Shown: piece by piece, positions 1 to 64,000 of the stretch
Position numbering within the stretch: the first letter of the stretch is position 1
Layout: every line of letters starts with the position of its first letter
Source of the DNA: Chelativorans sp. J32
GTDB taxonomy: Bacteria > Pseudomonadota > Alphaproteobacteria > Rhizobiales > Rhizobiaceae
NCBI RefSeq assembly: GCF_000518985.1
Contig: NZ_JAEQ01000007.1
Location: forward strand, 62,001-126,000
Direction of reading: 5' to 3'
DNA length: 64,000 nucleotides
Made by a program: the position numbers and the translations under genes
The notes under the pieces: generated by a model
Seen by the model: the letters and a program-made list of their open reading frames with translations, nothing else
The model's database searches: none
Told to the model about the DNA's origin: nothing

Positions 1-107
1 CGCTTGTCGTCCAGATGAAGCGGGATGAGGAGGAGGCGAAGGCGCTGCTCTCAGGTGTCCGGCCGTTTTCCGAGCTGGATCTCAGCATTGCGTTTGAGGG
101 GAAGTAA
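1..107 (+). CDS. ribF: C-terminal end of bifunctional riboflavin kinase/FAD synthetase (partial)
   Basis: Only the last 34 codons are inside the window; the frame is open from base 3 and ends at TAA 105-107. The visible residues read LVVQMKRDEEEAKALLSG and then RPFSELDLSIAFEGK. This resembles the end of the RibF riboflavin-kinase domain, where an xQMxxDEExAxxLL helix closes the protein. RibF makes FMN and FAD from riboflavin. The position just upstream of ileS also fits, because ribF-ileS is a widespread pairing in proteobacteria. The assignment rests on a short tail plus context, so it is good but not certain. Confidence 0.7.
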   Translation, partial: LVVQMKRDEEEAKALLSGVRPFSELDLSIAFEGK

Positions 108-404
108 AGCGCAATAGAAGATCGTCCGTGTTTCTCCTCACCGGCGGTTTCAGCGAAATTCGCTCGCTATTCACTATTCACCATTGACCTCTTTATTCCC
201 AGGTCCGTCTCGGCTAAAAGCCCACACCATGAAGACGAGCGCCGGTTTCACGCCGTTTGCCATACGAATTATTGGCCCGGCTTTCCGCGCGGCCTGAGGG
301 TCGCCGGAAGGTCCGGGTTTTCTGCGCTCGGCTGAGCGCCATATCCGTCACTTCAGATGGTCATCGGCGAGGCCAAAGGGTCCTCGCATTCTTACGGCGA
401 TACA
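108..404. other. Intergenic region ribF-ileS, no gene seen
   Basis: This 297-base gap holds no convincing gene. Small open frames here run into ileS in the wrong frame. A TTGACC hexamer at about 184-189 could be a -35 element, but no good -10 stands 17 bases downstream. I looked for a T-box or other tRNA-sensing leader ahead of ileS and saw none. The ileS promoter probably lies here, but I cannot place it. Confidence 0.4.
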
Positions 405-3362
405 ATGAGCGAAACCACCGAAAAGCTGGATTATTCCAAGACCCTCTATCTGCCGCAGACGGATTTTCCGATGCGTGCCGGGCTGCCGCAGAAGGAGCCG
501 GAGATCGTCGCCCGCTGGGAAGATATGGATCTCTACAGGCTTTTGCGCGAGGAAGCGAAGGGTCGCCCCCTCTTCGTGCTGCATGACGGTCCTCCTTACG
601 CCAATGGGCATATCCATATCGGCCACGCCCTCAACAAGGTTCTGAAGGATGTCATCACCCGCTCGTTCCAGATGCGGGGCTATGACTCGAACTATGTTCC
701 GGGTTGGGACTGCCACGGCCTGCCGATCGAATGGAAGATCGAGGAGCAGTATCGCGCCAAGGGCAAGAACAAGGACGAGGTGCCGATCAACGAATTCCGA
801 CAGGAATGCCGGGAATTCGCCACGCACTGGATCAAGGTACAGACCGAGGAGTTCCAGCGGCTCGGCGTGGTCGGCGATTTCAAGAACCCTTACACGACCA
901 TGGCCTATCATGCCGAGGCCCGCATAGCCGGCGAGCTTCTGAAATTCGCCATGTCCGGCCAGCTCTACCGCGGTTCGAAGCCGGTGATGTGGAGCGTGGT
1001 GGAGCGCACGGCGCTTGCTGAAGCCGAAGTCGAGTACCACGATTACGAGAGCGATACCGTCTGGGTAAAGTTTCCGGTGGTGGAGGGCGCTTCGGATCTG
1101 GTTGGGGCCTCCGTGGTCATCTGGACAACCACCCCGTGGACGCTGCCCGGTAACCGCGCGATCTCCTATTCTCCACGCGTCTCCTACGGTCTCTACCAGG
1201 TCACTTCAGCCGAGAACGATTTCGGCCCGCGTCCGGGTGAAAAGATGATCTTTGCTGATGCTTTGGCCGAGGAAGCTTTCGCCAAGGCGAAGCTTCAGTT
1301 CAAGCGCCTGCGGGATGTTGCGGCAGACGAACTTGCTTCCATGCTCTGCTCCCATCCTCTGGAGGGTCTCAACGGCGGCTACAATTTCCCCGTCCCGCTG
1401 CTGCCCGGCGAGCACGTCACTGATGACGCCGGTACCGGTTTCGTCCACACGGCGCCCGGCCATGGCCGGGAGGACTTTGACGTCTGGATGGACAATGCCC
1501 GGGCTCTCGAGGCACGCGGCATCGACACCGCGATCCCCTTCACGGTGGACGATGCCGGCTTCTTCACCAAGGACACGCCCGGTTTCGGCCCGGACCGCGA
1601 GGGCGGGGCCGCACGCGTCATCGACGATTCCGGCAAGAAAGGCGACGCAAACAAAGCCGTCATCGAGGCGCTGATCGCGAAGGACATGCTCTTTGCGCGG
1701 GGAAGGCTGAAGCACCAGTATCCGCATTCCTGGCGTTCGAAGAAGCCGGTGATCTTCCGCAACACGCCGCAATGGTTCGTCTATATGGACAAGGACCTGG
1801 GCGATGGCACGACACTTCGCAGCCGTGCCCTGAAGGCGATCGATGAAACGCGCTTCGTGCCGGCGGCTGGCCAGACCCGGCTGCGCTCGATGATCGAGGA
1901 ACGGCCAGACTGGGTGTTGTCGCGCCAGCGCGCCTGGGGCGTGCCGATCGCCGTCTTCGTCGACGAGAACGGCGAGGTGCTGAAGGACGAGGCGGTCAAT
2001 GCGCGCATCATGGAGGCCTTCGAGAAGGAGGGCGCGGATGCATGGTTCGCCGAAGGCGCAAAGGAGCGCTTTCTGGCCGGCCGCAACGACATGGAGCGCT
2101 GGACGCAGGTACGCGACATCCTCGACGTGTGGTTCGATTCGGGCTCCACGCATGTCTTCACGCTGGAGGATCGGCCGGACCTGAAATGGCCGGCGGATGT
2201 CTATCTGGAAGGCTCCGACCAGCACCGCGGCTGGTTCCATTCCTCGCTGCTCGAGTCCTGCGGCACGCGCGGTCGCGCGCCCTACAATGCCGTCATCACC
2301 CATGGCTTCACCATGGATGAGGAAGGCCGCAAGATGTCGAAGTCGCTGGGCAACACGGTGGTGCCCCAGGACGTCATGGCGAAATCGGGTGCCGACATCC
2401 TACGGCTATGGGTGGTGACGACCGACTACTGGGAAGACCAGCGGCTCGGGCAGAACATCCTGCAGACGAATATCGACGCCTACCGCAAGCTCAGGAACAC
2501 GATCCGCTGGATGCTCGGCACGCTCGCCCATGACGATGGCGAGGTGGTGCCTCTCACCAAGATGCCCGAGCTTGAGCGGCTGATGCTGCATCGATTGTTC
2601 GAGCTCGACCAGATCGTGCGCAAGGGTTACGACAATTTCGATTTCAAGCGTGTCACCCGTGCCTTGCTCGACTTCATGGTCGTGGAGCTTTCCGCCTTCT
2701 ATTTCGACGTGCGGAAGGATGTGCTCTACTGCGATGCGCCGTCGAGCGTCCGCCGCAAGGCCGCCCTTCAGGTCGTCCGTCAGCTCTTCGACTGCCTGGT
2801 GACGTGGCTTGCCCCCATGCTGCCCTTCACCACAGAGGAAGCCTGGCTGGAACGCTATCCTGATGCGAAGTCTGTGCATCTGGCACAGTTTCCGGATGTT
2901 CCCAGCGCTTGGCATGACGAAGCGCTGGCCGAGAAATGGCGCAAGATCCGCCAGGTGCGGCGCGTCGTCACCGGCGCGCTGGAGATCGAGCGCAGGGAGA
3001 AGACCATCGGCTCATCCCTTGAAGCTGCGCCTATCGTGTTCCTGGGCAGCGAGCTTGCCGGCCTGTTCGACGGGCTCGATGCAGACGAGATCTTCATCAC
3101 TTCCGGTGCGGCGGTGAAAAGCGCGGATGCTGGATCCGCACTCGACCATGCCGAGGTCAAGGATCTTTCGGCCCTTTTCACCGATGAGGCCGTGGGGTCC
3201 CAGGTCGCCGTGAAATTCCGCCGGGCGGAGGAGCTTGGCTTGCGCAAATGTGCTCGTTCCTGGCGCTATACGGATGATGTGGGTTCCGATTCGGAATACC
3301 CGGATGTCTCGGCCCGCGATGCCGCTGCTTTGCGCGAGTTGAAGACTCTTGGGCGCATTTAA
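405..3362 (+). CDS. ileS: Isoleucyl-tRNA synthetase
   Basis: Charges tRNA-Ile with isoleucine in the cytoplasm; class Ia synthetase, 985 residues. The HIGH signature is at residues 71-74 (in [10 protein letters not shown]) and the KMSKS loop at 643-647. Between them lies the long CP1 editing insertion that hydrolyses Val-tRNA-Ile, followed by the helical anticodon-binding domain. I start at ATG 405 ([19 protein letters not shown]), which matches the usual N-terminus; an in-frame GTG or ATG further upstream adds unrelated residues. The C-terminal zinc-finger region is degenerate. [13 protein letters not shown] keeps the first cysteine, but the second is serine and no second CxxC pair follows. 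Downstream is a terminator-like hairpin at 3379-3412. Mupirocin-type resistance forms are not suggested. Confidence 0.97.
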
Positions 3363-3378
3363 CGGGCGGCGTTGCGTC

Positions 3379-3412
3379 AACCCTGGCCGTCCGCTAAAAG
3401 GCGGCCAAGGTT
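3379..3412 (+). terminator. Hairpin after ileS
   Basis: AACCCTGGCCG (3379-3389) pairs with CGGCCAAGGTT (3402-3412) with one mismatch and a 12-base loop. It lies 17 bases after the ileS stop. No U-tract follows, so it may act as an mRNA-end stabiliser or a weak terminator. Confidence 0.45.
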
Positions 3413-3494
3413 AACGCGCCATTATCTCGTCCGATTTTCCGGCGAAGAGGCGGGGAATGAGGGGCGGCAACAAGCGTGCCGAGGAGAGTTGACG

Positions 3495-4178
3495 TTGAAG
3501 CATCTTGATCAAGCGGCACGCCGCCCAGAACGAAGAGCAGTCTACAGGTTTGCCTCGGCGGCCACGGCGATATCCGCAATCGTGCTTTCCGGTTGTGCCG
3601 GCCCGACCTATGGGACGGGCAAGCCTGCCGACCAGCAGCTTCTGCAAGACGTGACCGGAATTCTTTCGGTCGGTCCCAAGGACAAAGAGGCGATCAATTA
3701 CAACCCGCGTCCGGGAATCGTGAAGCCGCCCTCCACCACGATTCTTCCGCCGCCGCAGGAAAGCGTCGCTGCGAACAATCCGAATTGGCCGGAATCGCCG
3801 GAACAGCGCTTGGCACGCATCCGTGCTGAGGCGACCGCCAACCAGGACAATCCCTTCTATCGCTCGAACGTCATCCGCGATGTGAGCCCCAGCGGGGATG
3901 GCCCACGTCTACGGGATGATCTCACCGAGGGCGATAGGGTCAGGCCGGCGATATTGTCCCCCGGCGGCCAGCGCGCACAGCGCCAGGCGTTCCAGGAGCG
4001 CCGGCAGATCAGCCAGCAGGGCAGCCCGACGACGCGCCGGTATTTGAGCGAGCCGCCGACTGAATACCGTCAGCCTGCTGCGACAGCGCCGGCCGGGGAT
4101 CTCGGTGTGGAGGAATACAAGAAGGAGCGCGCCGCCAAACGCGGTGAGGGCAGCCTGCGCCGGCTCTGGCCCTGGTAA
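3495..4178 (+). CDS. Conserved lipoprotein of unknown function
   Basis: A 227-residue protein with a lipoprotein signal. A basic N-terminus (HLDQAARRPERRAVYRF) is followed by a hydrophobic stretch and the lipobox LSGC, so Cys at about residue 35 should be lipidated. The mature part is polar, rich in Pro, Gln and Arg, and has no domain I recognise; the C-terminus ends SLRRLWPW. I choose the TTG at 3495 because GAGGAG (3481-3486) stands 8 bases upstream. An in-frame start 123 bases earlier would bury the signal peptide. Lipoproteins of this kind sit after ileS in related genomes. An envelope role, perhaps near the outer-membrane assembly machinery, is only a guess. Confidence 0.75.
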   Translation: MKHLDQAARRPERRAVYRFASAATAISAIVLSGCAGPTYGTGKPADQQLLQDVTGILSVGPKDKEAINYNPRPGIVKPPSTTILPPPQESVAANNPNWPESPEQRLARIRAEATANQDNPFYRSNVIRDVSPSGDGPRLRDDLTEGDRVRPAILSPGGQRAQRQAFQERRQISQQGSPTTRRYLSEPPTEYRQPAATAPAGDLGVEEYKKERAAKRGEGSLRRLWPW

Positions 4179-4205
4179 TGATGCTCCTGCGGACCAGCTG
4201 AAGGC

Positions 4206-4637
4206 CTAGTCCCGCCTCTCCGCGAAAAATGCCTTAAGCAGGGCCGCTGCCTCGCGCTCGCCGAGGCCCTCGTAGAGTTCCGGCGCGTGATGGCAGGTGG
4301 GCTGTGCGAAGAAGCGCCCGCCATGGATCACCCCGCCGCCCTTTGGATCGCTTGCGCCGAAATAGAGCCGGCGGATGCGCGCAAAGGAAATGGCCCCGGC
4401 GCACATCGCGCAGGGCTCCAGGGTTACATAGAGGTCGGCGCCGATAAGGCGTTCCGCCCCTTCCGTCTGGCAGGCGGCGCGGATGGCAAGCATCTCGGCA
4501 TGGGCGGTGGGGTCATTGAGCTCGCGCGTGCGGTTTCCGGCACTTGCCACGATTCTTCCGTCCCGCACCACCACCGCCCCCACCGGCACCTCGCCGCGCG
4601 CGGCGGCGCGCTGCGCCTCCTGGAGGGCTGCATCCAT
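4206..4637 (-). CDS. tadA: tRNA-specific adenosine deaminase
   Basis: Deaminates adenosine 34 of tRNA-Arg(ACG) to inosine, an essential wobble modification. The sequence has both zinc-binding cytidine-deaminase motifs: HAEM (His ligand plus catalytic Glu) and PCAMC. The TadA landmarks ARGEVPVGAVVV, GNRTRELNDPTAHAE and FFAQPTCHHAPELYEGL are also present. Starting at ATG 4637 gives 143 residues. Homologues usually have 5-10 more residues before the first helix. A TTG at 4673 (EEQQPKAYASFMDAAL) would supply these, and a GTG at 4730 is also in frame; none has a clear ribosome binding site. The gene converges with the lipoprotein gene and is divergent from the pseudouridine synthase. Confidence 0.93.
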   Translation of the reverse strand: MDAALQEAQRAAARGEVPVGAVVVRDGRIVASAGNRTRELNDPTAHAEMLAIRAACQTEGAERLIGADLYVTLEPCAMCAGAISFARIRRLYFGASDPKGGGVIHGGRFFAQPTCHHAPELYEGLGEREAAALLKAFFAERRD

Positions 4638-4761
4638 GAAGCTCGCGTAAGCTTTTGGTTGTTGCTCTTCCAATCTTTTTGCTCGCAACGCAGATGACGA
4701 ATTGATACCTAGGGCGAAACGCGCTCGCACCCGCTCGCGCTTCCGCTCTAAATAATTTGCC

Positions 4762-4804
4762 GCATTTTACGACGCCGGGTGATTTCACTCGGCCGCAAAA
4801 ATGC
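4762..4804. repeat. Palindromic intergenic element
   Basis: Nested inverted repeats. The inner stem is GCCGGGTGA (4774-4782) and TCACTCGGC (4785-4793) with a TT loop and a single G:U-type mismatch. The outer arms are GCATTTT (4762-4768) and AAAATGC (4798-4804). It lies between divergent tadA and the pseudouridine synthase gene. It looks like the short palindromic units scattered in rhizobial genomes. Confidence 0.5.
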
Positions 4805-4833
4805 TCTAGCCCGCCTGAGAGGCAGAGGCCATC

Positions 4834-6492
4834 ATGAAGAACAACAGAAAAGACAAAACTGAAAGACCGGCCGCGCCGCAGAGGAAACCGACCGACAAGC
4901 CCGCTGCCAAGGGCGGCGCCCGCGAACCGGGTGGGAAGACACCCAAGGCGGAAGCGTTCAAGGGCGAGCGCATTGCCAAGCGCCTGGCGCGCGTTGGGGT
5001 CGCGTCCCGGCGCGACGCGGAGACGATGATCGAGGCGGGCCAGGTGAAGGTGAACGGACGCGTTTTGACGTCGCCCGCGTTCAATGTAGGTCCTTCCGAC
5101 CGAATCGAGGTGAACGGGGAACCCCTTCCCGTTGCCGAGCGGACACGGCTTTTCCTTTTCCACAAGCCAGCCGGTCTCGTGACCACCACACGCGATCCAG
5201 AGGGTCGCAAGACGATCTTCGACACATTGCCGGAGGGCTTGCCTCGGCTGATCACCATTGGCCGCCTGGACATCAACACCGAAGGGCTGCTGCTGCTGAC
5301 CAATGACGGCGGACTCGCGCGCGTGCTGGAACTGCCATCTACAGGCTGGCTGAGGCGTTACCGGGTGCGCGTGCACGGCAAGGTTGATCCTAAGGCTCTG
5401 GCGGAGCTGGAGCAGGGGATCGCCGTCGACGGTATATTCTACGGCGCAATCACGGCCACTCTCGATCGGCAGCAGGGCAGCAATGCGTGGCTGACTCTCG
5501 GACTTCGCGAGGGCAAGAACCGGGAGGTTAGGAATGTCCTCGGCGCGCTGGGGCTCGACGTTACGCGTCTGATCCGCATCTCCTACGGACCGTTCCAGCT
5601 CGCCGATCTGCCCGAGGGCGCCGTTCAGGAGGTGAAAGGCCGTACGCTGCGCGATCAGCTCGGTGAACGCCTGATCGAGCAGGCAGGCGCCAATTTCGAG
5701 GCGCCGATCGCCAAGCCTTTTGCGAACAAACCGGTGCGTGGCGATCGGAAGAGGCCCGATGAGGACACGCCGAGGATCAGCAAGGGGGAGGATTCGGGCA
5801 AGGAAAGAAAGCCGGCGGCCCGCAGGAAATCGCCAGAGGAGAAACGTGAGGAGGCTCGCGACAGGCTGCAGACGAAGCGGCCCGAGCGTTTCGAGCGAAA
5901 GGACGCGGCTGCTCGCAAACCGCAGCGAGATCGTCCAACGCGGTTTTCCGGCGACGCGCGACCGGAGAGACCCGAGCGCGAGCGTCCCCCGCGCGGGCCA
6001 CGCCCGGAGCGTTTCGAGGGAAAGAGTGAGGCCGTTCGCGAAGGCAAGCGAGATCGTCCAACGCGGTTTTCCGGCGACGCGCGACCGGAGAGACCCGAGC
6101 GCGAGCGTCCCCCGCGCGGGCCACGCCCGGAGCGTTTCGAGGGAAAGAGTGAGGCCGTTCGCGAAGGCGAGCGAGATCGGCCGACACGGTTTTCCAAGGA
6201 TGCGCGGCCTGAAAGAGCCGAGCGCGAGCGTCCCTCAGGCGGCTCCAAGCCGCGGCGGTCGGCGGACGCTTCCATCGAGCGACGCTCTCGCTCATCCAAT
6301 GTCTGGATGGCGCCCGGCGCGCGCCCGGTGGGCAAAAAACGGGCCGAGGAAGCCATAGAAGAGGGTGCAAGGAAGAAGCCAAGGGCCGGCCGGTCAGAAG
6401 CGGGCGACAATGCCAAGGGCGGGCGCCCGCAGGGGAAGGGGCGTGCCGGTGACAGGCCCGCCAAGCCCGGCAAAGGGCGCCGGGAACGCTGA
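4834..6492 (+). CDS. RsuA/RluB-family rRNA pseudouridine synthase with long repetitive basic tail
   Basis: Isomerises a specific uridine in rRNA to pseudouridine; 552 residues. Residues 1-40 are a Lys/Pro-rich leader and 43-100 an S4 RNA-binding domain (RIAKRLARVGVASRRDAE). Residues 105-275 are the synthase core with the motif GRLDINTEGLLLLTNDG, where Asp146 is the predicted catalytic residue. RluB is the closest match among the subfamilies, but RluE/F-type specificity cannot be excluded. From about residue 290 to the end the protein is Arg/Glu/Pro-rich low complexity. It includes a 41-residue unit (RPERFEGKSEAVREG... RDRPTRFSGDARPERPE...) repeated nearly identically. The family core normally ends near 250-300 residues, so the tail almost doubles the length and probably adds RNA or ribosome contacts. 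Confidence 0.92.
   Translation: MKNNRKDKTERPAAPQRKPTDKPAAKGGAREPGGKTPKAEAFKGERIAKRLARVGVASRRDAETMIEAGQVKVNGRVLTSPAFNVGPSDRIEVNGEPLPVAERTRLFLFHKPAGLVTTTRDPEGRKTIFDTLPEGLPRLITIGRLDINTEGLLLLTNDGGLARVLELPSTGWLRRYRVRVHGKVDPKALAELEQGIAVDGIFYGAITATLDRQQGSNAWLTLGLREGKNREVRNVLGALGLDVTRLIRISYGPFQLADLPEGAVQEVKGRTLRDQLGERLIEQAGANFEAPIAKPFANKPVRGDRKRPDEDTPRISKGEDSGKERKPAARRKSPEEKREEARDRLQTKRPERFERKDAAARKPQRDRPTRFSGDARPERPERERPPRGPRPERFEGKSEAVREGKRDRPTRFSGDARPERPERERPPRGPRPERFEGKSEAVREGERDRPTRFSKDARPERAERERPSGGSKPRRSADASIERRSRSSNVWMAPGARPVGKKRAEEAIEEGARKKPRAGRSEAGDNAKGGRPQGKGRAGDRPAKPGKGRRER
5925..6250 (+). repeat. 123-bp in-frame tandem repeat in the pseudouridine synthase tail
   Basis: The sequence GCGAGATCG recurs at 5925, 6048 and 6171, an exact period of 123 bases (41 codons). 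Copies 1 and 2 (5925-6047 and 6048-6170) are almost identical through much of their length. Copy 3 is diverged and partial. The period is a multiple of three, so copy-number change keeps the frame. Confidence 0.9.
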
Positions 6493-6533
6493 GCACCGCA
6501 TGCGCAGGCTAGCTCCCGTTTATCTGCGATTCA

Positions 6534-6568
6534 TCTCCTCACCCACCGCTTCGGGGAAGGTGAGGAGA
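6534..6568 (+). terminator. Hairpin after pseudouridine synthase gene
   Basis: TCTCCTCACC (6534-6543) pairs perfectly with GGTGAGGAGA (6559-6568) around a 15-base loop, 41 bases after the stop codon. No U-run follows. It could be a terminator or one of the short interspersed palindromes of this genome. Confidence 0.45.
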
Positions 6569-6639
6569 GGGTGCTGGGCCATATGGCCGTTCCTCCCCCT
6601 CGGGGCTCCCCAGACACGTGATATGCGGGGGGCGGCTTG

Positions 6640-7200
6640 ATGCGCGTCGTCGGCGGCAATTTGAGCGGGCGGCGTCTCGCTTCACCAAAAAGTGATGCGA
6701 TTCGCCCGACCACGGATCGAGCCCGCGAGTCTCTGTTCAACATCCTCAAACATTCCTATCCGGGTGCCGTCGAAGGCGCACGCGTGCTTGATCTGTTTTC
6801 CGGCAGCGGGGCGCTCGGCATAGAGGCCGTTTCGCGCGGGGCGAGTTATTGCCTGTTCGTGGAGGAGGCGGCGGGGGCCCGTGCATTGATCCGTGAAAAC
6901 GTCGAAAGCCTTGGTTTGCAAGGACGGACGCGAATCTTCCGGCGCGATGCGACTCATCTTGGCCCCATCGGCACGATGCAGCCGTTCAATCTTGTCTTCG
7001 CCGATCCGCCCTATGGGCGCGGTCTCGGTGAAAAGGCAGTCGCCTCTGCTCTTGTCGGCGGCTGGCTCACCGCTGACGCGCTTATTGTCGTGGAGGAAGC
7101 GGCGGCGACGCCGTTCAAACCGCCGGAAGGCGTGGTCATCCACGAGATGCGGACCTATTCTTCAAGCACGCTCGCTTTTTGTGGACTCGTCAGAGTTTAG
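6640..7200 (+). CDS. rsmD: 16S rRNA (guanine966-N2)-methyltransferase
   Basis: Methylates G966 of 16S rRNA within the assembled 30S subunit using S-adenosylmethionine. The 186 residues show the RsmD pattern from the start: MRVVGGNLSGRRL, then RPTTDRARESLFNIL. The SAM-binding loop LDLFSGSGALGIEAVSRGA and the catalytic motif DPPY (in VFADPPYGRG) follow. I start at ATG 6640 rather than the TTG immediately upstream. The GGGGGGCGG just before it can serve as ribosome binding site. It follows the pseudouridine synthase, so two rRNA modification genes are neighbours here. Confidence 0.95.
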   Translation: MRVVGGNLSGRRLASPKSDAIRPTTDRARESLFNILKHSYPGAVEGARVLDLFSGSGALGIEAVSRGASYCLFVEEAAGARALIRENVESLGLQGRTRIFRRDATHLGPIGTMQPFNLVFADPPYGRGLGEKAVASALVGGWLTADALIVVEEAAATPFKPPEGVVIHEMRTYSSSTLAFCGLVRV

Positions 7201-7289
7201 CCACATCAGGCGTGGTACATCTCGCGCACCGCGAGACGGCCGGCGCATCGGGCCGGGCCGGTCTTATTGAGGCTGAATAGGGTATTTGG

Positions 7290-8651
7290 ATGAGATTTTT
7301 ATCCTTTCTCGCCGCGCTCCTGATTATGGCAGCGGCAACTCTTCCCCAGGCTTCCGCGCAAAGCCCTTCCGGAGCGTTCGAAGCCGATACGTTCATTCTC
7401 GAAAACGGACTTCAGGTCGTGGTCATCCCACAAAGGCGCGTGCCGGTGGTGACCCACATCCTGTTCTACAAGGCAGGGGGCGCGGACGAGGAGCCGGGCC
7501 AGTCCGGGATCGCTCATTTTTTCGAGCACCTGATGTTCAAGGCCACGAAGACGCATGAGGCCGGCACGTTCGAAGCGGCCGTCAAAGCGGTGGGTGGCAA
7601 CCAGAACGCCTTCACGACCAACGATTTCACCGCCTATTTCGAGCAGGTTCCGCCGTCGGCTCTCGGCGAGATGATGGCTTTCGAAGCCGATCGCATGAGA
7701 AACCTCGTCCTGAGCGACGAAGCGATCGAGACGGAACGGCGTGTCGTGATGGAAGAGCGCCTAATGCGGGTGGATAATGATCCGTCCGGTATCTTGCAGG
7801 AAGCGATTGGCGCCGCGCTGTTCCACAACCATCCATACGGCACGCCGGTTATCGGTTGGATGCACGAGATCGAGCACTTGACGAAGGAACAGCTTCAGAC
7901 CTTCTACGACGAGTATTACCGGCCCAACAATGCGGTACTGGTCGTGGCGGGCGACGTAGATGTGGAAACCGTCCGGAAGCTTGCCGAAGAGACCTACGGC
8001 AAGTTGGAACGCGGTCCCGACCTGCCGCCTCGCATCCGTCCGATGGAGCCCGAGCCGAAGGTCGAGCAGGCCCAAATCCTGCGCGACCCGCGCGTAACGC
8101 TACCCTCCTTTTCGCGAAACTGGTTCGGCCCGGCGCCCTTCGGCCAGAACCGCGATGACGCGGATGCGCTGGTGCTCCTTGCCACCATTTTGGGAGGCGG
8201 CGAGCGCAGCAGGCTCTACCAGGAACTGGTGGTGAAGAAGCAGATCGCCTCGTCGGCCGGCGCCTGGACTTCCATGAACTTCCGCGACTATTCGCGGATT
8301 GGCGTCTACGCCTCGCCTATCGATCCCGACAAGCTGCGCGAGGTGCAGCAGGCCGTCGATCAGGAACTGGAGAAGATGGCGTCCGAGAACGTGTCCGACC
8401 ATGAACTTGAGACCGCCAAGAAGGTGCTGGCCAGCCAGCTTCTCCTCTCCTGGGAGAGGCAGATGTCGCGGGCGCTTGAAGTGGGAACGACGCTGATGGT
8501 GGGCGGAACGCTCGATGATGTCGCCTCGATCCGGGAGCGGATCGACGCCGTTACGGCGGACCGGATTCGGGACGTGGCTCAGCGCTATCTCACGATTCGG
8601 CGCAGCGTAGCGGGCTACCTCTTGCCCGTAGGTGCGGAGGACCCGGCATGA
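7290..8651 (+). CDS. Secreted M16 family zinc peptidase, catalytic member
   Basis: A 453-residue insulinase/mitochondrial-processing-peptidase-type protease. A Sec signal peptide (hydrophobic LSFLAALLIMAAAT, cleavage after ASA) sends it to the periplasm. The inverted zinc motif HxxEH is intact as H76-F-F-E79-H80, with the downstream acidic stretch that supplies the third ligand. Residues 40-200 form the first M16 domain and 205-390 the second (M16_C). The gene overlaps the next M16 gene by 4 bases (ATGA), which implies coupled translation and probably a heterodimer. Substrates of these paired bacterial M16 proteins are not settled. Confidence 0.92.
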   Translation: MRFLSFLAALLIMAAATLPQASAQSPSGAFEADTFILENGLQVVVIPQRRVPVVTHILFYKAGGADEEPGQSGIAHFFEHLMFKATKTHEAGTFEAAVKAVGGNQNAFTTNDFTAYFEQVPPSALGEMMAFEADRMRNLVLSDEAIETERRVVMEERLMRVDNDPSGILQEAIGAALFHNHPYGTPVIGWMHEIEHLTKEQLQTFYDEYYRPNNAVLVVAGDVDVETVRKLAEETYGKLERGPDLPPRIRPMEPEPKVEQAQILRDPRVTLPSFSRNWFGPAPFGQNRDDADALVLLATILGGGERSRLYQELVVKKQIASSAGAWTSMNFRDYSRIGVYASPIDPDKLREVQQAVDQELEKMASENVSDHELETAKKVLASQLLLSWERQMSRALEVGTTLMVGGTLDDVASIRERIDAVTADRIRDVAQRYLTIRRSVAGYLLPVGAEDPA

Positions 8652-10003
8652 GGATGCAACAATCGATGTTGGCCATTACCATGAAAATGTCTCGCCGGAT
8701 CTCTTTCCGGGCGTTCTCGCTCGGATTGGTCCTCTTCGCTCTCGTCATTCCCGCCCGGGCAGATCTCGACATCGTCGAGGTGACCTCGCCAAAAGGCATC
8801 AAGGCATGGCTGGTCGAGGACCAGACGGACCCGATCATTGCCATTTCCTTCGCATTCCTGGGTGGAACCAACGAGGATCCCAAGGGCAAGGAAGGTATGG
8901 TCGATCTGATGACCTCGCTGCTCGACAACGGCGCGGGCGACCTCGATTCCGACACGTTCCAGCAGCGGCTCTACGAAACCGGGGCCGATCTTTCCTTCCG
9001 TGCGAGCCCGGACATGGTGTCCGGCAGGCTGCGCGTCCTTGCGGGCGAGACCGAGGAGCCACTGGAGCTTCTTTCGCTCGCGATGAAATCGCCGCGCTTC
9101 GATGAACCGGAGTTCAACCGGGAGAAAGCAGTCGCGATTTCCGATGTCAGATCGGACAGCAATGATCCGGACACGAGGGGGCAGAAAGCCCTGATGGCCG
9201 CCCTTTATGGCGATCATCCTCTGGGAAGGCCGGTGACGGAGGAAACGCTTGCTGCGGTCACGCGCGAGGATCTCGCCAATTTTCACAAGAAGGTTTTCGC
9301 CCGCTCCAACCTGATCGTGGGCGTCGTCGGCGCGATCGACCCGGCGACGCTGGAACAGATGCTCGACCAGGTCTTCGGCGATCTCCCGGAGAAGGCCGAA
9401 GTGGCCGAGATCCCGCCGCCGCAGCTCAACTTCGGCAAGCAGGTGCGGGAGGTCTATGACCGGCCTCAGACGTCGATCAGCTTCGTTTATCCCGGCGTGG
9501 CGGCGACGAGCCCCGATATCTATTCGGCTACGCTGCTCGCCGAGGTGATGGGCGGCAGCGGCCTCAGCTCGCGTCTCTTCACGGAACTGCGCGAGAAGCG
9601 CGGCCTCACCTATGGCGCCTATGCCGGCCTCGATGCCAATATCGATTGGGGCGACCTCTCGATCGGTGTCTCCACCGGCGCTGATCGTGCTGCCGAGACG
9701 ATGCGGACGACGCGGGAAGTCATCCGGCAGATGGTGGAGGAAGGTCCGACCGAGAAGGAACTGGCCGATGCCAAGAAATACGCGATCGGCTCTTACGCGA
9801 TCTCGCAACTGAGCTCCACGAGCCAGATCGCAAATACCTTGGTGGGCCTGCAACGGCTCGGCCGCGGCCGGGATTATATCGAGCAGCGGGTAGGGCTCTT
9901 CGAAGCGGTGACGCTGGACGACGTGAAGGAAATGGCCAAACGGCTCCTTTCCGTCGAGCCCACCGTGCTTATCGTCGGCCCCGAACTCAAGGCCGAGAAC
10001 TGA
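8648..10003 (+). CDS. Secreted M16 family peptidase-like protein lacking the zinc motif
   Basis: A 451-residue paralogue of the preceding gene with its own signal peptide (hydrophobic FSLGLVLFALVIPARA). It has the same two-domain M16 fold, but where the partner has HxxEH this protein reads GKEGMVDLMTSLLDNG. The zinc ligands are therefore gone and it should be catalytically inactive. It keeps the C-terminal M16 features (YGGSGLSSRL-like GGSGLSSRLF and REKRGLTYGAYAG). Active/inactive M16 pairs form heterodimers in which the inactive subunit helps bind the substrate, as in mitochondrial processing peptidase; that role is inferred here. Starts at ATG 8648, 8654 or 8681 are all possible; only the first gives the 4-base overlap. 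Confidence 0.9.
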   Translation: MRMQQSMLAITMKMSRRISFRAFSLGLVLFALVIPARADLDIVEVTSPKGIKAWLVEDQTDPIIAISFAFLGGTNEDPKGKEGMVDLMTSLLDNGAGDLDSDTFQQRLYETGADLSFRASPDMVSGRLRVLAGETEEPLELLSLAMKSPRFDEPEFNREKAVAISDVRSDSNDPDTRGQKALMAALYGDHPLGRPVTEETLAAVTREDLANFHKKVFARSNLIVGVVGAIDPATLEQMLDQVFGDLPEKAEVAEIPPPQLNFGKQVREVYDRPQTSISFVYPGVAATSPDIYSATLLAEVMGGSGLSSRLFTELREKRGLTYGAYAGLDANIDWGDLSIGVSTGADRAAETMRTTREVIRQMVEEGPTEKELADAKKYAIGSYAISQLSSTSQIANTLVGLQRLGRGRDYIEQRVGLFEAVTLDDVKEMAKRLLSVEPTVLIVGPELKAEN

Positions 10004-10007
10004 GCCT

Positions 10008-10039
10008 TACCGGCAGCCTGGAAGCCTCGGCTGCCGGTA
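10008..10039 (+). terminator. Strong hairpin after the M16 pair
   Basis: TACCGGCAGCC (10008-10018) and GGCTGCCGGTA (10029-10039) form a perfect 11-bp stem with a 10-base loop, starting 5 bases after the stop codon. There is no clear U-tract. Confidence 0.6.
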
Positions 10040-10100
10040 CAGAACCGGCTCTCCCGGAACTGTCGGCGCTCCATCTCCGTTCGTCCGGAAAGGTGAGATA

Positions 10101-10988
10101 ATGGCTAACCAGGACCATGCGAAAAGAAAATCCGGTCCGGCCGCACGCAAAGCGTCCGGCCCGACCTTCGCTGTCGCGTTCGGCGGTGGTGGCGCGCGCG
10201 GGCTTGCGCATATCCATGTCATCGAGGCGCTGGACGAACTCGGCATCCGCCCGGTGGTGATCTCCGGCTCTTCTATCGGAGCGATCATGGGCGCAGGCAT
10301 GGCTGCCGGCATGCCTGGGAAAGATATCCGGGCCTATGCGGCCTCGGTCCTCGCGCGCCGGTCGGAGATTGCCGCCCGCATATGGCGCGCCCGTCCGGCC
10401 AAGTTTGCGGAAATGGTCGAAACGGGCCTGCGTCTCGGCCAATTCAATGCGGAACGTATCCTGCGTGAGTTCCTGCCGCGAGGAATCCCCGATACGTTCG
10501 AGGAACTCCAAATTCCCCTGCGCGTCACGGCTACGGATTATTACGGCCACTGCCTCACGGTATTCGACCGCGGGGAACTATGGTCTGCGCTTGCGGCTTC
10601 CGCGGCACTCCCTGCCGTCTTCCGTCCGGTCATGCGGGATGGCCGCATGCTGATCGACGGAGGAATCTACAATCCGGTCCCGTTCGATATCCTGGAAGGG
10701 GCTGCCGACATCCTGATCGCTGTGGACGTCGTTGGCGTGCCGAGCGTGCGCACCTCGAAGATTCCGAACACGATCGAGATGATGTTCGGTGCCACGCAGC
10801 TCATGATGCAGTCCATCATCGCGATGAAGCTGCAGAAGCAGCGCCCGGATATCCTTTTGCGGCCGGCCATCTCAGGCTTTCGCGTGCTCGATTTTATGAA
10901 GATGGACGCCATTATGGCAGAAACGGCTTCCATCAAGGATGAACTCAAGCATGCCGTCGAGGCGATCCTGAAGCGGGACGCCGCTTAA
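10101..10988 (+). CDS. Patatin-like phospholipase (RssA/NTE family)
   Basis: A 295-residue cytoplasmic or membrane-associated serine hydrolase. It has the oxyanion-hole glycine run GGGGARGLAHI and the nucleophile elbow G-S-S58-I-G. The catalytic Asp186 lies in DGGIYNPVPFD, completing a Ser-Asp dyad. These define the patatin family, which hydrolyses fatty-acyl esters of phospholipids. The start ATG 10101 follows AGGTGAG. The gene is separated from the M16 pair by a strong hairpin and is probably transcribed alone. Its physiological substrate is not evident from the context. Confidence 0.88.
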   Translation: MANQDHAKRKSGPAARKASGPTFAVAFGGGGARGLAHIHVIEALDELGIRPVVISGSSIGAIMGAGMAAGMPGKDIRAYAASVLARRSEIAARIWRARPAKFAEMVETGLRLGQFNAERILREFLPRGIPDTFEELQIPLRVTATDYYGHCLTVFDRGELWSALAASAALPAVFRPVMRDGRMLIDGGIYNPVPFDILEGAADILIAVDVVGVPSVRTSKIPNTIEMMFGATQLMMQSIIAMKLQKQRPDILLRPAISGFRVLDFMKMDAIMAETASIKDELKHAVEAILKRDAA

Positions 10989-11011
10989 AGGATCGAACGT
11001 CTCCGTCCAGA

Positions 11012-11131
11012 TCAGTTCATCCAGAACCACCCGGCCCCGAGGAAGGCGACGGTGATGATGATCAGGAATATCCAGCCTCGCACAGCCTCACGCATACCTG
11101 CACGATAATTCGGGTCACCTTCGTCGAGCAC
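11012..11131 (-). CDS. Small single-span membrane protein (39 aa)
   Basis: A small gene read from a GTG at 11131: acidic N-terminus LDEGDPNYRAGMREAVRGW, then one hydrophobic helix IFLIIITVAFLGAGWFW, ending MN. AGAGAGG lies just upstream of the GTG at a workable distance. The frame stays open a further 44 codons upstream, but those residues (Cys-, Pro- and Leu-rich) look non-coding. Function is unknown; small inner-membrane proteins of this form are common in rhizobia. It converges with the patatin gene. Confidence 0.5.
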   Translation of the reverse strand: MLDEGDPNYRAGMREAVRGWIFLIIITVAFLGAGWFWMN

Positions 11132-11284
11132 GTCAACCTCTCTTGCCGAGCTTCTATGGAACAGCCAATATCGGGCTTCTACTCCGCTATTCAAGGCCGG
11201 ACGCAGCAGTTCACAGCATATCGCTCGGGCGGTGCATTCAGGCGGATGAAGAGTGCAGGGCACCGGGCATCGTCCTCGGGCGGA

Positions 11285-13093
11285 TTAGCCGGGGTTCTCC
11301 TCCGGCACCCGGGGCAAATGGCGCGCTTCGCGAGCAGGTTTGACGAGAGGTTCGGGTGTGACGGGGCGGACATGCATCTTGTCGCCGCCAGCCTCGGGCC
11401 CCTCGACGGCCTGTATAGCCAACCGCTCTTCGTCACGCCTGCGCACGTCGTCGACGATGGCCTGGGCGATCTGTTCATCGGTACCGAGGGCTTCGAGCGA
11501 GCGCTGACCGAAAAGCAGTGCCGATTCGAATGTCTCGCGGATTTCATACTCCACGCCGCGAGCCCTGAGTGAAAGCGTGTGCGCCCTATCGTAGGAACGC
11601 ACGAAGAGCTTAACATGCGGGAATTCGGACTTGATCATGTTGACGATCGCGTCCGTCGTGGTTCGTACATTGGTGCAGACCGCGACCACCTTCGCCTTGC
11701 GGATACCAGCAGCCTCGAGAACCTCTTTGCGTCTGCCATCGCCGAAATAGATTCGGAAGCCGAACTTCTCGACGGCCCGCACGCGCGTCGCGGAGTGATC
11801 GATGATCGTGACATCCGTCCCGCCGGCCAGCAGGATTTGTGAGGCGATCTGACCGAAGCGCGAGAAGCCGATCATCATGATATCCGCGCCGGCCCCATCG
11901 AATGTCTCGTCTATCTTCTCGGGCTCTTCCAGGCGGATCAGAAGCCCGCCGAGTCGTACCGCAAGGGGCGTCAGCGCCATTGAAAGGGTGACGATCGCGA
12001 TGAGAAGCGACGCCGTTGCGGCGGAAAAGATCAGGGCGGAGGACGCTGCGGTGAAGAGCACGAAGCCGAATTCACCGCCCTGCGGAAGAACGGAGGCGAC
12101 GTGCACCGCCTCGTTGTGATCGCAACTGAACAGCCGGCACACCCCATAGGCGAGCACCGCCTTTACGGCCATGAAGGCCGGGACCAGGCCGACGATAAGC
12201 AACCAATTCTGCAGGATGACGTCGAGATCGAGCGAGAGGCCGATGGCCATGAAGAAAAGACCAAGCAAAATACCTCGGAACGGCTCGATATCGGCGGTAA
12301 GCTCATGGCGATAGGAGGAGTCTGCGAGCAGCACCCCGGCTATGAAGGCGCCAAGCCCCATGGAGAGCCCGGCGAAATCCAGAAGCAGAGCCGAGCCCAG
12401 CACGACAAAGAGCGCAGCCGCGATCATCGCTTCGCGTGCACCCGTGCTCCCGATCAGCCGGAACAGGGGATTGAGGAGGTAGCGCCCGGCGACCACCAGT
12501 GCGGCGATGCAGAGGAGGGCGAGCGCGAACCGGCTCCATGTAATGTCGGCAGCGCCGTTTCCACCGGGGGATAAGAGGGGAATAAGGGCGAGCAGAGGCG
12601 CTATCGCAAGATCCTGCAGGAGCAGGATGGAGATTGCGGTTCGGCCATAAGGCAGGTTCACCGTGCCTTCCGTTTCCATGATCTGCACGCCGAACGCAGT
12701 GGAAGAAAGTGCAAGGCCGAAGCCGATCACAATGGCGGCAGCGGTCGGCAAACCGAAGAGCACCAGGCAGGCGAGCGCGAGCAACGGTCCCGTCACGATG
12801 ACCTGGGCGACGCCCAAGCCAAAGATCTGCCGCCGCATGGCCCAGAGACGCGACGGGTTGAGATCGAGGCCGATGAGGAAGAGCAGGAAAACGACACCGA
12901 GCTCTGCGACGTGCAGGAGAAGTTCGCCGTCGGCGATAAGACGCGCGATGGGGCCGATCGCAATGCCCGCCGCGAGATAGCCGAGGATCGTGCCAAGCCC
13001 GAGCCGCTTGAAGAGCGGGGCTGCCACGACGGCAGCGCCCAGGAGGAGGAGCGGCTGATAATAGATTTGCGCGGCGTCTTCCATGCGCCCCAT
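11285..13093 (-). CDS. Monovalent cation:proton antiporter, CPA2/Kef type with TrkA-N domain
   Basis: A 602-residue integral membrane protein. Residues 8-385 hold about twelve transmembrane helices of the Na/H-exchanger (CPA2) fold, including LGYLAAGIAIGP and FLLFLIGLDLNPSRLW. Residues 405-520 form a cytoplasmic TrkA-N/KTN nucleotide-binding domain (IMMIGFSRFGQIASQIL). This architecture matches KefB/KefC potassium-efflux antiporters, which exchange K+ for H+ under control of NAD or glutathione adducts. No KefF/KefG-type ancillary quinone reductase is encoded beside it. An ATG three codons downstream (13084) is an equally good start. It is divergent from pmbA across 256 bases. Confidence 0.9.
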   Translation of the reverse strand: MGRMEDAAQIYYQPLLLLGAAVVAAPLFKRLGLGTILGYLAAGIAIGPIARLIADGELLLHVAELGVVFLLFLIGLDLNPSRLWAMRRQIFGLGVAQVIVTGPLLALACLVLFGLPTAAAIVIGFGLALSSTAFGVQIMETEGTVNLPYGRTAISILLLQDLAIAPLLALIPLLSPGGNGAADITWSRFALALLCIAALVVAGRYLLNPLFRLIGSTGAREAMIAAALFVVLGSALLLDFAGLSMGLGAFIAGVLLADSSYRHELTADIEPFRGILLGLFFMAIGLSLDLDVILQNWLLIVGLVPAFMAVKAVLAYGVCRLFSCDHNEAVHVASVLPQGGEFGFVLFTAASSALIFSAATASLLIAIVTLSMALTPLAVRLGGLLIRLEEPEKIDETFDGAGADIMMIGFSRFGQIASQILLAGGTDVTIIDHSATRVRAVEKFGFRIYFGDGRRKEVLEAAGIRKAKVVAVCTNVRTTTDAIVNMIKSEFPHVKLFVRSYDRAHTLSLRARGVEYEIRETFESALLFGQRSLEALGTDEQIAQAIVDDVRRRDEERLAIQAVEGPEAGGDKMHVRPVTPEPLVKPAREARHLPRVPEENPG

Positions 13094-13349
13094 CCGGTTT
13101 TCGTCTGAAGGTCGCGCGTCCGGCCGGGCGCACGACGAACCACAATCAGTGAGTCTACGTGTCGGGCCCTGCGGAATCGACCCGAATTCCCGGTGGCCGA
13201 TGCTGTAGAGGACCGGGGGTCATTGCGCTGCCCCTCCGGCCACCATAAATGGAAGTTCATGTCTATGTCTTGCCCACTGTTCCATCTCCTCCAAATTGTC
13301 ACGAAGCCGCCGAGCGGCGGGTTGAACGAAATTCAGGCGCGGAGCAAAC

Positions 13350-14687
13350 ATGCCTCTTGATGAAAAAAGCCTCCTCGATCGCGTCGCCAGCCTCGTGGAG
13401 GCCGCAAAGCGCGCCGGGGCGGACGCGGCGGATGCTGTGGTGATGCGTTCCCGCTCCAGCAGCGTGTCGGTGCGGCTCGGCAAGGTCGAGGGCACCGAAT
13501 CGGCTGAAAGCGACGACATGTCCCTGCGGGTCTTCGTCGGGCGGCGGGCGGCGAGCGTTTCGGCCACCACGAGCTCCGATCCCACCGCCCTTGCGGAGCG
13601 GGCGATCGCAATGGCCAAAGCCTCTCCGGAAGATCCCTATCAGGGGCTCGCCGATCCCGGCCGGCTCGCGCGCGAGATCGTTGACCTAGACCTCGTCGAT
13701 TCGACCGAGGTCTCCGCGGAGCGCCTCAAGGAGGATGCGCTTGCGGCTGAAGAAGCAGCGCTTGCCGTGCCCGGTGTCACCAACTCGGCGGGAGCGGGCG
13801 CGAGCGCCGGAAGGGGCGGGCTGGTTCTTGCCACCTCGCACGGTTTCGTGGGCGAATATTCGGCTACGCGCTTCGGTCGGTCGGTCAGCGTCATTGCCGG
13901 CCAAAGCACGAAGATGGAGCGGGATTACGACTATTCTTCGCGTCTGCACTTCGCCGATCTCGAGACGCCCGAGAAACTCGGCCGCACCGCCGGCGAGCGA
14001 GCGGTGAAGCGGCTCAATCCGCGACGCGTAAAGACGGGCGTCTTTCCGGTAATCTATGATCCCCGAGTGGCGCGCGGAATTGCCGGACATATCGCCGCGG
14101 CCATCAATGGCGCTTCGGTAGCGCGAAAAACAAGTTTCCTGCGCGACATGATGGGGAAGAAGGTTGCTTCCGAAGGGATCACAGTGACGGACGATCCCTT
14201 CCGCCGGCGCGGTTCGAATTCCCGGCCGTTCGACGGTGAGGGTGTCGCAGGCACTCCGCTCGTTCCGGTGGAAAAGGGCGTCCTGACAAGCTGGCTGCTT
14301 TCCAGCTCGGTTGCAAAGGAATTGGGGCTTGAGACCAATGGGCGCGGCGTGCGCGCCTCCTCTGCGGTCAATCCGTCCTGTACGAACCTGGCCATCGAGC
14401 CGGGAGAAATCTCGCCCGAGGACATGCTGGCATCCGTCAAGAGCGGCTTCTATGTGACCGAATTGTTTGGCCATGGTGTGGATCTCGTCACCGGCGATTA
14501 CAGCCGGGGTGTCTCAGGTTTCTGGATCGAGAACGGCGCCATCGCCTATCCGGTATCGGAGATAACGATAGCCTCGAACCTTCGCGACATGTTCCTGCAC
14601 ATGACGCCCGCGAGCGATCTCGACCGGAACTATGGCATCGCTGCGCCCACCCTGCTCATCGAAGGGATGACGATTGCCGGAGAGTGA
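13350..14687 (+). CDS. pmbA: TldE/PmbA family metallopeptidase-complex subunit
   Basis: A 445-residue PmbA (TldE) protein, the non-catalytic partner of TldD in the cytosolic TldD/TldE protease. Family landmarks include SVRLGKVEGTESAESDDMSLRVF near the N-terminus and the middle domain around VIYDPRVARGIAGH. The C-terminal LFGHGVDLVTGDYSRGVSGFWIENG is typical of PmbA. The TldD HExxxH metal site is absent, as expected for this subunit, and no tldD lies in the window. ATG 13350 follows GCGGAGC. The stop overlaps the next gene by 14 bases, the first link in a run of tightly packed genes ending at lpxK. Confidence 0.92.
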   Translation: MPLDEKSLLDRVASLVEAAKRAGADAADAVVMRSRSSSVSVRLGKVEGTESAESDDMSLRVFVGRRAASVSATTSSDPTALAERAIAMAKASPEDPYQGLADPGRLAREIVDLDLVDSTEVSAERLKEDALAAEEAALAVPGVTNSAGAGASAGRGGLVLATSHGFVGEYSATRFGRSVSVIAGQSTKMERDYDYSSRLHFADLETPEKLGRTAGERAVKRLNPRRVKTGVFPVIYDPRVARGIAGHIAAAINGASVARKTSFLRDMMGKKVASEGITVTDDPFRRRGSNSRPFDGEGVAGTPLVPVEKGVLTSWLLSSSVAKELGLETNGRGVRASSAVNPSCTNLAIEPGEISPEDMLASVKSGFYVTELFGHGVDLVTGDYSRGVSGFWIENGAIAYPVSEITIASNLRDMFLHMTPASDLDRNYGIAAPTLLIEGMTIAGE

Positions 14688-15474
14688 GGCTGCTTTTACG
14701 CTCGAGCAGGAGCTTTCGCTGATTGCCGGCGCGGCGCGGGAGGCAGGTCGCATCGCGATGCGGCATTTCCGCCGCGACCCGGAAGTGTGGTGGAAGGAAG
14801 GAAAGTCCCCTGTCAGCCAGGCGGATCTCGATGTCGACCTGTTCCTGCGTGAGGTGCTTATGGCGAAGCGGCCGCACTATGGGTGGCTTTCGGAGGAGAC
14901 GGTCGACAACCAGGAAAGGTTGAGTGCGCCACGCACTTTTGTGGTGGATCCGATCGATGGTACCCGCGCCTTTCTTGGAGGACAAAGCGCGTGGTGCGTG
15001 AGCATAGCCGTGGTCGAGAATGGCCGGGCAATTGCCGGCGTGCTCGATTGCCCAGCGCGCGGAGAGGTTTTCACAGCCTTTTCCGGTGGCGGGGCGCATC
15101 GCAACGGTGAGCCGATCGCCGTCAAGGTTGCCGGACGCGAGCTTACGCTTGCCGGGCCCAAAAGCATGATCAAGGCGTTGCCGCCCGAGATCTATGCTCG
15201 GGTGACGCCTTATCCCTATGTTCCCTCTCTCGCTTATCGGATCGCCCTTGTGGCGAGCGGAGTACTGGACGCTACCTTCGTGAAATCGCGTTCCCACGAT
15301 TGGGATCTCGCAGCCGCGGATGTCATCCTGCAGGAAGCGGGGGGCATCATCATCGGCGAAGCGATGCAGCGCCCGCACTATGCAGGGCCGGACCCGCGAC
15401 GCGGAGCGCTTGTGGCCGGGAGCGGCAGACTGTTGGAGGTCATGGCCGACGTGACGGCCGTTCTTGAGGAGTAA
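14674..15474 (+). CDS. Inositol monophosphatase-family phosphatase, probably 3'(2'),5'-bisphosphate nucleotidase
   Basis: A 266-residue Mg-dependent, Li-sensitive-type phosphatase. The three metal-binding motifs are all visible: LSEE (about residue 70), VVDPIDGTRAF (about 90) and HDWDLAAADVILQEAGG (about 210). The sequence fits CysQ-like enzymes that remove the 3'-phosphate of PAP, but inositol-1-phosphatase activity is possible. The start is TTG 14674 (preceded by GAAGGGATG), inside the last codons of pmbA; there is no ATG nearby. In Hyphomicrobiales this gene regularly lies between pmbA and the DUF4170/Kdo block. Confidence 0.88.
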   Translation: MPESEAAFTLEQELSLIAGAAREAGRIAMRHFRRDPEVWWKEGKSPVSQADLDVDLFLREVLMAKRPHYGWLSEETVDNQERLSAPRTFVVDPIDGTRAFLGGQSAWCVSIAVVENGRAIAGVLDCPARGEVFTAFSGGGAHRNGEPIAVKVAGRELTLAGPKSMIKALPPEIYARVTPYPYVPSLAYRIALVASGVLDATFVKSRSHDWDLAAADVILQEAGGIIIGEAMQRPHYAGPDPRRGALVAGSGRLLEVMADVTAVLEE

Positions 15475-15601
15475 GGCTGGCGCAACGCGTTGTTAGCATT
15501 GAAGCCGAGCATAGGTTTTCAAAGAGCCCGAATTAATCTAGATCAGGCCGACTGCTTCGCGGGCTTGCCACAAAAGCTCCTAAAAGGGGAAGGATGAGCC
15601 A

Positions 15602-15853
15602 ATGTCTGAGGATCAGGGCAAAAAGCAGCTTCTTCATCTTGTGTTCGGCGGCGAACTGAAATCGTTATCGAGCACCGAGTTTCGCGATCTTGAGGCGCTG
15701 GACATCGTGGGTATCTATGGGGATTACAAAAGCGCTGAGGTGGCCTGGCGGGCAAAGGCGCAGCAAACCGTTGACAATGCCCACATGCGCTATTTCATCG
15801 TCCATCTCCATCGCCTGCTCGACCCGAACTCGGATAAGGGCGGGCACGGCTAA
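15602..15853 (+). CDS. DUF4170 protein
   Basis: An 83-residue soluble protein. The core LHLVFGGELKSLSSTEFRDL is followed by LDIVGIYGDYKSAEVAWRAKAQ and the end RYFIVHLHRLLDP, which is the DUF4170 pattern. The family is confined largely to alphaproteobacteria and has no known function. AAGGGGAAGGATG provides the ribosome binding site for ATG 15602. The gene sits immediately before the DUF374 acyltransferase (3-base gap). It is conserved at this place beside waaA and lpxK, which hints at a role linked to lipopolysaccharide core assembly. Confidence 0.88.
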   Translation: MSEDQGKKQLLHLVFGGELKSLSSTEFRDLEALDIVGIYGDYKSAEVAWRAKAQQTVDNAHMRYFIVHLHRLLDPNSDKGGHG

Positions 15854-15856
15854 CTG

Positions 15857-16657
15857 ATGGCGGATAGGGCGGTTGTTGCGTCAGTGGTGAAAGAGCCGCG
15901 CCGGGAGCGTCCGATGAAAGCGTTGTGGCGGCGGATTCGCAAGCCGCTGGCGCGTTCCCGTCTGGTCAAGAACATCCTGGCGTCTCTGATGGCGCTGGCG
16001 CTTCGCATCATCGACGGGACGAACAGGCGCGTGGAGGGCTCGGACGATGTGGAAAGCACCGTCGACAAGTTCTCGCCGCTCATCATAGCACTCTGGCACG
16101 GACAGCATCTGCTAGCGCCTGCTATCAAGCCCCGCCGACAGCCGCTGGTGGCGCTCTTTTCCAGAAGCGCGGATGCGGAGCTGAACGCGCTGGTCGCCGA
16201 AAAGATGGACATTCGGGTGGTTCGCGGCTCGGGCGGGCGGCAGCGCAAAAACAGCGTCCAGAAAGGTGGCGCGGCCGCGCTTATCCAGCTGAAGCGCGCC
16301 ATCGAAGAGGGCTCCAATGTGGCGATGATCGCGGATATCCCGCATGGAACCCCGCGCGAGGCCGGGCTCGGCATCGTGACTCTGGCCAGGCTTTCGGGAC
16401 GCCCCGTGGTGCCCATGGCGATAGCGACGAGCCGGCGCAAGGTGCTGGAGCGTACATGGGACAAGACGACGCTCAATCTTCCTTTCGGCCGGTGCGCCGT
16501 GATCATGGCCGATCCGATCTATGTGGCAGCGGATGCGGATGAGCAGGAAATGGAACGGAAGCGGCAAGAGGTAACCGAGGCGCTCAATCGCGTCACCCGG
16601 GACGCCTATGACCTCGTCGACGGGAATTCCTCCAACCGCAGTCGTGAGGCAGAATGA
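15857..16657 (+). CDS. DUF374 lysophospholipid-acyltransferase-like protein
   Basis: A 266-residue protein of the LPLAT superfamily, DUF374 branch. Visible features are LIIALWHGQHLLAPA, where the WH pair replaces the usual HxxxxD catalytic site, FSRSADAELNALVAEK, and IADIPHGTPREAGLGIVTLARLSG. A hydrophobic segment near residues 35-55 may anchor it to the inner membrane. DUF374 proteins neighbour waaA in many alphaproteobacteria and are thought to act on lipid A or Kdo2-lipid A; the reaction is unproven. The gene overlaps waaA by 4 bases. Confidence 0.87.
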   Translation: MADRAVVASVVKEPRRERPMKALWRRIRKPLARSRLVKNILASLMALALRIIDGTNRRVEGSDDVESTVDKFSPLIIALWHGQHLLAPAIKPRRQPLVALFSRSADAELNALVAEKMDIRVVRGSGGRQRKNSVQKGGAAALIQLKRAIEEGSNVAMIADIPHGTPREAGLGIVTLARLSGRPVVPMAIATSRRKVLERTWDKTTLNLPFGRCAVIMADPIYVAADADEQEMERKRQEVTEALNRVTRDAYDLVDGNSSNRSREAE

Positions 16658-17973
16658 GCGAACGTTGGGCACGTGCCATGTTGACGACCTATCGTTGGGC
16701 GGGGGCCGCGGCCTTCCCGCTCATCGGCGGCTATGTCGCCTGGCGCGTCAGCAAGGGCAAGGAGGATCGGGCGCGGCGGCACGAGCGTTATGGCCGGTCG
16801 GATGTTCCCCGTCCCGAAGGTCCTCTGATCTGGATGCATGCGGCGAGCGTTGGCGAGACGATGGCCGTTATGGGGCTCATCGAGCATTTCCTGTCGAGCG
16901 GCATCAAGGTGGTGCTCACCACCGGCACGGTCACCTCGGCCAGCGTTGCGGCGGAACGGCTCGGGGACCGTATCATCCATCAATATGTGCCGCTCGATCT
17001 GAAGCCGGCGGTAAGCCGCTTCCTGAACCACTGGAAACCTGATCTCGCCGTCATGGCGGAGTCCGAGATATGGCCGCTGACCATTCTGGAACTGGGCGCG
17101 CGGCGGGTGCCCCAGGTTTTGGTGAACGGCCGCATGTCCGACCGCTCCTTTGCACGCTGGCAGCGTCGTCCCTCGCTTGCGGAAGCGCTCTTCGAAAATC
17201 TTGCGCATGTGGTTGCGCAGTCGGACCTTGACGGCGAGCGTTTCCGACAGCTTGGGGCCCGTCCTGTCACCGTCTCCGGCAACCTCAAGGTCGACACGCA
17301 TGTGCCGCCGGTCGACCAGAACGCGCTCGAAATGCTTCGACGCACGATCAATGGCCGTAAGACCTGGGCGGCCGTCTCCACCCATGAGGGTGAGGAGATG
17401 ATTGCAGCCGATGTCCACACGCTCGTCAAAAGGCGGCATCCGGATCTTTTGACCATTATCGTCCCCCGCCACCCGGAGCGTTGCGCTGCCTTGAAGGAGG
17501 AGCTCACCGCACGAGGGTTGAACGTCGCCCTGCGCAACGGAGGTCCGTTCGTTTCGCCCAAAACCGACATCCTGCTCGGCAACAGCATCGGAGAGATGGG
17601 CCTTTACCTGCGGCTGACCGAAATTGCCTTTGTCGGCCGCTCCTTGACCGGAAAAGGCGGCCAGAACCCGCTGGAGCCCGCTATGTTGGGGACCGCGGTC
17701 CTTTCGGGGGTCGATGTCCAGAATTTCCGCGACTCCTATCGCAAGCTCATCGAGCGCGGCGGGGCCAAGCTGGTGCGCGACGCGCAAATGCTGGCCGGTG
17801 CGGTCAACTTCCTGCTTAAGAACGACGAAATGCGCCAAGGGATGATCGCGGCAGGCAGGAAAACGGTGAAGGAGATGTCGGGCGCGCTCTCCCGCACATT
17901 GACGGCGCTCGAACCGTTTATTCACCCGCTGATCGTGAAGAGCCGCCTGCAAAACGGTGACGCGGGAGGGTAA
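16654..17973 (+). CDS. waaA: 3-deoxy-D-manno-octulosonic acid (Kdo) transferase
   Basis: Adds Kdo from CMP-Kdo to the lipid A precursor at the cytoplasmic face of the inner membrane. The 439 residues show the WaaA plan. An N-terminal membrane-anchoring helix (TYRWAGAAAFPLIGGYVAWR) comes first, then WMHAASVGE with the catalytic base Glu. These are followed by the GT-B donor domain with QSDLDGERFRQLGA, VSGNLKVD and NPLEPAMLGTAVLSG. GT30 enzymes are usually 400-440 residues, so it is full length. It lies between the DUF374 gene and lpxK with overlaps or minimal gaps, so lipid A phosphorylation and Kdo addition are probably co-expressed. Confidence 0.96.
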   Translation: MSERWARAMLTTYRWAGAAAFPLIGGYVAWRVSKGKEDRARRHERYGRSDVPRPEGPLIWMHAASVGETMAVMGLIEHFLSSGIKVVLTTGTVTSASVAAERLGDRIIHQYVPLDLKPAVSRFLNHWKPDLAVMAESEIWPLTILELGARRVPQVLVNGRMSDRSFARWQRRPSLAEALFENLAHVVAQSDLDGERFRQLGARPVTVSGNLKVDTHVPPVDQNALEMLRRTINGRKTWAAVSTHEGEEMIAADVHTLVKRRHPDLLTIIVPRHPERCAALKEELTARGLNVALRNGGPFVSPKTDILLGNSIGEMGLYLRLTEIAFVGRSLTGKGGQNPLEPAMLGTAVLSGVDVQNFRDSYRKLIERGGAKLVRDAQMLAGAVNFLLKNDEMRQGMIAAGRKTVKEMSGALSRTLTALEPFIHPLIVKSRLQNGDAGG

Positions 17974-17977
17974 TTCC

Positions 17978-19009
17978 ATGGCCGCAAGCGAGGCGCCCCC
18001 CTTCTGGTGGGAAAAGCCCGACTGGCGGGCCTGGACGCTCTGGCCTCTGTCCTCGGCCTATGGCTTGGCCGCCAGCGCGCGCCTCCGCTCGGCCAAGCGC
18101 GAGAAGGTTCCTGCGGCCGTCCTTTGCATCGGCAATCTCACCGTAGGAGGGGAGGGCAAGACACCGATCGCCATTGCTTTGGCGCGCCATGCAATCGCCA
18201 GGGGACTGAAGGTCGGGTTCTTAAGCCGCGGTTATGGCGGTACCGTTTCCAAACCGCATTTCGTAAACCCGGAGGAGGACTCCGCGCGCGCCGTTGGTGA
18301 CGAGCCGTTGCTGCTTGCGCGCCATGCTCCCACCGTCGTCGCGCGCGACCGGATTGCCGGAGCGCACCGCCTCGTGCGTGCGGGCTGTGAGCTCATCATC
18401 ATGGACGACGGCTTCCAGAGCGCACAGATCCACATCGATTATGCACTTATTGTCGTCGATTCCTGGCGCGGTCTGGGGAATGGTCACGTCCTTCCAGGCG
18501 GACCGTTGAGAGCGCCACTCACAGAGCAGATGCGGTTTGTCGACGGCGTCGTCACCATGGGAAAGGGAGATGCCGCCGAGATCGTGGTGCGCAGCGCCTC
18601 CCGGGCCGGGAGACCGGTCTTTTCTGCACGCGTCCGTCCGCGTTCCAGGCAAGGCTTCAAGGGTAAGCGCGTGCTTGCCTTTGCGGGGATCGGCAATCCG
18701 CAGAAATTCTACGCCTCCCTGCAGGAGAGCGGGGCCGATATCGTGAAGACGCACTCCTTCCCCGACCACCACCCGTTTACCGAGGAGGAGGTGGGGGAGC
18801 TTTCGGCGATTGCCGAGGCGGAGGATTTGTTGCTCGTAACCACGGAAAAGGATTTCGTGCGGCTCCAGCGGGGCCCTCTCGCCATGCGGGAGTTTGCCGC
18901 TTCCGTGCGAGTGCTGATGATTGAGGCCGTCTTCGACGGGGCGCGGGCGCCGGATCTCATCATCCAGCCAGCCCTCCAGGCCTGGCGGGAGCGTATGCTG
19001 GGGGCCTGA
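17978..19009 (+). CDS. lpxK: Tetraacyldisaccharide 4'-kinase
   Basis: Phosphorylates the 4' position of the disaccharide-1-phosphate to make lipid IVA at the inner membrane. The 343 residues begin APPFWWEKPDWRAWTLWPLS. They contain the LpxK-type P-loop GNLTVGGEGKTPIA, the GFLSRGYGG motif, VGDEPLLLA and the DDGFQ motif. ATG 17978 is preceded by GGGAGGG at 8 bases and falls 4 bases after the waaA stop. An in-frame GTG 21 bases earlier is less likely. The gene converges with a diguanylate cyclase gene. Confidence 0.96.
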   Translation: MAASEAPPFWWEKPDWRAWTLWPLSSAYGLAASARLRSAKREKVPAAVLCIGNLTVGGEGKTPIAIALARHAIARGLKVGFLSRGYGGTVSKPHFVNPEEDSARAVGDEPLLLARHAPTVVARDRIAGAHRLVRAGCELIIMDDGFQSAQIHIDYALIVVDSWRGLGNGHVLPGGPLRAPLTEQMRFVDGVVTMGKGDAAEIVVRSASRAGRPVFSARVRPRSRQGFKGKRVLAFAGIGNPQKFYASLQESGADIVKTHSFPDHHPFTEEEVGELSAIAEAEDLLLVTTEKDFVRLQRGPLAMREFAASVRVLMIEAVFDGARAPDLIIQPALQAWRERMLGA

Positions 19010-19031
19010 ACTCCAATGCCGCGGTCAGGCT

Positions 19032-20189
19032 TTATGCTCGCGCATCTGCGTGGTTGCCGGCCTGCCACTCGGCCCGGGTCTGGTTGCGGCCGGACCGTTT
19101 TGCCTGATAGAGGGCCTTGTCCGCCCGCCTGACTGTGGTCCAGAATGGTTCACCCGGCAGGGCCCGGGCGAGGCCGAAGCTGCATGTCACCGGTTCCATT
19201 GCGCTGACTCCGGGAAAACGCCCCGTCTCGACTGCTCTGCGCACCCGCTCGGAAAAAGCAAAGGCCTCCTCTTCGCTGATGTGGTCGAGGACGAGGACGA
19301 ATTCCTCTCCTCCTGTCCGGGCCACGATGTCCCCCTTGCGCACGTTCCGCCGGATGATTTCGGCAAAGGTGCTGAGGACCGCGTCGCCGGCATAGTGTCC
19401 GTACGTATCGTTGATGGCCTTGAAGCGGTCGAGATCGCATGCAGCGACCACGCGGATAAGGCCACGCTCTACCGCCTCCAACTTGCGGATGCTGCGCTCC
19501 AGGCCGCGGCGGTTCAGTACGCCCGTCAGCGGGTCGAGATCCCGTTCCTGCCTGAGCTTGGAGACAATATCGACCACGATAATGCCGAGCAGGCACAAGC
19601 CGCCCATAGCGCCCAGGAGAGAGGTGGAAAGCACCACCATATGCCAGAACTCGGTCTGGCCGAATTGCTGGGGGGTGGTCGGCATGCTTACGGAGCCGAT
19701 GGTAAGAAGCGTGCGCGGAAAGAAATGGAGCCCTGACAGGAGGAGGAGCAGAAGGAGCGCCCTGTCGGTCCAAGAGCCTCTGATCAGGAAGCGCGCCCTC
19801 CAGGCCGCATGAAGCAGGATCGCTCCCATTCCGAAATTAAGCACGTAGATGCGCGCGATGAGATCACGGTCGATATAGGCGTAATACCAGAGCGCGCCGG
19901 TGATCCCCGTCAGATAGAGCAGCGCCAACCAGGCGGGGAACCGTTTTCCCGAGCGCTGCAGCATGCCATCGCCGATCAGAACCATGCTCGCCGCATAAAG
20001 GAAGCCGGATACCACGGCGTTTTGCCTGACTTCCGGCGGTATCCCACCGAAGTGGCTGAACATCGCGAGTGCGAGTACGCAGAAGCCTGCCGCCAGAATC
20101 CTTGCGAAACGAAGCTTCCGCTCCAGGCCCCACAGGCCGACCAACGCAATTCCGAACAGAAGAAACAAAACGGGCGGGACGAATTTCAT
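19032..20189 (-). CDS. Membrane diguanylate cyclase (GGDEF)
   Basis: A 385-residue protein that should make cyclic di-GMP from two GTP. Residues 1-215 contain about six to seven transmembrane helices forming an uncharacterised sensor region. Residues 225-375 are a GGDEF domain with active signature GGEEF and the nucleotide-binding stretch DLDRFKAINDTYGHYAGD. An allosteric I-site RxxD (RKGD) lies exactly five residues before GGEEF, so product inhibition is expected. I use the ATG at 20189 because CAGGCAGG lies just upstream. The gene interrupts the otherwise conserved lpxK / DUF2093 / mutL order, in reverse orientation to lpxK. Confidence 0.92.
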   Translation of the reverse strand: MKFVPPVLFLLFGIALVGLWGLERKLRFARILAAGFCVLALAMFSHFGGIPPEVRQNAVVSGFLYAASMVLIGDGMLQRSGKRFPAWLALLYLTGITGALWYYAYIDRDLIARIYVLNFGMGAILLHAAWRARFLIRGSWTDRALLLLLLLSGLHFFPRTLLTIGSVSMPTTPQQFGQTEFWHMVVLSTSLLGAMGGLCLLGIIVVDIVSKLRQERDLDPLTGVLNRRGLERSIRKLEAVERGLIRVVAACDLDRFKAINDTYGHYAGDAVLSTFAEIIRRNVRKGDIVARTGGEEFVLVLDHISEEEAFAFSERVRRAVETGRFPGVSAMEPVTCSFGLARALPGEPFWTTVRRADKALYQAKRSGRNQTRAEWQAGNHADARA

Positions 20190-20366
20190 GCGCCTGCCTG
20201 GCAAACATCGGAAGGCCGTGAGACCTTCCTGAAACAAGAGGGCGAGTCTGCTACGGCTTACTAGCCGTTACCTGATCCGTTGGCCAGACGGGAAGCGGAG
20301 TCCCAGTAGATTAGGAGACGATATCGGTCCCCCGCGCCGGAATCGGCCCCTTCGATCACGGCAGGG

Positions 20367-20594
20367 CTAACGTCGTCTGAGCTCCGGATGTAATTCCAGT
20401 TCTTTTTGCAGCGATATCTCTGCATTGAGATAAGGCTCCTGGCGCTCGACGCTCCAATATTTGAGCTCTTCCAGCGGGATATGCTCTCTGGTCACCGCGC
20501 AACTTACGAATGCGCCGGGGGTCAGGACCTGAAAGTCCCCATCGAGATAACGTATACGTGCTTCACGGGCGCCCGGGCCCTCGAAACGGTTCAT
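20367..20594 (-). CDS. DUF2093 protein
   Basis: A 75-residue protein beginning MNRFEGPGAREARIRYLDGD and continuing FQVLTPGAFVSCAVT...IPLEELKYWSVERQEPY, the full DUF2093 pattern. The family is alphaproteobacterial and of unknown function. It is found next to mutL and the lpxK block across Hyphomicrobiales. The start at 20594 matches the conserved N-terminus and has AAAGG upstream; an upstream in-frame ATG adds 11 basic residues. It is 63 bases upstream of, and codirectional to, the mutL stop-side boundary; the two are probably separate transcripts. Confidence 0.87.
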   Translation of the reverse strand: MNRFEGPGAREARIRYLDGDFQVLTPGAFVSCAVTREHIPLEELKYWSVERQEPYLNAEISLQKELELHPELRRR

Positions 20595-20657
20595 GCGATA
20601 GCCTTTTATTTTCGATCCATGCGCCACATTTCGTCCGATCCGTCAAGCGCGCCTTGG

Positions 20658-22517
20658 TTAACGGCGGCCGAAGAGTCGCTCGATATCGGCAAGTTTGAGT
20701 TCGATATAGGTCGGACGGCCGTGATTGCACGTGCCGGAGCCCGGCGTCGCCTCCATCTGCCTCAACAGCGCGTTCATCTCTTCCGGCTTGAGCCTCCGGC
20801 CGGAGCGGACTGAGCCGTGGCAGGCCATGGTGGCGGCGATGCGATCGATCCGCTCTTTCAGACTGTTTGCGGTATCATTGTCGGCGATCTCATCTGCCAG
20901 ATCGCGGATGAGGGAGACCACGTTCACCTCACCAAGCAGGGACGGGGTCTCCCGCACGCAGACCGCGCCCGGGCCGAAGCGCTCTACGCCAAGACCGAGC
21001 CGGGCAAGAAAATCCGCATGGGAGCAGAGCCGCTCGACGTCTTCGTCCGGCAGATCGACGATCTCCGGCATAAGCAGCATTTGGGCGGGAAGCGGCTTGG
21101 AATGGATTGCCTCTTTCAGCGCCTCGTAGACGAGCCTCTCATGGGCCGCATGCTGGTCGACAATGACGAGCGAGTCTTCCGTCTGCGCCACGATGTAATT
21201 CTCATGCACCTGCGCGCGGGCGGCGCCGAGCGGCCGCTTCGTCAAATCCGACGGAGCGTCGGAAATGGCAGCGCGCGCATCGGCGCTGATAACGGTGCCG
21301 ATATCAAAGGCGGCCTGCCGCGCCTCGGCGAACCCCGCAGGAGCGAAGGCATCTTCAAGCGGGCGGCTTGGGGAGAGATCCATGCTCCATCCGCCGCGTG
21401 GGCGTTCGGCGCCGAAGGAGTGGCCGGCAGCAAAACCGACGGCCCGGTTGTCCTGGAGTGGGGCGCTCTCTGGAACACGAAAGGCCTGCAGCATGGCGGC
21501 GGCGCCCGTTGTGGCCGCGCGGACGCCGGCTCCTTCCAGCGCCTGGCGGATGGCACCCACGATCAATCCTCGCACCAGCCCCGGATCCCGGAAGCGGACA
21601 TCCGCTTTTGCCGGATGCACATTGACATCGACCAATGCCGGATCGAGCGAAATGAAGAGAGCCGTCACGGCGTGCCGATCTCTCGGCAGAACGTCCATAT
21701 AGGCACCGCGGATGGCGCTCGCGATCAGCTTGTCGCGCACCGGGCGCCCGTTCACATAGGCGAACTGGTTGAGCGCGTTGCCGCGGGTGAAGGAAGGGAT
21801 GGAGACATAGCCGGCGAGGCTGACCCCCTCCCGTTCCGCGTCGATCGGCAGTGCGTTCTCGGGAAACTCCTTACCCATGATCTGGCCAAGGCGGCGCAGC
21901 AGCCCGTCACCGTCGGCGGAAACGGCCGGGAAATCGGTGAGCGTCCGATCGGTGCCGGAGAGCGTAAAGCGGACCTCGGGGAAGGCGAGCGCGATGCGCT
22001 TGACCACATCAGTGATCGCGGCGGCCTCCGCCCTCTCGCCCTTCATGAATTTGAGCCGTGCCGGCGTGGCGAAGAAGAGATCCCGGACCTCGACCGTGGT
22101 GCCGCGATTGGCGGCCACCGGCCGCACGACTCCCACGCGACCGCCATCCACTGTCATTTCTGCCCCGCTGTCGGCATCCGGCGTGCGCGAACGCAATGTC
22201 AGCCGGCCCACCGAGCCGATCGAAGGCAGCGCCTCGCCGCGAAAGCCCAGCGTACGGATATCGTGGATGTCGTCGGAAAGCTTGGAAGTGCAATGCCGGG
22301 CTACGGCCAGCGGCAATTCCTCTTGCGGGATCCCGCCGCCGTCATCGACGACACGGATAAGCGTGAGCCCGCCCCCCGCCGTTGCCACCTCGACGCGTTT
22401 CGCACCGGCGTCGAGCGCGTTTTCCACGAGCTCCTTCACAACGCTAGCGGGCCGCTCGATCACTTCGCCGGCGGCAATCTGATTAACGATATTGTCGGAG
22501 AGCGCGCGGATCGGCAT
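20658..22517 (-). CDS. mutL: DNA mismatch repair protein MutL
   Basis: Couples mismatch recognition by MutS to strand incision; 619 residues. The N-terminal GHKL ATPase has [20 protein letters not shown] and [15 protein letters not shown], then the ATP lid [22 protein letters not shown]. Residues 230-330 are the transducer domain. The C-terminal dimerisation domain carries the endonuclease signature DQHAxxExxxxE ([12 protein letters not shown]), with supporting motifs ACHGSVRSG and CNHGRPT. This MutL should therefore nick DNA itself, consistent with the lack of MutH in alphaproteobacteria. A poorly conserved linker lies at about residues 340-430. Confidence 0.97.
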
Positions 22518-22567
22518 GCCGGTTATATAGACGGATTCGGCAGGCGCGCGAAACGTCTATGCCGCCT

Positions 22568-23029
22568 TTATCCTCGTCCTCGATAGGGCGGTACGCCTGT
22601 CTCCGGCAGCCAGGCTCCTTCGGGCGGCGCGCCGGTCTGCCAGAAGACATCGATGGGGATGCCGCCGCGCGGATACCAGTAGCCGCCGATCCGAAGCCAG
22701 AGAGGTTTTGCCGCCTCCACCACGCGTCGGCCGATCATGATTGTGCATTCCTCATGAAATGCGCCATGATTGCGGAAGGAAGTGAGGAAGAGCTTCAGGG
22801 ATTTGGATTCGACCAGAAGCTTGTCCGGCGCGTAGTCGATCACGATATGAGCAAAGTCGGGCTGACCCGTCACCGGGCAGAGTGACGTGAATTCCGGACA
22901 GGTGAAGCGGACGATCGCCGGCGGCCCGTCTCCGCGCGAGAACGGGACCGTTTCGAGCACGGCAGCCTCCGGCGAGGAGGGCGTAGCCGAATCGCGGCCC
23001 AGCTGGGTAAGGTTCTGGGTATCAGTCAT
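22568..23029 (-). CDS. queF: NADPH-dependent 7-cyano-7-deazaguanine reductase
   Basis: Reduces the nitrile of preQ0 to the amine preQ1 in queuosine tRNA modification. The 153 residues are the short, type I (YkvM-like) form. The catalytic cysteine and aspartate lie in [11 protein letters not shown], and the QueF motif [15 protein letters not shown] binds NADPH. HEECT and [13 protein letters not shown] complete the family pattern. No preQ1 riboswitch is apparent upstream. It is codirectional with mutL (50-base gap) and divergent from kbl. Confidence 0.96.
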
Positions 23030-23203
23030 GGGAATGGCTCCCTTCTTTCTGTTACGCTGGCTTATAGGCTTTCATGCCCTCCTGCGGAATGAAAATACCG
23101 CGACGCCCATCTGCCTGTTTGACGGCCCGCACATGGCGGGTCTAATCGAGGCGCTATAGATAGACGTAACAATCTCTGCGGCGATGTTTCTCATGAGGTT
23201 CCT

Positions 23204-24391
23204 ATGACCGCTTCCTTTGTCCAGCACCTGTCCCGGGAGATCGAAGGCCTGAAGGACGCCGGGCTCTATAAAAGCGAACGCGTGATCACCTCGATGCAGT
23301 CCGCCGAGATCGAGAGCGGCGGCAAGAAGGTGCTCAATTTCTGCGCCAACAACTATCTGGGTCTCGCCGACAATGAGGAACTGCGGGAAGCGGCCAAGGC
23401 TGCGCTCGACCGCTATGGATACGGAATGGCCTCTGTTCGCTTCATCTGCGGCACGCAGGAGGAGCACAAAGCGCTGGAAAAGCGTATTTCCCAGTTCCTG
23501 GGATATGAAGACACGATCCTCTATTCCTCATGCTTCGACGCCAATACCGGCCTGTTCGAAACACTGCTGGGGCCCGAAGACGCGATCATCTCCGACGCGC
23601 TCAACCACGCCTCGATCATCGACGGCGTCCGCCTTTGCAAGGCGCGACGGCTGCGCTACGCCAACAATGACATGAAGGAACTCGAGGAGCGGCTCAAAGA
23701 GGCGCAGGACGCCCGCTTCCGGCTGATCGCCACCGACGGCGTCTTCTCCATGGACGGTATCATCGCCAACTTGCAGGCAATCTGCGACCTAGCCGAAAAA
23801 TACGACGCCATGGTGATGGTGGACGACAGCCATGCGGTGGGCTTCGTCGGTGCTCATGGCCGCGGCACGCCGGAATATTGCGGCGTGGAAGGCCGGGTGG
23901 ACATCGTCACCGGAACGCTAGGCAAAGCGCTGGGCGGAGCCTCCGGCGGCTACACCAGCGGGAAAAAAGAAGTGGTGGAGTGGCTCCGGCAGCGGTCGCG
24001 TCCCTATCTTTTCTCCAACACGCTGGCTCCGGTCATCGCCGCGGCTTCGCTTAAGGTATTCGACATCGTCGAGCAGGGAGACGATTTGCGCCGCAAGCTC
24101 TACGGCAATGCGGAACGCTTCCGCGACAAGATGACAAGGCTCGGCTTCACGCTCGCGGGCCAAGGGCACCCGATCATCCCCGTGATGATCGGAGACGCCG
24201 CATTGGCCGCGAAAATGGCCGAACGGCTGCTCGATCACGGGATTTACGTGATCGGCTTCTCCTTCCCCGTGGTTCCAAAGGGCGAAGCGCGTATCCGGAC
24301 CCAGATGTCAGCCGCCCATTCGGACGAGGATATCGATCGCGCGGCGGAAGCCTTCGGGATGGTTGGCCGGGAACTGGGGCTGGTCTCCTGA
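23204..24391 (+). CDS. kbl: Glycine C-acetyltransferase (2-amino-3-ketobutyrate CoA ligase)
   Basis: PLP enzyme that splits 2-amino-3-ketobutyrate with CoA into glycine and acetyl-CoA. The 395 residues include [13 protein letters not shown], the Asp-His stretch [11 protein letters not shown], and the PLP-lysine motif [22 protein letters not shown] precedes ATG 23204. It is followed after 21 bases by tdh; together they form the two-step threonine-to-glycine pathway. The 174-base divergent region shared with queF presumably holds the promoter, but I cannot point to its boxes. Confidence 0.97.
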
Positions 24392-24412
24392 CCGCCAGAT
24401 AAGGAACAGAAA

Positions 24413-25447
<1,035 letters not shown>

Positions 25448-25529
25448 CGACCAGAGGAAAAGCCAGGCAGAATGCACGACCGCGGGCGTCTTTCGCCCCG
25501 GTCCCGGACAAAGCACCGATTGTTCTAGG

Positions 25530-25552
25530 AAGGCGCTCTCGGAAAGCGCCTT
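25530..25552. terminator. Bidirectional hairpin between tdh and the convergent gene
   Basis: AAGGCGCT (25530-25537) and AGCGCCTT (25545-25552) make a perfect 8-bp stem with a 7-base loop, flanked by short A/T-rich ends. It could terminate tdh and the reverse-strand gene ending at 25572. Confidence 0.55.
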
Positions 25553-25571
25553 AGCTGAGGCACGCCCAGGA

Positions 25572-25907
25572 TTAGCCCTTCATCTCCTGCACCAGCCCGT
25601 AAAGATTGAGGCAGCGGGCACCGCTGCGGCAGTAGGCCAGCACCGGCCGCGGCAGGTCTTCCAGGATTGCCGCCATGTCCCGTACATTCTCCTCCGTAAT
25701 GGCGCCGGAGACGACAGGCAGAAAGCGGAATTCGAGGCCGGCTTCGCGCGCGGCTTCCTCCACGGCATCGTGGGGGACTGCGCCATCTTCCGTATCCGGG
25801 CGATTGCAGACGATGCTCTTGAAGCCCGCGCCCGCGATCTCCGCGACCTGCACAGGGGCGATCTGCCCTGTAACAGCGAAATCCTCGTTGACCTTGCGAA
25901 TATCCAT
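25572..25907 (-). CDS. DUF442 / TIGR01244-type phosphatase-sulfurtransferase-like protein
   Basis: A 111-residue cytoplasmic protein. It begins MDIRKVNEDFAVTGQIAP, and the central part includes FKSIVCNRPDTEDG. The active-site loop near the C-terminus is AYCRSGARCLNLY. The loop has the CRxGxR form of rhodaneses and of the N-terminal domain of Blh-type proteins, where it may act as a phosphatase or sulfur transferase. I start at ATG 25907 because AAAGGAAAG lies just upstream; longer in-frame starts add unrelated residues. It lies 29 bases downstream of the PcaD-like gene on the same strand, so the two may be one transcript. Confidence 0.82.
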   Translation of the reverse strand: MDIRKVNEDFAVTGQIAPVQVAEIAGAGFKSIVCNRPDTEDGAVPHDAVEEAAREAGLEFRFLPVVSGAITEENVRDMAAILEDLPRPVLAYCRSGARCLNLYGLVQEMKG

Positions 25908-25936
25908 CTGCTTTCCTTTCAAAGCGCCCGACGGTG

Positions 25937-26731
25937 TCAGCCTATTCCAACCTCTTTCAGGAAGGAACGGATGAGCGTTGCTGTTCTTTCCGGTTGCTCG
26001 ATGCACGGAAGATGCCCGGCACCCTCGACGATCTCGAAGCGCGCGCCCTCGATGAGCGAGGCCAATTCCCGAACCAAGGCGGGTGGCGTCGAGCCATCCT
26101 GATCTCCAACGATGCAGAGCGTGGGCAGCTTCAGCGCGCGCGTGGATTCCGTCAGATCCGCATCGCGAAGGGCCGCGCAGGTTCCGGCATAGCCGTCGGG
26201 GCTCTGGCGCGTCAGCATGGCGAGATAGCCCACATAATCCGGGTTCTCGAGCGAGCGGAAACCCGGCGTGAACCAGCGCTGCATGATGCCCTCGGCCATG
26301 GGCGCAATGCCGCTCTCAATGGCCGTTTTGATGCGGGTATTCCAAAGATCGTCATTGCCGATCTTCTGGGCCGTGTCGCAAAGCACCAGGGCTTGAACCA
26401 GATCGGGCCTGAACGCGGCGAGCCCTTGGGCGATCATTCCACCAACCGATAGGCCGACAATCGTTGCGCTGGTAACCTTAAGATGGTCGAGCAGGGCGGC
26501 AACATCCTTCACGTGATCCGTCATCGCGTAAGGCTGAGGCGTGGCCTCCGAAAGCCCATGCCCGCGCTTGTCATAGAAGACGAGGCGAAACTCGCCCTCT
26601 AGCAGGGTGGCCATATCATCCCAGATCCGGAAGTCTGTGCCGAGCGAGTTGGAGAAGACGAGAACCGGGCGCCCCTCAGGCCCCCGTGTCCTGTAATGCA
26701 GGACAACTCCGTTCACGCGCGCAAATGGCAT
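25937..26731 (-). CDS. pcaD: 3-oxoadipate enol-lactonase-like alpha/beta hydrolase
   Basis: A 264-residue alpha/beta hydrolase. Ser in GLSVGGMIAQGLA is the nucleophile, GDQDGSTPP carries the acid, and GAGHLPCIEQP the histidine. The sequence from MPFARVNGVVLHYRTRGP onward, with FSNSLGTDFRIWDDM and YDKRGHGLSEA, is the PcaD pattern. PcaD hydrolyses 3-oxoadipate enol-lactone in the protocatechuate branch of the beta-ketoadipate pathway. No other pca gene is in the window, so the physiological substrate is uncertain. GAGGGGTG precedes ATG 26731. Only the next gene, the rhodanese-like protein, appears to travel with it. Confidence 0.8.
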   Translation of the reverse strand: MPFARVNGVVLHYRTRGPEGRPVLVFSNSLGTDFRIWDDMATLLEGEFRLVFYDKRGHGLSEATPQPYAMTDHVKDVAALLDHLKVTSATIVGLSVGGMIAQGLAAFRPDLVQALVLCDTAQKIGNDDLWNTRIKTAIESGIAPMAEGIMQRWFTPGFRSLENPDYVGYLAMLTRQSPDGYAGTCAALRDADLTESTRALKLPTLCIVGDQDGSTPPALVRELASLIEGARFEIVEGAGHLPCIEQPERTATLIRSFLKEVGIG

Positions 26732-26854
26732 GTCACACCCCTCATCATCCGGCTTGGTGTCTAAGGGAAAAGCCGCGGGCGCGTCAATGTCGCCGCAGAT
26801 CGGAATGTCTGCCGGCTCAGCCACACCGGCGGCGGAGCCAAAGGCCCGGGATAG

Positions 26855-26875
26855 TTTTTTCGATTTGCGAAAAAA
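26855..26875. promoter_or_regulatory. Inverted repeat, candidate operator
   Basis: TTTTTTCG (26855-26862) and CGAAAAAA (26868-26875) are perfect inverted copies around ATTTG. It stands 25 bases before a TTGACA box. A dimeric regulator site is the likeliest reading; a factor-independent terminator is possible but no gene ends into it. Confidence 0.4.
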
Positions 26876-26899
26876 ACAGCGATCGCCGGACCAAATCGG

Positions 26900-26928
26900 T
26901 TGACACCTGAAAGGCGGTAAATCAATCT
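26900..26928 (+). promoter_or_regulatory. Possible promoter of the sugar-catabolic operon
   Basis: A perfect TTGACA at 26900-26905 is followed after 17 bases by a weak -10 (CAATCT, 26923-26928). The support is the -35 and its position between two candidate operators. Confidence 0.3.
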
Positions 26929-26932
26929 GCGA

Positions 26933-26946
26933 TGTAATCGATTTCA
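26933..26946. promoter_or_regulatory. LacI-family-type operator palindrome
   Basis: TGTAATCGATTTCA is a 14-base palindrome with one mismatch pair and a central CG, the form bound by LacI/GalR-family sugar repressors. It lies just downstream of the possible promoter at 26900-26928. No LacI-type gene lies in the window, so the regulator would be encoded elsewhere. Confidence 0.4.
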
Positions 26947-27023
26947 GAGGGTTTCTCGCTCTCGTTCGATTGGGTGGAGGCCAAAAAAGGGGGACCGCTC
27001 AAAGCGGCTCCAAGGGAGGAAAA

Positions 27024-27365
27024 ATGGCGGCGCAGGCGGGCGGCAGCCCGGGAGTCACCGCCGATATGCTGGCGAAATGCATGCGTCCGACGGCGGTCTC
27101 GGCCGAAGGGAGGCCCGTGGCTCGGCGCCGCGGCCGCGATGCCGCTCTACTCGTCATTGTCGATTTGCGGACGGCATCGCCTAAGGATGACATCGCGCGA
27201 AAGCTCGCTCGGCTTCTGAACGGATCGGCGCCGCCGGCCCGAACGGAACACCGGCAGGAGACGTCAATCGAGCCTGATCCAGAACATCCCTCCCGCTATG
27301 CGGTTTTGACTTGTCAGAGCTGCAGCCATCCATCTGGACCGCCATGCGTTGGGAGATCGACATGA
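27024..27365 (+). CDS. Unrecognised 113-codon open frame leading the sugar operon
   Basis: A possible gene of unknown function. ATG 27024 stands behind AAGGGAGGAAAA, one of the better ribosome binding sites in the region. The stop TGA (27363-27365) overlaps the ATG of the next gene (27362) by 4 bases, the arrangement of translationally coupled genes. The protein starts MAAQAGGSPGVTADMLAKCM and is rich in Arg, Ala and Pro. It carries a short hydrophobic patch (AALLVIVDL) and four cysteines, two of them in a CQSC near the end. I recognise no domain. It may be real, a decayed gene, or untranslated leader; the signals at both ends favour translation. Confidence 0.35.
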   Translation: MAAQAGGSPGVTADMLAKCMRPTAVSAEGRPVARRRGRDAALLVIVDLRTASPKDDIARKLARLLNGSAPPARTEHRQETSIEPDPEHPSRYAVLTCQSCSHPSGPPCVGRST

Positions 27366-28123
27366 CCGAGTTTTCCTATCAGCTTTATTCCTCCCGCGAA
27401 TTCGGGCCCCTCAGCGAGACGCTCAGTATGCTCAAAAGGTTGGGTTATACGCAGGTTGAAGGCACCGCCGGGAGCTACACGGATCTGCCGGCGCTGAAGG
27501 AAGCACTGTCAGAAGCGGGAATCACGATGACGTCCGGCCATTTCGGGCTGGATATGCTCGAAAGAGAGCCAGCCAAGGTTGTCCAGATCGCCAGGACAGT
27601 CGGGATGAAAGCAGCCTATTGCGCATTCCTTCCGCCGGACCAGCGTCCGGTGGATGCCGCCGGCTATGCCAGGTTTGGGGAAAGGCTTCAGAAAGCAGGC
27701 GAGCCGCTCAGCAGGGCGGGGATCGTTTTCGGATGGCACAACCACGACTTCGAGTTCCGACCGCTTTCAGATGGATCGATCCCGCTGGACGAAATTTTCC
27801 GTGGAGGTCCGGAGCTTTCCTGGCAGGCGGACGTTGCGTGGATCGTGCGAGGCGGAGCCGATCCGATCGAATGGATCGGGAAATATGCTGGCCGTGTTTC
27901 CTCTATCCACGTGAAGGACCTCGCGCCGGCGGGCGAGGCCGAGGATGAAGGCGGTTGGGCCGATGTCGGCACCGGCACGATCGACTGGGAGATGATTTTG
28001 AACTTTGTGCAGGACAGAACGGATGCACGTTTCTTCATCATGGAGCACGACAATCCGAGTGATGACGAACGTTTCGCGCGCCGTTCGATCGAGAACGCAC
28101 GGACCTTTCTAAGGGTGCAGTAA
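27362..28123 (+). CDS. Sugar phosphate isomerase/epimerase family TIM-barrel protein
   Basis: A 253-residue xylose-isomerase-like (AP-endonuclease 2 superfamily) barrel. Metal-site residues are expected in VFGWHNHDFEF, WQADVAWIVRGG, SSIHVKDLAP and FIMEHDNPSDD, giving the His/Glu/Asp set of the fold. These proteins isomerise or epimerise sugars and keto-sugars, usually not phosphorylated despite the name. The start ATG 27362 has GGGAG upstream. The stop TAA shares one base with the ATG of the following Gfo/Idh/MocA gene, so the two are surely co-translated. The substrate is unknown. Confidence 0.87.
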   Translation: MTEFSYQLYSSREFGPLSETLSMLKRLGYTQVEGTAGSYTDLPALKEALSEAGITMTSGHFGLDMLEREPAKVVQIARTVGMKAAYCAFLPPDQRPVDAAGYARFGERLQKAGEPLSRAGIVFGWHNHDFEFRPLSDGSIPLDEIFRGGPELSWQADVAWIVRGGADPIEWIGKYAGRVSSIHVKDLAPAGEAEDEGGWADVGTGTIDWEMILNFVQDRTDARFFIMEHDNPSDDERFARRSIENARTFLRVQ

Positions 28124-29271
28124 TGACCAACAAGCTGGGCGTAGGAGTGATCGGCTGCGGCCACATTTCGGCCGTCTATATGCGGCTTGCGCCGCTCTTT
28201 CGCGGCATAGAGATGCGCGCCTGCGCAGATGTCGATCCGGAGGCGGCAAGAAAGCGCGCCGACGAATTCAAGCTGCGCCAGGAAACGGTGGAGGGGCTGC
28301 TTCAGGCCGACGACATCGACATAGTCGTCAATCTCACCATCCCCGCCGCCCATTACGAAGTGTCCCGCCGGGCGATCGAAGCCGGCAAGCATGTCTATTC
28401 CGAGAAACCCTTCGTGCTGTCGGTCGAGGACGGAAAGGCGCTGATCGAACTGGCGAAGAGGAGGGGGGTGCGCGTCGGATCGGCCCCCGACACGTTCCTC
28501 GGCGGCTCGCATCAGCTTGCGCGTAGCGTGATCGACTCCGGCGCGGTCGGGAAGATCGTCAGCGGCACCTGCCATGTGATGAGCCATGGCATGGAACACT
28601 GGCATCCCAACCCGGACTTCTTCTTCAAGCCGGGCGCCGGGCCGGTGCTGGACCTAGGCCCCTATTACGTAACCAATCTCGTCCAGCTCTTGGGCCCGGT
28701 GAAGCGGGTGGGCGCACTCGCGTCCATCCCGGCAAAGGAACGGGTCATCCGTTCTCAGGCCCGATATGGAGAAAGGATCATTGTCGAAACGCCAACCACC
28801 ATCCATGCTGTCATGGAATTTGTGAGCGGCGCAGTGGTGACGCTTGGTGCGTCCTGGGACGTTTGGCACCACAAGCACGCGAACATGGAGCTCTACGGTG
28901 AGAAAGGCTCCCTCCATCTTCCCGACCCGAATTTCTTCGGCGGCGATCTCATCGTCACCAACGAGGAGAAGGTGGTGGACATGCCCAAGTGGAATCACCC
29001 GCTGGGCGTTTTGAATCAACAGGCGAATGACGGGCAGATGCTGGCCAATTATCGCACGGCGGGCCTAGCCGACATGGCCTTGGCCATTCTGGAAGGCCGG
29101 CCCCATCGGTGCTCGCCGCAGATGGCCCTGCACACGATCGACGTCATGACCTCGATCCTCAAATCCGCACAGACGGGCAGCTTCGTCGATCTCACGACCA
29201 CTTGTGAGCGGCCGGATATGCTCGACGAAAAGGCTGCGCGGCAATTGTTGGCGGAAAGGGAGTTTGCATGA
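28123..29271 (+). CDS. Gfo/Idh/MocA family oxidoreductase
   Basis: A 382-residue NAD(P)-dependent sugar dehydrogenase. The Rossmann loop is VGVIGCGHISAVYM and the catalytic-lysine motif YSEKPFVLS. The C-terminal alpha/beta domain contains VLDLGPYYVTNLVQLLG and then the region LYGEKGSLHLPDPNFFGGD. It shares one base with the upstream isomerase gene and overlaps the downstream aldo/keto reductase by 4 bases. An oxidation at the sugar ring coupled to the isomerase is the natural reading, with unknown substrate. Confidence 0.9.
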   Translation: MTNKLGVGVIGCGHISAVYMRLAPLFRGIEMRACADVDPEAARKRADEFKLRQETVEGLLQADDIDIVVNLTIPAAHYEVSRRAIEAGKHVYSEKPFVLSVEDGKALIELAKRRGVRVGSAPDTFLGGSHQLARSVIDSGAVGKIVSGTCHVMSHGMEHWHPNPDFFFKPGAGPVLDLGPYYVTNLVQLLGPVKRVGALASIPAKERVIRSQARYGERIIVETPTTIHAVMEFVSGAVVTLGASWDVWHHKHANMELYGEKGSLHLPDPNFFGGDLIVTNEEKVVDMPKWNHPLGVLNQQANDGQMLANYRTAGLADMALAILEGRPHRCSPQMALHTIDVMTSILKSAQTGSFVDLTTTCERPDMLDEKAARQLLAEREFA

Positions 29272-30311
29272 GCTGGGAGCCTTCGCCGAGACGTTACGAG
29301 AAGATGCAATACCGGCGCTGTGGCCGTTCCGGGCTGAAGTTGCCCGCGATCTCGCTAGGGCTCTGGCACAATTTCGGCGAAGATCGTCCGTACGAGCTGA
29401 AGCAGGCGATTTGCCGAACCGCATTCGATCTCGGCATCACCCATTTCGATCTCGCCAACAATTACGGGCCGCCGCCGGGCGCGGCCGAGGAAGCCTTCGG
29501 CGAGATCCTGCGCACCGACTTTGCCGGGCATCGCGATGAGCTCATCATTTCCTCGAAGGCAGGCTATCTGATGTGGCCGGGCCCCTATGGGGAATGGGGA
29601 AGCCGCAAATATCTGATCGCCAGCTGCGACCAGAGTCTGAAGCGTATGGGTCTCGACTATGTCGATATCTTCTATTCCCACCGCTTCGATCCGGACACAC
29701 CGCTGGAAGAAACGATGATGGCGCTCGATCACATCGTGCGATCGGGTAGGGCGCTTTATGTCGGCATCTCGTCCTACAACTCCCGTCGCACGCGCGAGGC
29801 GGTGGCCATCCTCGAAGAACTCGGCACGCCCTGCCTCATCCATCAGCCGAGCTATTCCATGCTCAATCGCTGGGTGGAAGACGATGGCCTTCTGGATACT
29901 CTCGAAGAGCTGGGCGTCGGCTGTATAGCGTTCTCCCCGCTCGCCCAAGGCATGCTCACGACCAAATATCTGGGCGGTATCCCGGCGGAGAGCCGTGCCG
30001 CGCAGGGCAAATCGCTCCGGAAGGAATTCATCAACGAGAACACGATCGGAAACATCCGACGTCTGAACGAGATCGCAGAGCGCCGCGGTCAAAGCCTGGC
30101 GCAGATGGCGGTCGCCTGGGTTCTGCGTGGAGGGCGGGTGACGACAGCCTTGATCGGTGCAAGCCGCCCGGAGCAGGTAGTGGAGATCGCCGCAGCGCTG
30201 GAGACTGCCGATTTTACGGTAGACGAACTGGCCGAGATCGATGCCTACGCCAGGGAAGCCGACATCAATCTCTGGGCCGCCTCTGCGGAAAGGCGGGGAC
30301 CGCAGCGGTGA
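29268..30311 (+). CDS. Aldo/keto reductase, L-glyceraldehyde-3-phosphate reductase (YghZ/GPR) type
   Basis: A 347-residue NADPH-dependent TIM-barrel reductase. It shows the AKR catalytic set: FDLANNYGPPPGAAE (Asp and Tyr), SKAGYLMWPGPYGEWGSRKY (Lys) and YSHRFDPDTPLEETM (His). The insertion GPYGEWGSRKYL and the early RRCGRSGLKLPAISLGLW are characteristic of the YghZ/GPR subgroup (AKR14), which reduces glyceraldehyde phosphates and methylglyoxal. In this operon it may instead reduce a keto-sugar or aldehyde product. Confidence 0.9.
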   Translation: MSWEPSPRRYEKMQYRRCGRSGLKLPAISLGLWHNFGEDRPYELKQAICRTAFDLGITHFDLANNYGPPPGAAEEAFGEILRTDFAGHRDELIISSKAGYLMWPGPYGEWGSRKYLIASCDQSLKRMGLDYVDIFYSHRFDPDTPLEETMMALDHIVRSGRALYVGISSYNSRRTREAVAILEELGTPCLIHQPSYSMLNRWVEDDGLLDTLEELGVGCIAFSPLAQGMLTTKYLGGIPAESRAAQGKSLRKEFINENTIGNIRRLNEIAERRGQSLAQMAVAWVLRGGRVTTALIGASRPEQVVEIAAALETADFTVDELAEIDAYAREADINLWAASAERRGPQR

Positions 30312-30412
30312 TCGCCATGGCTGCGGGTTGATTTCGGCGTCCGATCAAGGACAAACGATCGCGATGGGCGGGGGTCCATTGTGTGTTCGCGGCATTCGAG
30401 GAGGCACGGTTC

Positions 30413-31471
30413 ATGCCTAAGACAATGAAGGGGCCCGGAATTTTCCTGGCGCAATTCGCGGGGGACCATGCCCCGTTCGACACTTTGCCGAACATCGCCC
30501 GCTGGGCGGCGGGTCACGGTTACAAGGGAATCCAGATACCCAGCTGGGACAAGCGTCTGTTCGACCTGAAAAAGGCGTCCGAGTCCGCGGCCTATTGCGA
30601 GGAGGTGAAGGGTATCTGCAGGGACGCCGGCGTCGAGATCACTGAACTCTCAACCCATTTGATCGGGCAGCTTGTCGCGGTGCATCCTGCGTATGACATG
30701 CCCTTCGACGGGTTCGCGCCGGAAAGCGTCCACGGCAATCCGAAGGCGCGGCAGGAATGGGCGGTGGATCACATGCTTCATGCCGCCAAGGCCTCCCGCA
30801 ATCTTGGGCTGGATGTCAGCGTCTCCTTTTCCGGCGCGCTTGCCTTCCCCTATCTTTATCCTTGGCCGCAGCGGCCGGAAGGGCTCATCGAAGAGGCGTT
30901 CACGGAGCTCGCGCGCCGGTGGAAACCGATCCTCGACGCCTATGAGGACGCCGGGGTGGATGTAGCCTTTGAGCTGCACCCCGGCGAGGATATCTTTGAC
31001 GGCGCGACCTTCGAGATGTTCCTCGATAAGCTTGGCGGCCACAAGCGCTGCGCGATCAATTACGATCCCTCCCACTTCCTGTTGCAGCAACTCGATTATC
31101 TTGCCTTCATCGACCTTTACCACGAACGCATTTCGGCCTTCCACGTGAAGGATGCCGAATTCAATCCGGACGGTCGCCAGGGGGTCTACTCCGGTTATCA
31201 GCCTTGGGTGAAACGTGCCGGCCGCTTTCGCTCGCTCGGCGACGGACAGGTGGATTTCACGGGCATCTTCTCCAAGCTCGCCCAATATGGTTATGACAGC
31301 TGGGCCGTGCTCGAATGGGAGTGCGCGCTGAAAGATCCGGAACAGGGCGCAGCTGAAGGCGCGCCCTTCATCGAGCATCACATCATCCGCGTGACCGAGA
31401 AGGCATTCGATGATTTTGCCGCCGGCAAGCGTGACCGTTCGAGCCTGCGGGCCATGCTTGGTATCGGTTGA
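30413..31471 (+). CDS. Sugar phosphate isomerase/epimerase family protein, long form
   Basis: A 352-residue xylose-isomerase-like barrel, about 100 residues longer than its neighbour at 27362. Metal-ligand positions are seen in VAFELHPGEDIFDG, CAINYDPSHFLLQQ, SAFHVKDAEF and AVLEWECALKDPEQG. The extra length is an insertion at about residues 85-125 and a long C-terminal tail. The size and motif set resemble the large subunit of oxidative glycoside and C-glycoside lyases, which act on 3-keto-glycosides; a true isomerase is equally possible. GAGGAGG stands 9 bases before ATG 30413. The next gene starts 14 bases downstream. Confidence 0.85.
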   Translation: MPKTMKGPGIFLAQFAGDHAPFDTLPNIARWAAGHGYKGIQIPSWDKRLFDLKKASESAAYCEEVKGICRDAGVEITELSTHLIGQLVAVHPAYDMPFDGFAPESVHGNPKARQEWAVDHMLHAAKASRNLGLDVSVSFSGALAFPYLYPWPQRPEGLIEEAFTELARRWKPILDAYEDAGVDVAFELHPGEDIFDGATFEMFLDKLGGHKRCAINYDPSHFLLQQLDYLAFIDLYHERISAFHVKDAEFNPDGRQGVYSGYQPWVKRAGRFRSLGDGQVDFTGIFSKLAQYGYDSWAVLEWECALKDPEQGAAEGAPFIEHHIIRVTEKAFDDFAAGKRDRSSLRAMLGIG

Positions 31472-31485
31472 ACAAGGAGGAAGAC

Positions 31486-32676
31486 ATGGTCTCCGCATCC
31501 ACGACGACAGCCACTGGAAGACCGATCCGACTCGGTATGGTGGGTGGCGGGCAGGGCGCGTTCATTGGTGCCGTTCATCGCATGGCCGCTCGTCTCGATG
31601 GCCATTTCGCACTCGTCGCCGGAGCACTGTCCTCCGATCCGGAGCGTGCGAAGGCATCGGGAGCTGAATTGGGCATCGATCCTGACCGCTCCTATGGCAG
31701 TTTCTACGAAATGGCCGAGAAGGAGGCTGCAAGGCTGGACGGTATCGAGGCGGTGAGCATCGTCACCCCCAACTATATGCATTATCCGGCGGCAAAGACG
31801 TTCCTGGAAGCCGGAATTAACGTCATCTGCGACAAGCCGCTGACCTCAAGCCTGGATGACGCGAAGGCGCTGGTAGAGACGGTGAAGAAGAGCGGTAAGC
31901 TCTTCGTGCTCACCCACAATTATTCCGGCTATCCGATGATCCGTCAGGCGCGGCAGATGGTCGGCGAGGGTAGGCTCGGCGACATCATCCTTGTCCAGGC
32001 GGAATATCCGCAGGACTGGCTGGCCGAACCCGTGGAGCAGACCGGCAACAAGCAGGCATCCTGGCGCACGGACCCGACGCGTTCGGGAGCGGGGGGGGCA
32101 ACGGGGGACATCGGCACCCACGCCTATCAGCTGGTCACCTTCGTCACCGGTCTGCGCGCTGAGAGCGTGGCGGCCGATCTCGATCGCTTCGTCGCTGGCC
32201 GGCAGCTCGATGACAATGCCCATGTGATGCTGCGCTTCGCCGAGCGCGATGGGAAACGCGCCAAGGGCATGATCTGGGTGAGCCAGGTAGCGCCAGGAAA
32301 CGAAAACGGATTGAAACTCCGGGTTTACGGGACCAGGGGCGGGCTGGAATGGGTGCAGGCCGATCCCAATTATCTTTGGTTCACGCCACTAGGTGAGCCG
32401 AAGCGTCTGCTGACGCGCGGCGGCGCCGGGGCGGGGCCTGCGGCTGCCGCCGTCACCCGCATTCCGGGAGGTCACCCCGAAGGCTATCTGGAGGCCTTCG
32501 CCACGCTTTACACCGAGGCGGCCGGGGCCATACGCGCTCTTCAAAGCGGCGCGTCGGTTTCCGGCGAATTGATGCTGCCCACCGCCGAAGACGGGCTCGA
32601 AGGCATGCGCTTCATCCATGCCTGCGTGCGCTCCTCCCAGAATGACGCTGCCTGGACGAGATTGGACTCCCTTTAG
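31486..32676 (+). CDS. Gfo/Idh/MocA family oxidoreductase
   Basis: A 396-residue NAD(P)-dependent dehydrogenase with Rossmann loop LGMVGGGQGAFIGAVHRMAA and catalytic lysine in INVICDKPLTSSLDDAK. The distal motif GATGDIGTHAYQLVTFVTGL contains the Asp and His expected in the active site. AAGGAGGAAG precedes ATG 31486. It is paired with the long isomerase-family gene, repeating the isomerase-dehydrogenase pairing seen at 27362-29271. Such pairs oxidise a sugar ring hydroxyl and then rearrange or cleave the keto-sugar. The substrate is not known. Confidence 0.9.
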   Translation: MVSASTTTATGRPIRLGMVGGGQGAFIGAVHRMAARLDGHFALVAGALSSDPERAKASGAELGIDPDRSYGSFYEMAEKEAARLDGIEAVSIVTPNYMHYPAAKTFLEAGINVICDKPLTSSLDDAKALVETVKKSGKLFVLTHNYSGYPMIRQARQMVGEGRLGDIILVQAEYPQDWLAEPVEQTGNKQASWRTDPTRSGAGGATGDIGTHAYQLVTFVTGLRAESVAADLDRFVAGRQLDDNAHVMLRFAERDGKRAKGMIWVSQVAPGNENGLKLRVYGTRGGLEWVQADPNYLWFTPLGEPKRLLTRGGAGAGPAAAAVTRIPGGHPEGYLEAFATLYTEAAGAIRALQSGASVSGELMLPTAEDGLEGMRFIHACVRSSQNDAAWTRLDSL

Positions 32677-32802
32677 AAAAGGCAAGTGCGCCTGAAGGGG
32701 GGCTGCCATGCGCTCTCGTCGTTGCACCCTTGCGTTTTTGGGAATTGACGATTGCCCGTTTGTCGCCGAAGTCTCTGATGCTTGAGGAAGAGGAGGAGAC
32801 AT

Positions 32803-33810
32803 ATGGCGGCCGAGCCGAGGAAGATTGCCGTTCACGAGGGACGAGACGTCTTCGAGGCGACGCTTGCCAGTGAAGCTGGCGTCCGCATCTCCGTCATCAA
32901 CTATGGCGCTATCGTCCGCGACTGGCAGGTACCGGTCGGCAGTGACATGCGAAGCGTCGTACTGGGGTTCGACCGTTTCGAGGATTACCTTGAGCACAGC
33001 CCCTATTTTGGGGCGATTGTCGGTCGGGTGGGAAACCGCATCTCCGATGCTCGCTTCGCATTGGACGGAAAAGAGTACCAGCTCCAGGCGAATGAAGGCA
33101 CGCATCATCTCCATGGCGGAGAGAGGGGGCTGAGCAATCAGGTCTGGGAGATGGAGGCGTTGTCGGACGATGCCGTCCGCCTCACGCTGACGAGCCCCGC
33201 CGGAGAAATGGGCTACCCCGGAAAGCTGGATGTTTCGGTGATCTACAGGCTCAGGGGGAAGGCCCTGGAGATCGATATCGACGCGACGACTGACGCGCGT
33301 ACCCCGGTCAACATCTTCCAGCATAACTATTTCAACCTCCTAGGCGAAGGTGATGTTCGAAACCACACATTGTGGCTCGCAGCCAACGCGTACACGGTGC
33401 GAAGCGCGGACCTGATACCGACGGGCCGGATCGAACCTGTGGCCGGGAGCCATTTCGACTTCCGGAAACCGCGTCCGCTCTGCGATCCGCAGGGCGAGCC
33501 AATCGCTTATGATAACAATCTCGTTCTCGATACCGGGCGCGATCTTTCCGACCCGGTGGCGATCCTGAGGGCACCGGACGATTCACTCACGCTCACGCTC
33601 AAGACCGACCAGCCGGGCCTGCAGCTCTATACGGGCAGCAAGATCAATCTTTCAGTTCCTGGCCTCGGCGGGCAGCATTATCCTCGCTTCGCGGGCGTCT
33701 GCCTCGAGGACCAGCATTTTCCGGATGCCATCAACCATCCCCATTTCCCATCCTGCCTTGTCACGCCCGACAGGCCGTACAGGCACTGGTGTGAAATCGA
33801 GATAGGGTAA
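32803..33810 (+). CDS. galM: Aldose 1-epimerase
   Basis: Interconverts alpha and beta anomers of free aldoses. The 335-residue protein has LHGGERGLSNQVWEM, the catalytic histidine in NIFQHNYFNLLG and the catalytic glutamate in VCLEDQHFPDAINHPHFP. No signal peptide is seen, so it acts in the cytoplasm. GAGGAGGAG precedes ATG 32803. It is the last gene of the rightward group that begins at 27024, after a 126-base gap, and meets purU head to head 8 bases later. A mutarotase here implies that free, unphosphorylated sugars are intermediates of the pathway. Confidence 0.92.
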   Translation: MAAEPRKIAVHEGRDVFEATLASEAGVRISVINYGAIVRDWQVPVGSDMRSVVLGFDRFEDYLEHSPYFGAIVGRVGNRISDARFALDGKEYQLQANEGTHHLHGGERGLSNQVWEMEALSDDAVRLTLTSPAGEMGYPGKLDVSVIYRLRGKALEIDIDATTDARTPVNIFQHNYFNLLGEGDVRNHTLWLAANAYTVRSADLIPTGRIEPVAGSHFDFRKPRPLCDPQGEPIAYDNNLVLDTGRDLSDPVAILRAPDDSLTLTLKTDQPGLQLYTGSKINLSVPGLGGQHYPRFAGVCLEDQHFPDAINHPHFPSCLVTPDRPYRHWCEIEIG

Positions 33811-33818
33811 GCCTCGGC

Positions 33819-34679
33819 TCACCCCTTCGCGAACACCACCGTCTTCATTCCGTTCAGCATCACGCGGCTTTCAAGATGAAGCTTGACGGCCCGCGCCAGC
33901 ACCCGGCTCTCGATATCCCGACCGGCCGCTACGAAATCATCGGGGCTCATCGCGTGGGTTACGCGCTCCGTTTCCTGCTCGATGATCGGGCCCTCATCCA
34001 GGTCCGGTGTCACGTAGTGCGCCGTCGCGCCGATCAGCTTGACGCCGCGCTCATGCGCCTGATGGTAGGGCTTCGCGCCCTTGAAGCTCGGCAGGAAGGA
34101 ATGATGGATATTGATGATCTTGCCGAACAGCCGGCTCGAAAGCCCGTCCGAAAGCACCTGCATGTAGCGGGCCAGGATGATCAGATCCGAGCCGGTTTCC
34201 CGGAACAGCGCAAGCAGCTTCTCCTCTTGCTCCGCCTTGTTCGCCTTCGTCACCGGCCAGCAGTGATAGGGAATGCCCTCGGCGTCGGCTGTGCGCCGGG
34301 AATCCTCATGGTTCGATACGATCGCCGCCACCTCTGCATCGAGCCAGCCCACCCGGATCTGATAGAGGAGATGGAGAAGCGCGTGGTCGAATTTTGAGAC
34401 CATGATGATGATTCTGGGCTTCCGGGAGCGGTCGGCGAGCGCAGTTCGCATATCGAAGCGCGCAATTGCCGGCTCCAGCGCACGTGCGATCGTGTCGCGA
34501 TCGATCGTCTCCGGCACCGTGAAGGAGATGCGCATGAAAAAGCGGTTCGTCCGCTGGTCCCAGAACTGATTGGATTCGGCGATGTTAGCGCCAAGCGCCG
34601 CGAGTTCCGTCGTCACCGTGGCCACGATACCTGGCCGGTCTTCGCAGGAGAGGGTGATGTCGAATGTCTTCTCGGTCAT
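33819..34679 (-). CDS. purU: Formyltetrahydrofolate deformylase
   Basis: Hydrolyses 10-formyl-THF to formate and THF, balancing one-carbon pools and feeding formate to PurT. Residues 1-80 are an ACT-type regulatory domain (FDITLSCEDRPGIVATVTTEL). Residues 90-286 are the formyltransferase fold, with the catalytic set NIHHSFLPSFKGAKPYHQA, GATAHYVTPDLDEGPI. The start ATG 34679 matches the conserved N-terminus; the upstream in-frame ATG adds 19 unrelated residues. The ribosome binding site is weak (GGAACG). It is not functionally related to the neighbouring sugar genes. Confidence 0.95.
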   Translation of the reverse strand: MTEKTFDITLSCEDRPGIVATVTTELAALGANIAESNQFWDQRTNRFFMRISFTVPETIDRDTIARALEPAIARFDMRTALADRSRKPRIIIMVSKFDHALLHLLYQIRVGWLDAEVAAIVSNHEDSRRTADAEGIPYHCWPVTKANKAEQEEKLLALFRETGSDLIILARYMQVLSDGLSSRLFGKIINIHHSFLPSFKGAKPYHQAHERGVKLIGATAHYVTPDLDEGPIIEQETERVTHAMSPDDFVAAGRDIESRVLARAVKLHLESRVMLNGMKTVVFAKG

Positions 34680-34999
34680 GGGCGTTCCAACTATGCTGGA
34701 TGAGGCGCAGGAGACTGCTGCTCCAAAGGACGCCACGTCTTAATACCAGCCGGGCATGAAGCCAATGGCTAAGACCCGGCAATTCCTTGCAGGCTACGCC
34801 GCAGGGATGCGTTGACCGTGGCGGGCTGGCGGATCATTCTCGACGCTAAACCCTCGCGGAGCGGCCATGAACAGGCCATGTTCCCACTTGCGGTGTGTAC
34901 TCAGGCGTCGGCGCTGCGCCTGGTTCGCTCCATCTGCCCCAGCCGCGGCTTATGGCTTGGCGCCATGCAAGGGGGATAGCTTGACCCCCTGGAAAGGAA

Positions 35000-35015
35000 T
35001 GGAATAGAAATTTCA
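35000..35015. promoter_or_regulatory. Candidate IolR operator upstream of the sugar ABC importer
   Basis: TGGAATAGAAATTTCA is a near-palindrome matching seven of eight fixed positions of GGAA-N6-TTCC. It has the same flanking T and A as the perfect site at 40673-40688. It lies immediately before the -35 box of the importer promoter. Confidence 0.6.
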
Positions 35016-35017
35016 TA

Positions 35018-35047
35018 TTGACCCTTCGATGATGAGGGCGTTCTATT
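35018..35047 (+). promoter_or_regulatory. Promoter of the sugar ABC importer operon
   Basis: TTGACC (35018-35023), an 18-base spacer and TCTATT (35042-35047), about 90 bases before the binding-protein start. The match is moderate; the adjoining operator strengthens it. Confidence 0.5.
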
Positions 35048-35135
35048 TTTTGTCAGGAGCGACATGGAAGGGTCGCGGAGGATTCCGGCAAGGGAGTGGT
35101 GCAGCCGGACACCGATCGTGAGGAGGAGCAAGGAA

Positions 35136-36074
35136 ATGAAGAAGTTTCTGTTAGGAGTGGCATTCTCGGCCGTTCTGACATCGTCGGCTTTCGCACAGAC
35201 GATCGGTGTCTCCATGTCGGAGCTCGACAACTTTCTCACAATCCTGCGCAACGGCATTGCCGATTATGCAAAGGAGAAGGGCGTCGAGGTGCAGATCGAG
35301 GTGGCTGAAAAGGATCCGGCCAAGCAGTTGAGCCAGATCCAGAATTTCATCGCTTCCGGCGTTGATGCGATTATCGTGAATCCGGTGGACACGGACGCCA
35401 CGGCCGCCCAGTCGAAGATCGCAGCTGATGCGGGCATCCCTCTGGTCTATGTAAATCGGCAGCCTGCGAACCTGGACAGCCTGCCCGACAACCAGACCTT
35501 TGTCGGCTCGAACGAGGTGGATTCTGGCACCCTGGAGACGAAGGAAGTCTGTCGGCTCCTGAAAGAGAAAGGCAAAGGAGATGGCGCGAACATCGTGGTA
35601 CTGATGGGCCAGCTCAACAATCAGGCAGCGCGACAGCGCACACAGGACATCCACGATGTGATCGCCACGGACGAATGCTCCTTCATGAAGATCGTCGAGG
35701 AGCAGACCGCCAATTGGTACCGCACGGAGGCGACCGACCTCATGAACAACTGGCTCTCCGCTGGCGTGGAATTCGATGCGGTCGTCTCCAACAATGACGA
35801 GATGGCTCTCGGTGCGATCCAAGCCATGAAGGCGGCCGGCATGTCCATGGAAGACGTCGTTGTGGGTGGCGTGGACGCGACCCCCGACGCGCTTGCGGCC
35901 ATGAAAGCGGGAGATCTCGACGTGACGGTTTTCCAGAACGCCGCCGCACAGGGCAGCGGCGCCGTGGATGCAGCCCTGAAGCTCTCGCAAGGCGAGAAGC
36001 TCGGCAATGTGGTGTGGGTGCCCTTCGAGCTGGTGACGCCTGAAAACATGGACAAGTATATGGGTCAGAACTGA
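35136..36074 (+). CDS. Sugar ABC transporter periplasmic binding protein, probably for inositol
   Basis: A 312-residue periplasmic binding protein of the ribose/RbsB class. The signal peptide is KKFLLGVAFSAVLTSSAFA with cleavage before QTIG. The mature protein has the repeated Rossmann-like lobes: GVSMSELDNFLTILRNGI, then VDAIIVNPVDTDATAAQSKI, and VVSNNDEMALGAIQAMKAAG in the second. AGGAGGAGCAAGG precedes ATG 35136. Three things point to an inositol importer of the IbpA/IntA kind: the IolR-type operator upstream, iolG directly downstream of the importer, and the iol operon beyond. Ribose or another sugar is not excluded by sequence. Confidence 0.88.
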   Translation: MKKFLLGVAFSAVLTSSAFAQTIGVSMSELDNFLTILRNGIADYAKEKGVEVQIEVAEKDPAKQLSQIQNFIASGVDAIIVNPVDTDATAAQSKIAADAGIPLVYVNRQPANLDSLPDNQTFVGSNEVDSGTLETKEVCRLLKEKGKGDGANIVVLMGQLNNQAARQRTQDIHDVIATDECSFMKIVEEQTANWYRTEATDLMNNWLSAGVEFDAVVSNNDEMALGAIQAMKAAGMSMEDVVVGGVDATPDALAAMKAGDLDVTVFQNAAAQGSGAVDAALKLSQGEKLGNVVWVPFELVTPENMDKYMGQN

Positions 36075-36141
36075 TCACAGGCGATCGCTCCACGGGCGAC
36101 AATAGCGGCGCCGAAGCGCGGCCGCTTGATGGGCGAAGCGG

Positions 36142-36162
36142 CCGGGCCCCAAGGGGGCCCGG
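36142..36162 (+). terminator. Intercistronic GC hairpin between binding protein and permease genes
   Basis: CCGGGCCCC (36142-36150) and GGGGCCCGG (36154-36162) form a perfect 9-bp GC-only stem with a 3-base loop, 67 bases after the binding-protein stop. There is no U-tract. It probably stabilises the upstream message or partly terminates, so that more binding protein than permease is made. Confidence 0.7.
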
Positions 36163-36186
36163 ATGGCACTGCTCCGGGAGGTAGTC

Positions 36187-37203
36187 ATGGCCACGACAAC
36201 AACGACGACCGCTGTGGGCGAGCCGAAGCGGCGCGTCCTGCCGCCCGAGTTCAATGTCTTCATCGGCCTCCTTGTTATCGCGGGGATATTCGAACTGCTC
36301 GGCTGGTTCGTGCGCGGCGACAGCTTCCTGTTCAACCTGCAGCGCGTCAGCATCATCATCCTTCAGGTTTCGGTGATCGGAATCATTGCCGTCGGCATGA
36401 CGCAGGTGATCATCACTGGAGGTATCGATCTTTCGTCGGGCTCCGTGCTGGCCATGACGGCATTCATCGCCATGAGTTTCGCGCAGGTCTCCTCCAACGC
36501 CCGCGCGGTCTACCCCTCGCTCACCGACCTGCCGGTCATCGTTCCAGTCGCCATTGGTCTCGGAGTCGGTCTTTTGGCCGGACTGATCAATGGGGTTTTG
36601 ATCGCCTACACCAAGATACCTCCCTTCATCGCCACACTCGGCATGATGGTGACGGCGCGCGGCGTGGCGAATTGGTACACACGCGGGCAGCCGGTTTCTT
36701 TTCCGACCGAGAGCTATGCCTCGATCGGGCAGGGCATGATGCCGGTGATCATTTTCGCCATCGTGGCGGTGCTCTTTCACATCCTGCTCAAATATACGCT
36801 TTATGGCCGGCGCACTTATGCGGTCGGCTCCAACGAGCAGGCTGCACGCGTGTCCGGCATCAATGTCGAGCGGCATCTGATGCTGGTCTATGCAATTGCC
36901 GGCGGCCTTTCTGCGCTCGCAGGCATCGTGCTCTCGGCGCGCGGGCAGACCGCCCAGGGCGGCATGGGCTTGATGTACGAACTACAGGCGATCGCCATGA
37001 CCGTGATCGGCGGCACCTCCCTCACGGGCGGCCGTGGATCGATCATCGGCACCACGCTCGGCATGATCATCTTCGGCGTGATCACCTCCGGTTTCACCTT
37101 CATCCGGGTGAGCGCCTATTACCAGGAGATCATCATGGGCATCATCATTGTCGGCGCCGTGGTGCTCGACGTCTACCGCCAGCGCCTGCGCGGCCGGATC
37201 TAG
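36187..37203 (+). CDS. Sugar ABC transporter permease
   Basis: A 338-residue inner-membrane permease of the RbsC/BPD_transp_2 family with about nine to ten hydrophobic helices. Typical stretches are VGMTQVIITGGIDLSSGSVLAM, here read over two helices, and IPPFIATLGMMVTARGVANWYTRG. The cytoplasmic coupling region is YAVGSNEQAARVSGINVERHLMLVY. GGGAGG precedes ATG 36187. It follows the binding-protein gene and precedes the ATPase by 9 bases, the B-C-A order of the rhizobial FrcBCA fructose importer rather than the enteric RbsACB order. Confidence 0.92.
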   Translation: MATTTTTTAVGEPKRRVLPPEFNVFIGLLVIAGIFELLGWFVRGDSFLFNLQRVSIIILQVSVIGIIAVGMTQVIITGGIDLSSGSVLAMTAFIAMSFAQVSSNARAVYPSLTDLPVIVPVAIGLGVGLLAGLINGVLIAYTKIPPFIATLGMMVTARGVANWYTRGQPVSFPTESYASIGQGMMPVIIFAIVAVLFHILLKYTLYGRRTYAVGSNEQAARVSGINVERHLMLVYAIAGGLSALAGIVLSARGQTAQGGMGLMYELQAIAMTVIGGTSLTGGRGSIIGTTLGMIIFGVITSGFTFIRVSAYYQEIIMGIIIVGAVVLDVYRQRLRGRI

Positions 37204-37212
37204 GAGGCGAAG

Positions 37213-37989
37213 ATGGACGGAAAGATCATCCTGCGCACGGAAGCCCTGACGAAACACTATGGCGGCGTGCGCGCGCTGGAGGAGGCCAATTTTGAGCTGC
37301 GCGAAGGCGAGCATGTCGCCGTGGTCGGCGATAACGGCGCTGGCAAATCCACCTTCGTGCGCCAGATCACGGGGGTGGAGCAGCCCACAAGCGGCACGAT
37401 TTTCTTCGATGGGCAGGAGGTGCATTTCAAGAGCCCGATCGAGGCGCGGGATGCCGGCATTGAGACCGTGTTCCAGAACCTGGCGCTTGCGGACGATCTG
37501 GATGTGCCCGCTAATCTCTTTCTCGGCCGCGAAGAGATCTATTTCAATCTCGGCCCTTTCAGCTTTTTGAACGAACGCAAGATGATGGAGCGCACGGAGG
37601 AGGCGCTGCGGGCGACGGGGGTGAAGATCCCGGACCTCAGAAACAAAATCCGCAACATGTCGGGCGGACAGCGGCAATGCGTGGCGATCTCCCGATCGGC
37701 AAGCTTCGCGTCGAAGCTGATTATCATGGACGAGCCTACGGCAGCGCTCGGCGTGCAGGAGACAGCGCAGGTGGAGAACATCATCCGGGGCCTCAAGAGA
37801 CGCGGAGTGCCCCTGATCCTCGTCAGCCACAATCTGCGGCAGGTTTTCGATCTGGTGGACCGCATCTGGATCTTCCGCCGCGGCCGTATCGTCGGCGCGG
37901 TGGATAGGAACAAGACGGACGGTAACGAGATCGTCTCCCTGATTACGGGCGTCAAGACAGGCGTGGGGGAGGAGGCAGCCTTCATCTGA
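37213..37989 (+). CDS. Sugar ABC transporter ATP-binding protein, single-domain
   Basis: A 258-residue ATPase that powers the importer. Walker A is GDNGAGKST, the Q-loop lies in ETVFQNLAL, the signature is MSGGQRQ, Walker B IIMDEPTAAL and the switch histidine VSHN. Most ribose-class importers use a fused double ATPase of about 500 residues. This one has a single cassette, as in FrcA-type systems, and would act as a homodimer. AGGAGG precedes ATG 37213. The following iolG is 56 bases away on the same strand. Confidence 0.93.
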   Translation: MDGKIILRTEALTKHYGGVRALEEANFELREGEHVAVVGDNGAGKSTFVRQITGVEQPTSGTIFFDGQEVHFKSPIEARDAGIETVFQNLALADDLDVPANLFLGREEIYFNLGPFSFLNERKMMERTEEALRATGVKIPDLRNKIRNMSGGQRQCVAISRSASFASKLIIMDEPTAALGVQETAQVENIIRGLKRRGVPLILVSHNLRQVFDLVDRIWIFRRGRIVGAVDRNKTDGNEIVSLITGVKTGVGEEAAFI

Positions 37990-38045
37990 GTTCGGCTCGA
38001 GACCGTATCACTCCATTTGCATCATGTTTCTCAGCGAGGAATTCC

Positions 38046-39050
38046 ATGACAGTTAAATTCGGTCTGCTTGGCGCGGGTCGTATAGGCAAGGTTCACGCCA
38101 AGGCGATCACCTCAAACCCGGATGCAAGGCTCGTGGCCGTAGCGGATGCCGTGCAATCGGCAGCCGAGGACATAGCCGCCAGATATGGCTGCGAGGTCCG
38201 CACGATCGACGAGATCGAACGGGCGGTGGACATTGATGCGGTGGTGATCTGCACGCCGACCGACACCCATTCCGACTTGATCGAGCGCTTCGCGCGGGCC
38301 GGCAAGGCGATCTTCTGCGAGAAGCCGATCGACCTCGATCTGGGGCGCGTGAAAGCCTGCCTAAAGGTGGTGAAGGAAACCGGAGCCACCCTCATGGTGG
38401 GCTTCAATCGCCGTTTCGATCCGCATTTTGTAGCGGTGCGCGCGGCGATAGACGAGGGAAAGATCGGCAAAGTGGAGATGGTGCAGATCACCTCGCGCGA
38501 TCCGGGAGCGCCGCCCGTGAGCTATATACGCTCCTCCGGCGGGATCCTTCGGGACATGACGATTCACGATTTCGACATGGCCCGCTTTCTCCTCGGGGAG
38601 GAGCCAGATACGGTGTTTGCGACGGCTTCTGTGTTGGTCGATCCGGAGATTGGAGAGGCGGGAGACCATGACAGCGTCTCCGTTGTCCTGACGACCCCTT
38701 CCGGAAAGCATTGCTCGATCTCCAACTCGCGCCGGGCGACTTACGGCTATGATCAGCGCATTGAGGTGCACGGCTCCAAGGGCGCCGTTGCGGCTGAAAA
38801 CCAGCGGCCGGTCTCGATCGAAATCGCGACCAGTGCCGGTTACACCAGGCCGCCGCTCCACGATTTCTTCATGACGCGCTACACGGAGGCCTATGCGGCG
38901 GAGATCGCCGCCTTCATTGCCGCGCTCGCGGGCGGCAAACCCGCTTCACCTTCCGGGGAGGACGGACTGCGTGCGCTGGCGCTCGCCGAGGCGGCCTATC
39001 TCTCGCTGCGAGAGGGGCGAGCCGTGAAGGTGGCGGAAGTCCTGGGCTGA
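38046..39050 (+). CDS. iolG: Myo-inositol 2-dehydrogenase
   Basis: Oxidises myo-inositol to scyllo-inosose with NAD+, the first step of inositol breakdown. The 334-residue Gfo/Idh/MocA protein has GLLGAGRIGKVHAKAI, then CTPTDTHSDLIERFARAG and the catalytic lysine in IFCEKPIDLDL. MVGFNRRFDPHFVAVR, RDMTIHDFDMARFLLGEEP and RRATYGYDQRIEVHGSKGAV follow, matching rhizobial IolG closely. GAGGAATTCC precedes ATG 38046. It is most likely part of the importer transcript, so uptake and first oxidation are expressed together. A hairpin at 39091-39115 follows. Confidence 0.96.
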   Translation: MTVKFGLLGAGRIGKVHAKAITSNPDARLVAVADAVQSAAEDIAARYGCEVRTIDEIERAVDIDAVVICTPTDTHSDLIERFARAGKAIFCEKPIDLDLGRVKACLKVVKETGATLMVGFNRRFDPHFVAVRAAIDEGKIGKVEMVQITSRDPGAPPVSYIRSSGGILRDMTIHDFDMARFLLGEEPDTVFATASVLVDPEIGEAGDHDSVSVVLTTPSGKHCSISNSRRATYGYDQRIEVHGSKGAVAAENQRPVSIEIATSAGYTRPPLHDFFMTRYTEAYAAEIAAFIAALAGGKPASPSGEDGLRALALAEAAYLSLREGRAVKVAEVLG

Positions 39051-39090
39051 CATTCTCAGCCGGGTTCCAGACAACATCTTGTTGGTTTTC

Positions 39091-39115
39091 GGGGTGGTCG
39101 GGTGGTGACCACCCC
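39091..39115 (+). terminator. Hairpin after iolG
   Basis: GGGGTGGTC (39091-39099) and GACCACCCC (39107-39115) form a perfect 9-bp stem with a 7-base loop, 41 bases after the iolG stop. No U-run follows. Confidence 0.6.
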
Positions 39116-39210
39116 TAAAGCGCTGAACCTTTTTCCTCTCCGAAGGTTAGAAGATGGAGGCCGCCTACCGGACGCGGCGGCAATGTTCTTTTGAAGAGTA
39201 GGAGAGATCC

Positions 39211-39471
39211 ATGAGGAAGCTTATCACTGCGATTGGCGCCGCGACACTGCTTGCTGTTTCCGCTCTGCCCGGTCTGGCAGAGGAGGTCACCGGTGTCGTT
39301 CAGGACATCAACGAACGCGGCAATACACTCAAGCTGCAGGATGGGAGCGAGTATGTCCTGCCCGAGACGTTCAGCCCCGATACCGTGAAGATCGGCGACA
39401 CGGTTGTTATCACCTACGACCAGGGTGAAGGCGGCCAGAAGGTCGCGACGGAAGTCAAAGCTCAACGTTGA
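39211..39471 (+). CDS. DUF1344 small secreted protein
   Basis: An 86-residue protein with a Sec signal peptide (RKLITAIGAATLLAVSALPGLA, shown only up to the cleavage region) and a small beta-rich mature domain. The mature domain reads EEVTGVVQDINERGNTLKLQ, then YVLPETFSPDTVKIGDTVVITYDQGEGG. This is the DUF1344 pattern, common in rhizobia, periplasmic and without assigned function. GTAGGAGAG precedes ATG 39211. It is bounded by hairpins on both sides and is probably its own transcript, unrelated to inositol. Confidence 0.85.
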   Translation: MRKLITAIGAATLLAVSALPGLAEEVTGVVQDINERGNTLKLQDGSEYVLPETFSPDTVKIGDTVVITYDQGEGGQKVATEVKAQR

Positions 39472-39479
39472 TTCGCAAC

Positions 39480-39519
39480 GCTCCATGCGGATCGGTCATC
39501 GCCCGATCCGCTGCGGAGC
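39480..39519. terminator. Bidirectional terminator-like hairpin
   Basis: Inner stem CGGATCGG (39488-39495) with CCGATCCG (39503-39510), outer arms GCTCC (39480-39484) and GGAGC (39515-39519). It lies between the converging DUF1344 and dehydrogenase genes. Confidence 0.6.
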
Positions 39520-39524
39520 ATTGG

Positions 39525-40646
39525 TCAAGCCAACTCCACCCTCCGCCGCTCCCGTGCCGAAAGTGCCATGGCGTGGATGACCTTCTCGAATTCGAGCGCC
39601 TCGGAAAAATCGGGTGAGGATTTCTCGCCGCCACCGACCCAACGTAGGAAGGCTCCGGTTTCGATCACTTTGAGATCATTGAAGCCGAGTTGGTGGCCGG
39701 GCGCAGGGCAGAACGAGCCGTAGGGCGGGTGTGCCGGGCTGGTCAGGATAGTCTTGAAACCCTGGGCCGCCGGATTGCCGTCATTCTGATAGATCTGCAA
39801 TTCGTTCATGCGCTCTTGGTCGAAGACGAGCGTGCCTTTTGTGCCGTGAACCTCCCATCCCAGCCTGTTCTTGCGGCCCCAAGCAGTGCGTGAGGTGGAG
39901 ATGGAGCCATGGGCACCGTTCCTGAATTGCAGGAGTGCGCTCGCGACATCTTCGTTTTCCACGGCTTTGCGCTCGCTGCTGCCGGGGAGGGCGCGGGTCT
40001 TGTGCACCGTCTGCATGTCGGCGACGAGGCTTTCGATTGGGCCGATCAAGCCGTAGGCCATGGAGACCAGATGGCAACCGAGATCGCCAAGCGCACCTAA
40101 CCCCGCTTCTTCCGGACGCGCTCGCCAGGTCCAGGGTGCGTCCGGATCAGCCTGGTAATCCTCGTCCACCCAACCGCGGAAATGAATCGGCCGTCCGATG
40201 GCGCCGTCACGCACCAGCCTGCAGGCATGCTGGAAGGCAGGGTTCTTGATGTAGTTGTAGCCGACCATGGTCTTCACGCCGGCCTTTGCGGCAGCGGCGG
40301 CCATCTCTTCGGCATCGGCCAGCGTGAGCCCCATAGGCTTCTCACAATGGACGTGCTTGCCGGCAGCGATGGCGGCCAACGCCATCTCGCGATGCATCCT
40401 GTTCGGCGTTGTGATCGAAACGATGTCCACGCGCGGGTCGGACATGAGCTGCCGCCAGTCGTCAGTCGCGCGGGCAAAGCCGAACTGCTCGGCCATGGCT
40501 CGCGCCTTGTCGCCGGGAACGTCGCAAAGAAGCTCCAGCCGCGCTTCGGGCACGTCCCCGAACACGGGTCTGGCAGCCCGATAGGCCAGCGCATGCGCTT
40601 TACCCATAAAGCCGGTGCCGATGAGTCCAATCCCGACCCCTGGCAT
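39525..40646 (-). CDS. Gfo/Idh/MocA family dehydrogenase of the inositol locus
   Basis: A 373-residue NAD(P)-dependent dehydrogenase: GIGLIGTGFMGKAHALAYR, then TTPNRMHREMALAAIAAGKH and VHCEKPMGLTLADAEEMA. MVGYNYIKNPAFQHACRLV and GLGALGDLGCHLVSMAYGLIG follow. The layout resembles levoglucosan/glycoside dehydrogenases of the family (FMGKAHSLAY, WRAR...GALGDLG), but the position suggests a second inositol enzyme, for example for scyllo-inositol. AAGGAGGAG precedes ATG 40646. It is divergent from iolR across 89 bases that contain a perfect IolR-type palindrome, so both are likely under IolR control. Confidence 0.88.
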   Translation of the reverse strand: MPGVGIGLIGTGFMGKAHALAYRAARPVFGDVPEARLELLCDVPGDKARAMAEQFGFARATDDWRQLMSDPRVDIVSITTPNRMHREMALAAIAAGKHVHCEKPMGLTLADAEEMAAAAAKAGVKTMVGYNYIKNPAFQHACRLVRDGAIGRPIHFRGWVDEDYQADPDAPWTWRARPEEAGLGALGDLGCHLVSMAYGLIGPIESLVADMQTVHKTRALPGSSERKAVENEDVASALLQFRNGAHGSISTSRTAWGRKNRLGWEVHGTKGTLVFDQERMNELQIYQNDGNPAAQGFKTILTSPAHPPYGSFCPAPGHQLGFNDLKVIETGAFLRWVGGGEKSSPDFSEALEFEKVIHAMALSARERRRVELA

Positions 40647-40672
40647 GCTACTCCTCCTTGCCGCCGCCGAAG

Positions 40673-40688
40673 TGGAATTTTTATTCCA
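40673..40688. promoter_or_regulatory. Perfect IolR-type operator in the iolR/dehydrogenase divergent region
   Basis: TGGAATTTTTATTCCA contains GGAA-N6-TTCC at 40674-40687 with every fixed base present. This is the palindrome reported for the RpiR-type IolR of Sinorhizobium meliloti. It stands 48 bases before the iolR start and 27 before the dehydrogenase start. Confidence 0.75.
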
Positions 40689-40735
40689 AAACGGTTAGGA
40701 TTGGGATGGTTGTTTTGTCAATATGCGAGGGATGC

Positions 40736-41572
40736 ATGGACGCGGTTTCCGCACCGGCCAATATTGAGGAATTGCTCGATCGTGTTCACCAGGTTTCGGG
40801 CAATCTGCCCAAACGGCTGAAGCAGTGTGCCGATTATCTGGTCACGAATCCGGATCGGGTGGCGGTCTCGACGGTCGCGGAGATGGCGGACGGGGCGGGA
40901 GTGCAGCCGTCGGCCTTTATGCGCTTTTGCCAGGTGCTGGGTTTTTCCGGGTATTCGCAAATGCAGCGCCTCTTTCGCGAAACCTACACCCAAAGCTGGC
41001 CTGACTATTCGACACGGCTCCAGAAGCTGCGTGCGACGGGCGCCGGAAGCCCCTCGGCTCTTCTGGCGGAATTCATCGAGGCGGGCCGCCTCTCCTTGGA
41101 AAACCTCGCAAAAACGATCGACCCCCGCACGCTCGATACGGCGATCAAGACCCTTTCAGAGGCCAACATGGTGCATATCGTTGGAATGCGTCGCGCCTTT
41201 TCCGTCGCCTCCTATCTCGCTTACGCGTTCGAGAAGATGAATGTGCCGACCATGCTGCACGATAGTGTCGGCAAGCTCGACAGCCGTCATGCAATCCGCC
41301 CGGGCGATGCCGTGATCGCCATCACCTTCGCGCCCTATACGCACGAAACTGTCGAACTGGCGGAGGCAGGCCGTCGGGCGGGTGCACATGTCGTGGCGAT
41401 CACGGATTCGCCAGCCAGTCCATTGCGACCGGTGACACCGCTCCTCCTGACGGTCCAGGAAGCGGATTTCGGAGATTTCCGCTCTCTTTCCGCTACTCTC
41501 TCTCTCGCAGTGGCGTTGGTGGTAGCAGTGGGGGCGGCAGGCGGCACGGGAGTAAATGGAATTTCTGATTGA
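40736..41572 (+). CDS. iolR: RpiR/MurR-family regulator of inositol catabolism
   Basis: A 278-residue transcription repressor. Residues 8-85 form the RpiR winged helix-turn-helix (LPKRLKQCADYLVTNPDRVA, then MADGAGVQPSAFMRFCQVLGF). Residues 115-260 form a SIS sugar-binding domain (VHIVGMRRAFSVASYLAYAF, VIAITFAPYTHETVELAEAG). In Sinorhizobium IolR represses iol genes and is released by an inositol-derived metabolite; the same is inferred here. I use ATG 40736, preceded by GAGGGATG. Longer in-frame starts would place the operator inside the coding sequence. The last codons overlap the -35 region of the iolC promoter. Confidence 0.9.
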   Translation: MDAVSAPANIEELLDRVHQVSGNLPKRLKQCADYLVTNPDRVAVSTVAEMADGAGVQPSAFMRFCQVLGFSGYSQMQRLFRETYTQSWPDYSTRLQKLRATGAGSPSALLAEFIEAGRLSLENLAKTIDPRTLDTAIKTLSEANMVHIVGMRRAFSVASYLAYAFEKMNVPTMLHDSVGKLDSRHAIRPGDAVIAITFAPYTHETVELAEAGRRAGAHVVAITDSPASPLRPVTPLLLTVQEADFGDFRSLSATLSLAVALVVAVGAAGGTGVNGISD

Positions 41573-41597
41573 TATTCTGGATAATATAGAACATATT
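41569..41597 (+). promoter_or_regulatory. iolC promoter
   Basis: TTGATA (41569-41574), 17-base spacer, CATATT (41592-41597). The -35 overlaps the iolR stop codon and the -10 lies inside the operator at 41588-41601. Distance to the iolC start is about 90 bases. Confidence 0.55.
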
Positions 41598-41601
41598 TTC
41601 C
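41588..41601. promoter_or_regulatory. IolR-type operator over the iolC -10 box
   Basis: AGAACATATTTTCC matches GGAA-N6-TTCC at seven of eight positions and has the flanking T and A of the other sites. Covering the -10 fits simple repression. Confidence 0.6.
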
Positions 41602-41687
41602 ATTTCTTGAACCAAGTAGGTCAACAGTGGTAGACCGCTGGATGAGCGTTTCGGAGCCGGCAACCGGCCAACCAGGGAGGAGGGGAC

Positions 41688-43607
41688 GTGGCAAAGAGGC
41701 TGGATGTCATCACCATCGGCCGCTCCTCGGTTGATCTTTATGGTGCGCAGGTGGGCGGTCGGCTGGAGGACATGGCCTCCTTCAACAAATATATCGGTGG
41801 CTCGCCGACGAATATAGCGGCGGGCGCTGCGCGGCTGGGGCTGAAATCGGCGCTGATCACGCGCGTGGGCGACGAGCATATGGGCCGCTTCATCCGCGAG
41901 GAGTTGCAGCGCGAGGGGGTGGATGTGCGGGGGGTGAAGACCGACCCCGAACGGCTCACCGCGCTGGTCCTCCTTGGTATCCGCGACCAGAACCAGTTTC
42001 CGCTCATATTCTATCGCGAGAACTGCGCCGATATGGCGCTCTGCGAGGAAGACATCGACCCAGCCTTCATCGCCGAGGCGAGGTGCGTCTGCGCGACAGG
42101 CACCCATCTGTCCCATCCGCGCACCGAGGCTGCCGTCCTGAAGGCGTTGAGGCTTGCGCGCGAGAATAGCGGGCTAACGGCGCTCGACATCGATTACCGG
42201 CCCAATCTCTGGGGGCTCGCAGGCCATGGCGCCGGCGAAAGCCGCTTCATCGAATCCGAGCGTGTGACGGCCAAGCTGCAGAAGACGCTGCCGCTCTTCG
42301 ATCTGATCGTCGGCACGGAGGAGGAATTCCACATTGCCGGCGGCTCGACGAACACGATCGAAGCGCTGCGCACCGTGAGGAAGCTGACCAATGCGGTGCT
42401 TGTCTGCAAGCGCGGTCCAATGGGCGCCACCGCCTTCACGGGCGAAATCCCCGACACGCTCGACCAAGGCCAAATAGGCGAGCATTTCCCGATCGAGGTC
42501 TTCAACGTGCTGGGCGCAGGCGACGGCTTTATGGCCGGCCTGCTCAAAGGCTGGCTTTCCGGCGAAGACTGGCCGACCACGCTGAAATACGCGAATGCCT
42601 GCGGCGCCTTTGCGGTTTCGCGGCATGGCTGCACGCCGGCCTATCCTTCATGGGAAGAGCTGCAATATTTCTTTCGCACCGGGATCAGAAACCGTGCCCT
42701 GCGCAAGGACACGGCGCTTGAGCAGGTGCACTGGTCGACCAATCGCAACGGGTATTGGCCGGAACTGCGCGTCTTCGCTTTCGACCATCGCAAGCAGCTG
42801 GAGGAAATGGCGGATGCCGCGGGCGCGCCGCATGAGCGCATCGAGGGGTTCAAGGTGCTCTGCCTGGAGGCGGCCCTCGAGGTGGCGGCCGGCCAGCACG
42901 GCTACGGTATCCTCTGTGACAGCCGGTTCGGTCGGGAAGCGCTGTTCCGCGCTGCAGGCACCGACCTTTGGGTCGGCCGCCCGGTGGAGTGGCCGGGCTC
43001 GCGCCCGCTGAAGCTGGAGCCCGACCTGGGGCCGGACTTCGGCGGCCTTGTCGAATGGCCTCTGGAGCACGTGGTGAAGGTGCTCTGCTTCTATCACCCG
43101 GACGACGATCACGAAATAAAGGCCGAACAGGAAGATGTGGTGCGTCGCCTTTTTGCCGCCGCACGCCGCAACCGGTTGGAAATGCTTCTTGAGATCATCC
43201 CGTCCAAGGTGCGGCCGACCGACGACCAGACCGCTGCCGCCGTTATCGAGCGGTTCTACGAGATTGGCGTTTTTCCCGATTGGTGGAAGCTGGAGCCGAT
43301 GACATCGACGGAAGCCTGGTCCAACGCCTGTGAGGCCGTCAGGCGCCACGATGCCCACGCCCGCGGCATTGTCGTGCTGGGGCTCGATGCTCCGGCGGAA
43401 GAGTTGGAAGAGAGTTTCCGCATTGCCGCCGGCTTCGATCTGGTGAAGGGTTTTGCCGTAGGCCGCACGATCTTTTCTGACGCGGCGCGGCGCTGGCTGA
43501 GAGGCGAGATGAGCGACCAGGAAGCAGTCGCCGCAATGGCGAAGAACTATCGCAGCCTGTGCGAGATTTGGGACCGCTCGCGGGCGAGGAGAGGGAGGGC
43601 TCCATGA
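41688..43607 (+). CDS. iolC: 5-dehydro-2-deoxygluconokinase fused to DUF2090 aldolase-like domain
   Basis: Phosphorylates 5-dehydro-2-deoxygluconate in inositol catabolism. Residues 1-325 are a PfkB kinase: IGRSSVDLYGAQVGG, GGSPTNIAAGAARLG and the ATP/anion-hole motif NVLGAGDGFMAG. Residues 335-639 are a DUF2090 domain (YWPELRVFAFDHRKQLEEMA, then WWKLEPMTS). This domain has a class I aldolase-like fold and probably performs the next step (IolJ), cleaving the phosphorylated product to dihydroxyacetone phosphate and malonic semialdehyde. The start is GTG 41688 behind GGGAGGAGG. Stop and iolD start overlap by 4 bases. The fusion is the usual form in rhizobia, about twice the length of Bacillus IolC. 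Confidence 0.95.
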   Translation: MAKRLDVITIGRSSVDLYGAQVGGRLEDMASFNKYIGGSPTNIAAGAARLGLKSALITRVGDEHMGRFIREELQREGVDVRGVKTDPERLTALVLLGIRDQNQFPLIFYRENCADMALCEEDIDPAFIAEARCVCATGTHLSHPRTEAAVLKALRLARENSGLTALDIDYRPNLWGLAGHGAGESRFIESERVTAKLQKTLPLFDLIVGTEEEFHIAGGSTNTIEALRTVRKLTNAVLVCKRGPMGATAFTGEIPDTLDQGQIGEHFPIEVFNVLGAGDGFMAGLLKGWLSGEDWPTTLKYANACGAFAVSRHGCTPAYPSWEELQYFFRTGIRNRALRKDTALEQVHWSTNRNGYWPELRVFAFDHRKQLEEMADAAGAPHERIEGFKVLCLEAALEVAAGQHGYGILCDSRFGREALFRAAGTDLWVGRPVEWPGSRPLKLEPDLGPDFGGLVEWPLEHVVKVLCFYHPDDDHEIKAEQEDVVRRLFAAARRNRLEMLLEIIPSKVRPTDDQTAAAVIERFYEIGVFPDWWKLEPMTSTEAWSNACEAVRRHDAHARGIVVLGLDAPAEELEESFRIAAGFDLVKGFAVGRTIFSDAARRWLRGEMSDQEAVAAMAKNYRSLCEIWDRSRARRGRAP

Positions 43608-45427
43608 AGACGATCCGGCTTACCGCCGCCCAGGCCGCGACGCGCTATATCGCGGCGCAGTTGAACGAGGATGGAAAGCCGTTCATCGCAGGTGTCTGGG
43701 CGATCTTCGGCCACGGAAACGTGGCCGCTCTGGGCGAAGCGCTCTATGCCGTTCGGGAAAAACTGCCCACATATCGCGGTCACAACGAGCAATCCATGGC
43801 GCATGCGGCCATCGCCTATGCCAAGCAGTTGGGCCGCAGGCGGGCCATGGCCGTGACCTCCTCCATCGGCCCGGGCGCTACCAATATGGTGACGGCCGCG
43901 GCCCTTGCGCATGTGAATCGCCTGCCGGTGCTGTTTCTCCCGGGGGACGTTTTCGCGGGGCGCGGACCGGACCCGGTCTTGCAGCAGATCGAGGATTTCG
44001 GGGACGGCACGGTGAGCGTCAACGACTGCTTCCGCCCGGTCTCGCGCTATTTCGACCGCATCACGCGGCCGGAGCAGCTCTTGACGGCGCTCCCCCGCGC
44101 CTTCCGAACGATGACGGACCCAGCGGATTGCGGACCGGTGACACTCGCCTTCTGCCAGGACGTTCAGGCTGAAGCCTATGACTGGCCGGAGAGCTTCTTC
44201 GAGCCTAAGGTTTGGCGGATGCGCCGGGTCCAGCCGGATCCGGTGGAGATCGAAGAGGCTGCAAGGATCATCGCGGCGGCGAAGGCGCCCGTCATCGTGG
44301 CCGGCGGCGGCGTGCACTATTCCCAGGCCTATGAGGCGTTCCAATTTTTCGTTGAGGCGCATCAGATCCCGGTGGTTGAAACCCAGGCCGGAAAATCGTC
44401 GCTGCCCTGGGATCACCCGCTCAATCTCGGCCCCGTGGGCGTCACCGGCTCCTCAAGCGCCAATATCCGCTGCGCCGAAGCCGACGTGATCATCGGGGTG
44501 GGCACCCGCTTCCAGGATTTTACCACCGGCTCCTGGTCGCTTTTCTCCCAGCCCGGGCGCAAGCTCATCAGCTTGAACGTAAACGCCTATGATGCGGTGA
44601 AGCACGGAGCGCTGCCGATCTGCGCGGATGCCTGTGTCGGGCTGGAGACGCTATGGCGGGCGCTCGGTGACAAGCGCTTCGAGCCACCGCCCATGTCACT
44701 GAAGGCGGAGTGGTTCGAAGCCGCCGATGCCGTGACCGCGGCCCCCACGGAAACCAATGCGCTTCCCACCGACATGCAGGTGATCGGAGCGGTCCAGCGT
44801 GCCGCAACAGATAACACTGTTGTGATGTGTGCCGCCGGCACCATGCCGGGCGAGCTCCACAAGCTCTGGAAGGCTCGCCGGCCGATGTCCTACCATATGG
44901 AATACGGCTATTCCTGCATGGGTTACGAGATTGCCGGCGGCATGGGCATCAAGATGGCCGATCCCGACCGTGACGTGGTCGTGATGCTAGGCGACGGCTC
45001 CTACATGATGATGAACTCGGAGCTCGCCACTGCGGTGATGATGGGCATCAAGATCACCGTTGTCATCACCGACAATCGCGGCTTCGGCTGCATTAACCGG
45101 CTGCAGCGTTCGACCGGCGGCGCCGAGTTCAACAATCTGCTCGACCACGCCCATCACGTGAATCCCTCCCAGATCGATTTCGTGGCGCACGCCGCGTCCA
45201 TGGGGGCACATGCTGAGAAGGCCGGCTCCATCGCTGAGCTGGAGGATGCGCTGGTCCGGGCGCGGGAAGCAGAGAGGCCCTTCGTGATCGTTATCGACAC
45301 CGATCCCTATCCTTCAACGGAAGCGGGCGGCCACTGGTGGGATGTGGCCGTGCCGGAGGTATCGGACCGCGAGCAAGTGAGGAGGGCGCGCGAGAAATAC
45401 GAAGCCGCGCTCAAGGAGAGGAACTGA
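43604..45427 (+). CDS. iolD: 3D-(3,5/4)-trihydroxycyclohexane-1,2-dione hydrolase
   Basis: Thiamine-diphosphate enzyme that opens the inositol-derived ring to 5-deoxyglucuronate. The 607 residues have the three-domain ThDP layout. The N-terminal Pyr domain has GVWAIFGHGNVAALGEAL and the activating Glu in YRGHNEQSMAHAA. The central domain has VIVAGGGVHYSQA. The C-terminal PP domain carries the GDGS...N motif (GDGSYMMMNSELATA, ending in ITDNRG). ATG 43604 follows GAGGGAGGGC and overlaps the iolC stop by 4 bases. Confidence 0.97.
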   Translation: MKTIRLTAAQAATRYIAAQLNEDGKPFIAGVWAIFGHGNVAALGEALYAVREKLPTYRGHNEQSMAHAAIAYAKQLGRRRAMAVTSSIGPGATNMVTAAALAHVNRLPVLFLPGDVFAGRGPDPVLQQIEDFGDGTVSVNDCFRPVSRYFDRITRPEQLLTALPRAFRTMTDPADCGPVTLAFCQDVQAEAYDWPESFFEPKVWRMRRVQPDPVEIEEAARIIAAAKAPVIVAGGGVHYSQAYEAFQFFVEAHQIPVVETQAGKSSLPWDHPLNLGPVGVTGSSSANIRCAEADVIIGVGTRFQDFTTGSWSLFSQPGRKLISLNVNAYDAVKHGALPICADACVGLETLWRALGDKRFEPPPMSLKAEWFEAADAVTAAPTETNALPTDMQVIGAVQRAATDNTVVMCAAGTMPGELHKLWKARRPMSYHMEYGYSCMGYEIAGGMGIKMADPDRDVVVMLGDGSYMMMNSELATAVMMGIKITVVITDNRGFGCINRLQRSTGGAEFNNLLDHAHHVNPSQIDFVAHAASMGAHAEKAGSIAELEDALVRAREAERPFVIVIDTDPYPSTEAGGHWWDVAVPEVSDREQVRRAREKYEAALKERN

Positions 45428-46327
45428 ATGGTCCGCTACGGAACCAACCCCATTGCCTGGTCCAATGACGACGATCAGACCATCGGCGCGCACATACCGC
45501 TGGAGCAATGTCTGCGCGAAGCGGCAGAGATCGGCTTCCAGGGGATCGAGAAAGGCCACAAGATGCCCTCGGACGGCCAGGCGCTGAAGGAAGTATTGGC
45601 CGCGCACGGGCTCGTCTTCATTTCCGGCTGGCACTCGCTCAATCTCCTCGTGAACCACATCGAGGCGGAGAAGCGGGCAATCCAGCCGCATCTCGACATG
45701 CTGAAGGCGAATGGCTGCGAGGTCTGCATCGTTTGTGAGACCTCGAACGCAATCCACGGCAATGACGCGATTCCGCTCAGGAACAAGCCCGTGCTTGAGG
45801 AACATCGCTGGCCGGCTTTCTGCATGGGGGTCGAAGCGATCGCGCAATATTGCGCGGCGCAGGGTATCGACCTCGTCTACCACCATCACATGGGCACGAT
45901 CGTGCAGACCCGCAATGAGATCGACCGCCTTATGGCCGGCACCGGCCCAGCCACCAAGCTTCTGCTTGATACTGGCCATGCCTGGTTCGGCGGCTCGGAT
46001 CCCGTTGAACTTGCCCGCGCCTATATGCACCGCGTTCGCCATATCCATGCGAAGAACGTGCGGCCGATGGTTCGGAAGGAAGTGGAAGGTCTGGGCCTTT
46101 CGTTCCTCGAAGGGGTGAGGCGCGGCGTCTTCACGGTTCCCGGCGATCCCGAAGGCGCGCTCGCCTTCGAACCCGTGCTGGAGGTCGCTGCAAAGCATGG
46201 TTACGACGGCTGGCTGGTCATCGAGGCCGAGCAGGACCCGCTCAAGGCCGACCCGGTGACGTATCAGTCCATGGGACTGAAGGCGCTGCAAAAGGCGGCG
46301 CGGATGGCCGGGCTGGACCGGATCTGA
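45428..46327 (+). CDS. iolE: Inosose (2-keto-myo-inositol) dehydratase
   Basis: Dehydrates scyllo-inosose to the trihydroxycyclohexanedione used by IolD. The 299-residue xylose-isomerase-like barrel starts [16 protein letters not shown]. It contains [51 protein letters not shown] and VIEAEQDP, which hold the metal-binding residues of IolE. The ATG follows the iolD stop with no gap, with AAGGAGAGG inside the end of iolD. Confidence 0.96.
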
Positions 46328-46347
46328 ACACCGTCTATATTCGCTCA

Positions 46348-46554
46348 ATGCACAAGCTCTTCGATCTCAACCATCCATTCTTCCGCCCGCTTTGGCTCAG
46401 GCTGGCCATCATAGCGATCTGCCTAGGCTGGGGCATCTTCGAGTTCACGATGGGCGCGCCGTTCTGGGGCACGCTCTTTGTCGGTCTCGGCGTCTACTGC
46501 ATCTGGGGCTTTCTCTTCGATTTCAAGCCCGACGCCGGGAACAAGACGGAATAG
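46348..46554 (+). CDS. Small two-span membrane protein inside the iol operon
   Basis: A 68-residue protein beginning MHKLFDLNHPFFRPLWLRL. Two hydrophobic segments follow (AIIAICLGWGIFEF and FWGTLFVGLGVYCIWGFLF) and a short polar end. Proteins with this HPFF.PLW / FEF.....FW pattern are found across rhizobia, some labelled DUF3329; no function is known. It lies between iolE (20 bases before) and iolB (10 bases after), so it is surely co-transcribed with them, but nothing shows that it takes part in inositol use. Confidence 0.75.
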   Translation: MHKLFDLNHPFFRPLWLRLAIIAICLGWGIFEFTMGAPFWGTLFVGLGVYCIWGFLFDFKPDAGNKTE

Positions 46555-46564
46555 GAGAGACGAG

Positions 46565-47380
46565 ATGGCAAAGCTGTTGGTGAAGCCCGTCGGCGCAGCT
46601 GGCAAGGTGCACGACATCACGCCCCGCTCTGCCGGCTGGAGCTATGTGGGTTTCGGCCTCTACCGCCTCAAAGCAGGCGAGTCGGCCCAGGAGGAGACCG
46701 GCGACCGGGAGGTTATCCTGGTGCTGGTGGAAGGCAAGGCGGAGATCGCAGCGGGCGGAAAGAGCCTCGGTGAATTGGGCGATCGGATGGACGTCTTCGA
46801 GCGCCGTCCGCCGCATGCAGTTTACATCCCGAACGCTTCACGCTGGTCGGCAACGGCGACAACGGATTGCATACTCGCCGTTTGCTCCGCCCCGGGAAAG
46901 GATGGGCACGATGCGCAGGTGATCGGGCCGGCCGGAATTTCGTTGCTGGAGCGCGGGAAAGGAGCAAACACCCGCTACATCCACAACATTGCCATGGAGG
47001 AGCGCGATGTCGCCGACAGCCTCCTGGTGACGGAGGTCTATACGCCCCAGGGCAACTGGTCGTCCTATCCGCCGCATCGCCACGACGAGGACGATTTCCC
47101 CAGAATGACATATCTGGAAGAGACCTATTACCACCGCCTCAACCCCCCGCAGGGCTTCGGCTTCCAGCGGGTCTTCACCGAGGATGGCAGCCTGGACGAA
47201 ACCATGGCCGTGTCAAACCACGACGTGGTTCTCGTCCCGCGTGGCCATCACCCTTGTGGAGCGCCTTATGGTTACGAGATGTACTATCTCAACGTCATGG
47301 CCGGCCCGCGCCGTGCCTGGCGCTTCAAGAACCATCCGGACCACGATTGGATTTTCCAGCGCGACAGCAACGTAGATTAA
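46565..47380 (+). CDS. iolB: 5-deoxy-glucuronate isomerase
   Basis: Isomerises 5-deoxyglucuronate to 5-dehydro-2-deoxygluconate, the substrate of IolC. The 271-residue bicupin reads MAKLLVKPVGAAGKVHDITP, then AGWSYVGFGLYRLKAGES. The metal-binding second cupin has SSYPPHRHDEDDFPRMTYLEE over two strands, and PRGHHPCGAPYGYEMYYLNV near the end. GGAGAGACGAG precedes ATG 46565. It closes the iolC-D-E-B order and ends at a bidirectional hairpin. Confidence 0.96.
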   Translation: MAKLLVKPVGAAGKVHDITPRSAGWSYVGFGLYRLKAGESAQEETGDREVILVLVEGKAEIAAGGKSLGELGDRMDVFERRPPHAVYIPNASRWSATATTDCILAVCSAPGKDGHDAQVIGPAGISLLERGKGANTRYIHNIAMEERDVADSLLVTEVYTPQGNWSSYPPHRHDEDDFPRMTYLEETYYHRLNPPQGFGFQRVFTEDGSLDETMAVSNHDVVLVPRGHHPCGAPYGYEMYYLNVMAGPRRAWRFKNHPDHDWIFQRDSNVD

Positions 47381-47388
47381 GAGCCTTG

Positions 47389-47410
47389 CGGCCGGTCTTA
47401 CGACCGGCCG
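47389..47410. terminator. Bidirectional terminator between iolB and the guanylyltransferase gene
   Basis: CGGCCGGTC (47389-47397) and GACCGGCCG (47402-47410) form a perfect 9-bp stem with loop TTAC. The reverse gene's stop codon lies in the loop and its last codons form one arm, so one structure can serve both convergent genes. Confidence 0.7.
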
Positions 47411-48813
47411 TAAACGTCCTCGAAGCGGACGATGTCGTCCTCGCCAAGGTAGTCGCCGCTCTGCACCTCGATCAAGACGAGCGGCAGGATTCCCGGGTTT
47501 TCCAGCCGGTGCTTGAACCCGCAGGGAATATAGGTGGACTGGTTGGTGGCGAGCAGGATTTCCTGATCGCCGTTGACGATCTTGGCCGTGCCGCTGACCA
47601 CCACCCAATGCTCGGAGCGATGGTGGTGCGCCTGCAGGCTGAGCCGGGCACCGGGCTTCACCTCTATCCGCTTGATCTTGAAGCGATCTCCCTCTTCGAG
47701 CACCGTGTAGGTGCCCCAGGGGCGGTGTGCCGTGCGGTGAAGCTTGGCGGCCTCATGGCCCTGCTCCTTGAGCCGGTTGAACAGGTGCTTCACCTCCTGT
47801 GCCTTTTCCTTGTGCGCGACGAGGAGGGCGTCAGGGGTGTCGACGACGAGGAGATCCGAGACGCCAACCAGCCCAACCAAGCGGTCTTCGGAGTGCACGA
47901 AGGAGTTCCGGGTGTCCTCAAGCACGGTTTCCCCGCGTGAGCGGTTGCCGTTCTCGTCGGCCGGCGTCAACTCCGCCACCGCGGCCCAGGACCCGATGTC
48001 GGACCAGCCGCAATCAAGCGCGATGCAGCCGACATTCTCCGCCTTCTCCATCACCGCATAGTCCAGCGAGATCGCAGGCGTGGTCCTAAAACGCTCGGGA
48101 TCGATCTCGAACACTTCGCGATCGTCCGAATGGAGCTTGCGCGCGGCATCATAGGCGGCACGAGCACCTGCCAGGACTTCGGGACAATACTGTTCCATCG
48201 CCTGCAGCATTGCGCCCGCAGGAAAGCAGAACATCCCCGAATTCCAGTAGAAGCGGCCGCTGGCGACATATTCGGCAGCCTTCGCGGCATCAGGTTTTTC
48301 CACAAAGCGCAGCACCTTGCCACTCTTTGCTTCTATATAGCCATACCCGGTCTCCGGCCTTTCCGGTACGATTCCGAAGGTGACGATCCGGCCCGTGCCC
48401 GCCATTTCCGAGGCCTTGCCTACTGCTTGGGCGAACGCCTCCTCGTCAAGGATGAGATGGTCGGAAGGGAGGATGAGGAGGATCCCCTGCGGTCCATCCG
48501 CCTCATGCACATGCAGCGTGGCAAGTGCCACAGCCGCCGCCGTGTCCCGCCCGAAAGGCTCAAGGAGATAATTGTTCCGGCGCCGAGGTGCGGTGGAATC
48601 CGCATAAGCGTCGGCCGTGAGGAACAGGAGATCGCGATTGGTAACCGTCACGATCCTCTCCACGCCGTCGAGCCGTGCAGCGCGGCTATAGGTGCGGCCG
48701 ATCAGGCTCGTGCCGTCCGGAAGCTCAATAAAGGGTTTCGGACGAGCATCTCTCGATAGCGGCCATAACCGTGAACCCGCTCCACCGCTGATGATGACTG
48801 GCGTAAGGGTCAT
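47398..48813 (-). CDS. Mannose-1-phosphate guanylyltransferase/mannose-6-phosphate isomerase
   Basis: A 471-residue type II enzyme (ManC/CpsB/XanB). It makes GDP-mannose from mannose-1-phosphate and GTP and, through its second domain, converts fructose-6-P to mannose-6-P. Residues 1-285 hold the nucleotidyltransferase (ISGGAGSRLWPLSRDARPKP and FVEKPDAAKAAEYVASG). Residues 345-465 are the cupin isomerase domain (HRPWGTYTVLEEGDRFKIKR, with metal ligands in LQAHHHRSEHW). ATG 48813 follows GGAGACGGGGG. It faces iolB but is functionally tied to GDP-sugar users such as the glycan cluster at 55-64 kb. Confidence 0.94.
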   Translation of the reverse strand: MTLTPVIISGGAGSRLWPLSRDARPKPFIELPDGTSLIGRTYSRAARLDGVERIVTVTNRDLLFLTADAYADSTAPRRRNNYLLEPFGRDTAAAVALATLHVHEADGPQGILLILPSDHLILDEEAFAQAVGKASEMAGTGRIVTFGIVPERPETGYGYIEAKSGKVLRFVEKPDAAKAAEYVASGRFYWNSGMFCFPAGAMLQAMEQYCPEVLAGARAAYDAARKLHSDDREVFEIDPERFRTTPAISLDYAVMEKAENVGCIALDCGWSDIGSWAAVAELTPADENGNRSRGETVLEDTRNSFVHSEDRLVGLVGVSDLLVVDTPDALLVAHKEKAQEVKHLFNRLKEQGHEAAKLHRTAHRPWGTYTVLEEGDRFKIKRIEVKPGARLSLQAHHHRSEHWVVVSGTAKIVNGDQEILLATNQSTYIPCGFKHRLENPGILPLVLIEVQSGDYLGEDDIVRFEDVYGRS

Positions 48814-49120
48814 TTCCCCCGTCTCCAAAAAACAATCATTCTATGCCTGCTATCGACGCAATCTGTCGATCGTGTGGTGGCAGGCCTATGACACAAGCAT
48901 CTGCTTCAGACCATAGGCAAGTCAATCCATCATTGCCGGCAGGCTCCTGCGGCGAGCCTACCGCTTTCGGTCTGCCCCACTGATGACAGCCTGCGCAGAG
49001 CCCTGCGACGGCGAAGACAGGCGCGTCCTGGCGCACGGCGTCGGCGCGGATTGAGCTCGGGCTTGTCAATGGCCGCGCTACGGGCGAAACACGTCGCAGA
49101 CGATTCGGTCGGAGGATGCG
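48814..49120. other. Divergent intergenic region, no gene seen
   Basis: About 307 bases between the guanylyltransferase gene and the DUF2161 gene. Short open frames on both strands lack ribosome binding sites and family features. I see no clear promoter or repeat. Confidence 0.4.
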
Positions 49121-49783
49121 CTGGAAACCTCTCTCTACCGCCCGGTAAAGAAATTCCTCGAAGGAATGGGCTTCGCCGTCAAGGGGGAGGTGGGCGGCTG
49201 CGATCTTGTTGCCCTGAAGGACGGCGAGCCGCCGATCGTCGTCATCGGCGAACTGAAGATGAGCTTTAATCTGGAGCTGGTTCTTCAGGGTGTCGATCGT
49301 GCCGCCGCCTGCGACGAGGTGTGGCTTGCGGCGCGCCTGTCCATGCGCGGAAAGGGCAGGGAGAGCGACGCGCGCTTTCGCAATCTTTGCCGCCGGCTGG
49401 GCTTCGGTATGCTGGGCGTTGCCTCAAATGGAGAGGTGCACATTCTGGTGAGACCGGCCGCACCCATGCCGCGCCGTGATTCCCGCCGCCGCTCGCGGCT
49501 GGTGGATGAGCACCGACGCCGCCAGGGCGATCCCGTTGCCGGCGGGGGAACGAGAAGGCCCATCATGACTGCCTATCGTCAGCAGGCGCTCGCCTGCGCC
49601 TGCGCTTTGGCGGAAGGACCAAAACGACCGCGCGATCTCAAACCCGCGATCCCCGATGCGCCCAAGATCCTTCGCCACAACGTCTATGGTTGGTTTGACC
49701 GCGTGGAGCGTGGCATCTACGGGCTTACGGAAAAAGGTAGGCTAGCCGCATCCCAATGGTCGGCAGCTGAGGCCACGGTCTGA
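49121..49783 (+). CDS. DUF2161 (PD-(D/E)XK-like) protein with probable CTG start
   Basis: A protein of about 220 residues in the DUF2161 family, whose members resemble restriction-endonuclease-fold phosphodiesterases. The core GFAVKGEVGGCDLVALKDGE, then VVIGELKMSFNLELVLQGVD, carries the Asp and the ExK pair of that fold. The C-terminal half (HNVYGWFDRVERGIYGLTEKG) looks like a winged helix. The first in-frame ATG is at 49166. However, the family-conserved stretch ETSLYRPVKKFLEG is encoded just before it, and no ATG, GTG or TTG occurs between the upstream stop (49052) and 49166. CTG 49121 lies 5 bases after GGAGG (49111-49115) and gives (M)ETSLYRPVKK. Confidence 0.75.
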   Translation: METSLYRPVKKFLEGMGFAVKGEVGGCDLVALKDGEPPIVVIGELKMSFNLELVLQGVDRAAACDEVWLAARLSMRGKGRESDARFRNLCRRLGFGMLGVASNGEVHILVRPAAPMPRRDSRRRSRLVDEHRRRQGDPVAGGGTRRPIMTAYRQQALACACALAEGPKRPRDLKPAIPDAPKILRHNVYGWFDRVERGIYGLTEKGRLAASQWSAAEATV

Positions 49784-50215
49784 TCATTCGCCATCGGGAA
49801 TCTTGTCTACGTCGCGAATGAGCGCGCCTCGCTCCAACGTATTGCCGACGGTGCAGAGACGATGCGCCTCCGCGACCAATTTTTCGCGTTCTTCCGCTGA
49901 AAACTCTCCCTCGATCTCGAAGGCGCAGTCGAATGCGATAACCCGGGATGGAGCGTCAGGCGCTTTTTGATGCCGAACATCGGCCTTCACGGAGACGAGC
50001 CGTTCGTGCCAGCCGAAGCTGCGGGCGGCGATCCGCAGGCTCAACACAAGGCAGCCGGCCAAGGCAGCATCCATCATCTCGACCGGCGTCATGCCGCTTT
50101 CGGAGGCCAGGCCGGCGAGATCAAGGCTTGCACCTGAGCGCGCGGCGACGCTTCCCTGGCCCCTGCCGGGCAGCGAGGCGCCGACGACGGTGGAACGCTT
50201 GACGATATTGACCAT
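49784..50215 (-). CDS. OsmC/Ohr-family peroxiredoxin-like protein
   Basis: A 143-residue OsmC-fold protein. Both redox cysteines are present: AALAGCLVLSLRIAARSF and AHRLCTVGNTLERG, the second on the usual long helix end. Such proteins reduce organic hydroperoxides with dithiol help. The start at ATG 50215 suits the family length; an ATG 39 bases upstream is also in frame. Neither has a strong ribosome binding site. The stop abuts the end of the DUF2161 gene with no gap (convergent). Confidence 0.83.
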   Translation of the reverse strand: MVNIVKRSTVVGASLPGRGQGSVAARSGASLDLAGLASESGMTPVEMMDAALAGCLVLSLRIAARSFGWHERLVSVKADVRHQKAPDAPSRVIAFDCAFEIEGEFSAEEREKLVAEAHRLCTVGNTLERGALIRDVDKIPDGE

Positions 50216-50597
50216 GACTTGATTCTCGGGCGCTGTTGCAAGGCGTGCCTTCATACGTAGGCGATCCCGATGTGGAGCACCAGAGATCAGCTCGCCACCA
50301 GTCTCGGGGCGAGCCTGTTGGAAAATTAAACTCGCTCTTTGCTCTTGCGGCGATCAACATTGCGAAAATTGCGTGTGAGAGGGAACCTTATTGCCTCGCG
50401 AGGGAATTGGGCGGAGGCTAGAGTCCAGCCATGCTTCCGGCCTGGCCGAACGAGATCGTCGTGGTCCGGGGATCGCGCCTACAGCGCCGTGCGTCCATTC
50501 GGACGCACAAAGGACGCTGTAAGTTTTTGAATCGACGCATCGTGCTTTCCGAAGACCGATTCCGTTTTCGGACCGATGCTGTAGAAGGAGAGACGAA
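50216..50597. other. Intergenic region OsmC / peptide ABC importer
   Basis: About 380 bases between divergent genes. The right 105 bases are a double-palindrome rhizobial repeat element (50481-50584). The rest shows no gene; the two promoters presumably lie in 50255-50480 but have no clear boxes. Confidence 0.45.
50481..50584. repeat. Rhizobial palindromic intergenic mosaic element (RIME/ABC-like)
   Basis: Two adjoining palindromes. The first is ACAGCG (50481-50486) with CGCTGT (50515-50520), enclosing GTGCGTCC (50489-50496) and GGACGCAC (50501-50508) around ATTC. The second is GCATCG (50537-50542) with CGATGC (50574-50579), enclosing TCCGAA and TTCGGA. The motif order 'acagcgccgtgcgtc...ttttgaat...gcatcgtgctttcc' resembles elements repeated between genes in Rhizobium, Sinorhizobium and relatives. 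It ends 4 bases before the ribosome binding site of the next gene. Confidence 0.7.
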
Positions 50598-52115
50598 ATG
50601 ACAAGAACGCGGCATCGAAGGGATCATGGCCTTCAGCTTCTCGCTGCCACTGCCATGCTGGTCCTGGCGGCGTTTGGGCACGCCAAGGCGCAGGAGGGTG
50701 AGACGGACCCCTCCGCCGTCATCAGGATCGGTTCGCTTTACGAGCCGCAGAACCTGGACAATACGGCTGGAGCCGGCCAAGGCATCAACGAAGCTTTCAA
50801 CGGCAATGTGTATGAAGGGCTTTTCCAGCTCGAAGACAGCGGTGAGGTCGTGCCCAAGCTCGCGCTGGATTACCAGATGAGCGACGACGGGCTGACCTAC
50901 ACCTTCACCCTTCAGCCCGACGTCACCTTTCATTCCGGCGACCCGCTCACTTCGGCGGACGTGAAATACAGCATCGAACGGGTTGTCGCCGAAAACTCCA
51001 AGAGCTCGCGCAAGAAGAGCCTTTCGACCATCGCCGGGATCGAAACCCCCGATGACAGAACGGTCGTGGTCAAGCTCTCCGAGCGCTCCATATCGCTGCC
51101 CTATAATCTTACCTATGTCTGGATCGTCAACGACAAGGCGACGGATCTTACCTCCGGCGAGGATGGCACGGGTCCTTACCGGTTAGACGCCTGGCGTCGC
51201 GGTTCGAGCATCAGCCTGGTGCCGTTCGATGATTATTGGGGCGATGCGCCAGCCAATAGTGGTGTAACCTTCAACTATTTCACCGAGGCGACCGCTCTCA
51301 ACAACGCGTTGCTTACCGGCGCGGTGGATATCATCACCAGCGTGCAAAGCCCGGATTCACTTGCTCAATTCCAGGACAATCCGGCCTTCGTGGTGGAAGA
51401 AGGACAATCGACCACGAAGGAAGTCCTGGCATATAACGATCGGGTCGAGCCTTTCAGCAATGTGAAGGTGCGCAAGGCGATCGCGCGCGCAATCGATCGA
51501 CAGAGGCTCCTTTCCTCGATCTGGGGCGATTACGGTACGCTGATCGGGTCCTTCGTCCCGCCGACGGACCCGTGGTATGTCGACCTCACCAATGTCGACC
51601 CCTATGATCCGGAAAGCGCGAAGCAGCTCCTCGCGGAAGCCGGCTATGCCGACGGTTTCACCTTCACCCTCGAAACGCCGAACTATGATCCCCACCCGAT
51701 CGTCGCGCAATTCGTACAGAGCGAGCTTGCGAAGGTGGGCATCAAAGTGAACATCAACATCATCACCGCCAATGAATGGTACACGAAGATCTATCAGGCA
51801 CACGACTTCCAGGCGACGCTGCAGGAGCATGTGAACCATCGCGACATCGTGTTCTATGGCAATCCGGACTTCTACTGGGGCTATAACAATCCAAAGGTCG
51901 TGGAGCTGATCGCCTCGTCTGAAACCAGTGCCAGCGAGGCCGAACAGGTCGAAAAACTCAAGGAGGCGAACCGCATTATTGCGGAGGATGCCGCCAGTGG
52001 CTGGCTTTATCTCTATCCGCAGATCGTGGTATCGAGCGCGGGAGTGAGCGGTTATCCCGTGAATGGGCTAAACTCGCAGTTCTTCGCATACGGCATCACC
52101 AAGCGCGCGGAGTAG
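50598..52115 (+). CDS. Peptide/nickel-type ABC transporter substrate-binding protein
   Basis: A 505-residue periplasmic protein of the SBP_bac_5 (DppA/OppA/NikA) family. A signal peptide (HGLQLLAATAMLVLAAFGHA, cleaved near KAQ) precedes the mature domain. Family landmarks are EPQNLDNTAGAGQGINEAFN, YEGLFQLEDSGEVVPKLA, FTLQPDVTFHSGDPLTSADV and VRKAIARAIDRQRLL. AAGGAGAG precedes ATG 50598. It heads a five-gene operon for a complete importer. The ligand, whether peptide, glycoside or metal chelate, is not evident. Confidence 0.92.
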   Translation: MTRTRHRRDHGLQLLAATAMLVLAAFGHAKAQEGETDPSAVIRIGSLYEPQNLDNTAGAGQGINEAFNGNVYEGLFQLEDSGEVVPKLALDYQMSDDGLTYTFTLQPDVTFHSGDPLTSADVKYSIERVVAENSKSSRKKSLSTIAGIETPDDRTVVVKLSERSISLPYNLTYVWIVNDKATDLTSGEDGTGPYRLDAWRRGSSISLVPFDDYWGDAPANSGVTFNYFTEATALNNALLTGAVDIITSVQSPDSLAQFQDNPAFVVEEGQSTTKEVLAYNDRVEPFSNVKVRKAIARAIDRQRLLSSIWGDYGTLIGSFVPPTDPWYVDLTNVDPYDPESAKQLLAEAGYADGFTFTLETPNYDPHPIVAQFVQSELAKVGIKVNINIITANEWYTKIYQAHDFQATLQEHVNHRDIVFYGNPDFYWGYNNPKVVELIASSETSASEAEQVEKLKEANRIIAEDAASGWLYLYPQIVVSSAGVSGYPVNGLNSQFFAYGITKRAE

Positions 52116-52147
52116 TCGTTCGAGGCGAGCCGCGGAAGGAGGGGCCA

Positions 52148-53113
52148 ATCCTCGCTTATATAGTCCGCCGGCTCGCCATTCTCGTCTTCTCGCTCTTTGT
52201 GGCGAGCGTCGTCCTTTTCGTCCTTCTGCGGCTCTTGCCGGGGGATCCCGCGAATGCTCTCGTCTCGGTCGGCGCCGACCAGGCACAGATCGAGGCGGCG
52301 CGCCGTGAGGTGGGGTCGGACCTGCCGTTGCCGCAGCAATTCGCTCATTTCATCTCCAGCCTCGCGCGCTTCGACCTAGGCACCTCCTTCGTCAGCCGAA
52401 CGCCGGTTCTGGACGACATCATCGCGCGTCTTTCGGTCACTGTCCCGCTCACCCTGCTTTCCTTCCTTCTCGCAGTCGTGATCGCAGTCCCCTTCGGCAT
52501 CCTCTCCGCGGTGAAGGCCGATCGCTGGTATGGCGGTGCGATCTCCGTCGTCTCCCAGCTCGGCATCGCCATTCCCGTCTTCTGGGTGGGAATCCTCCTG
52601 GTGACGCTCTTTGCGGTCAATCTGCGCCTCTTCCCATCGGGCGGCTTTCCTCCTCGCGGATGGGGAGCGCCATTCGAAGCGCTTCGCGCGCTCTTTCTTC
52701 CGATCATAACCATCGCCCTCGTCATGTCCGCGTCGCTGTTGCGTTATGTCCGGTCGGCGACGCAGGACGTGCTGGGCAGCGATTACCTGCGCACGGCGCG
52801 GGCACTCGGCTCCGGCTTCTCGGAGGCGCTCGTTCGGCACGGCATCCGCAACGGCGCGGTGCCGGTCGTTTCCATTCTGGGCATCGAGCTTGCGACGACG
52901 CTCCTGGGCGCGGTGGTGGTGGAGCGTGTGTTCACGTTGCCTGGCCTGGGCTCTATGCTGCTTCTGGCGATTGAACAGCGCGATTATCCCAACATTCAGG
53001 GTGTGCTCTTCATTTCCACCCTGCTCGTCCTCCTGATCGGCTTCTTTGCCGATCTTGCCCAACGGTGGATTGACCCGCGCCTGCGCGAAAAAGCGGGGAG
53101 CGTAAGGCGATGA
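52148..53113 (+). CDS. ABC transporter permease, DppB type, with probable ATC start
   Basis: Inner-membrane subunit of the importer, about 321 residues. The first canonical in-frame start is GTG 52199, which would cut into the first transmembrane helix. In-frame codons before it read ILAYIVRRLAILVFSLFVAS, the standard N-terminus of DppB-type permeases (MLxYIxRRL). No ATG, GTG or TTG exists between the upstream gene's stop and 52199. ATC 52148 lies exactly where the start should be, 5 bases after AGGAGG (52137-52142). The rest shows DppB features: RLLPGDPANAL, FDLGTSFVSR and YVRSATQDVLGSDYLRTARA. The stop overlaps the next gene by 4 bases. Confidence 0.88.
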   Translation: MLAYIVRRLAILVFSLFVASVVLFVLLRLLPGDPANALVSVGADQAQIEAARREVGSDLPLPQQFAHFISSLARFDLGTSFVSRTPVLDDIIARLSVTVPLTLLSFLLAVVIAVPFGILSAVKADRWYGGAISVVSQLGIAIPVFWVGILLVTLFAVNLRLFPSGGFPPRGWGAPFEALRALFLPIITIALVMSASLLRYVRSATQDVLGSDYLRTARALGSGFSEALVRHGIRNGAVPVVSILGIELATTLLGAVVVERVFTLPGLGSMLLLAIEQRDYPNIQGVLFISTLLVLLIGFFADLAQRWIDPRLREKAGSVRR

Positions 53114-53967
53114 CCGTCCTCGCCGAACAACAAGAGGATTCTGCGCGTCGCACCCGGCGGTCACTCACCTTGAGCATCGGCCTCCTGCTGGTTGGCCTTC
53201 ATCTGGCGGTGGCTCTGCTGACCCTTGTCTGGATCCCCTATGACCCGACCGGCATGACGGGCGGGCGGCTGGAGGCTCCTTCCTGGGCCCACTGGGCGGG
53301 AACCGACCGGCTCGGCCGCGATCTCTTCACGCAAATCATGATCGGCTCGCGCATCGCGCTTATCGTCGGGGCCGGCGCAGTGGCGATCGCTGCCGCGATC
53401 GGCGTGACGCTTGGCGTTCTTGCGGCCTTTGCTACCCGCTATCTCGATGATGCGCTGGCGGCCACTTTCGACATCCTCATCGCCTTTCCCACCCTCCTCC
53501 TTGCCATGCTTGTCGTGGCGGCCACCGGAACCGCAAGCCTCCTTTCCGCTATCCTGGCGCTCGGCATCGCGATCTCGGCCATCGTTGCGCGGCTCACGCG
53601 AATCCTCGCCAAGCGGGTGCTCGCAATGGACTATATTACCGCCGCTCGCACCGCGGGCTCATCCTGGCCGAGCATCGTCTTCAGACATCTCCTGCCAAAT
53701 ATCTGGCCGACGCTTTCGGTCAATTTCGCGCTTCAGTTCGGCTTGGCGGTGATCGCGGAAGCTTCGCTCTCCTATCTAGGTCTCGGTGCGCCGCCACCCA
53801 ATGCCTCCTGGGGGCGCCTGCTCCAGGAAGCGCAGGGCACGGTCTACACGGCGCCCTTCGGCGCTGTCGCGCCCGGACTTGCGCTGGTTTCGCTGGTCAT
53901 CGGTATGAACCTGCTTGCCGACGGACTGCGCGACATCGGCGATCCTACGCGGAGGCGTTCGCGATGA
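53110..53967 (+). CDS. ABC transporter permease, DppC type
   Basis: A 285-residue inner-membrane subunit with about six helices. DppC landmarks are HWAGTDRLGRDLFTQIMIGS, the coupling loop YITAARTAGSSWPSIVFRHL, and EASLSYLGLGAPPPNASWG. It pairs with the DppB-type subunit to form the pore. It overlaps both neighbours by 4 bases (ATGA), so the whole block from 52148 to 55513 is translationally coupled. Confidence 0.93.
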   Translation: MTVLAEQQEDSARRTRRSLTLSIGLLLVGLHLAVALLTLVWIPYDPTGMTGGRLEAPSWAHWAGTDRLGRDLFTQIMIGSRIALIVGAGAVAIAAAIGVTLGVLAAFATRYLDDALAATFDILIAFPTLLLAMLVVAATGTASLLSAILALGIAISAIVARLTRILAKRVLAMDYITAARTAGSSWPSIVFRHLLPNIWPTLSVNFALQFGLAVIAEASLSYLGLGAPPPNASWGRLLQEAQGTVYTAPFGAVAPGLALVSLVIGMNLLADGLRDIGDPTRRRSR

Positions 53968-54770
53968 CCCTGCTTGCCATCGACGGCCTGACGCTGAGCA
54001 TTGGTGACCAGGCGCTGGTGCGCGATCTTTCGCTTTCCATCGCGGGGGGCGAACGTCTCGGGCTGATCGGCGAATCCGGCTCCGGCAAATCGCTGACGGC
54101 ACTTGCAGCGATCGGCCTTCTGCCGCCCGATATTCGCGCCGAAGGCTCCATTCTGCTCGACGGCAGACAGGTGATCGGCGCGCGCGAGGAGGATCTTCTG
54201 CCGCTGCGTGGTGCAGCTGTCGCAACCGTGTTTCAGGAGCCGCTCACGGCACTCGACCCGCTGATGAAGGTGGGACGACAGGTTGCCGAGCCGCTCGCCC
54301 GCCGCTATCGCCGGGAGGGAAAAAAACTAGACCGGAAAGCGCTCGCGCGCGAAGTTCGGGATCTTCTCGAGCGTGTCTCGCTGCCGGACATCGACCGTAT
54401 CGTGAATGCCTATCCCTATGAGATTTCGGGTGGCCAGCGGCAGCGCATTGCTATCGCAATGGCGCTTGCCTGCCGGCCCAAGCTTCTTATTGCCGACGAA
54501 CCGACCACCGCGCTCGACGTCACCACCCAAGCCGAAATCCTCGACCTCCTGTCTGATCTCGTGCGCGAGAACGGTATGGCTCTCCTCTTCATCAGTCACG
54601 ATCTTCCGGTCGTGGCCCGCGTGGCCGAGAAAGTGGCGGTGCTGCGCCGGGGAGAAGTGGTCGAGCAGGGCCCGGTGACATCCGTCTTCGGCGCGCCGGC
54701 GCATGAATATACCCGCACCCTGGTTTCTGCTGCCGCCGCATTCGACAAAGCGTTGGAGCCCGCGCAATGA
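53964..54770 (+). CDS. ABC transporter ATP-binding protein, DppD/NikD type
   Basis: A 268-residue ATPase with Walker A GESGSGKSLT, signature EISGGQRQRIAIAMAL, Walker B LLIADEPTTALDVT and switch FISHDLP. DppD and OppD are usually 320-335 residues because of a C-terminal oligopeptide domain with an iron-sulfur site. This protein stops at FDKALEPAQ without it, so it has NikD-like size. It works with the next ATPase as a heterodimer. Confidence 0.92.
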   Translation: MTLLAIDGLTLSIGDQALVRDLSLSIAGGERLGLIGESGSGKSLTALAAIGLLPPDIRAEGSILLDGRQVIGAREEDLLPLRGAAVATVFQEPLTALDPLMKVGRQVAEPLARRYRREGKKLDRKALAREVRDLLERVSLPDIDRIVNAYPYEISGGQRQRIAIAMALACRPKLLIADEPTTALDVTTQAEILDLLSDLVRENGMALLFISHDLPVVARVAEKVAVLRRGEVVEQGPVTSVFGAPAHEYTRTLVSAAAAFDKALEPAQ

Positions 54771-55513
54771 GCATGATCGCGGTAGAAGAGGTCTCCTTCG
54801 GCTATTCGCGCGAGCAGCGGGTGCTGCACGATGTCTCGTTCGCGATCAGGAGCGGCGTGAATGTCGGGCTGGTTGGTGAATCAGGCTCGGGCAAGTCGAC
54901 GATCCTGAAACTTCTACTCGGTCTTGCGCGGCCCAGTGCGGGGAAGATCCGCTTCAACGGGGAGGCTCTGGAACCCGGCGACCGTGCGTTCATGCGCCGC
55001 TACCGGCGTGCCGTCCAGGCGGTTTTTCAGGATCCTTATTCCTCTCTCGATCCCCGACAGAAGGTGGAGGGTATCGTTGCAGAGCCGCTTCGTGCTCTCG
55101 GGATTCCCGGGCCGCATCGTCCGGCGATCGAGGCCGCACTGCACGACGTCGGCCTTCCTATGGACTCCATCTCCCGCTATCCGCACGAATTTTCCGGCGG
55201 CCAGCGTCAGCGCATAGCGATTGCCCGGGCGATCGTCGCGCGTCCCCAACTCATCCTTGCGGACGAGGCGGTGAGCGCTCTCGACCTCTCCACCCGGATT
55301 CGCATCGTCGAGCTGTTGAGAGCACTGTCGAAAACCATGGCCATCCTGTTCGTGTCGCACGATCTCGGCGTCGTGGCATCGCTTTGCGAGGAGATCATCA
55401 TTCTCGAACGAGGGCGGATCGTGGAAAGCGGCAAGACAGCGGACATCCTCGCCCACCCGCAGCACCCTTATACGCAAAAACTCCTCGCCAGCGTGCCACG
55501 CATGCCCGTGTGA
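54767..55513 (+). CDS. ABC transporter ATP-binding protein, DppF/NikE type
   Basis: A 248-residue ATPase, last gene of the importer operon. Walker A is GESGSGKSTI, the Q-loop lies in AVFQDPYSSLDPRQ, the signature is EFSGGQRQRIAIARAI and Walker B ILADEAVSALDL. Walker B has Ala where most have Pro (DEAVSALD), which is common in this subfamily. It lacks the C-terminal extension of DppF and is NikE-sized. Beyond its stop the base composition drops, marking the border of the glycan cluster. Confidence 0.92.
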   Translation: MSMIAVEEVSFGYSREQRVLHDVSFAIRSGVNVGLVGESGSGKSTILKLLLGLARPSAGKIRFNGEALEPGDRAFMRRYRRAVQAVFQDPYSSLDPRQKVEGIVAEPLRALGIPGPHRPAIEAALHDVGLPMDSISRYPHEFSGGQRQRIAIARAIVARPQLILADEAVSALDLSTRIRIVELLRALSKTMAILFVSHDLGVVASLCEEIIILERGRIVESGKTADILAHPQHPYTQKLLASVPRMPV

Positions 55514-55665
55514 GGATGAAGCAATTCCTGGACGCCACTTCCAAAGCGCGTAAAGACGATTTAATTCGTGGCGCATCGATTGCATGTCTGCGCTGAATGC
55601 TCATCTACGCTACTCCATGTCTCCATCGCAATCTCGATAGTCGCCGGAACAGGAGGAACGCCTAA

Positions 55666-55683
55666 ATGGGACGATCTAAGTGA
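55666..55683 (+). CDS. Five-codon leader frame coupled to the glycosyltransferase start
   Basis: AGGAGG at 55651-55656 is followed 9 bases later by ATG 55666, whose frame ends after ATG GGA CGA TCT AAG at TGA 55681-55683. That stop overlaps the GTG start of the next gene (55680) by 4 bases. It may be a leader that delivers ribosomes to the GTG, or a chance frame. Confidence 0.3.
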   Translation: MGRSK

Positions 55684-56780
55684 AAGTTCTTCATGTTTTT
55701 AAGACCTATCTGCCGGACAGCTTTACGGGCATCGAGCGCGTAATCTGGCAGATCGCAGAAGGGTTAGCGCCTCTCGGTGTCGAAACCACTGTGCTTTCGG
55801 TAAGCGATAAGCCGGTAGCGGGCCCTTACCGCGTGGGCCGACACAGTGCTTATCAGGCAAAACGTGATTTCTATGTAGCCTCCACCGGCCTATCTGTGTC
55901 TGCATTCAAAGTTTTCCGAGAGCTCTCGGCGCGGGCAGATATCGTCCATTATCATTTTCCGTGGCCGTTAATGGATTTAATGCACTTAATGGTGCGGCCA
56001 AAATGCCCTTCAATCGTGACCTATCATTCCGATATAGTTCGCCAGCGATTGCTAAACTATTTTTATCGTCCCTTGATGTTCCGATTTCTCAATCGGGTGG
56101 ACCGCATCATTGCAACTTCGCCAAATTACGCCGCCAGCAGCACCGTGCTGAAGCACTATAAACGAAAGACCTCGATCATTTCCATTGGTCTGGTGGATCA
56201 GGTGGCGCCACCGGAAGCATTAGTGGCCCGATGGCGGCAGCAGGTAGGAGAAGGTTTTTTCCTCTTCATCGGGGCCCTGCGATACTACAAAGGGCTTCCT
56301 TTTCTGTTAGAGGCTGCAAAGAAAACTGGTTTACCTGTTGTGATCGCCGGAAGTGGCGAAATGGCAGCGGACATTGAGGCTTACCGCTTCCCTCACATCA
56401 AACTTGTCCAACATTTTTCCGAGCTTGATAAAGCTGCTCTTCTATCACTTTGCCGGGCCTTCGTCTTTCCGTCTCATCTGCGCTCGGAAGCATTCGGTGT
56501 GGCGCTCCTAGAAGCGGCCCGTGCTGCTAAACCTATGATTACCTGCGAAATCGGCACGGGGACAACTTATGTCAATGTACACGGCGAGACAGGTTTAGCG
56601 ATAAACCCTAGAGATGTAGACGCGCTGGCTAAAGCTATGCAAAGTCTCGCCGGACAGCCAGATGTCGCCTCCGCAATGGGCTTGGCAGCCCGTGCACGTT
56701 ACGAGCATTTATTTAGGGGCGAAGTCATGTGTGAGCGGTATCTGAGCCTGTATCGTGACCTTTCTTCAGCGAGGCTCTGA
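55680..56780 (+). CDS. Glycosyltransferase family 4 protein
   Basis: A 366-residue GT-B sugar transferase. The acceptor domain starts MKVLHVFKTYLPDSFTGIER. The donor domain has FLFIGALRYYKGLPFLLEA and the retaining GT4 EX7E motif, here SEAFGVALLEAA. The start is GTG 55680; the only good ribosome binding site (AGGAGG, 55651-55656) is better spaced for a short leader frame overlapping this GTG. AT content is higher than in the preceding operon. It is the only rightward gene of the glycan cluster and converges with the next glycosyltransferase. Confidence 0.88.
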   Translation: MKVLHVFKTYLPDSFTGIERVIWQIAEGLAPLGVETTVLSVSDKPVAGPYRVGRHSAYQAKRDFYVASTGLSVSAFKVFRELSARADIVHYHFPWPLMDLMHLMVRPKCPSIVTYHSDIVRQRLLNYFYRPLMFRFLNRVDRIIATSPNYAASSTVLKHYKRKTSIISIGLVDQVAPPEALVARWRQQVGEGFFLFIGALRYYKGLPFLLEAAKKTGLPVVIAGSGEMAADIEAYRFPHIKLVQHFSELDKAALLSLCRAFVFPSHLRSEAFGVALLEAARAAKPMITCEIGTGTTYVNVHGETGLAINPRDVDALAKAMQSLAGQPDVASAMGLAARARYEHLFRGEVMCERYLSLYRDLSSARL

Positions 56781-56900
56781 CGATATCGCGCATTTGCCAG
56801 CTTCTTGTAGACGCGGAACACTGGGCGCGGGGCGGAGGTAGTACATATTGCGGCGCGGCTAGGATATCACGTCATGATAAGCTAAACTGGCACTACCCAG

Positions 56901-58115
56901 CTATTTGTGCAGAAGCTCAGCAATGGCACCGACGTAGCGACCGGGATTATACATCTCAAAAACACGTTTAGACGCAGCTTTGCCAAGTTCGGCCCGAAGC
57001 CGATTGTTGGATCTCAATATACGCAAGGCGCAAGCGGCATCATCAATTTTCGGTTCAGCCCAAACGACTTCCTTTTCACGGTAGAAGCCTTGAGGATCTT
57101 CGACCGCCACGAGGTCGAAGCCGACCGGTACGCCAACACCTGAGTCAAAAAAATCAGTATTTCCGGACCAGTTGGTGGCAATTACAGGAATCCCGCGCTG
57201 CATCGCTTCCGCTATGACAAGCCCGAAACCTTCGGACCGATGAAGCGACATAATAACATCTGCTTGGTCATAAAGGCTGGACATCCCCTCATCGCCCAGC
57301 GTATCGCCGATCAGCGTGACATTTCGAGCGCCGGCGGCTGCCGCTTCCATATATCGAAGTGAAGCGGGCCAAACGTCTGCATTCGCATATTTTACAATAA
57401 GTCTCGCATCAGGGTCATCTCCAAAAGCTCGCCTAAAAGCCGTTATTGCGGCGCAGGGATTCTTCCGCGTGAAGTTTGATGCAACGTTAAAAACAAGAAG
57501 TACTGTGAAGAATCGATCGGACTTCTTAGCGCTCTCATTTCTCCTCTCTTGAAGCGGTTTGAGAGGATATGGGACGACACGCACCGGCTTATTGGAAACT
57601 GTGCGAACTGCGTCTGCTACAAAATGACTATTTACCCATATCTCATGCACGAAGCGGGCTGCCAAATTCCAATTCTTAGGTACTTTTGGCAGTTCCCAGA
57701 ACCAATGGGCGATGATTCGTTTTCTATGCACGACGCGCTGGCCCAACACACTCATGGCTATTGGAACGTGAAGGCCGCTGGCATGTAAGAGAATTGTTCC
57801 CTTCCCGGTGATCCTCCCACTCTTGAAGGCAAAATCCGTGTAGGTCTTGTCGCCGTGCGTGATCTCAGTGAGATCAATTCCGTAAACCTCCAGGCCACCT
57901 TCCAGCAGCGCATCGTGGCATGCACGGGCGGCCGCCCCAACTCCGGAGGCGGCACGCAACATGCCTACCACTATGATTGGCTCTTCCATCACAGCATCGG
58001 GAGATAGCCGAGGGCCAAACCAGAGCGCCAGCCGGTAGATGAGCACATCCCGAAACTCTCTTGGGAGCCGTCGCCAAATTTGGCGGCGCAAAAAGTCGAA
58101 ATGAAGCTTGGACAT
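56901..58115 (-). CDS. Glycosyltransferase family 4 protein
   Basis: A 404-residue GT4-type transferase. Acceptor-side residues include IIVVGMLRAASGVGAAARAC and AHWFWELPKVPKNW. The donor side has LVFNVASNFTRKNPCAAITA and the EX7E motif in SEGFGLVIAEAMQRGIPVIA. Proteins with the VGMLRAASGVGAAAR and WFWELP signatures occur in O-antigen and capsule clusters. It is the last gene of the leftward glycan operon, 5 bases after the preceding stop. The acceptor and sugar are unknown. Confidence 0.88.
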   Translation of the reverse strand: MSKLHFDFLRRQIWRRLPREFRDVLIYRLALWFGPRLSPDAVMEEPIIVVGMLRAASGVGAAARACHDALLEGGLEVYGIDLTEITHGDKTYTDFAFKSGRITGKGTILLHASGLHVPIAMSVLGQRVVHRKRIIAHWFWELPKVPKNWNLAARFVHEIWVNSHFVADAVRTVSNKPVRVVPYPLKPLQERRNESAKKSDRFFTVLLVFNVASNFTRKNPCAAITAFRRAFGDDPDARLIVKYANADVWPASLRYMEAAAAGARNVTLIGDTLGDEGMSSLYDQADVIMSLHRSEGFGLVIAEAMQRGIPVIATNWSGNTDFFDSGVGVPVGFDLVAVEDPQGFYREKEVVWAEPKIDDAACALRILRSNNRLRAELGKAASKRVFEMYNPGRYVGAIAELLHK

Positions 58116-58120
58116 CTCTC

Positions 58121-59602
58121 TTACTGAATGCGCAGTTGCTCTTGCAGATCAGACGCATTCGCGCCAATGTTCTTCTTTGTTAACTCGACGTTATCAATGT
58201 CACCATTGCGGGACCTTGATGGTGTAAGTAACGCTTCGGCCGTTCCGAAGATAGCTTTGGCCGTATCCTGCCACGCTTTGGGGGCGTACTCGACCTTTAT
58301 ACGTTCCTCTGCCTGCTTCAATTCCTCCGGGTGATCGAAGTACCACTTAAGCCGCTCAGCCCACTTTGGTACGTCCCAGGGGTCCAGGTACTCTATTAGA
58401 TCCCCCCCTACCTCTGGTATAGATGCTGCATTTGACGCCAGACAAAATTTGCCGCTCGCCAAGCTCTCCGCAACAGCTAGTCCCCACCCTTCATAAAGCG
58501 ACGGGAACACAGTGAAGAGCGCATTCTTATAGAGCCACGTGAGGTCCGCGTCACTGACGTTGGTCAGGACCTCGACCAAACCGGAAATACGGGGATCAAA
58601 ACGCAAGTCGGCAAGAAAATCCGATACGCCCCACCCGACCATTCCTACGAATACAAGCTTAGGAAGATCTCGCTCCCCCTGATCGACCAACCTTGTATAG
58701 GCTCTATATAAAGTTTCGTGGTTCTTTCGTCTTTCGATAGTAGAAACGAAGAGAATAAACCTCTTCCCAGCTGCCGTCATTATCTCACTGGTTTCATTTT
58801 TCGGAGCCGGGATTTCGCTCCCGAGTTGTACCACCGTGCAACTAGGAATCCTTGTTCCCAACTCTTCCAGAAGCTCTATAAGATCCCGGCGGCTGCATTC
58901 CGATATGCACAGTATTTCATCTGCACACCAGGAGATATCGGCGAAATATCTCGCAAATTTTGCACTTACATCGCCAACGCATAAATGAGGAAATTTTACG
59001 GGTATTACATCATAGCAAATTAGAACACATTTAAGAGATAATTCTTCTCTGACTTGCGCCAGAAAAGATTGATCTTTCTGATCCCAATCGAGTCCAAGAG
59101 AAATATACGCATCTCCCTGTGAAAAAGGTGCGGCGAAACTATGAGGGAAACAAGGGTCGGCTTTGGAAACTTCGGGTAATGAAGTCGTGCGCCATATGCG
59201 AATAGCTCTCCGCAATTCACGCAGCGCGCCAACTAAAGCTTTGACACTCTCACGTCGTTTCAGAAGATAATGAGATAGAGGCGCGCGAACTCTTGGAGGT
59301 ATTTTCTGCAGTGCTGCTCGCGCAGTGTATTCAACTCTTTCTTCCAGGGTTCTTGGGGAAACTAAGGCTTTCTCCGCTTCTGAACTCTGCCGCTCCGTGC
59401 GGTCAATTCTGTAAAGCGCGCTCTCCACGTCGTCTGGATCAACGCGCAGGAAACCTTGGTGTCTATCAAAGCGGCAGAATTCCACATCGGAGCCGAGATG
59501 CTGAAGCGCGAATCTGGCGCATTCACTCTCTACCCTCACGACGCCCACGGATGGTCTAGACCAGCCTAGTATTGAGGTCACATCAAGCCAGATTTTACTC
59601 AT
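58121..59602 (-). CDS. Glycosyltransferase family 4 protein, mannosyltransferase-like
   Basis: A 493-residue GT4 protein with a long N-terminal domain. It begins KIWLDVTSILGWSRPSVGVV, then ICYDVIPVKFPHLC. The donor domain has FILFVSTIERRKNHETLYRA and the EX7E motif YEGWGLAVAESLASGKF. The ISTIE..KN and YEGWGLPVAES-like signatures resemble WbdA/WbdB-type and other O-antigen mannosyl- or rhamnosyltransferases. I start at ATG 59602, which overlaps the preceding stop by 4 bases and has AAGGA 7 bases upstream. Confidence 0.87.
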   Translation of the reverse strand: MSKIWLDVTSILGWSRPSVGVVRVESECARFALQHLGSDVEFCRFDRHQGFLRVDPDDVESALYRIDRTERQSSEAEKALVSPRTLEERVEYTARAALQKIPPRVRAPLSHYLLKRRESVKALVGALRELRRAIRIWRTTSLPEVSKADPCFPHSFAAPFSQGDAYISLGLDWDQKDQSFLAQVREELSLKCVLICYDVIPVKFPHLCVGDVSAKFARYFADISWCADEILCISECSRRDLIELLEELGTRIPSCTVVQLGSEIPAPKNETSEIMTAAGKRFILFVSTIERRKNHETLYRAYTRLVDQGERDLPKLVFVGMVGWGVSDFLADLRFDPRISGLVEVLTNVSDADLTWLYKNALFTVFPSLYEGWGLAVAESLASGKFCLASNAASIPEVGGDLIEYLDPWDVPKWAERLKWYFDHPEELKQAEERIKVEYAPKAWQDTAKAIFGTAEALLTPSRSRNGDIDNVELTKKNIGANASDLQEQLRIQ

Positions 59603-60834
59603 ACGCATTCCTTGTTCGCCAGCGTGTTGACCAGCAGCGGCAGCGAACTTAGGCACTCATCCCAACGCAGTTTCTGACGGCGAATATAACCAACTGATCC
59701 AACTTCGTAGGTATGCCGTGAGCGTCCCAGGATGTCTCGAATCGAATTCTGAAACTTCTTTGGATTATCTGCTACTCTCACTTCTGGGAGGTCTGCAAAA
59801 TCTTCATATCCTCTGAAGGCAGCAGGGGTCCCAACTACGAAAGCTCCAGAATAGAGCGCCTCGGCTGTTTTAATATTCGATCCCCCTCCGAACGGAATGG
59901 GCAGAATAAAGCCATGCGCAAGTGATTTAACTGCCGCGAGATCCGCATCGGAAAGCGTGAACAATAATTTCAGTCGAGATAAATTTAAATGCGACCATTT
60001 TGTTTGACACATTACCCGGTGTATATGCTCAGACACACTTCCTGCAACAACGAGACGACTTGTTGGTGGAAAACAGGCAAGTGACTCTCCAAGCAGCTCA
60101 GAAAACCTTGAGAAATTCGGAGGATGGGCGCTAGCCACATATAAGAGCCAGGGTCGGCGAGGGAGTTTCTCTCTCCATTTGGAAATGCCGTCTTCGGTTG
60201 CATTCCATGGTTCAATGCCATTAGGTAGCAGCTCGGCTCTCTTCGCGCCCCATTTTCGGATAGACTTCAAATCTTCTTCCGTCACTCCCAACACTAGATC
60301 AGCAGTCGACGCTGCGCACCGCTCAAGCTCCTCAATCGCAACAATAGCATCGTCTGCTCCCCGGACGCCAACATCCTCAAATATGGACCGCTTCAGCGGT
60401 GCTTCGATATTCTGGGATCCGTAGATCAAAACAACTGATGAATACTCAGGGCGCTTACGAAGCTCCACCGCGAGTGGCCACAACCAGGGCTGCTCGACAT
60501 GAATAACGTCGATTTTCTTGGGAATGCGGGCAAGTATAGAAGGTAGGCCGCCGTCTTTAGCAGCGGCAAAGCGACCCGCTAGTAGATCGTCTATAAACGG
60601 TATGCTTTTCCCCTGCAAAAGTTTGTGCGGGCCAGTTTCAGGGAGAGTAAGGTCCAGAGGTCCCCTTTCAGTCTTGGGATAGTGCCCGTTGGGGTAAACC
60701 GATATAGGAATAGACTCCCATCCGGCGGCCTCATAAGCGTGCTTTATATTATAAAGTCTAACCTGCCCGCCATGCTTCGGCTTGACGGCTGGGTAAGTGC
60801 CAAGAATCAAAACTGTCCCGATACTACCTTTCAT
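59599..60834 (-). CDS. Glycosyltransferase, GT4/GT1-like
   Basis: A 411-residue GT-B protein. MKGSIGTVLILGTYPAVKPK starts the acceptor domain, with HGGQVRLYNIKHAYEAAGW next. The donor domain ends in PFGGGSNIKTAEALYSGAFV, the Gly-rich phosphate-binding loop with the distal Glu seen in GT4-like enzymes. The frame stays open upstream, but ATG 60834 shares a base with the previous stop (TAATG), so I start there. GC is among the lowest in the window. Confidence 0.82.
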   Translation of the reverse strand: MKGSIGTVLILGTYPAVKPKHGGQVRLYNIKHAYEAAGWESIPISVYPNGHYPKTERGPLDLTLPETGPHKLLQGKSIPFIDDLLAGRFAAAKDGGLPSILARIPKKIDVIHVEQPWLWPLAVELRKRPEYSSVVLIYGSQNIEAPLKRSIFEDVGVRGADDAIVAIEELERCAASTADLVLGVTEEDLKSIRKWGAKRAELLPNGIEPWNATEDGISKWREKLPRRPWLLYVASAHPPNFSRFSELLGESLACFPPTSRLVVAGSVSEHIHRVMCQTKWSHLNLSRLKLLFTLSDADLAAVKSLAHGFILPIPFGGGSNIKTAEALYSGAFVVGTPAAFRGYEDFADLPEVRVADNPKKFQNSIRDILGRSRHTYEVGSVGYIRRQKLRWDECLSSLPLLVNTLANKECV

Positions 60835-61865
60835 TAAACGAGGCCTCCCCAAAGCCGCTGAATTCTGCGGCCGATAAAACGCAACGGAGCTGTAACGCGC
60901 CAGGAGGTTGAGCAATATAGTGAAGAAAGTTTCTTTATAAGATCAGCGTTTATTTTGATTTCTTCTTTGATGCGCGCTTCCAGTTCATCGAGGCGTGCTT
61001 CCAATACAAGCCGGGCGTCGCGCTCTTCGACAAGGGCGTCCGCCAAGCGCAACATTTGCGTATTATGCGAGATCTGATGCGTATCATATGTTTTGACGAG
61101 CTCACTCATCCGAACGCCCAGTTCCACGTCAAAGCACTCACCAAATAGCTGCTCGGAAAATTCATCGGTGCTCTTCCGCGCAATGATTGCATAATCGGGA
61201 CTTGCACCATACAAAACATGCTCAATTGAAGGAGTAGGAGAGCTTAGAAGGTCCCGATCTTCTTGTAGCCGCAAGATCTTTGTGCGCGGGAAACCATAGT
61301 AATCCAGCAAAAAAGTTAAAAGCGCGGGAGGGAGGGGGTGACGATGCGTGGGATCAAGATAGAAGGTCAGTGTCGAAACCTGAATGTTTTCCGGATTGGG
61401 CGTCTCCAGGATCAGCAAACCGTGAGGCTTGAGGACGCGAAATGCTTCATAGACCAACGTCTGCAGTTGCTGAAAGCTAAGGTGCTCAGCAATGTGAAAG
61501 CCCGAGATGATCGACTTACTTTCGTCGGGAAGCTGTTCAAGGAAGGAGCTTGCATCTCCGCGTATGGCATCCAGGCCCTGTTCTTTGCAGGCCGAAAGCA
61601 TGCGCTCATCCAGATCGACGCCTTGAACGTTAAAACCATTCTCGGAAAGTAGCGCCAGCCATTCTCCTCTACCGCAACCTAGGTCCAGAGCAGCGGGTCT
61701 CTTTTCGATCTGCTTCAAAGGCAGTATAAAAGGGAGATAGATTTCAAGCCGGCTGCGGATCAGCTCCTGTGAACCCCGGAATCTATCTTCGAATGCACGA
61801 TAAAAGCCATCGTCTAGGGTTTTGCGAGAACCGCGACCCGTGAGCGAGGCACCTTCTTTGGGCAT
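60834..61865 (-). CDS. Class I SAM methyltransferase with C-terminal coiled coil, probable O-antigen chain terminator
   Basis: A 343-residue protein. Residues 50-200 are a Rossmann methyltransferase: LDLGCGRGEWLALLSENGF (motif I), then GFHIAEHLSFQQLQTLVYEA and LKPHGLLILETPNPENI. Residues 255-320 form a coiled coil (VEERDARLVLEARLDELEAR and on to INADLIKKL). It ends in SLYCSTSWRVTAPLRFIGRR, a motif common at the ends of glycan-cluster proteins. The combination resembles WbdD-type terminators that methylate the non-reducing end and set chain length through a coiled-coil ruler. No kinase domain is present. It shares one base with wzt upstream. Confidence 0.85.
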   Translation of the reverse strand: MPKEGASLTGRGSRKTLDDGFYRAFEDRFRGSQELIRSRLEIYLPFILPLKQIEKRPAALDLGCGRGEWLALLSENGFNVQGVDLDERMLSACKEQGLDAIRGDASSFLEQLPDESKSIISGFHIAEHLSFQQLQTLVYEAFRVLKPHGLLILETPNPENIQVSTLTFYLDPTHRHPLPPALLTFLLDYYGFPRTKILRLQEDRDLLSSPTPSIEHVLYGASPDYAIIARKSTDEFSEQLFGECFDVELGVRMSELVKTYDTHQISHNTQMLRLADALVEERDARLVLEARLDELEARIKEEIKINADLIKKLSSLYCSTSWRVTAPLRFIGRRIQRLWGGLV

Positions 61866-63103
61866 CAGGCCAGCCTCCGTATAGAAAATTCTGCCGGGAG
61901 GTGCGACGTTCCTATGAAAAAAGTCCTATCGGCATTCACCACGTTAAAGACGATGGCGTTGTCCTGCCACTCGTAATTGTCAGTGAGATGAGTATCTGTG
62001 CTCGTGAGCGCCGGCGAAAAGGAGTAGGATCCCGGGCCGAGATTGCAGGTAAAACTCAAGACGAATTCTATCTCGTCATTCTTCCTGATCTCCCTTTGCA
62101 CTTGCTCCGTGTGCCATGTATTCGTGCCCCATACCACATGCCCTGTGCGATCGCGCAGCATAAAGCCGAGCACAAGCTGTGGTATGTTGGCTTCAGCCTT
62201 TGCTACTAACCGAAGGAGCAACTTTTGGCCGACGCGAGCCGTGGCAACAGGCTCCTGAGTCTCCGCGTCGACTAGTTCGATCCTCCTCGCAGCGATCTCC
62301 AAAGTGCCCGACCGCGTGTATTGCCAGCCGCTTTCACCCCGCTTCTGCTCAATCAACATGCGCGCATTGTCCTTCTCGGCAATCAGCGCGTTATAATAAT
62401 CGACGATCTCGTCGGGCGAGCCGTCTTTCTGGACCGAGCCATGGTCCAGCAGGATAACGCGGTCGCAGAGCGCGCGGACATCGTTCATACTGTGGGAGAC
62501 GAACAGAATAGCGACGCCCTCTTCCTTGAAGCGCCGGATCTTATCGAAGCTCTTATGCTGGAAATAGCTATCGCCTACCGATAGTACCTCATCTACGATC
62601 AGCACATCCGGCCGCGCGGCGGTGGCCAGCGAAAAGGCGAGCCGCGCATGCATGCCTGAGGAATAGACGCGCAGCGGCTTGTCGAAGAACTCACCTAGTT
62701 CTGCGAAATCCTCGATTTCGGGCATCATCTTCGTCAACTGCTCGCGCGAGAAACCCATGAGGCCGCCTGCCTGATAAACATTTTGCCTACCAGTGAATTC
62801 AGGATTGAAGCCAAGCCCCAATTCAAGAATTGCGCTAATGCGGCCCTGAACCGCAATGCTTCCTGTCGTCGGGCGTACTGTTCCGGTGATCAGCTTTAAA
62901 AGCGTGCTCTTGCCGGCTCCGTTCTGCCCAATGAGCGCTAGCGCCTCTCCCTTACCTAAGCTGAAGCTTATGTCGCGGACAGCCCAGAACTCGCTCAGGG
63001 GTGAGATCTTTGCGCCAAACCAGGTGGCGAACCGGGCCAAATTCGAAGGGTAGGTGGCGTAACGCTTGCCAACCTGATCGATGCGTAGAACTTCGTGGAT
63101 CAT
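61865..63103 (-). CDS. wzt: O-antigen/polysaccharide ABC exporter ATPase with C-terminal glycan-binding domain
   Basis: A 412-residue Wzt. Residues 20-240 are the ATPase: GQNGAGKSTLLKLITG (Walker A), the Wzt-type signature YSSGMHARLAFSLATA, and LIVDEVLSVGD (Walker B). Residues 260-405 are a beta-rich Wzt_C domain (IELVDAETQEPVATARVGQK, then MLRDRTGHVVWGTNTWH). Exporters with this domain recognise a modified chain end before export, which agrees with the methyltransferase gene next to it. It overlaps wzm by 4 bases. Confidence 0.95.
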   Translation of the reverse strand: MIHEVLRIDQVGKRYATYPSNLARFATWFGAKISPLSEFWAVRDISFSLGKGEALALIGQNGAGKSTLLKLITGTVRPTTGSIAVQGRISAILELGLGFNPEFTGRQNVYQAGGLMGFSREQLTKMMPEIEDFAELGEFFDKPLRVYSSGMHARLAFSLATAARPDVLIVDEVLSVGDSYFQHKSFDKIRRFKEEGVAILFVSHSMNDVRALCDRVILLDHGSVQKDGSPDEIVDYYNALIAEKDNARMLIEQKRGESGWQYTRSGTLEIAARRIELVDAETQEPVATARVGQKLLLRLVAKAEANIPQLVLGFMLRDRTGHVVWGTNTWHTEQVQREIRKNDEIEFVLSFTCNLGPGSYSFSPALTSTDTHLTDNYEWQDNAIVFNVVNADRTFFIGTSHLPAEFSIRRLA

Positions 63104-63894
63104 AGCACATCCACGAGCTCGGGGCTTGCCCGCTTGAATAGCAGGAAGGAAAGCGAAAATAATCCGAGCGCAATCACCGTTGGTAGAAGGAGAGGCGCGA
63201 GGTCAGGCATACGGTTGAAGACTAGCGCGTCCTGGTAGATGCCGACGAGCGACACCATGGGATTAAGATGCAGCAGCCAGCGTAGATGTTCCGGAACAAC
63301 CGTTTGAGGATAAACAATGGGCGTAACCCAGAACCAAAGCTGCAGGGCGACTGTAAGTATTTGACCTATATCCCTCGAAAAAACGTTGAATATGCCTAGC
63401 ATCACACCCAGGCCGAACGCAAACAAGGATATAAGTACAATACCCAGCGGCAGCACCAGCCAAGCCGCTCCGGGGATATACCCGAAGAACAGAAAAACCA
63501 CCACTATGGCCGCCAGCAGAAAGACATGATTGAGCAGTGCGCTTCCCCAGACAATGACGGGCAGGCAGATGCGCGGAAAGGCAATCTTCTTTAGCGTGCC
63601 GGAATATTCGATGAAAACCGATAGACAGCGGTTCAGGATTTCACTGAAGAGCGTCCAAGCAGCCATGCCGGCTAACAGATACACAGGATAGGCGGTCTTG
63701 TCCTCAACCCCTCCCAACTTAGCGCCGAGCACTTCTGCGAGTACAAGAGCGAAAATGGCAGCTTGCGCCAGTGGGTGTAGGATCGACCAAAGGAGGCCCA
63801 ATCGCGACCGGGCGAACCTACCGCGAAGCTCGCCGGCAATCGAAGCCAGGACGAAATACCGATAACGCCAGAGCGCTTCAAACATGCTTTGCAT
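63100..63894 (-). CDS. wzm: O-antigen/polysaccharide ABC exporter permease
   Basis: A 264-residue ABC-2 permease with six hydrophobic helices. It begins with the amphipathic FEALWRYRYFVLASIAGELR and the motif RFARSRLGLLWSILHPLAQA. WLLHLNPMVSLVGIYQDALV near the end is the usual ABC-2 signature. With Wzt it moves undecaprenyl-linked polysaccharide across the inner membrane. The start at 63894 lies 6 bases after the stop of the epimerase-family gene upstream; a second ATG three codons later is possible. Confidence 0.94.
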   Translation of the reverse strand: MQSMFEALWRYRYFVLASIAGELRGRFARSRLGLLWSILHPLAQAAIFALVLAEVLGAKLGGVEDKTAYPVYLLAGMAAWTLFSEILNRCLSVFIEYSGTLKKIAFPRICLPVIVWGSALLNHVFLLAAIVVVFLFFGYIPGAAWLVLPLGIVLISLFAFGLGVMLGIFNVFSRDIGQILTVALQLWFWVTPIVYPQTVVPEHLRWLLHLNPMVSLVGIYQDALVFNRMPDLAPLLLPTVIALGLFSLSFLLFKRASPELVDVL

Positions 63895-63900
63895 CTCGTT

Positions 63901-64000
63901 TTATTCCGCACCGGTGCCAGTGCGTGCCCTGCAATCTGCCAGGACATCGGCCAAAGTTTGTTCAAAAAGGTAATGTGGCTTCCAACCTAGCAGTTGCTGA
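63901..64000 (-). CDS. C-terminal end of an NAD-dependent sugar epimerase/dehydratase (partial)
   Basis: The last 32 codons of a reverse-strand gene that continues beyond the window; stop TAA at 63901-63903. The visible end QLLGWKPHYLFEQTLADVLA, then DCRARTGTGAE, matches the closing helix of extended short-chain dehydrogenases. The LLGW.P...FEQTLADVL form is seen in GDP-mannose 4,6-dehydratase and GDP-6-deoxymannose reductase. Such an enzyme would use the GDP-mannose made by the guanylyltransferase at 47.4 kb, for example toward GDP-rhamnose. Only the family level is safe. Confidence 0.6.
   Translation of the reverse strand, partial: QQLLGWKPHYLFEQTLADVLADCRARTGTGAE

What the first reader, a model, noticed from the sequence alone, without database searches (positions are those of the whole stretch)
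27024..33810. Kinase-free sugar pathway built from two dehydrogenase/isomerase pairs
The operon holds TIM-barrel + Gfo/Idh/MocA (27362-29271), an aldo/keto reductase, a second longer TIM-barrel + Gfo/Idh/MocA pair (30413-32676), and a mutarotase. There is no kinase, aldolase, glycosidase or transporter. Gfo/Idh/MocA enzymes that oxidise a glycoside to its 3-keto form, followed by a TIM-barrel protein that eliminates the aglycone, are known for O- and C-glycosides and levoglucosan-type sugars. The 352-residue barrel is the size of such lyase large subunits. The locus could be an undescribed oxidative glycoside- or rare-sugar-degrading route. This is inference from gene content.
Basis: inference. 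Interest (0 to 1): 0.7.

Follow-up and report, generated by a model that had tools for sequence, protein, structure and literature searches.

The report
Reduced oxidative glycoside-cleavage operon
This operon most likely cuts sugar-linked compounds by oxidising the sugar, splitting the bond and reducing the sugar again, a chemistry already described in Agrobacterium, and here it seems to have lost the transporter and glycosidase that its close relatives keep beside it.

Summary
The oxidative glycoside reading is largely right, but the chemistry is already described and the roles fall differently. The short barrel (253 aa), not the long one, is the probable lyase: it is 40% identical to Agrobacterium AtOGE, a 3-keto-O-glucoside beta-eliminase, and keeps its metal ligands and catalytic His. 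The 352-aa barrel is 67% identical to AtHYD, a 2-hydroxy-3-keto-glucal hydratase. Gfo1 sits next to the lyase where Agrobacterium has an FAD dehydrogenase, so it is the likely C3 oxidant; Gfo2 the likely 3-keto-sugar reductase. The missing transporter and glycosidase look like secondary losses: a syntenic sister genome carries four CUT1 transporter genes and a GH43 beta-xylosidase in the two gaps, 12 of 12 other same-genus loci have the transporter, 11 of 12 the GH43, and no GH43 was found in this genome. The retained genes, lyase and Gfo1 most clearly, changed faster here than in the sister. Substrate and activity are untested; beta-glucosides or beta-xylosides are the candidates. Verdict: a reduced variant of a known non-hydrolytic glycoside pathway.

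The parts
26900..26943 (+). conserved upstream block: TTGACA and ATGTAATCGATT (LacI-operator-like, a recalled label), shared with the sister genome where it precedes the transporter genes
   Evidence: comparison with L050; the sigma-70 consensus scan found no promoter here
27010..27024 (+). ribosome-binding-site block (CCAAGGGAGGAAAAA) that in the sister precedes the solute-binding-protein gene
   Evidence: 15 of 15 identical to the block in L050
26948..27361 (.). site of loss 1: four CUT1 transporter genes (SBP, two permeases, ATPase) present in the sister are absent; no supported gene remains
   Evidence: blastn collinearity breaks between window 26947/27362 and L050 5563/10002; no Pfam match of the 27024-27365 frame
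27362..28123 (+). barrel1, OGE-like 3-keto-glycoside beta-eliminase (lyase)
   Evidence: 8bvk E 5.8e-47; 93/233 identity, H126, H128, D157, H183, E228 kept; top Foldseek entries are a 3-keto-beta-glucopyranoside-1,2-lyase and AtOGE
28123..29271 (+). Gfo1, Gfo/Idh/MocA dehydrogenase, probable C3 oxidant of the glycoside
   Evidence: Pfam; next to barrel1 in 20 of 20 fetched loci of relatives; best PDB sequence match DgpA1 9m3d
29304..30311 (+). aldo/keto reductase of the YghZ (AKR14A) type, role unknown
   Evidence: PRK09912 above cut-off; 3n6q E 3.3e-139
30318..30388 (.). site of loss 2: a GH43 beta-xylosidase gene present in the sister is absent
   Evidence: collinearity breaks between window 30317/30389 and L050 12959/14666; no PF04616 match in own genome
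30413..31471 (+). barrel2, AtHYD-like 2-hydroxy-3-keto-glucal hydratase
   Evidence: 8ro4 E 1.9e-162, 232/348 identity
31486..32676 (+). Gfo2, probable 3-keto-sugar reductase
   Evidence: adjacent to barrel2; a Gfo2 homologue in 71 of 80 loci found with barrel2; PDB 3v5n E 1.7e-179, named only oxidoreductase
32803..33810 (+). aldose-1-epimerase (mutarotase), GalM family
   Evidence: PF01263 and PRK11055 above cut-off

Best explanation
The operon is a reduced copy of a non-hydrolytic glycoside-degradation cassette. Proposed steps: Gfo1 oxidises C3 of the sugar of a glycoside with NAD; barrel1, a divalent-metal lyase, removes the aglycone by beta-elimination and leaves a 2-hydroxy-3-keto-glycal; barrel2 adds water to give the 3-keto sugar; Gfo2 reduces it to the free aldose with a nicotinamide cofactor, so that the two redox steps roughly cancel; GalM equilibrates the anomers and the aldose goes to a kinase or xylose isomerase elsewhere in the genome. 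Shown here: relationship of barrel1 and barrel2 to AtOGE and AtHYD, conservation of the AtOGE active site, and gene association. Inferred: the roles and cofactors of Gfo1 and Gfo2, the substrate, and any role of the aldo/keto reductase. In this lineage the cassette has most likely lost its dedicated CUT1 importer and a GH43 beta-xylosidase, so it either works on a substrate that enters another way or is under relaxed constraint.
For: Barrel2 is 67% identical to AtHYD. Barrel1 is 40% identical to AtOGE and keeps the residues that PMC10628242 names as metal ligands and catalytic His; H126, H128, D157, H183 and E228 are invariant in 29 of 29 aligned sequences, the window's included; its model (pLDDT 96.4) has a 3-keto-beta-glucopyranoside-1,2-lyase and AtOGE as top two Foldseek rows. 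Barrel1 and Gfo1 are neighbours in 20 of 20 fetched loci of relatives; among 80 hydratase loci 14 have the pair, 13 of them with a CUT1 ATPase. The hydratase also lies with a DUF6379 gene and a GMC oxidoreductase in Sphingobium; that DUF6379 is the C-glycoside-deglycosidase beta subunit is recalled. Losses. Own genome has a xylose isomerase (71% to the Paracoccus one) and a glucokinase.
Confidence: 0.65

Rival explanations
1. The locus is a remnant. After the importer and GH43 were lost, the cassette lost most of its purpose in this strain and is drifting, barrel1 and Gfo1 first, while barrel2 and Gfo2 may survive because they serve other 3-keto sugars. This is compatible with the best explanation as history and disputes only present function.
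For: Two gaps against the sister genome; dN to six same-genus outgroups is 1.33-1.38 times the sister's for barrel1 and Gfo1 (medians), against 1.01-1.13 for AKR, barrel2, Gfo2 and GalM and 0.89-0.99 for three inositol genes with two outgroups; derived changes 22 vs 6 and 21 vs 6. At sites invariant in all other sequences the excess also appears in barrel2 (6 vs 0) and Gfo2 (8 vs 0).
Against: All six frames are open; dN/dS against the sister is 0.04-0.13, in the range of four flanking genes; metal ligands and catalytic His are kept; purU, a flank, also has median ratio 1.16 and up to 1.88 with single outgroups.
Confidence: 0.3
2. Redox-epimerase reading: each Gfo/barrel pair oxidises a rare sugar at C3, epimerises the keto sugar and reduces it, as recalled for the E. 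coli YcjQ/R/S pathway, with no glycosidic bond cleaved.
Against: Barrel2 is 67% identical to a protein deposited as a hydratase; the lyases lie 6 to 7 Z units above YcjR for barrel1; the cassette's importer is of the CUT1 type, in 14 of 20 fetched loci with a GH43 in the region, which points to glycosides or oligosaccharides.
Confidence: 0.12
3. The operon belongs to inositol metabolism and degrades inositol isomers or inositol glycosides, using the neighbouring transporter.
For: An inositol cluster lies directly downstream of purU; weak TIGR04379 (IolE) scores of both barrels.
Against: The IolE scores are 40.9 and 58.3 bits against a cut-off of 290; IolG, IolC-DUF2090, an IolD-like enzyme, another PF01261 barrel in IolE position and IolB are already present; the adjacency is shared synteny in the sister and another genome, partly in a third, and a genome with the whole cassette has no such inositol genes in the next 20 kb (L164).
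Confidence: 0.06
4. C-glycoside deglycosidase, the first reader's proposal: the 352-aa barrel is a lyase large subunit.
Against: Barrel2 is AtHYD-like and matches no CGD chain at E 0.001; no gene-sized gap is left in the operon for a small beta subunit; a genome search with CGDB PF19906 found nothing, but its controls found nothing either, so that search is inconclusive.
Confidence: 0.02

Closest known systems
Agrobacterium tumefaciens O-glucoside pathway: GlycDH, AtOGE (PDB 8BVK), AtHYD (PDB 8RO4), Gfo reductase
   Same: A lyase of the AtOGE type with the same named active-site residues, a hydratase 67% identical to AtHYD, and a Gfo enzyme next to the hydratase.
   Different: The FAD-dependent GlycDH is missing from the operon; a second Gfo enzyme stands next to the lyase. 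An aldo/keto reductase and a mutarotase are added; relatives add a CUT1 transporter, often a LacI regulator and a GH43.
Levoglucosan pathway LgdA-LgdB1-LgdB2-LgdC of Bacillus smithii
   Same: Oxidation, elimination, hydration and reduction by four enzymes (PMC7676230, abstract); two Gfo-family and two PF01261 enzymes, and an ABC transporter in the region (PMC10066097, passages).
   Different: Gfo1 and Gfo2 score 61.2 and 101.2 bits on the levoglucosan dehydrogenase model, cut-off 650. LgdB1 and LgdB2 were not aligned here.
3-keto-beta-glucopyranoside-1,2-lyases AL1 (Alistipes) and BT1 (Bacteroides) (PDB 8TCD, 8TCR, 8TCT)
   Different: Only 23-25% identity.
C-glycoside deglycosidase DgpA/DgpB/DgpC
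   Same: Gfo-type dehydrogenase with a PF01261-like barrel; DgpA1 is Gfo1's best PDB sequence match.
   Different: No room for a beta-subunit gene in the operon; Tyr replaces the DxGxH His in Gfo1; barrel1 has 253 residues, DgpC chains 323-325.

Membership tests
A. tumefaciens-type O-glycoside beta-elimination pathway | Lyase with AtOGE metal ligands His132, Asp163, His189, Glu233 and catalytic His134 | tested here: met
   H126, D157, H183, E228 and H128 in barrel1; invariant in 29 of 29 aligned sequences
A. tumefaciens-type O-glycoside beta-elimination pathway | AtHYD-type hydratase | tested here: met
   232/348 identical to 8ro4
A. tumefaciens-type O-glycoside beta-elimination pathway | FAD-dependent GlycDH in the operon | tested here: not met
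   None of the six operon proteins is a GMC oxidoreductase. Four PF00732 matches lie elsewhere in the genome; only one was looked at, and judged by eye it lies beside aminotransferase- and methyltransferase-like frames. No PF13618 match. A GlycDH elsewhere is not excluded
A. tumefaciens-type O-glycoside beta-elimination pathway | Gfo enzyme that reduces 3-keto-glucose | not tested
   Gfo2 is adjacent to the hydratase, but the Agrobacterium Gfo sequence was not at hand for comparison and activity cannot be tested here
C-glycoside deglycosidase | Small beta subunit (CGDB, recalled as DUF6379) next to the large subunit | tested here: inconclusive
   None of the six operon proteins matches it; the genome search found nothing but no control genome matched either
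C-glycoside deglycosidase | Long barrel is the lyase large subunit | tested here: not met
   Barrel2's PDB matches at E 0.001 are AtHYD, SCO6571 and an IolE, three in all
Levoglucosan pathway | Levoglucosan dehydrogenase LgdA | tested here: not met
   NF052479 61.2 and 101.2 bits, cut-off 650
Myo-inositol catabolism | IolE inosose dehydratase | tested here: not met
   TIGR04379 40.9 and 58.3 bits, cut-off 290

The most novel reading that the evidence does not exclude
The full cassette of the relatives is a non-hydrolytic pentoside pathway: beta-xylosides or xylose-bearing plant glycosides are imported by the CUT1 system, oxidised at C3 by Gfo1, eliminated by barrel1 to a 2-hydroxy-3-keto-xylal, hydrated and reduced to xylose, with GH43 beta-xylosidase trimming in parallel and XylA/XylB downstream. 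No pentose version turned up in the held literature (0 papers for five spellings of 3-keto-xylose or 3-keto-xyloside). Support is association only: GH43 in 11 of 12 other same-genus loci, xylA near 7 of 80 hydratase loci, xylA and xylB with the pair in Azospirillum, and a Paracoccus plasmid with lyase pair, hydratase pair, xylA and GH43 together. Against it: outside this lineage the GH43 is uncommon (over 60% identity in 2 of the 80 loci), none of the 14 loci with the lyase pair among the 80 has xylA in the fetched flanks, and the characterised homologues act on glucosides.
Probability: 0.15. Interest if true: 0.6.

Novelty: new variant of a known kind. Interest (0 to 1): 0.36.

Why it matters
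It replaces a guess from gene content with characterised relatives for two of the steps and shows that in a set of alphaproteobacterial loci an OGE-type lyase is paired with a Gfo dehydrogenase where Agrobacterium has an FAD enzyme, together with a dedicated importer and, in this genus, a beta-xylosidase.

Tried and rejected
Rejected: C-glycoside lyase role of the long barrel; levoglucosan and inositol membership; insertion in the sister as the reason for the gaps, because 12 of 12 other same-genus loci carry the transporter and so do the 8 fetched loci from outside the genus. The leader 26948-27361 was compared with the sister's transporter region and gave, beyond the ribosome-binding block, only short scattered matches, so its origin is open. 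A sigma-70 scan gave no promoter at the operon start. In one search the iolPerm row (dN 2.4) looks like a frame error of my extraction and was dropped; kbl, tdh and pcaD gave no outgroup there. The genome search for CGDB found nothing in own or control genomes and is inconclusive. Of the 29 relatives' loci given, 20 were fetched with wider flanks and 9 were not. Paper searches found the papers cited; the 2024 Angewandte paper on the A. tumefaciens enzymes is not held and was seen only as a reference in PMC13273386 (passages). PMC9007349 was seen in passages and not used.
Full report
What is there. The window (G000:C42:62001-126000) holds six open plus-strand genes between a pcaD-like hydrolase gene (minus, 25937-26824) and a purU-like gene (minus, 33819-34736; Pfam): barrel1, Gfo1, an aldo/keto reductase, barrel2, Gfo2 and an aldose-1-epimerase. 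A myo-inositol cluster follows from 35136 to 47380: solute-binding protein, permease, ATPase, IolG (above its cut-off), an RpiR-type regulator, IolC-DUF2090, an IolD-like enzyme, a PF01261 barrel in IolE position and IolB.

Barrel2. It matches 8ro4, deposited as 2-hydroxy-3-keto-glucal hydratase AtHYD of A. tumefaciens, at E 1.9e-162 (title), 232 of 348 identical. In PMC10628242 AtHYD is inactive on 3-keto-phlorizin, and preliminary evidence made it the hydratase.

The two Gfo enzymes. Gfo1 has DgpA1 (9m3d) as best PDB sequence match, E 8e-23. It has Tyr181 where DgpA1 has the His of DxGxH (alignment), in 27 of 27 aligned sequences, and Asp36 after the second strand, also in 27 of 27. That such an Asp favours NAD, and that a Tyr serves in glucose-fructose oxidoreductase and in the sugar 3-ketoreductase KijD10, is recalled, not from a call. 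Its fold matches lie close together among many family members (pLDDT 89). Gfo2 keeps DIGTH (sequence) and matches 3v5n, named only oxidoreductase. The role of each is inferred from its place: Gfo1 next to the lyase, Gfo2 next to the hydratase.

Relatives. A barrel1 search found a match at E 0.001 in 56 of 121 genomes, own genome included; the weakest are distant barrels. I fetched 20-kb regions for 20 of the 29 loci that it gave beside the window's own. All 20 have Gfo1 next to barrel1 and the four CUT1 transporter genes upstream in the region; 16 have the aldo/keto reductase, 14 the GH43 and 12 barrel2. The 12 same-genus loci among them (12 of 15 same-genus genomes have barrel1) all have the transporter directly in front of barrel1, 11 of 12 the GH43. 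Seven plasmid loci picked from two searches show the same order of transporter, barrel1 and Gfo1; 4 of the 7 also have barrel2 and Gfo2 in the stretch. Flanks differ in length, so these are lower bounds.

Two losses. Blastn of window 24001-34800 against the sister G011 (L050) is collinear apart from short unaligned intergenic stretches and two large gaps: 4.4 kb of the sister (solute-binding protein, two permeases, ATPase) is missing between window 26947 and 27362, and 1.7 kb (GH43) between 30317 and 30389. The upstream block with TTGACA and ATGTAATCGATT and the ribosome-binding block of the absent first gene remain. The GH43 is a beta-xylosidase by sequence (1yrz, E 1.9e-174; PF04616 and PF17851). 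This genome has no PF04616 match, while 11 of the 12 other same-genus genomes with barrel1 have one, and 0 of the 3 without barrel1. Its nearest match to the absent binding protein is 27% identical. Barrel1 is its only match to the lyase at E 0.001. Completeness is listed as 100, so an assembly gap is unlikely but not excluded.

Constraint. Against the sister, dN/dS is 0.127, 0.098, 0.059, 0.042, 0.075 and 0.076 for barrel1, Gfo1, AKR, barrel2, Gfo2 and GalM; four flanking genes give 0.036-0.137. Relative to six same-genus outgroups, dN of the window exceeds that of the sister by a median factor 1.38 for barrel1 and 1.33 for Gfo1, but 1.09, 1.13, 1.10 and 1.01 for AKR, barrel2, Gfo2 and GalM, 1.16 for purU (5 outgroups) and 0.93, 0.99 and 0.89 for three inositol genes (2 outgroups). 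Derived changes, window against sister, are 22 vs 6 in barrel1 (p 0.004), 21 vs 6 in Gfo1 (p 0.006), 13 vs 9 in AKR, 7 vs 1 in barrel2 (p 0.07) and 11 vs 5 in Gfo2; counting only sites invariant in all other sequences, 8 vs 1, 10 vs 2, 8 vs 6, 6 vs 0 (p 0.031) and 8 vs 0 (p 0.008) (five genes, no correction; the test assumes that window and sister are closest kin, which shared synteny and highest identity suggest). So all five genes tested lean to the window, the lyase and Gfo1 most clearly. This fits relaxed constraint or a changed substrate; the time of the losses is not known.

Mechanism. The best reading is C3 oxidation (Gfo1), beta-elimination (barrel1), hydration (barrel2) and reduction (Gfo2), then mutarotation. 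The steps for barrel1 and barrel2 rest on homology with enzymes of PMC10628242; those for the Gfo enzymes are inference. The route needs no kinase of its own because it ends in a free aldose; the genome has a glucokinase and a xylose isomerase. The substrate could be a beta-glucoside, as in Agrobacterium, or a beta-xyloside, which the absent GH43 and the xylA neighbours hint at.

Inositol. The neighbouring inositol cluster is syntenic in the sister and another genome, partly in a third, and not found in the next 20 kb of a fourth that has the whole cassette, so adjacency is no evidence of shared function.

Novelty. The chemistry and two of the enzyme families are known. The pairing of an OGE-type lyase with Gfo1 inside a CUT1/LacI/GH43 cassette was not found in the held papers by the searches. 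PMC10628242 mentions growing diversity of such operons and its supplement was not read, and the 2024 paper on this pathway is not held, so it may be in print.

Noticed in passing
window 39525-40646 (-): A Gfo/Idh/MocA gene between IolG and the RpiR-type regulator of the inositol cluster resembles levoglucosan dehydrogenase (329.8 bits, cut-off 650); it is kept in that place in two related genomes, L163 and L166. Perhaps another inositol dehydrogenase.
   Followed up: partly
L157 (Sphingobium sp. RAC03 plasmid): One cluster holds a DUF6379 gene (recalled as the C-glycoside-deglycosidase beta subunit), a GMC oxidoreductase, a GH43, a Gfo enzyme, an AtHYD-like hydratase and a GH1: a candidate combined O- and C-glycoside locus.
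   Followed up: no
L159 (Azospirillum brasilense p3); L156, L160: The hydratase-Gfo2 pair stands with an ABC transporter of another type, in L159 with xylA and xylB, and without any annotated lyase nearby, so the pair may have a second role with monosaccharides.
   Followed up: partly
L139, L140, L144, L145, L148, L150 (Pelagibacteraceae): Six uncultured Pelagibacteraceae contigs carry the hydratase-Gfo2 pair near distant ABC-transporter homologues, which surprised me for genomes known to be small.
   Followed up: no
L057 and L167 (G012): Another same-genus genome keeps the transporter, barrel1, Gfo1 and AKR, but has no GH43 match and no barrel2 or Gfo2 in L057 or the next 20 kb, perhaps a second reduction of the cassette; barrel2 elsewhere in that genome was not sought.
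   Followed up: partly
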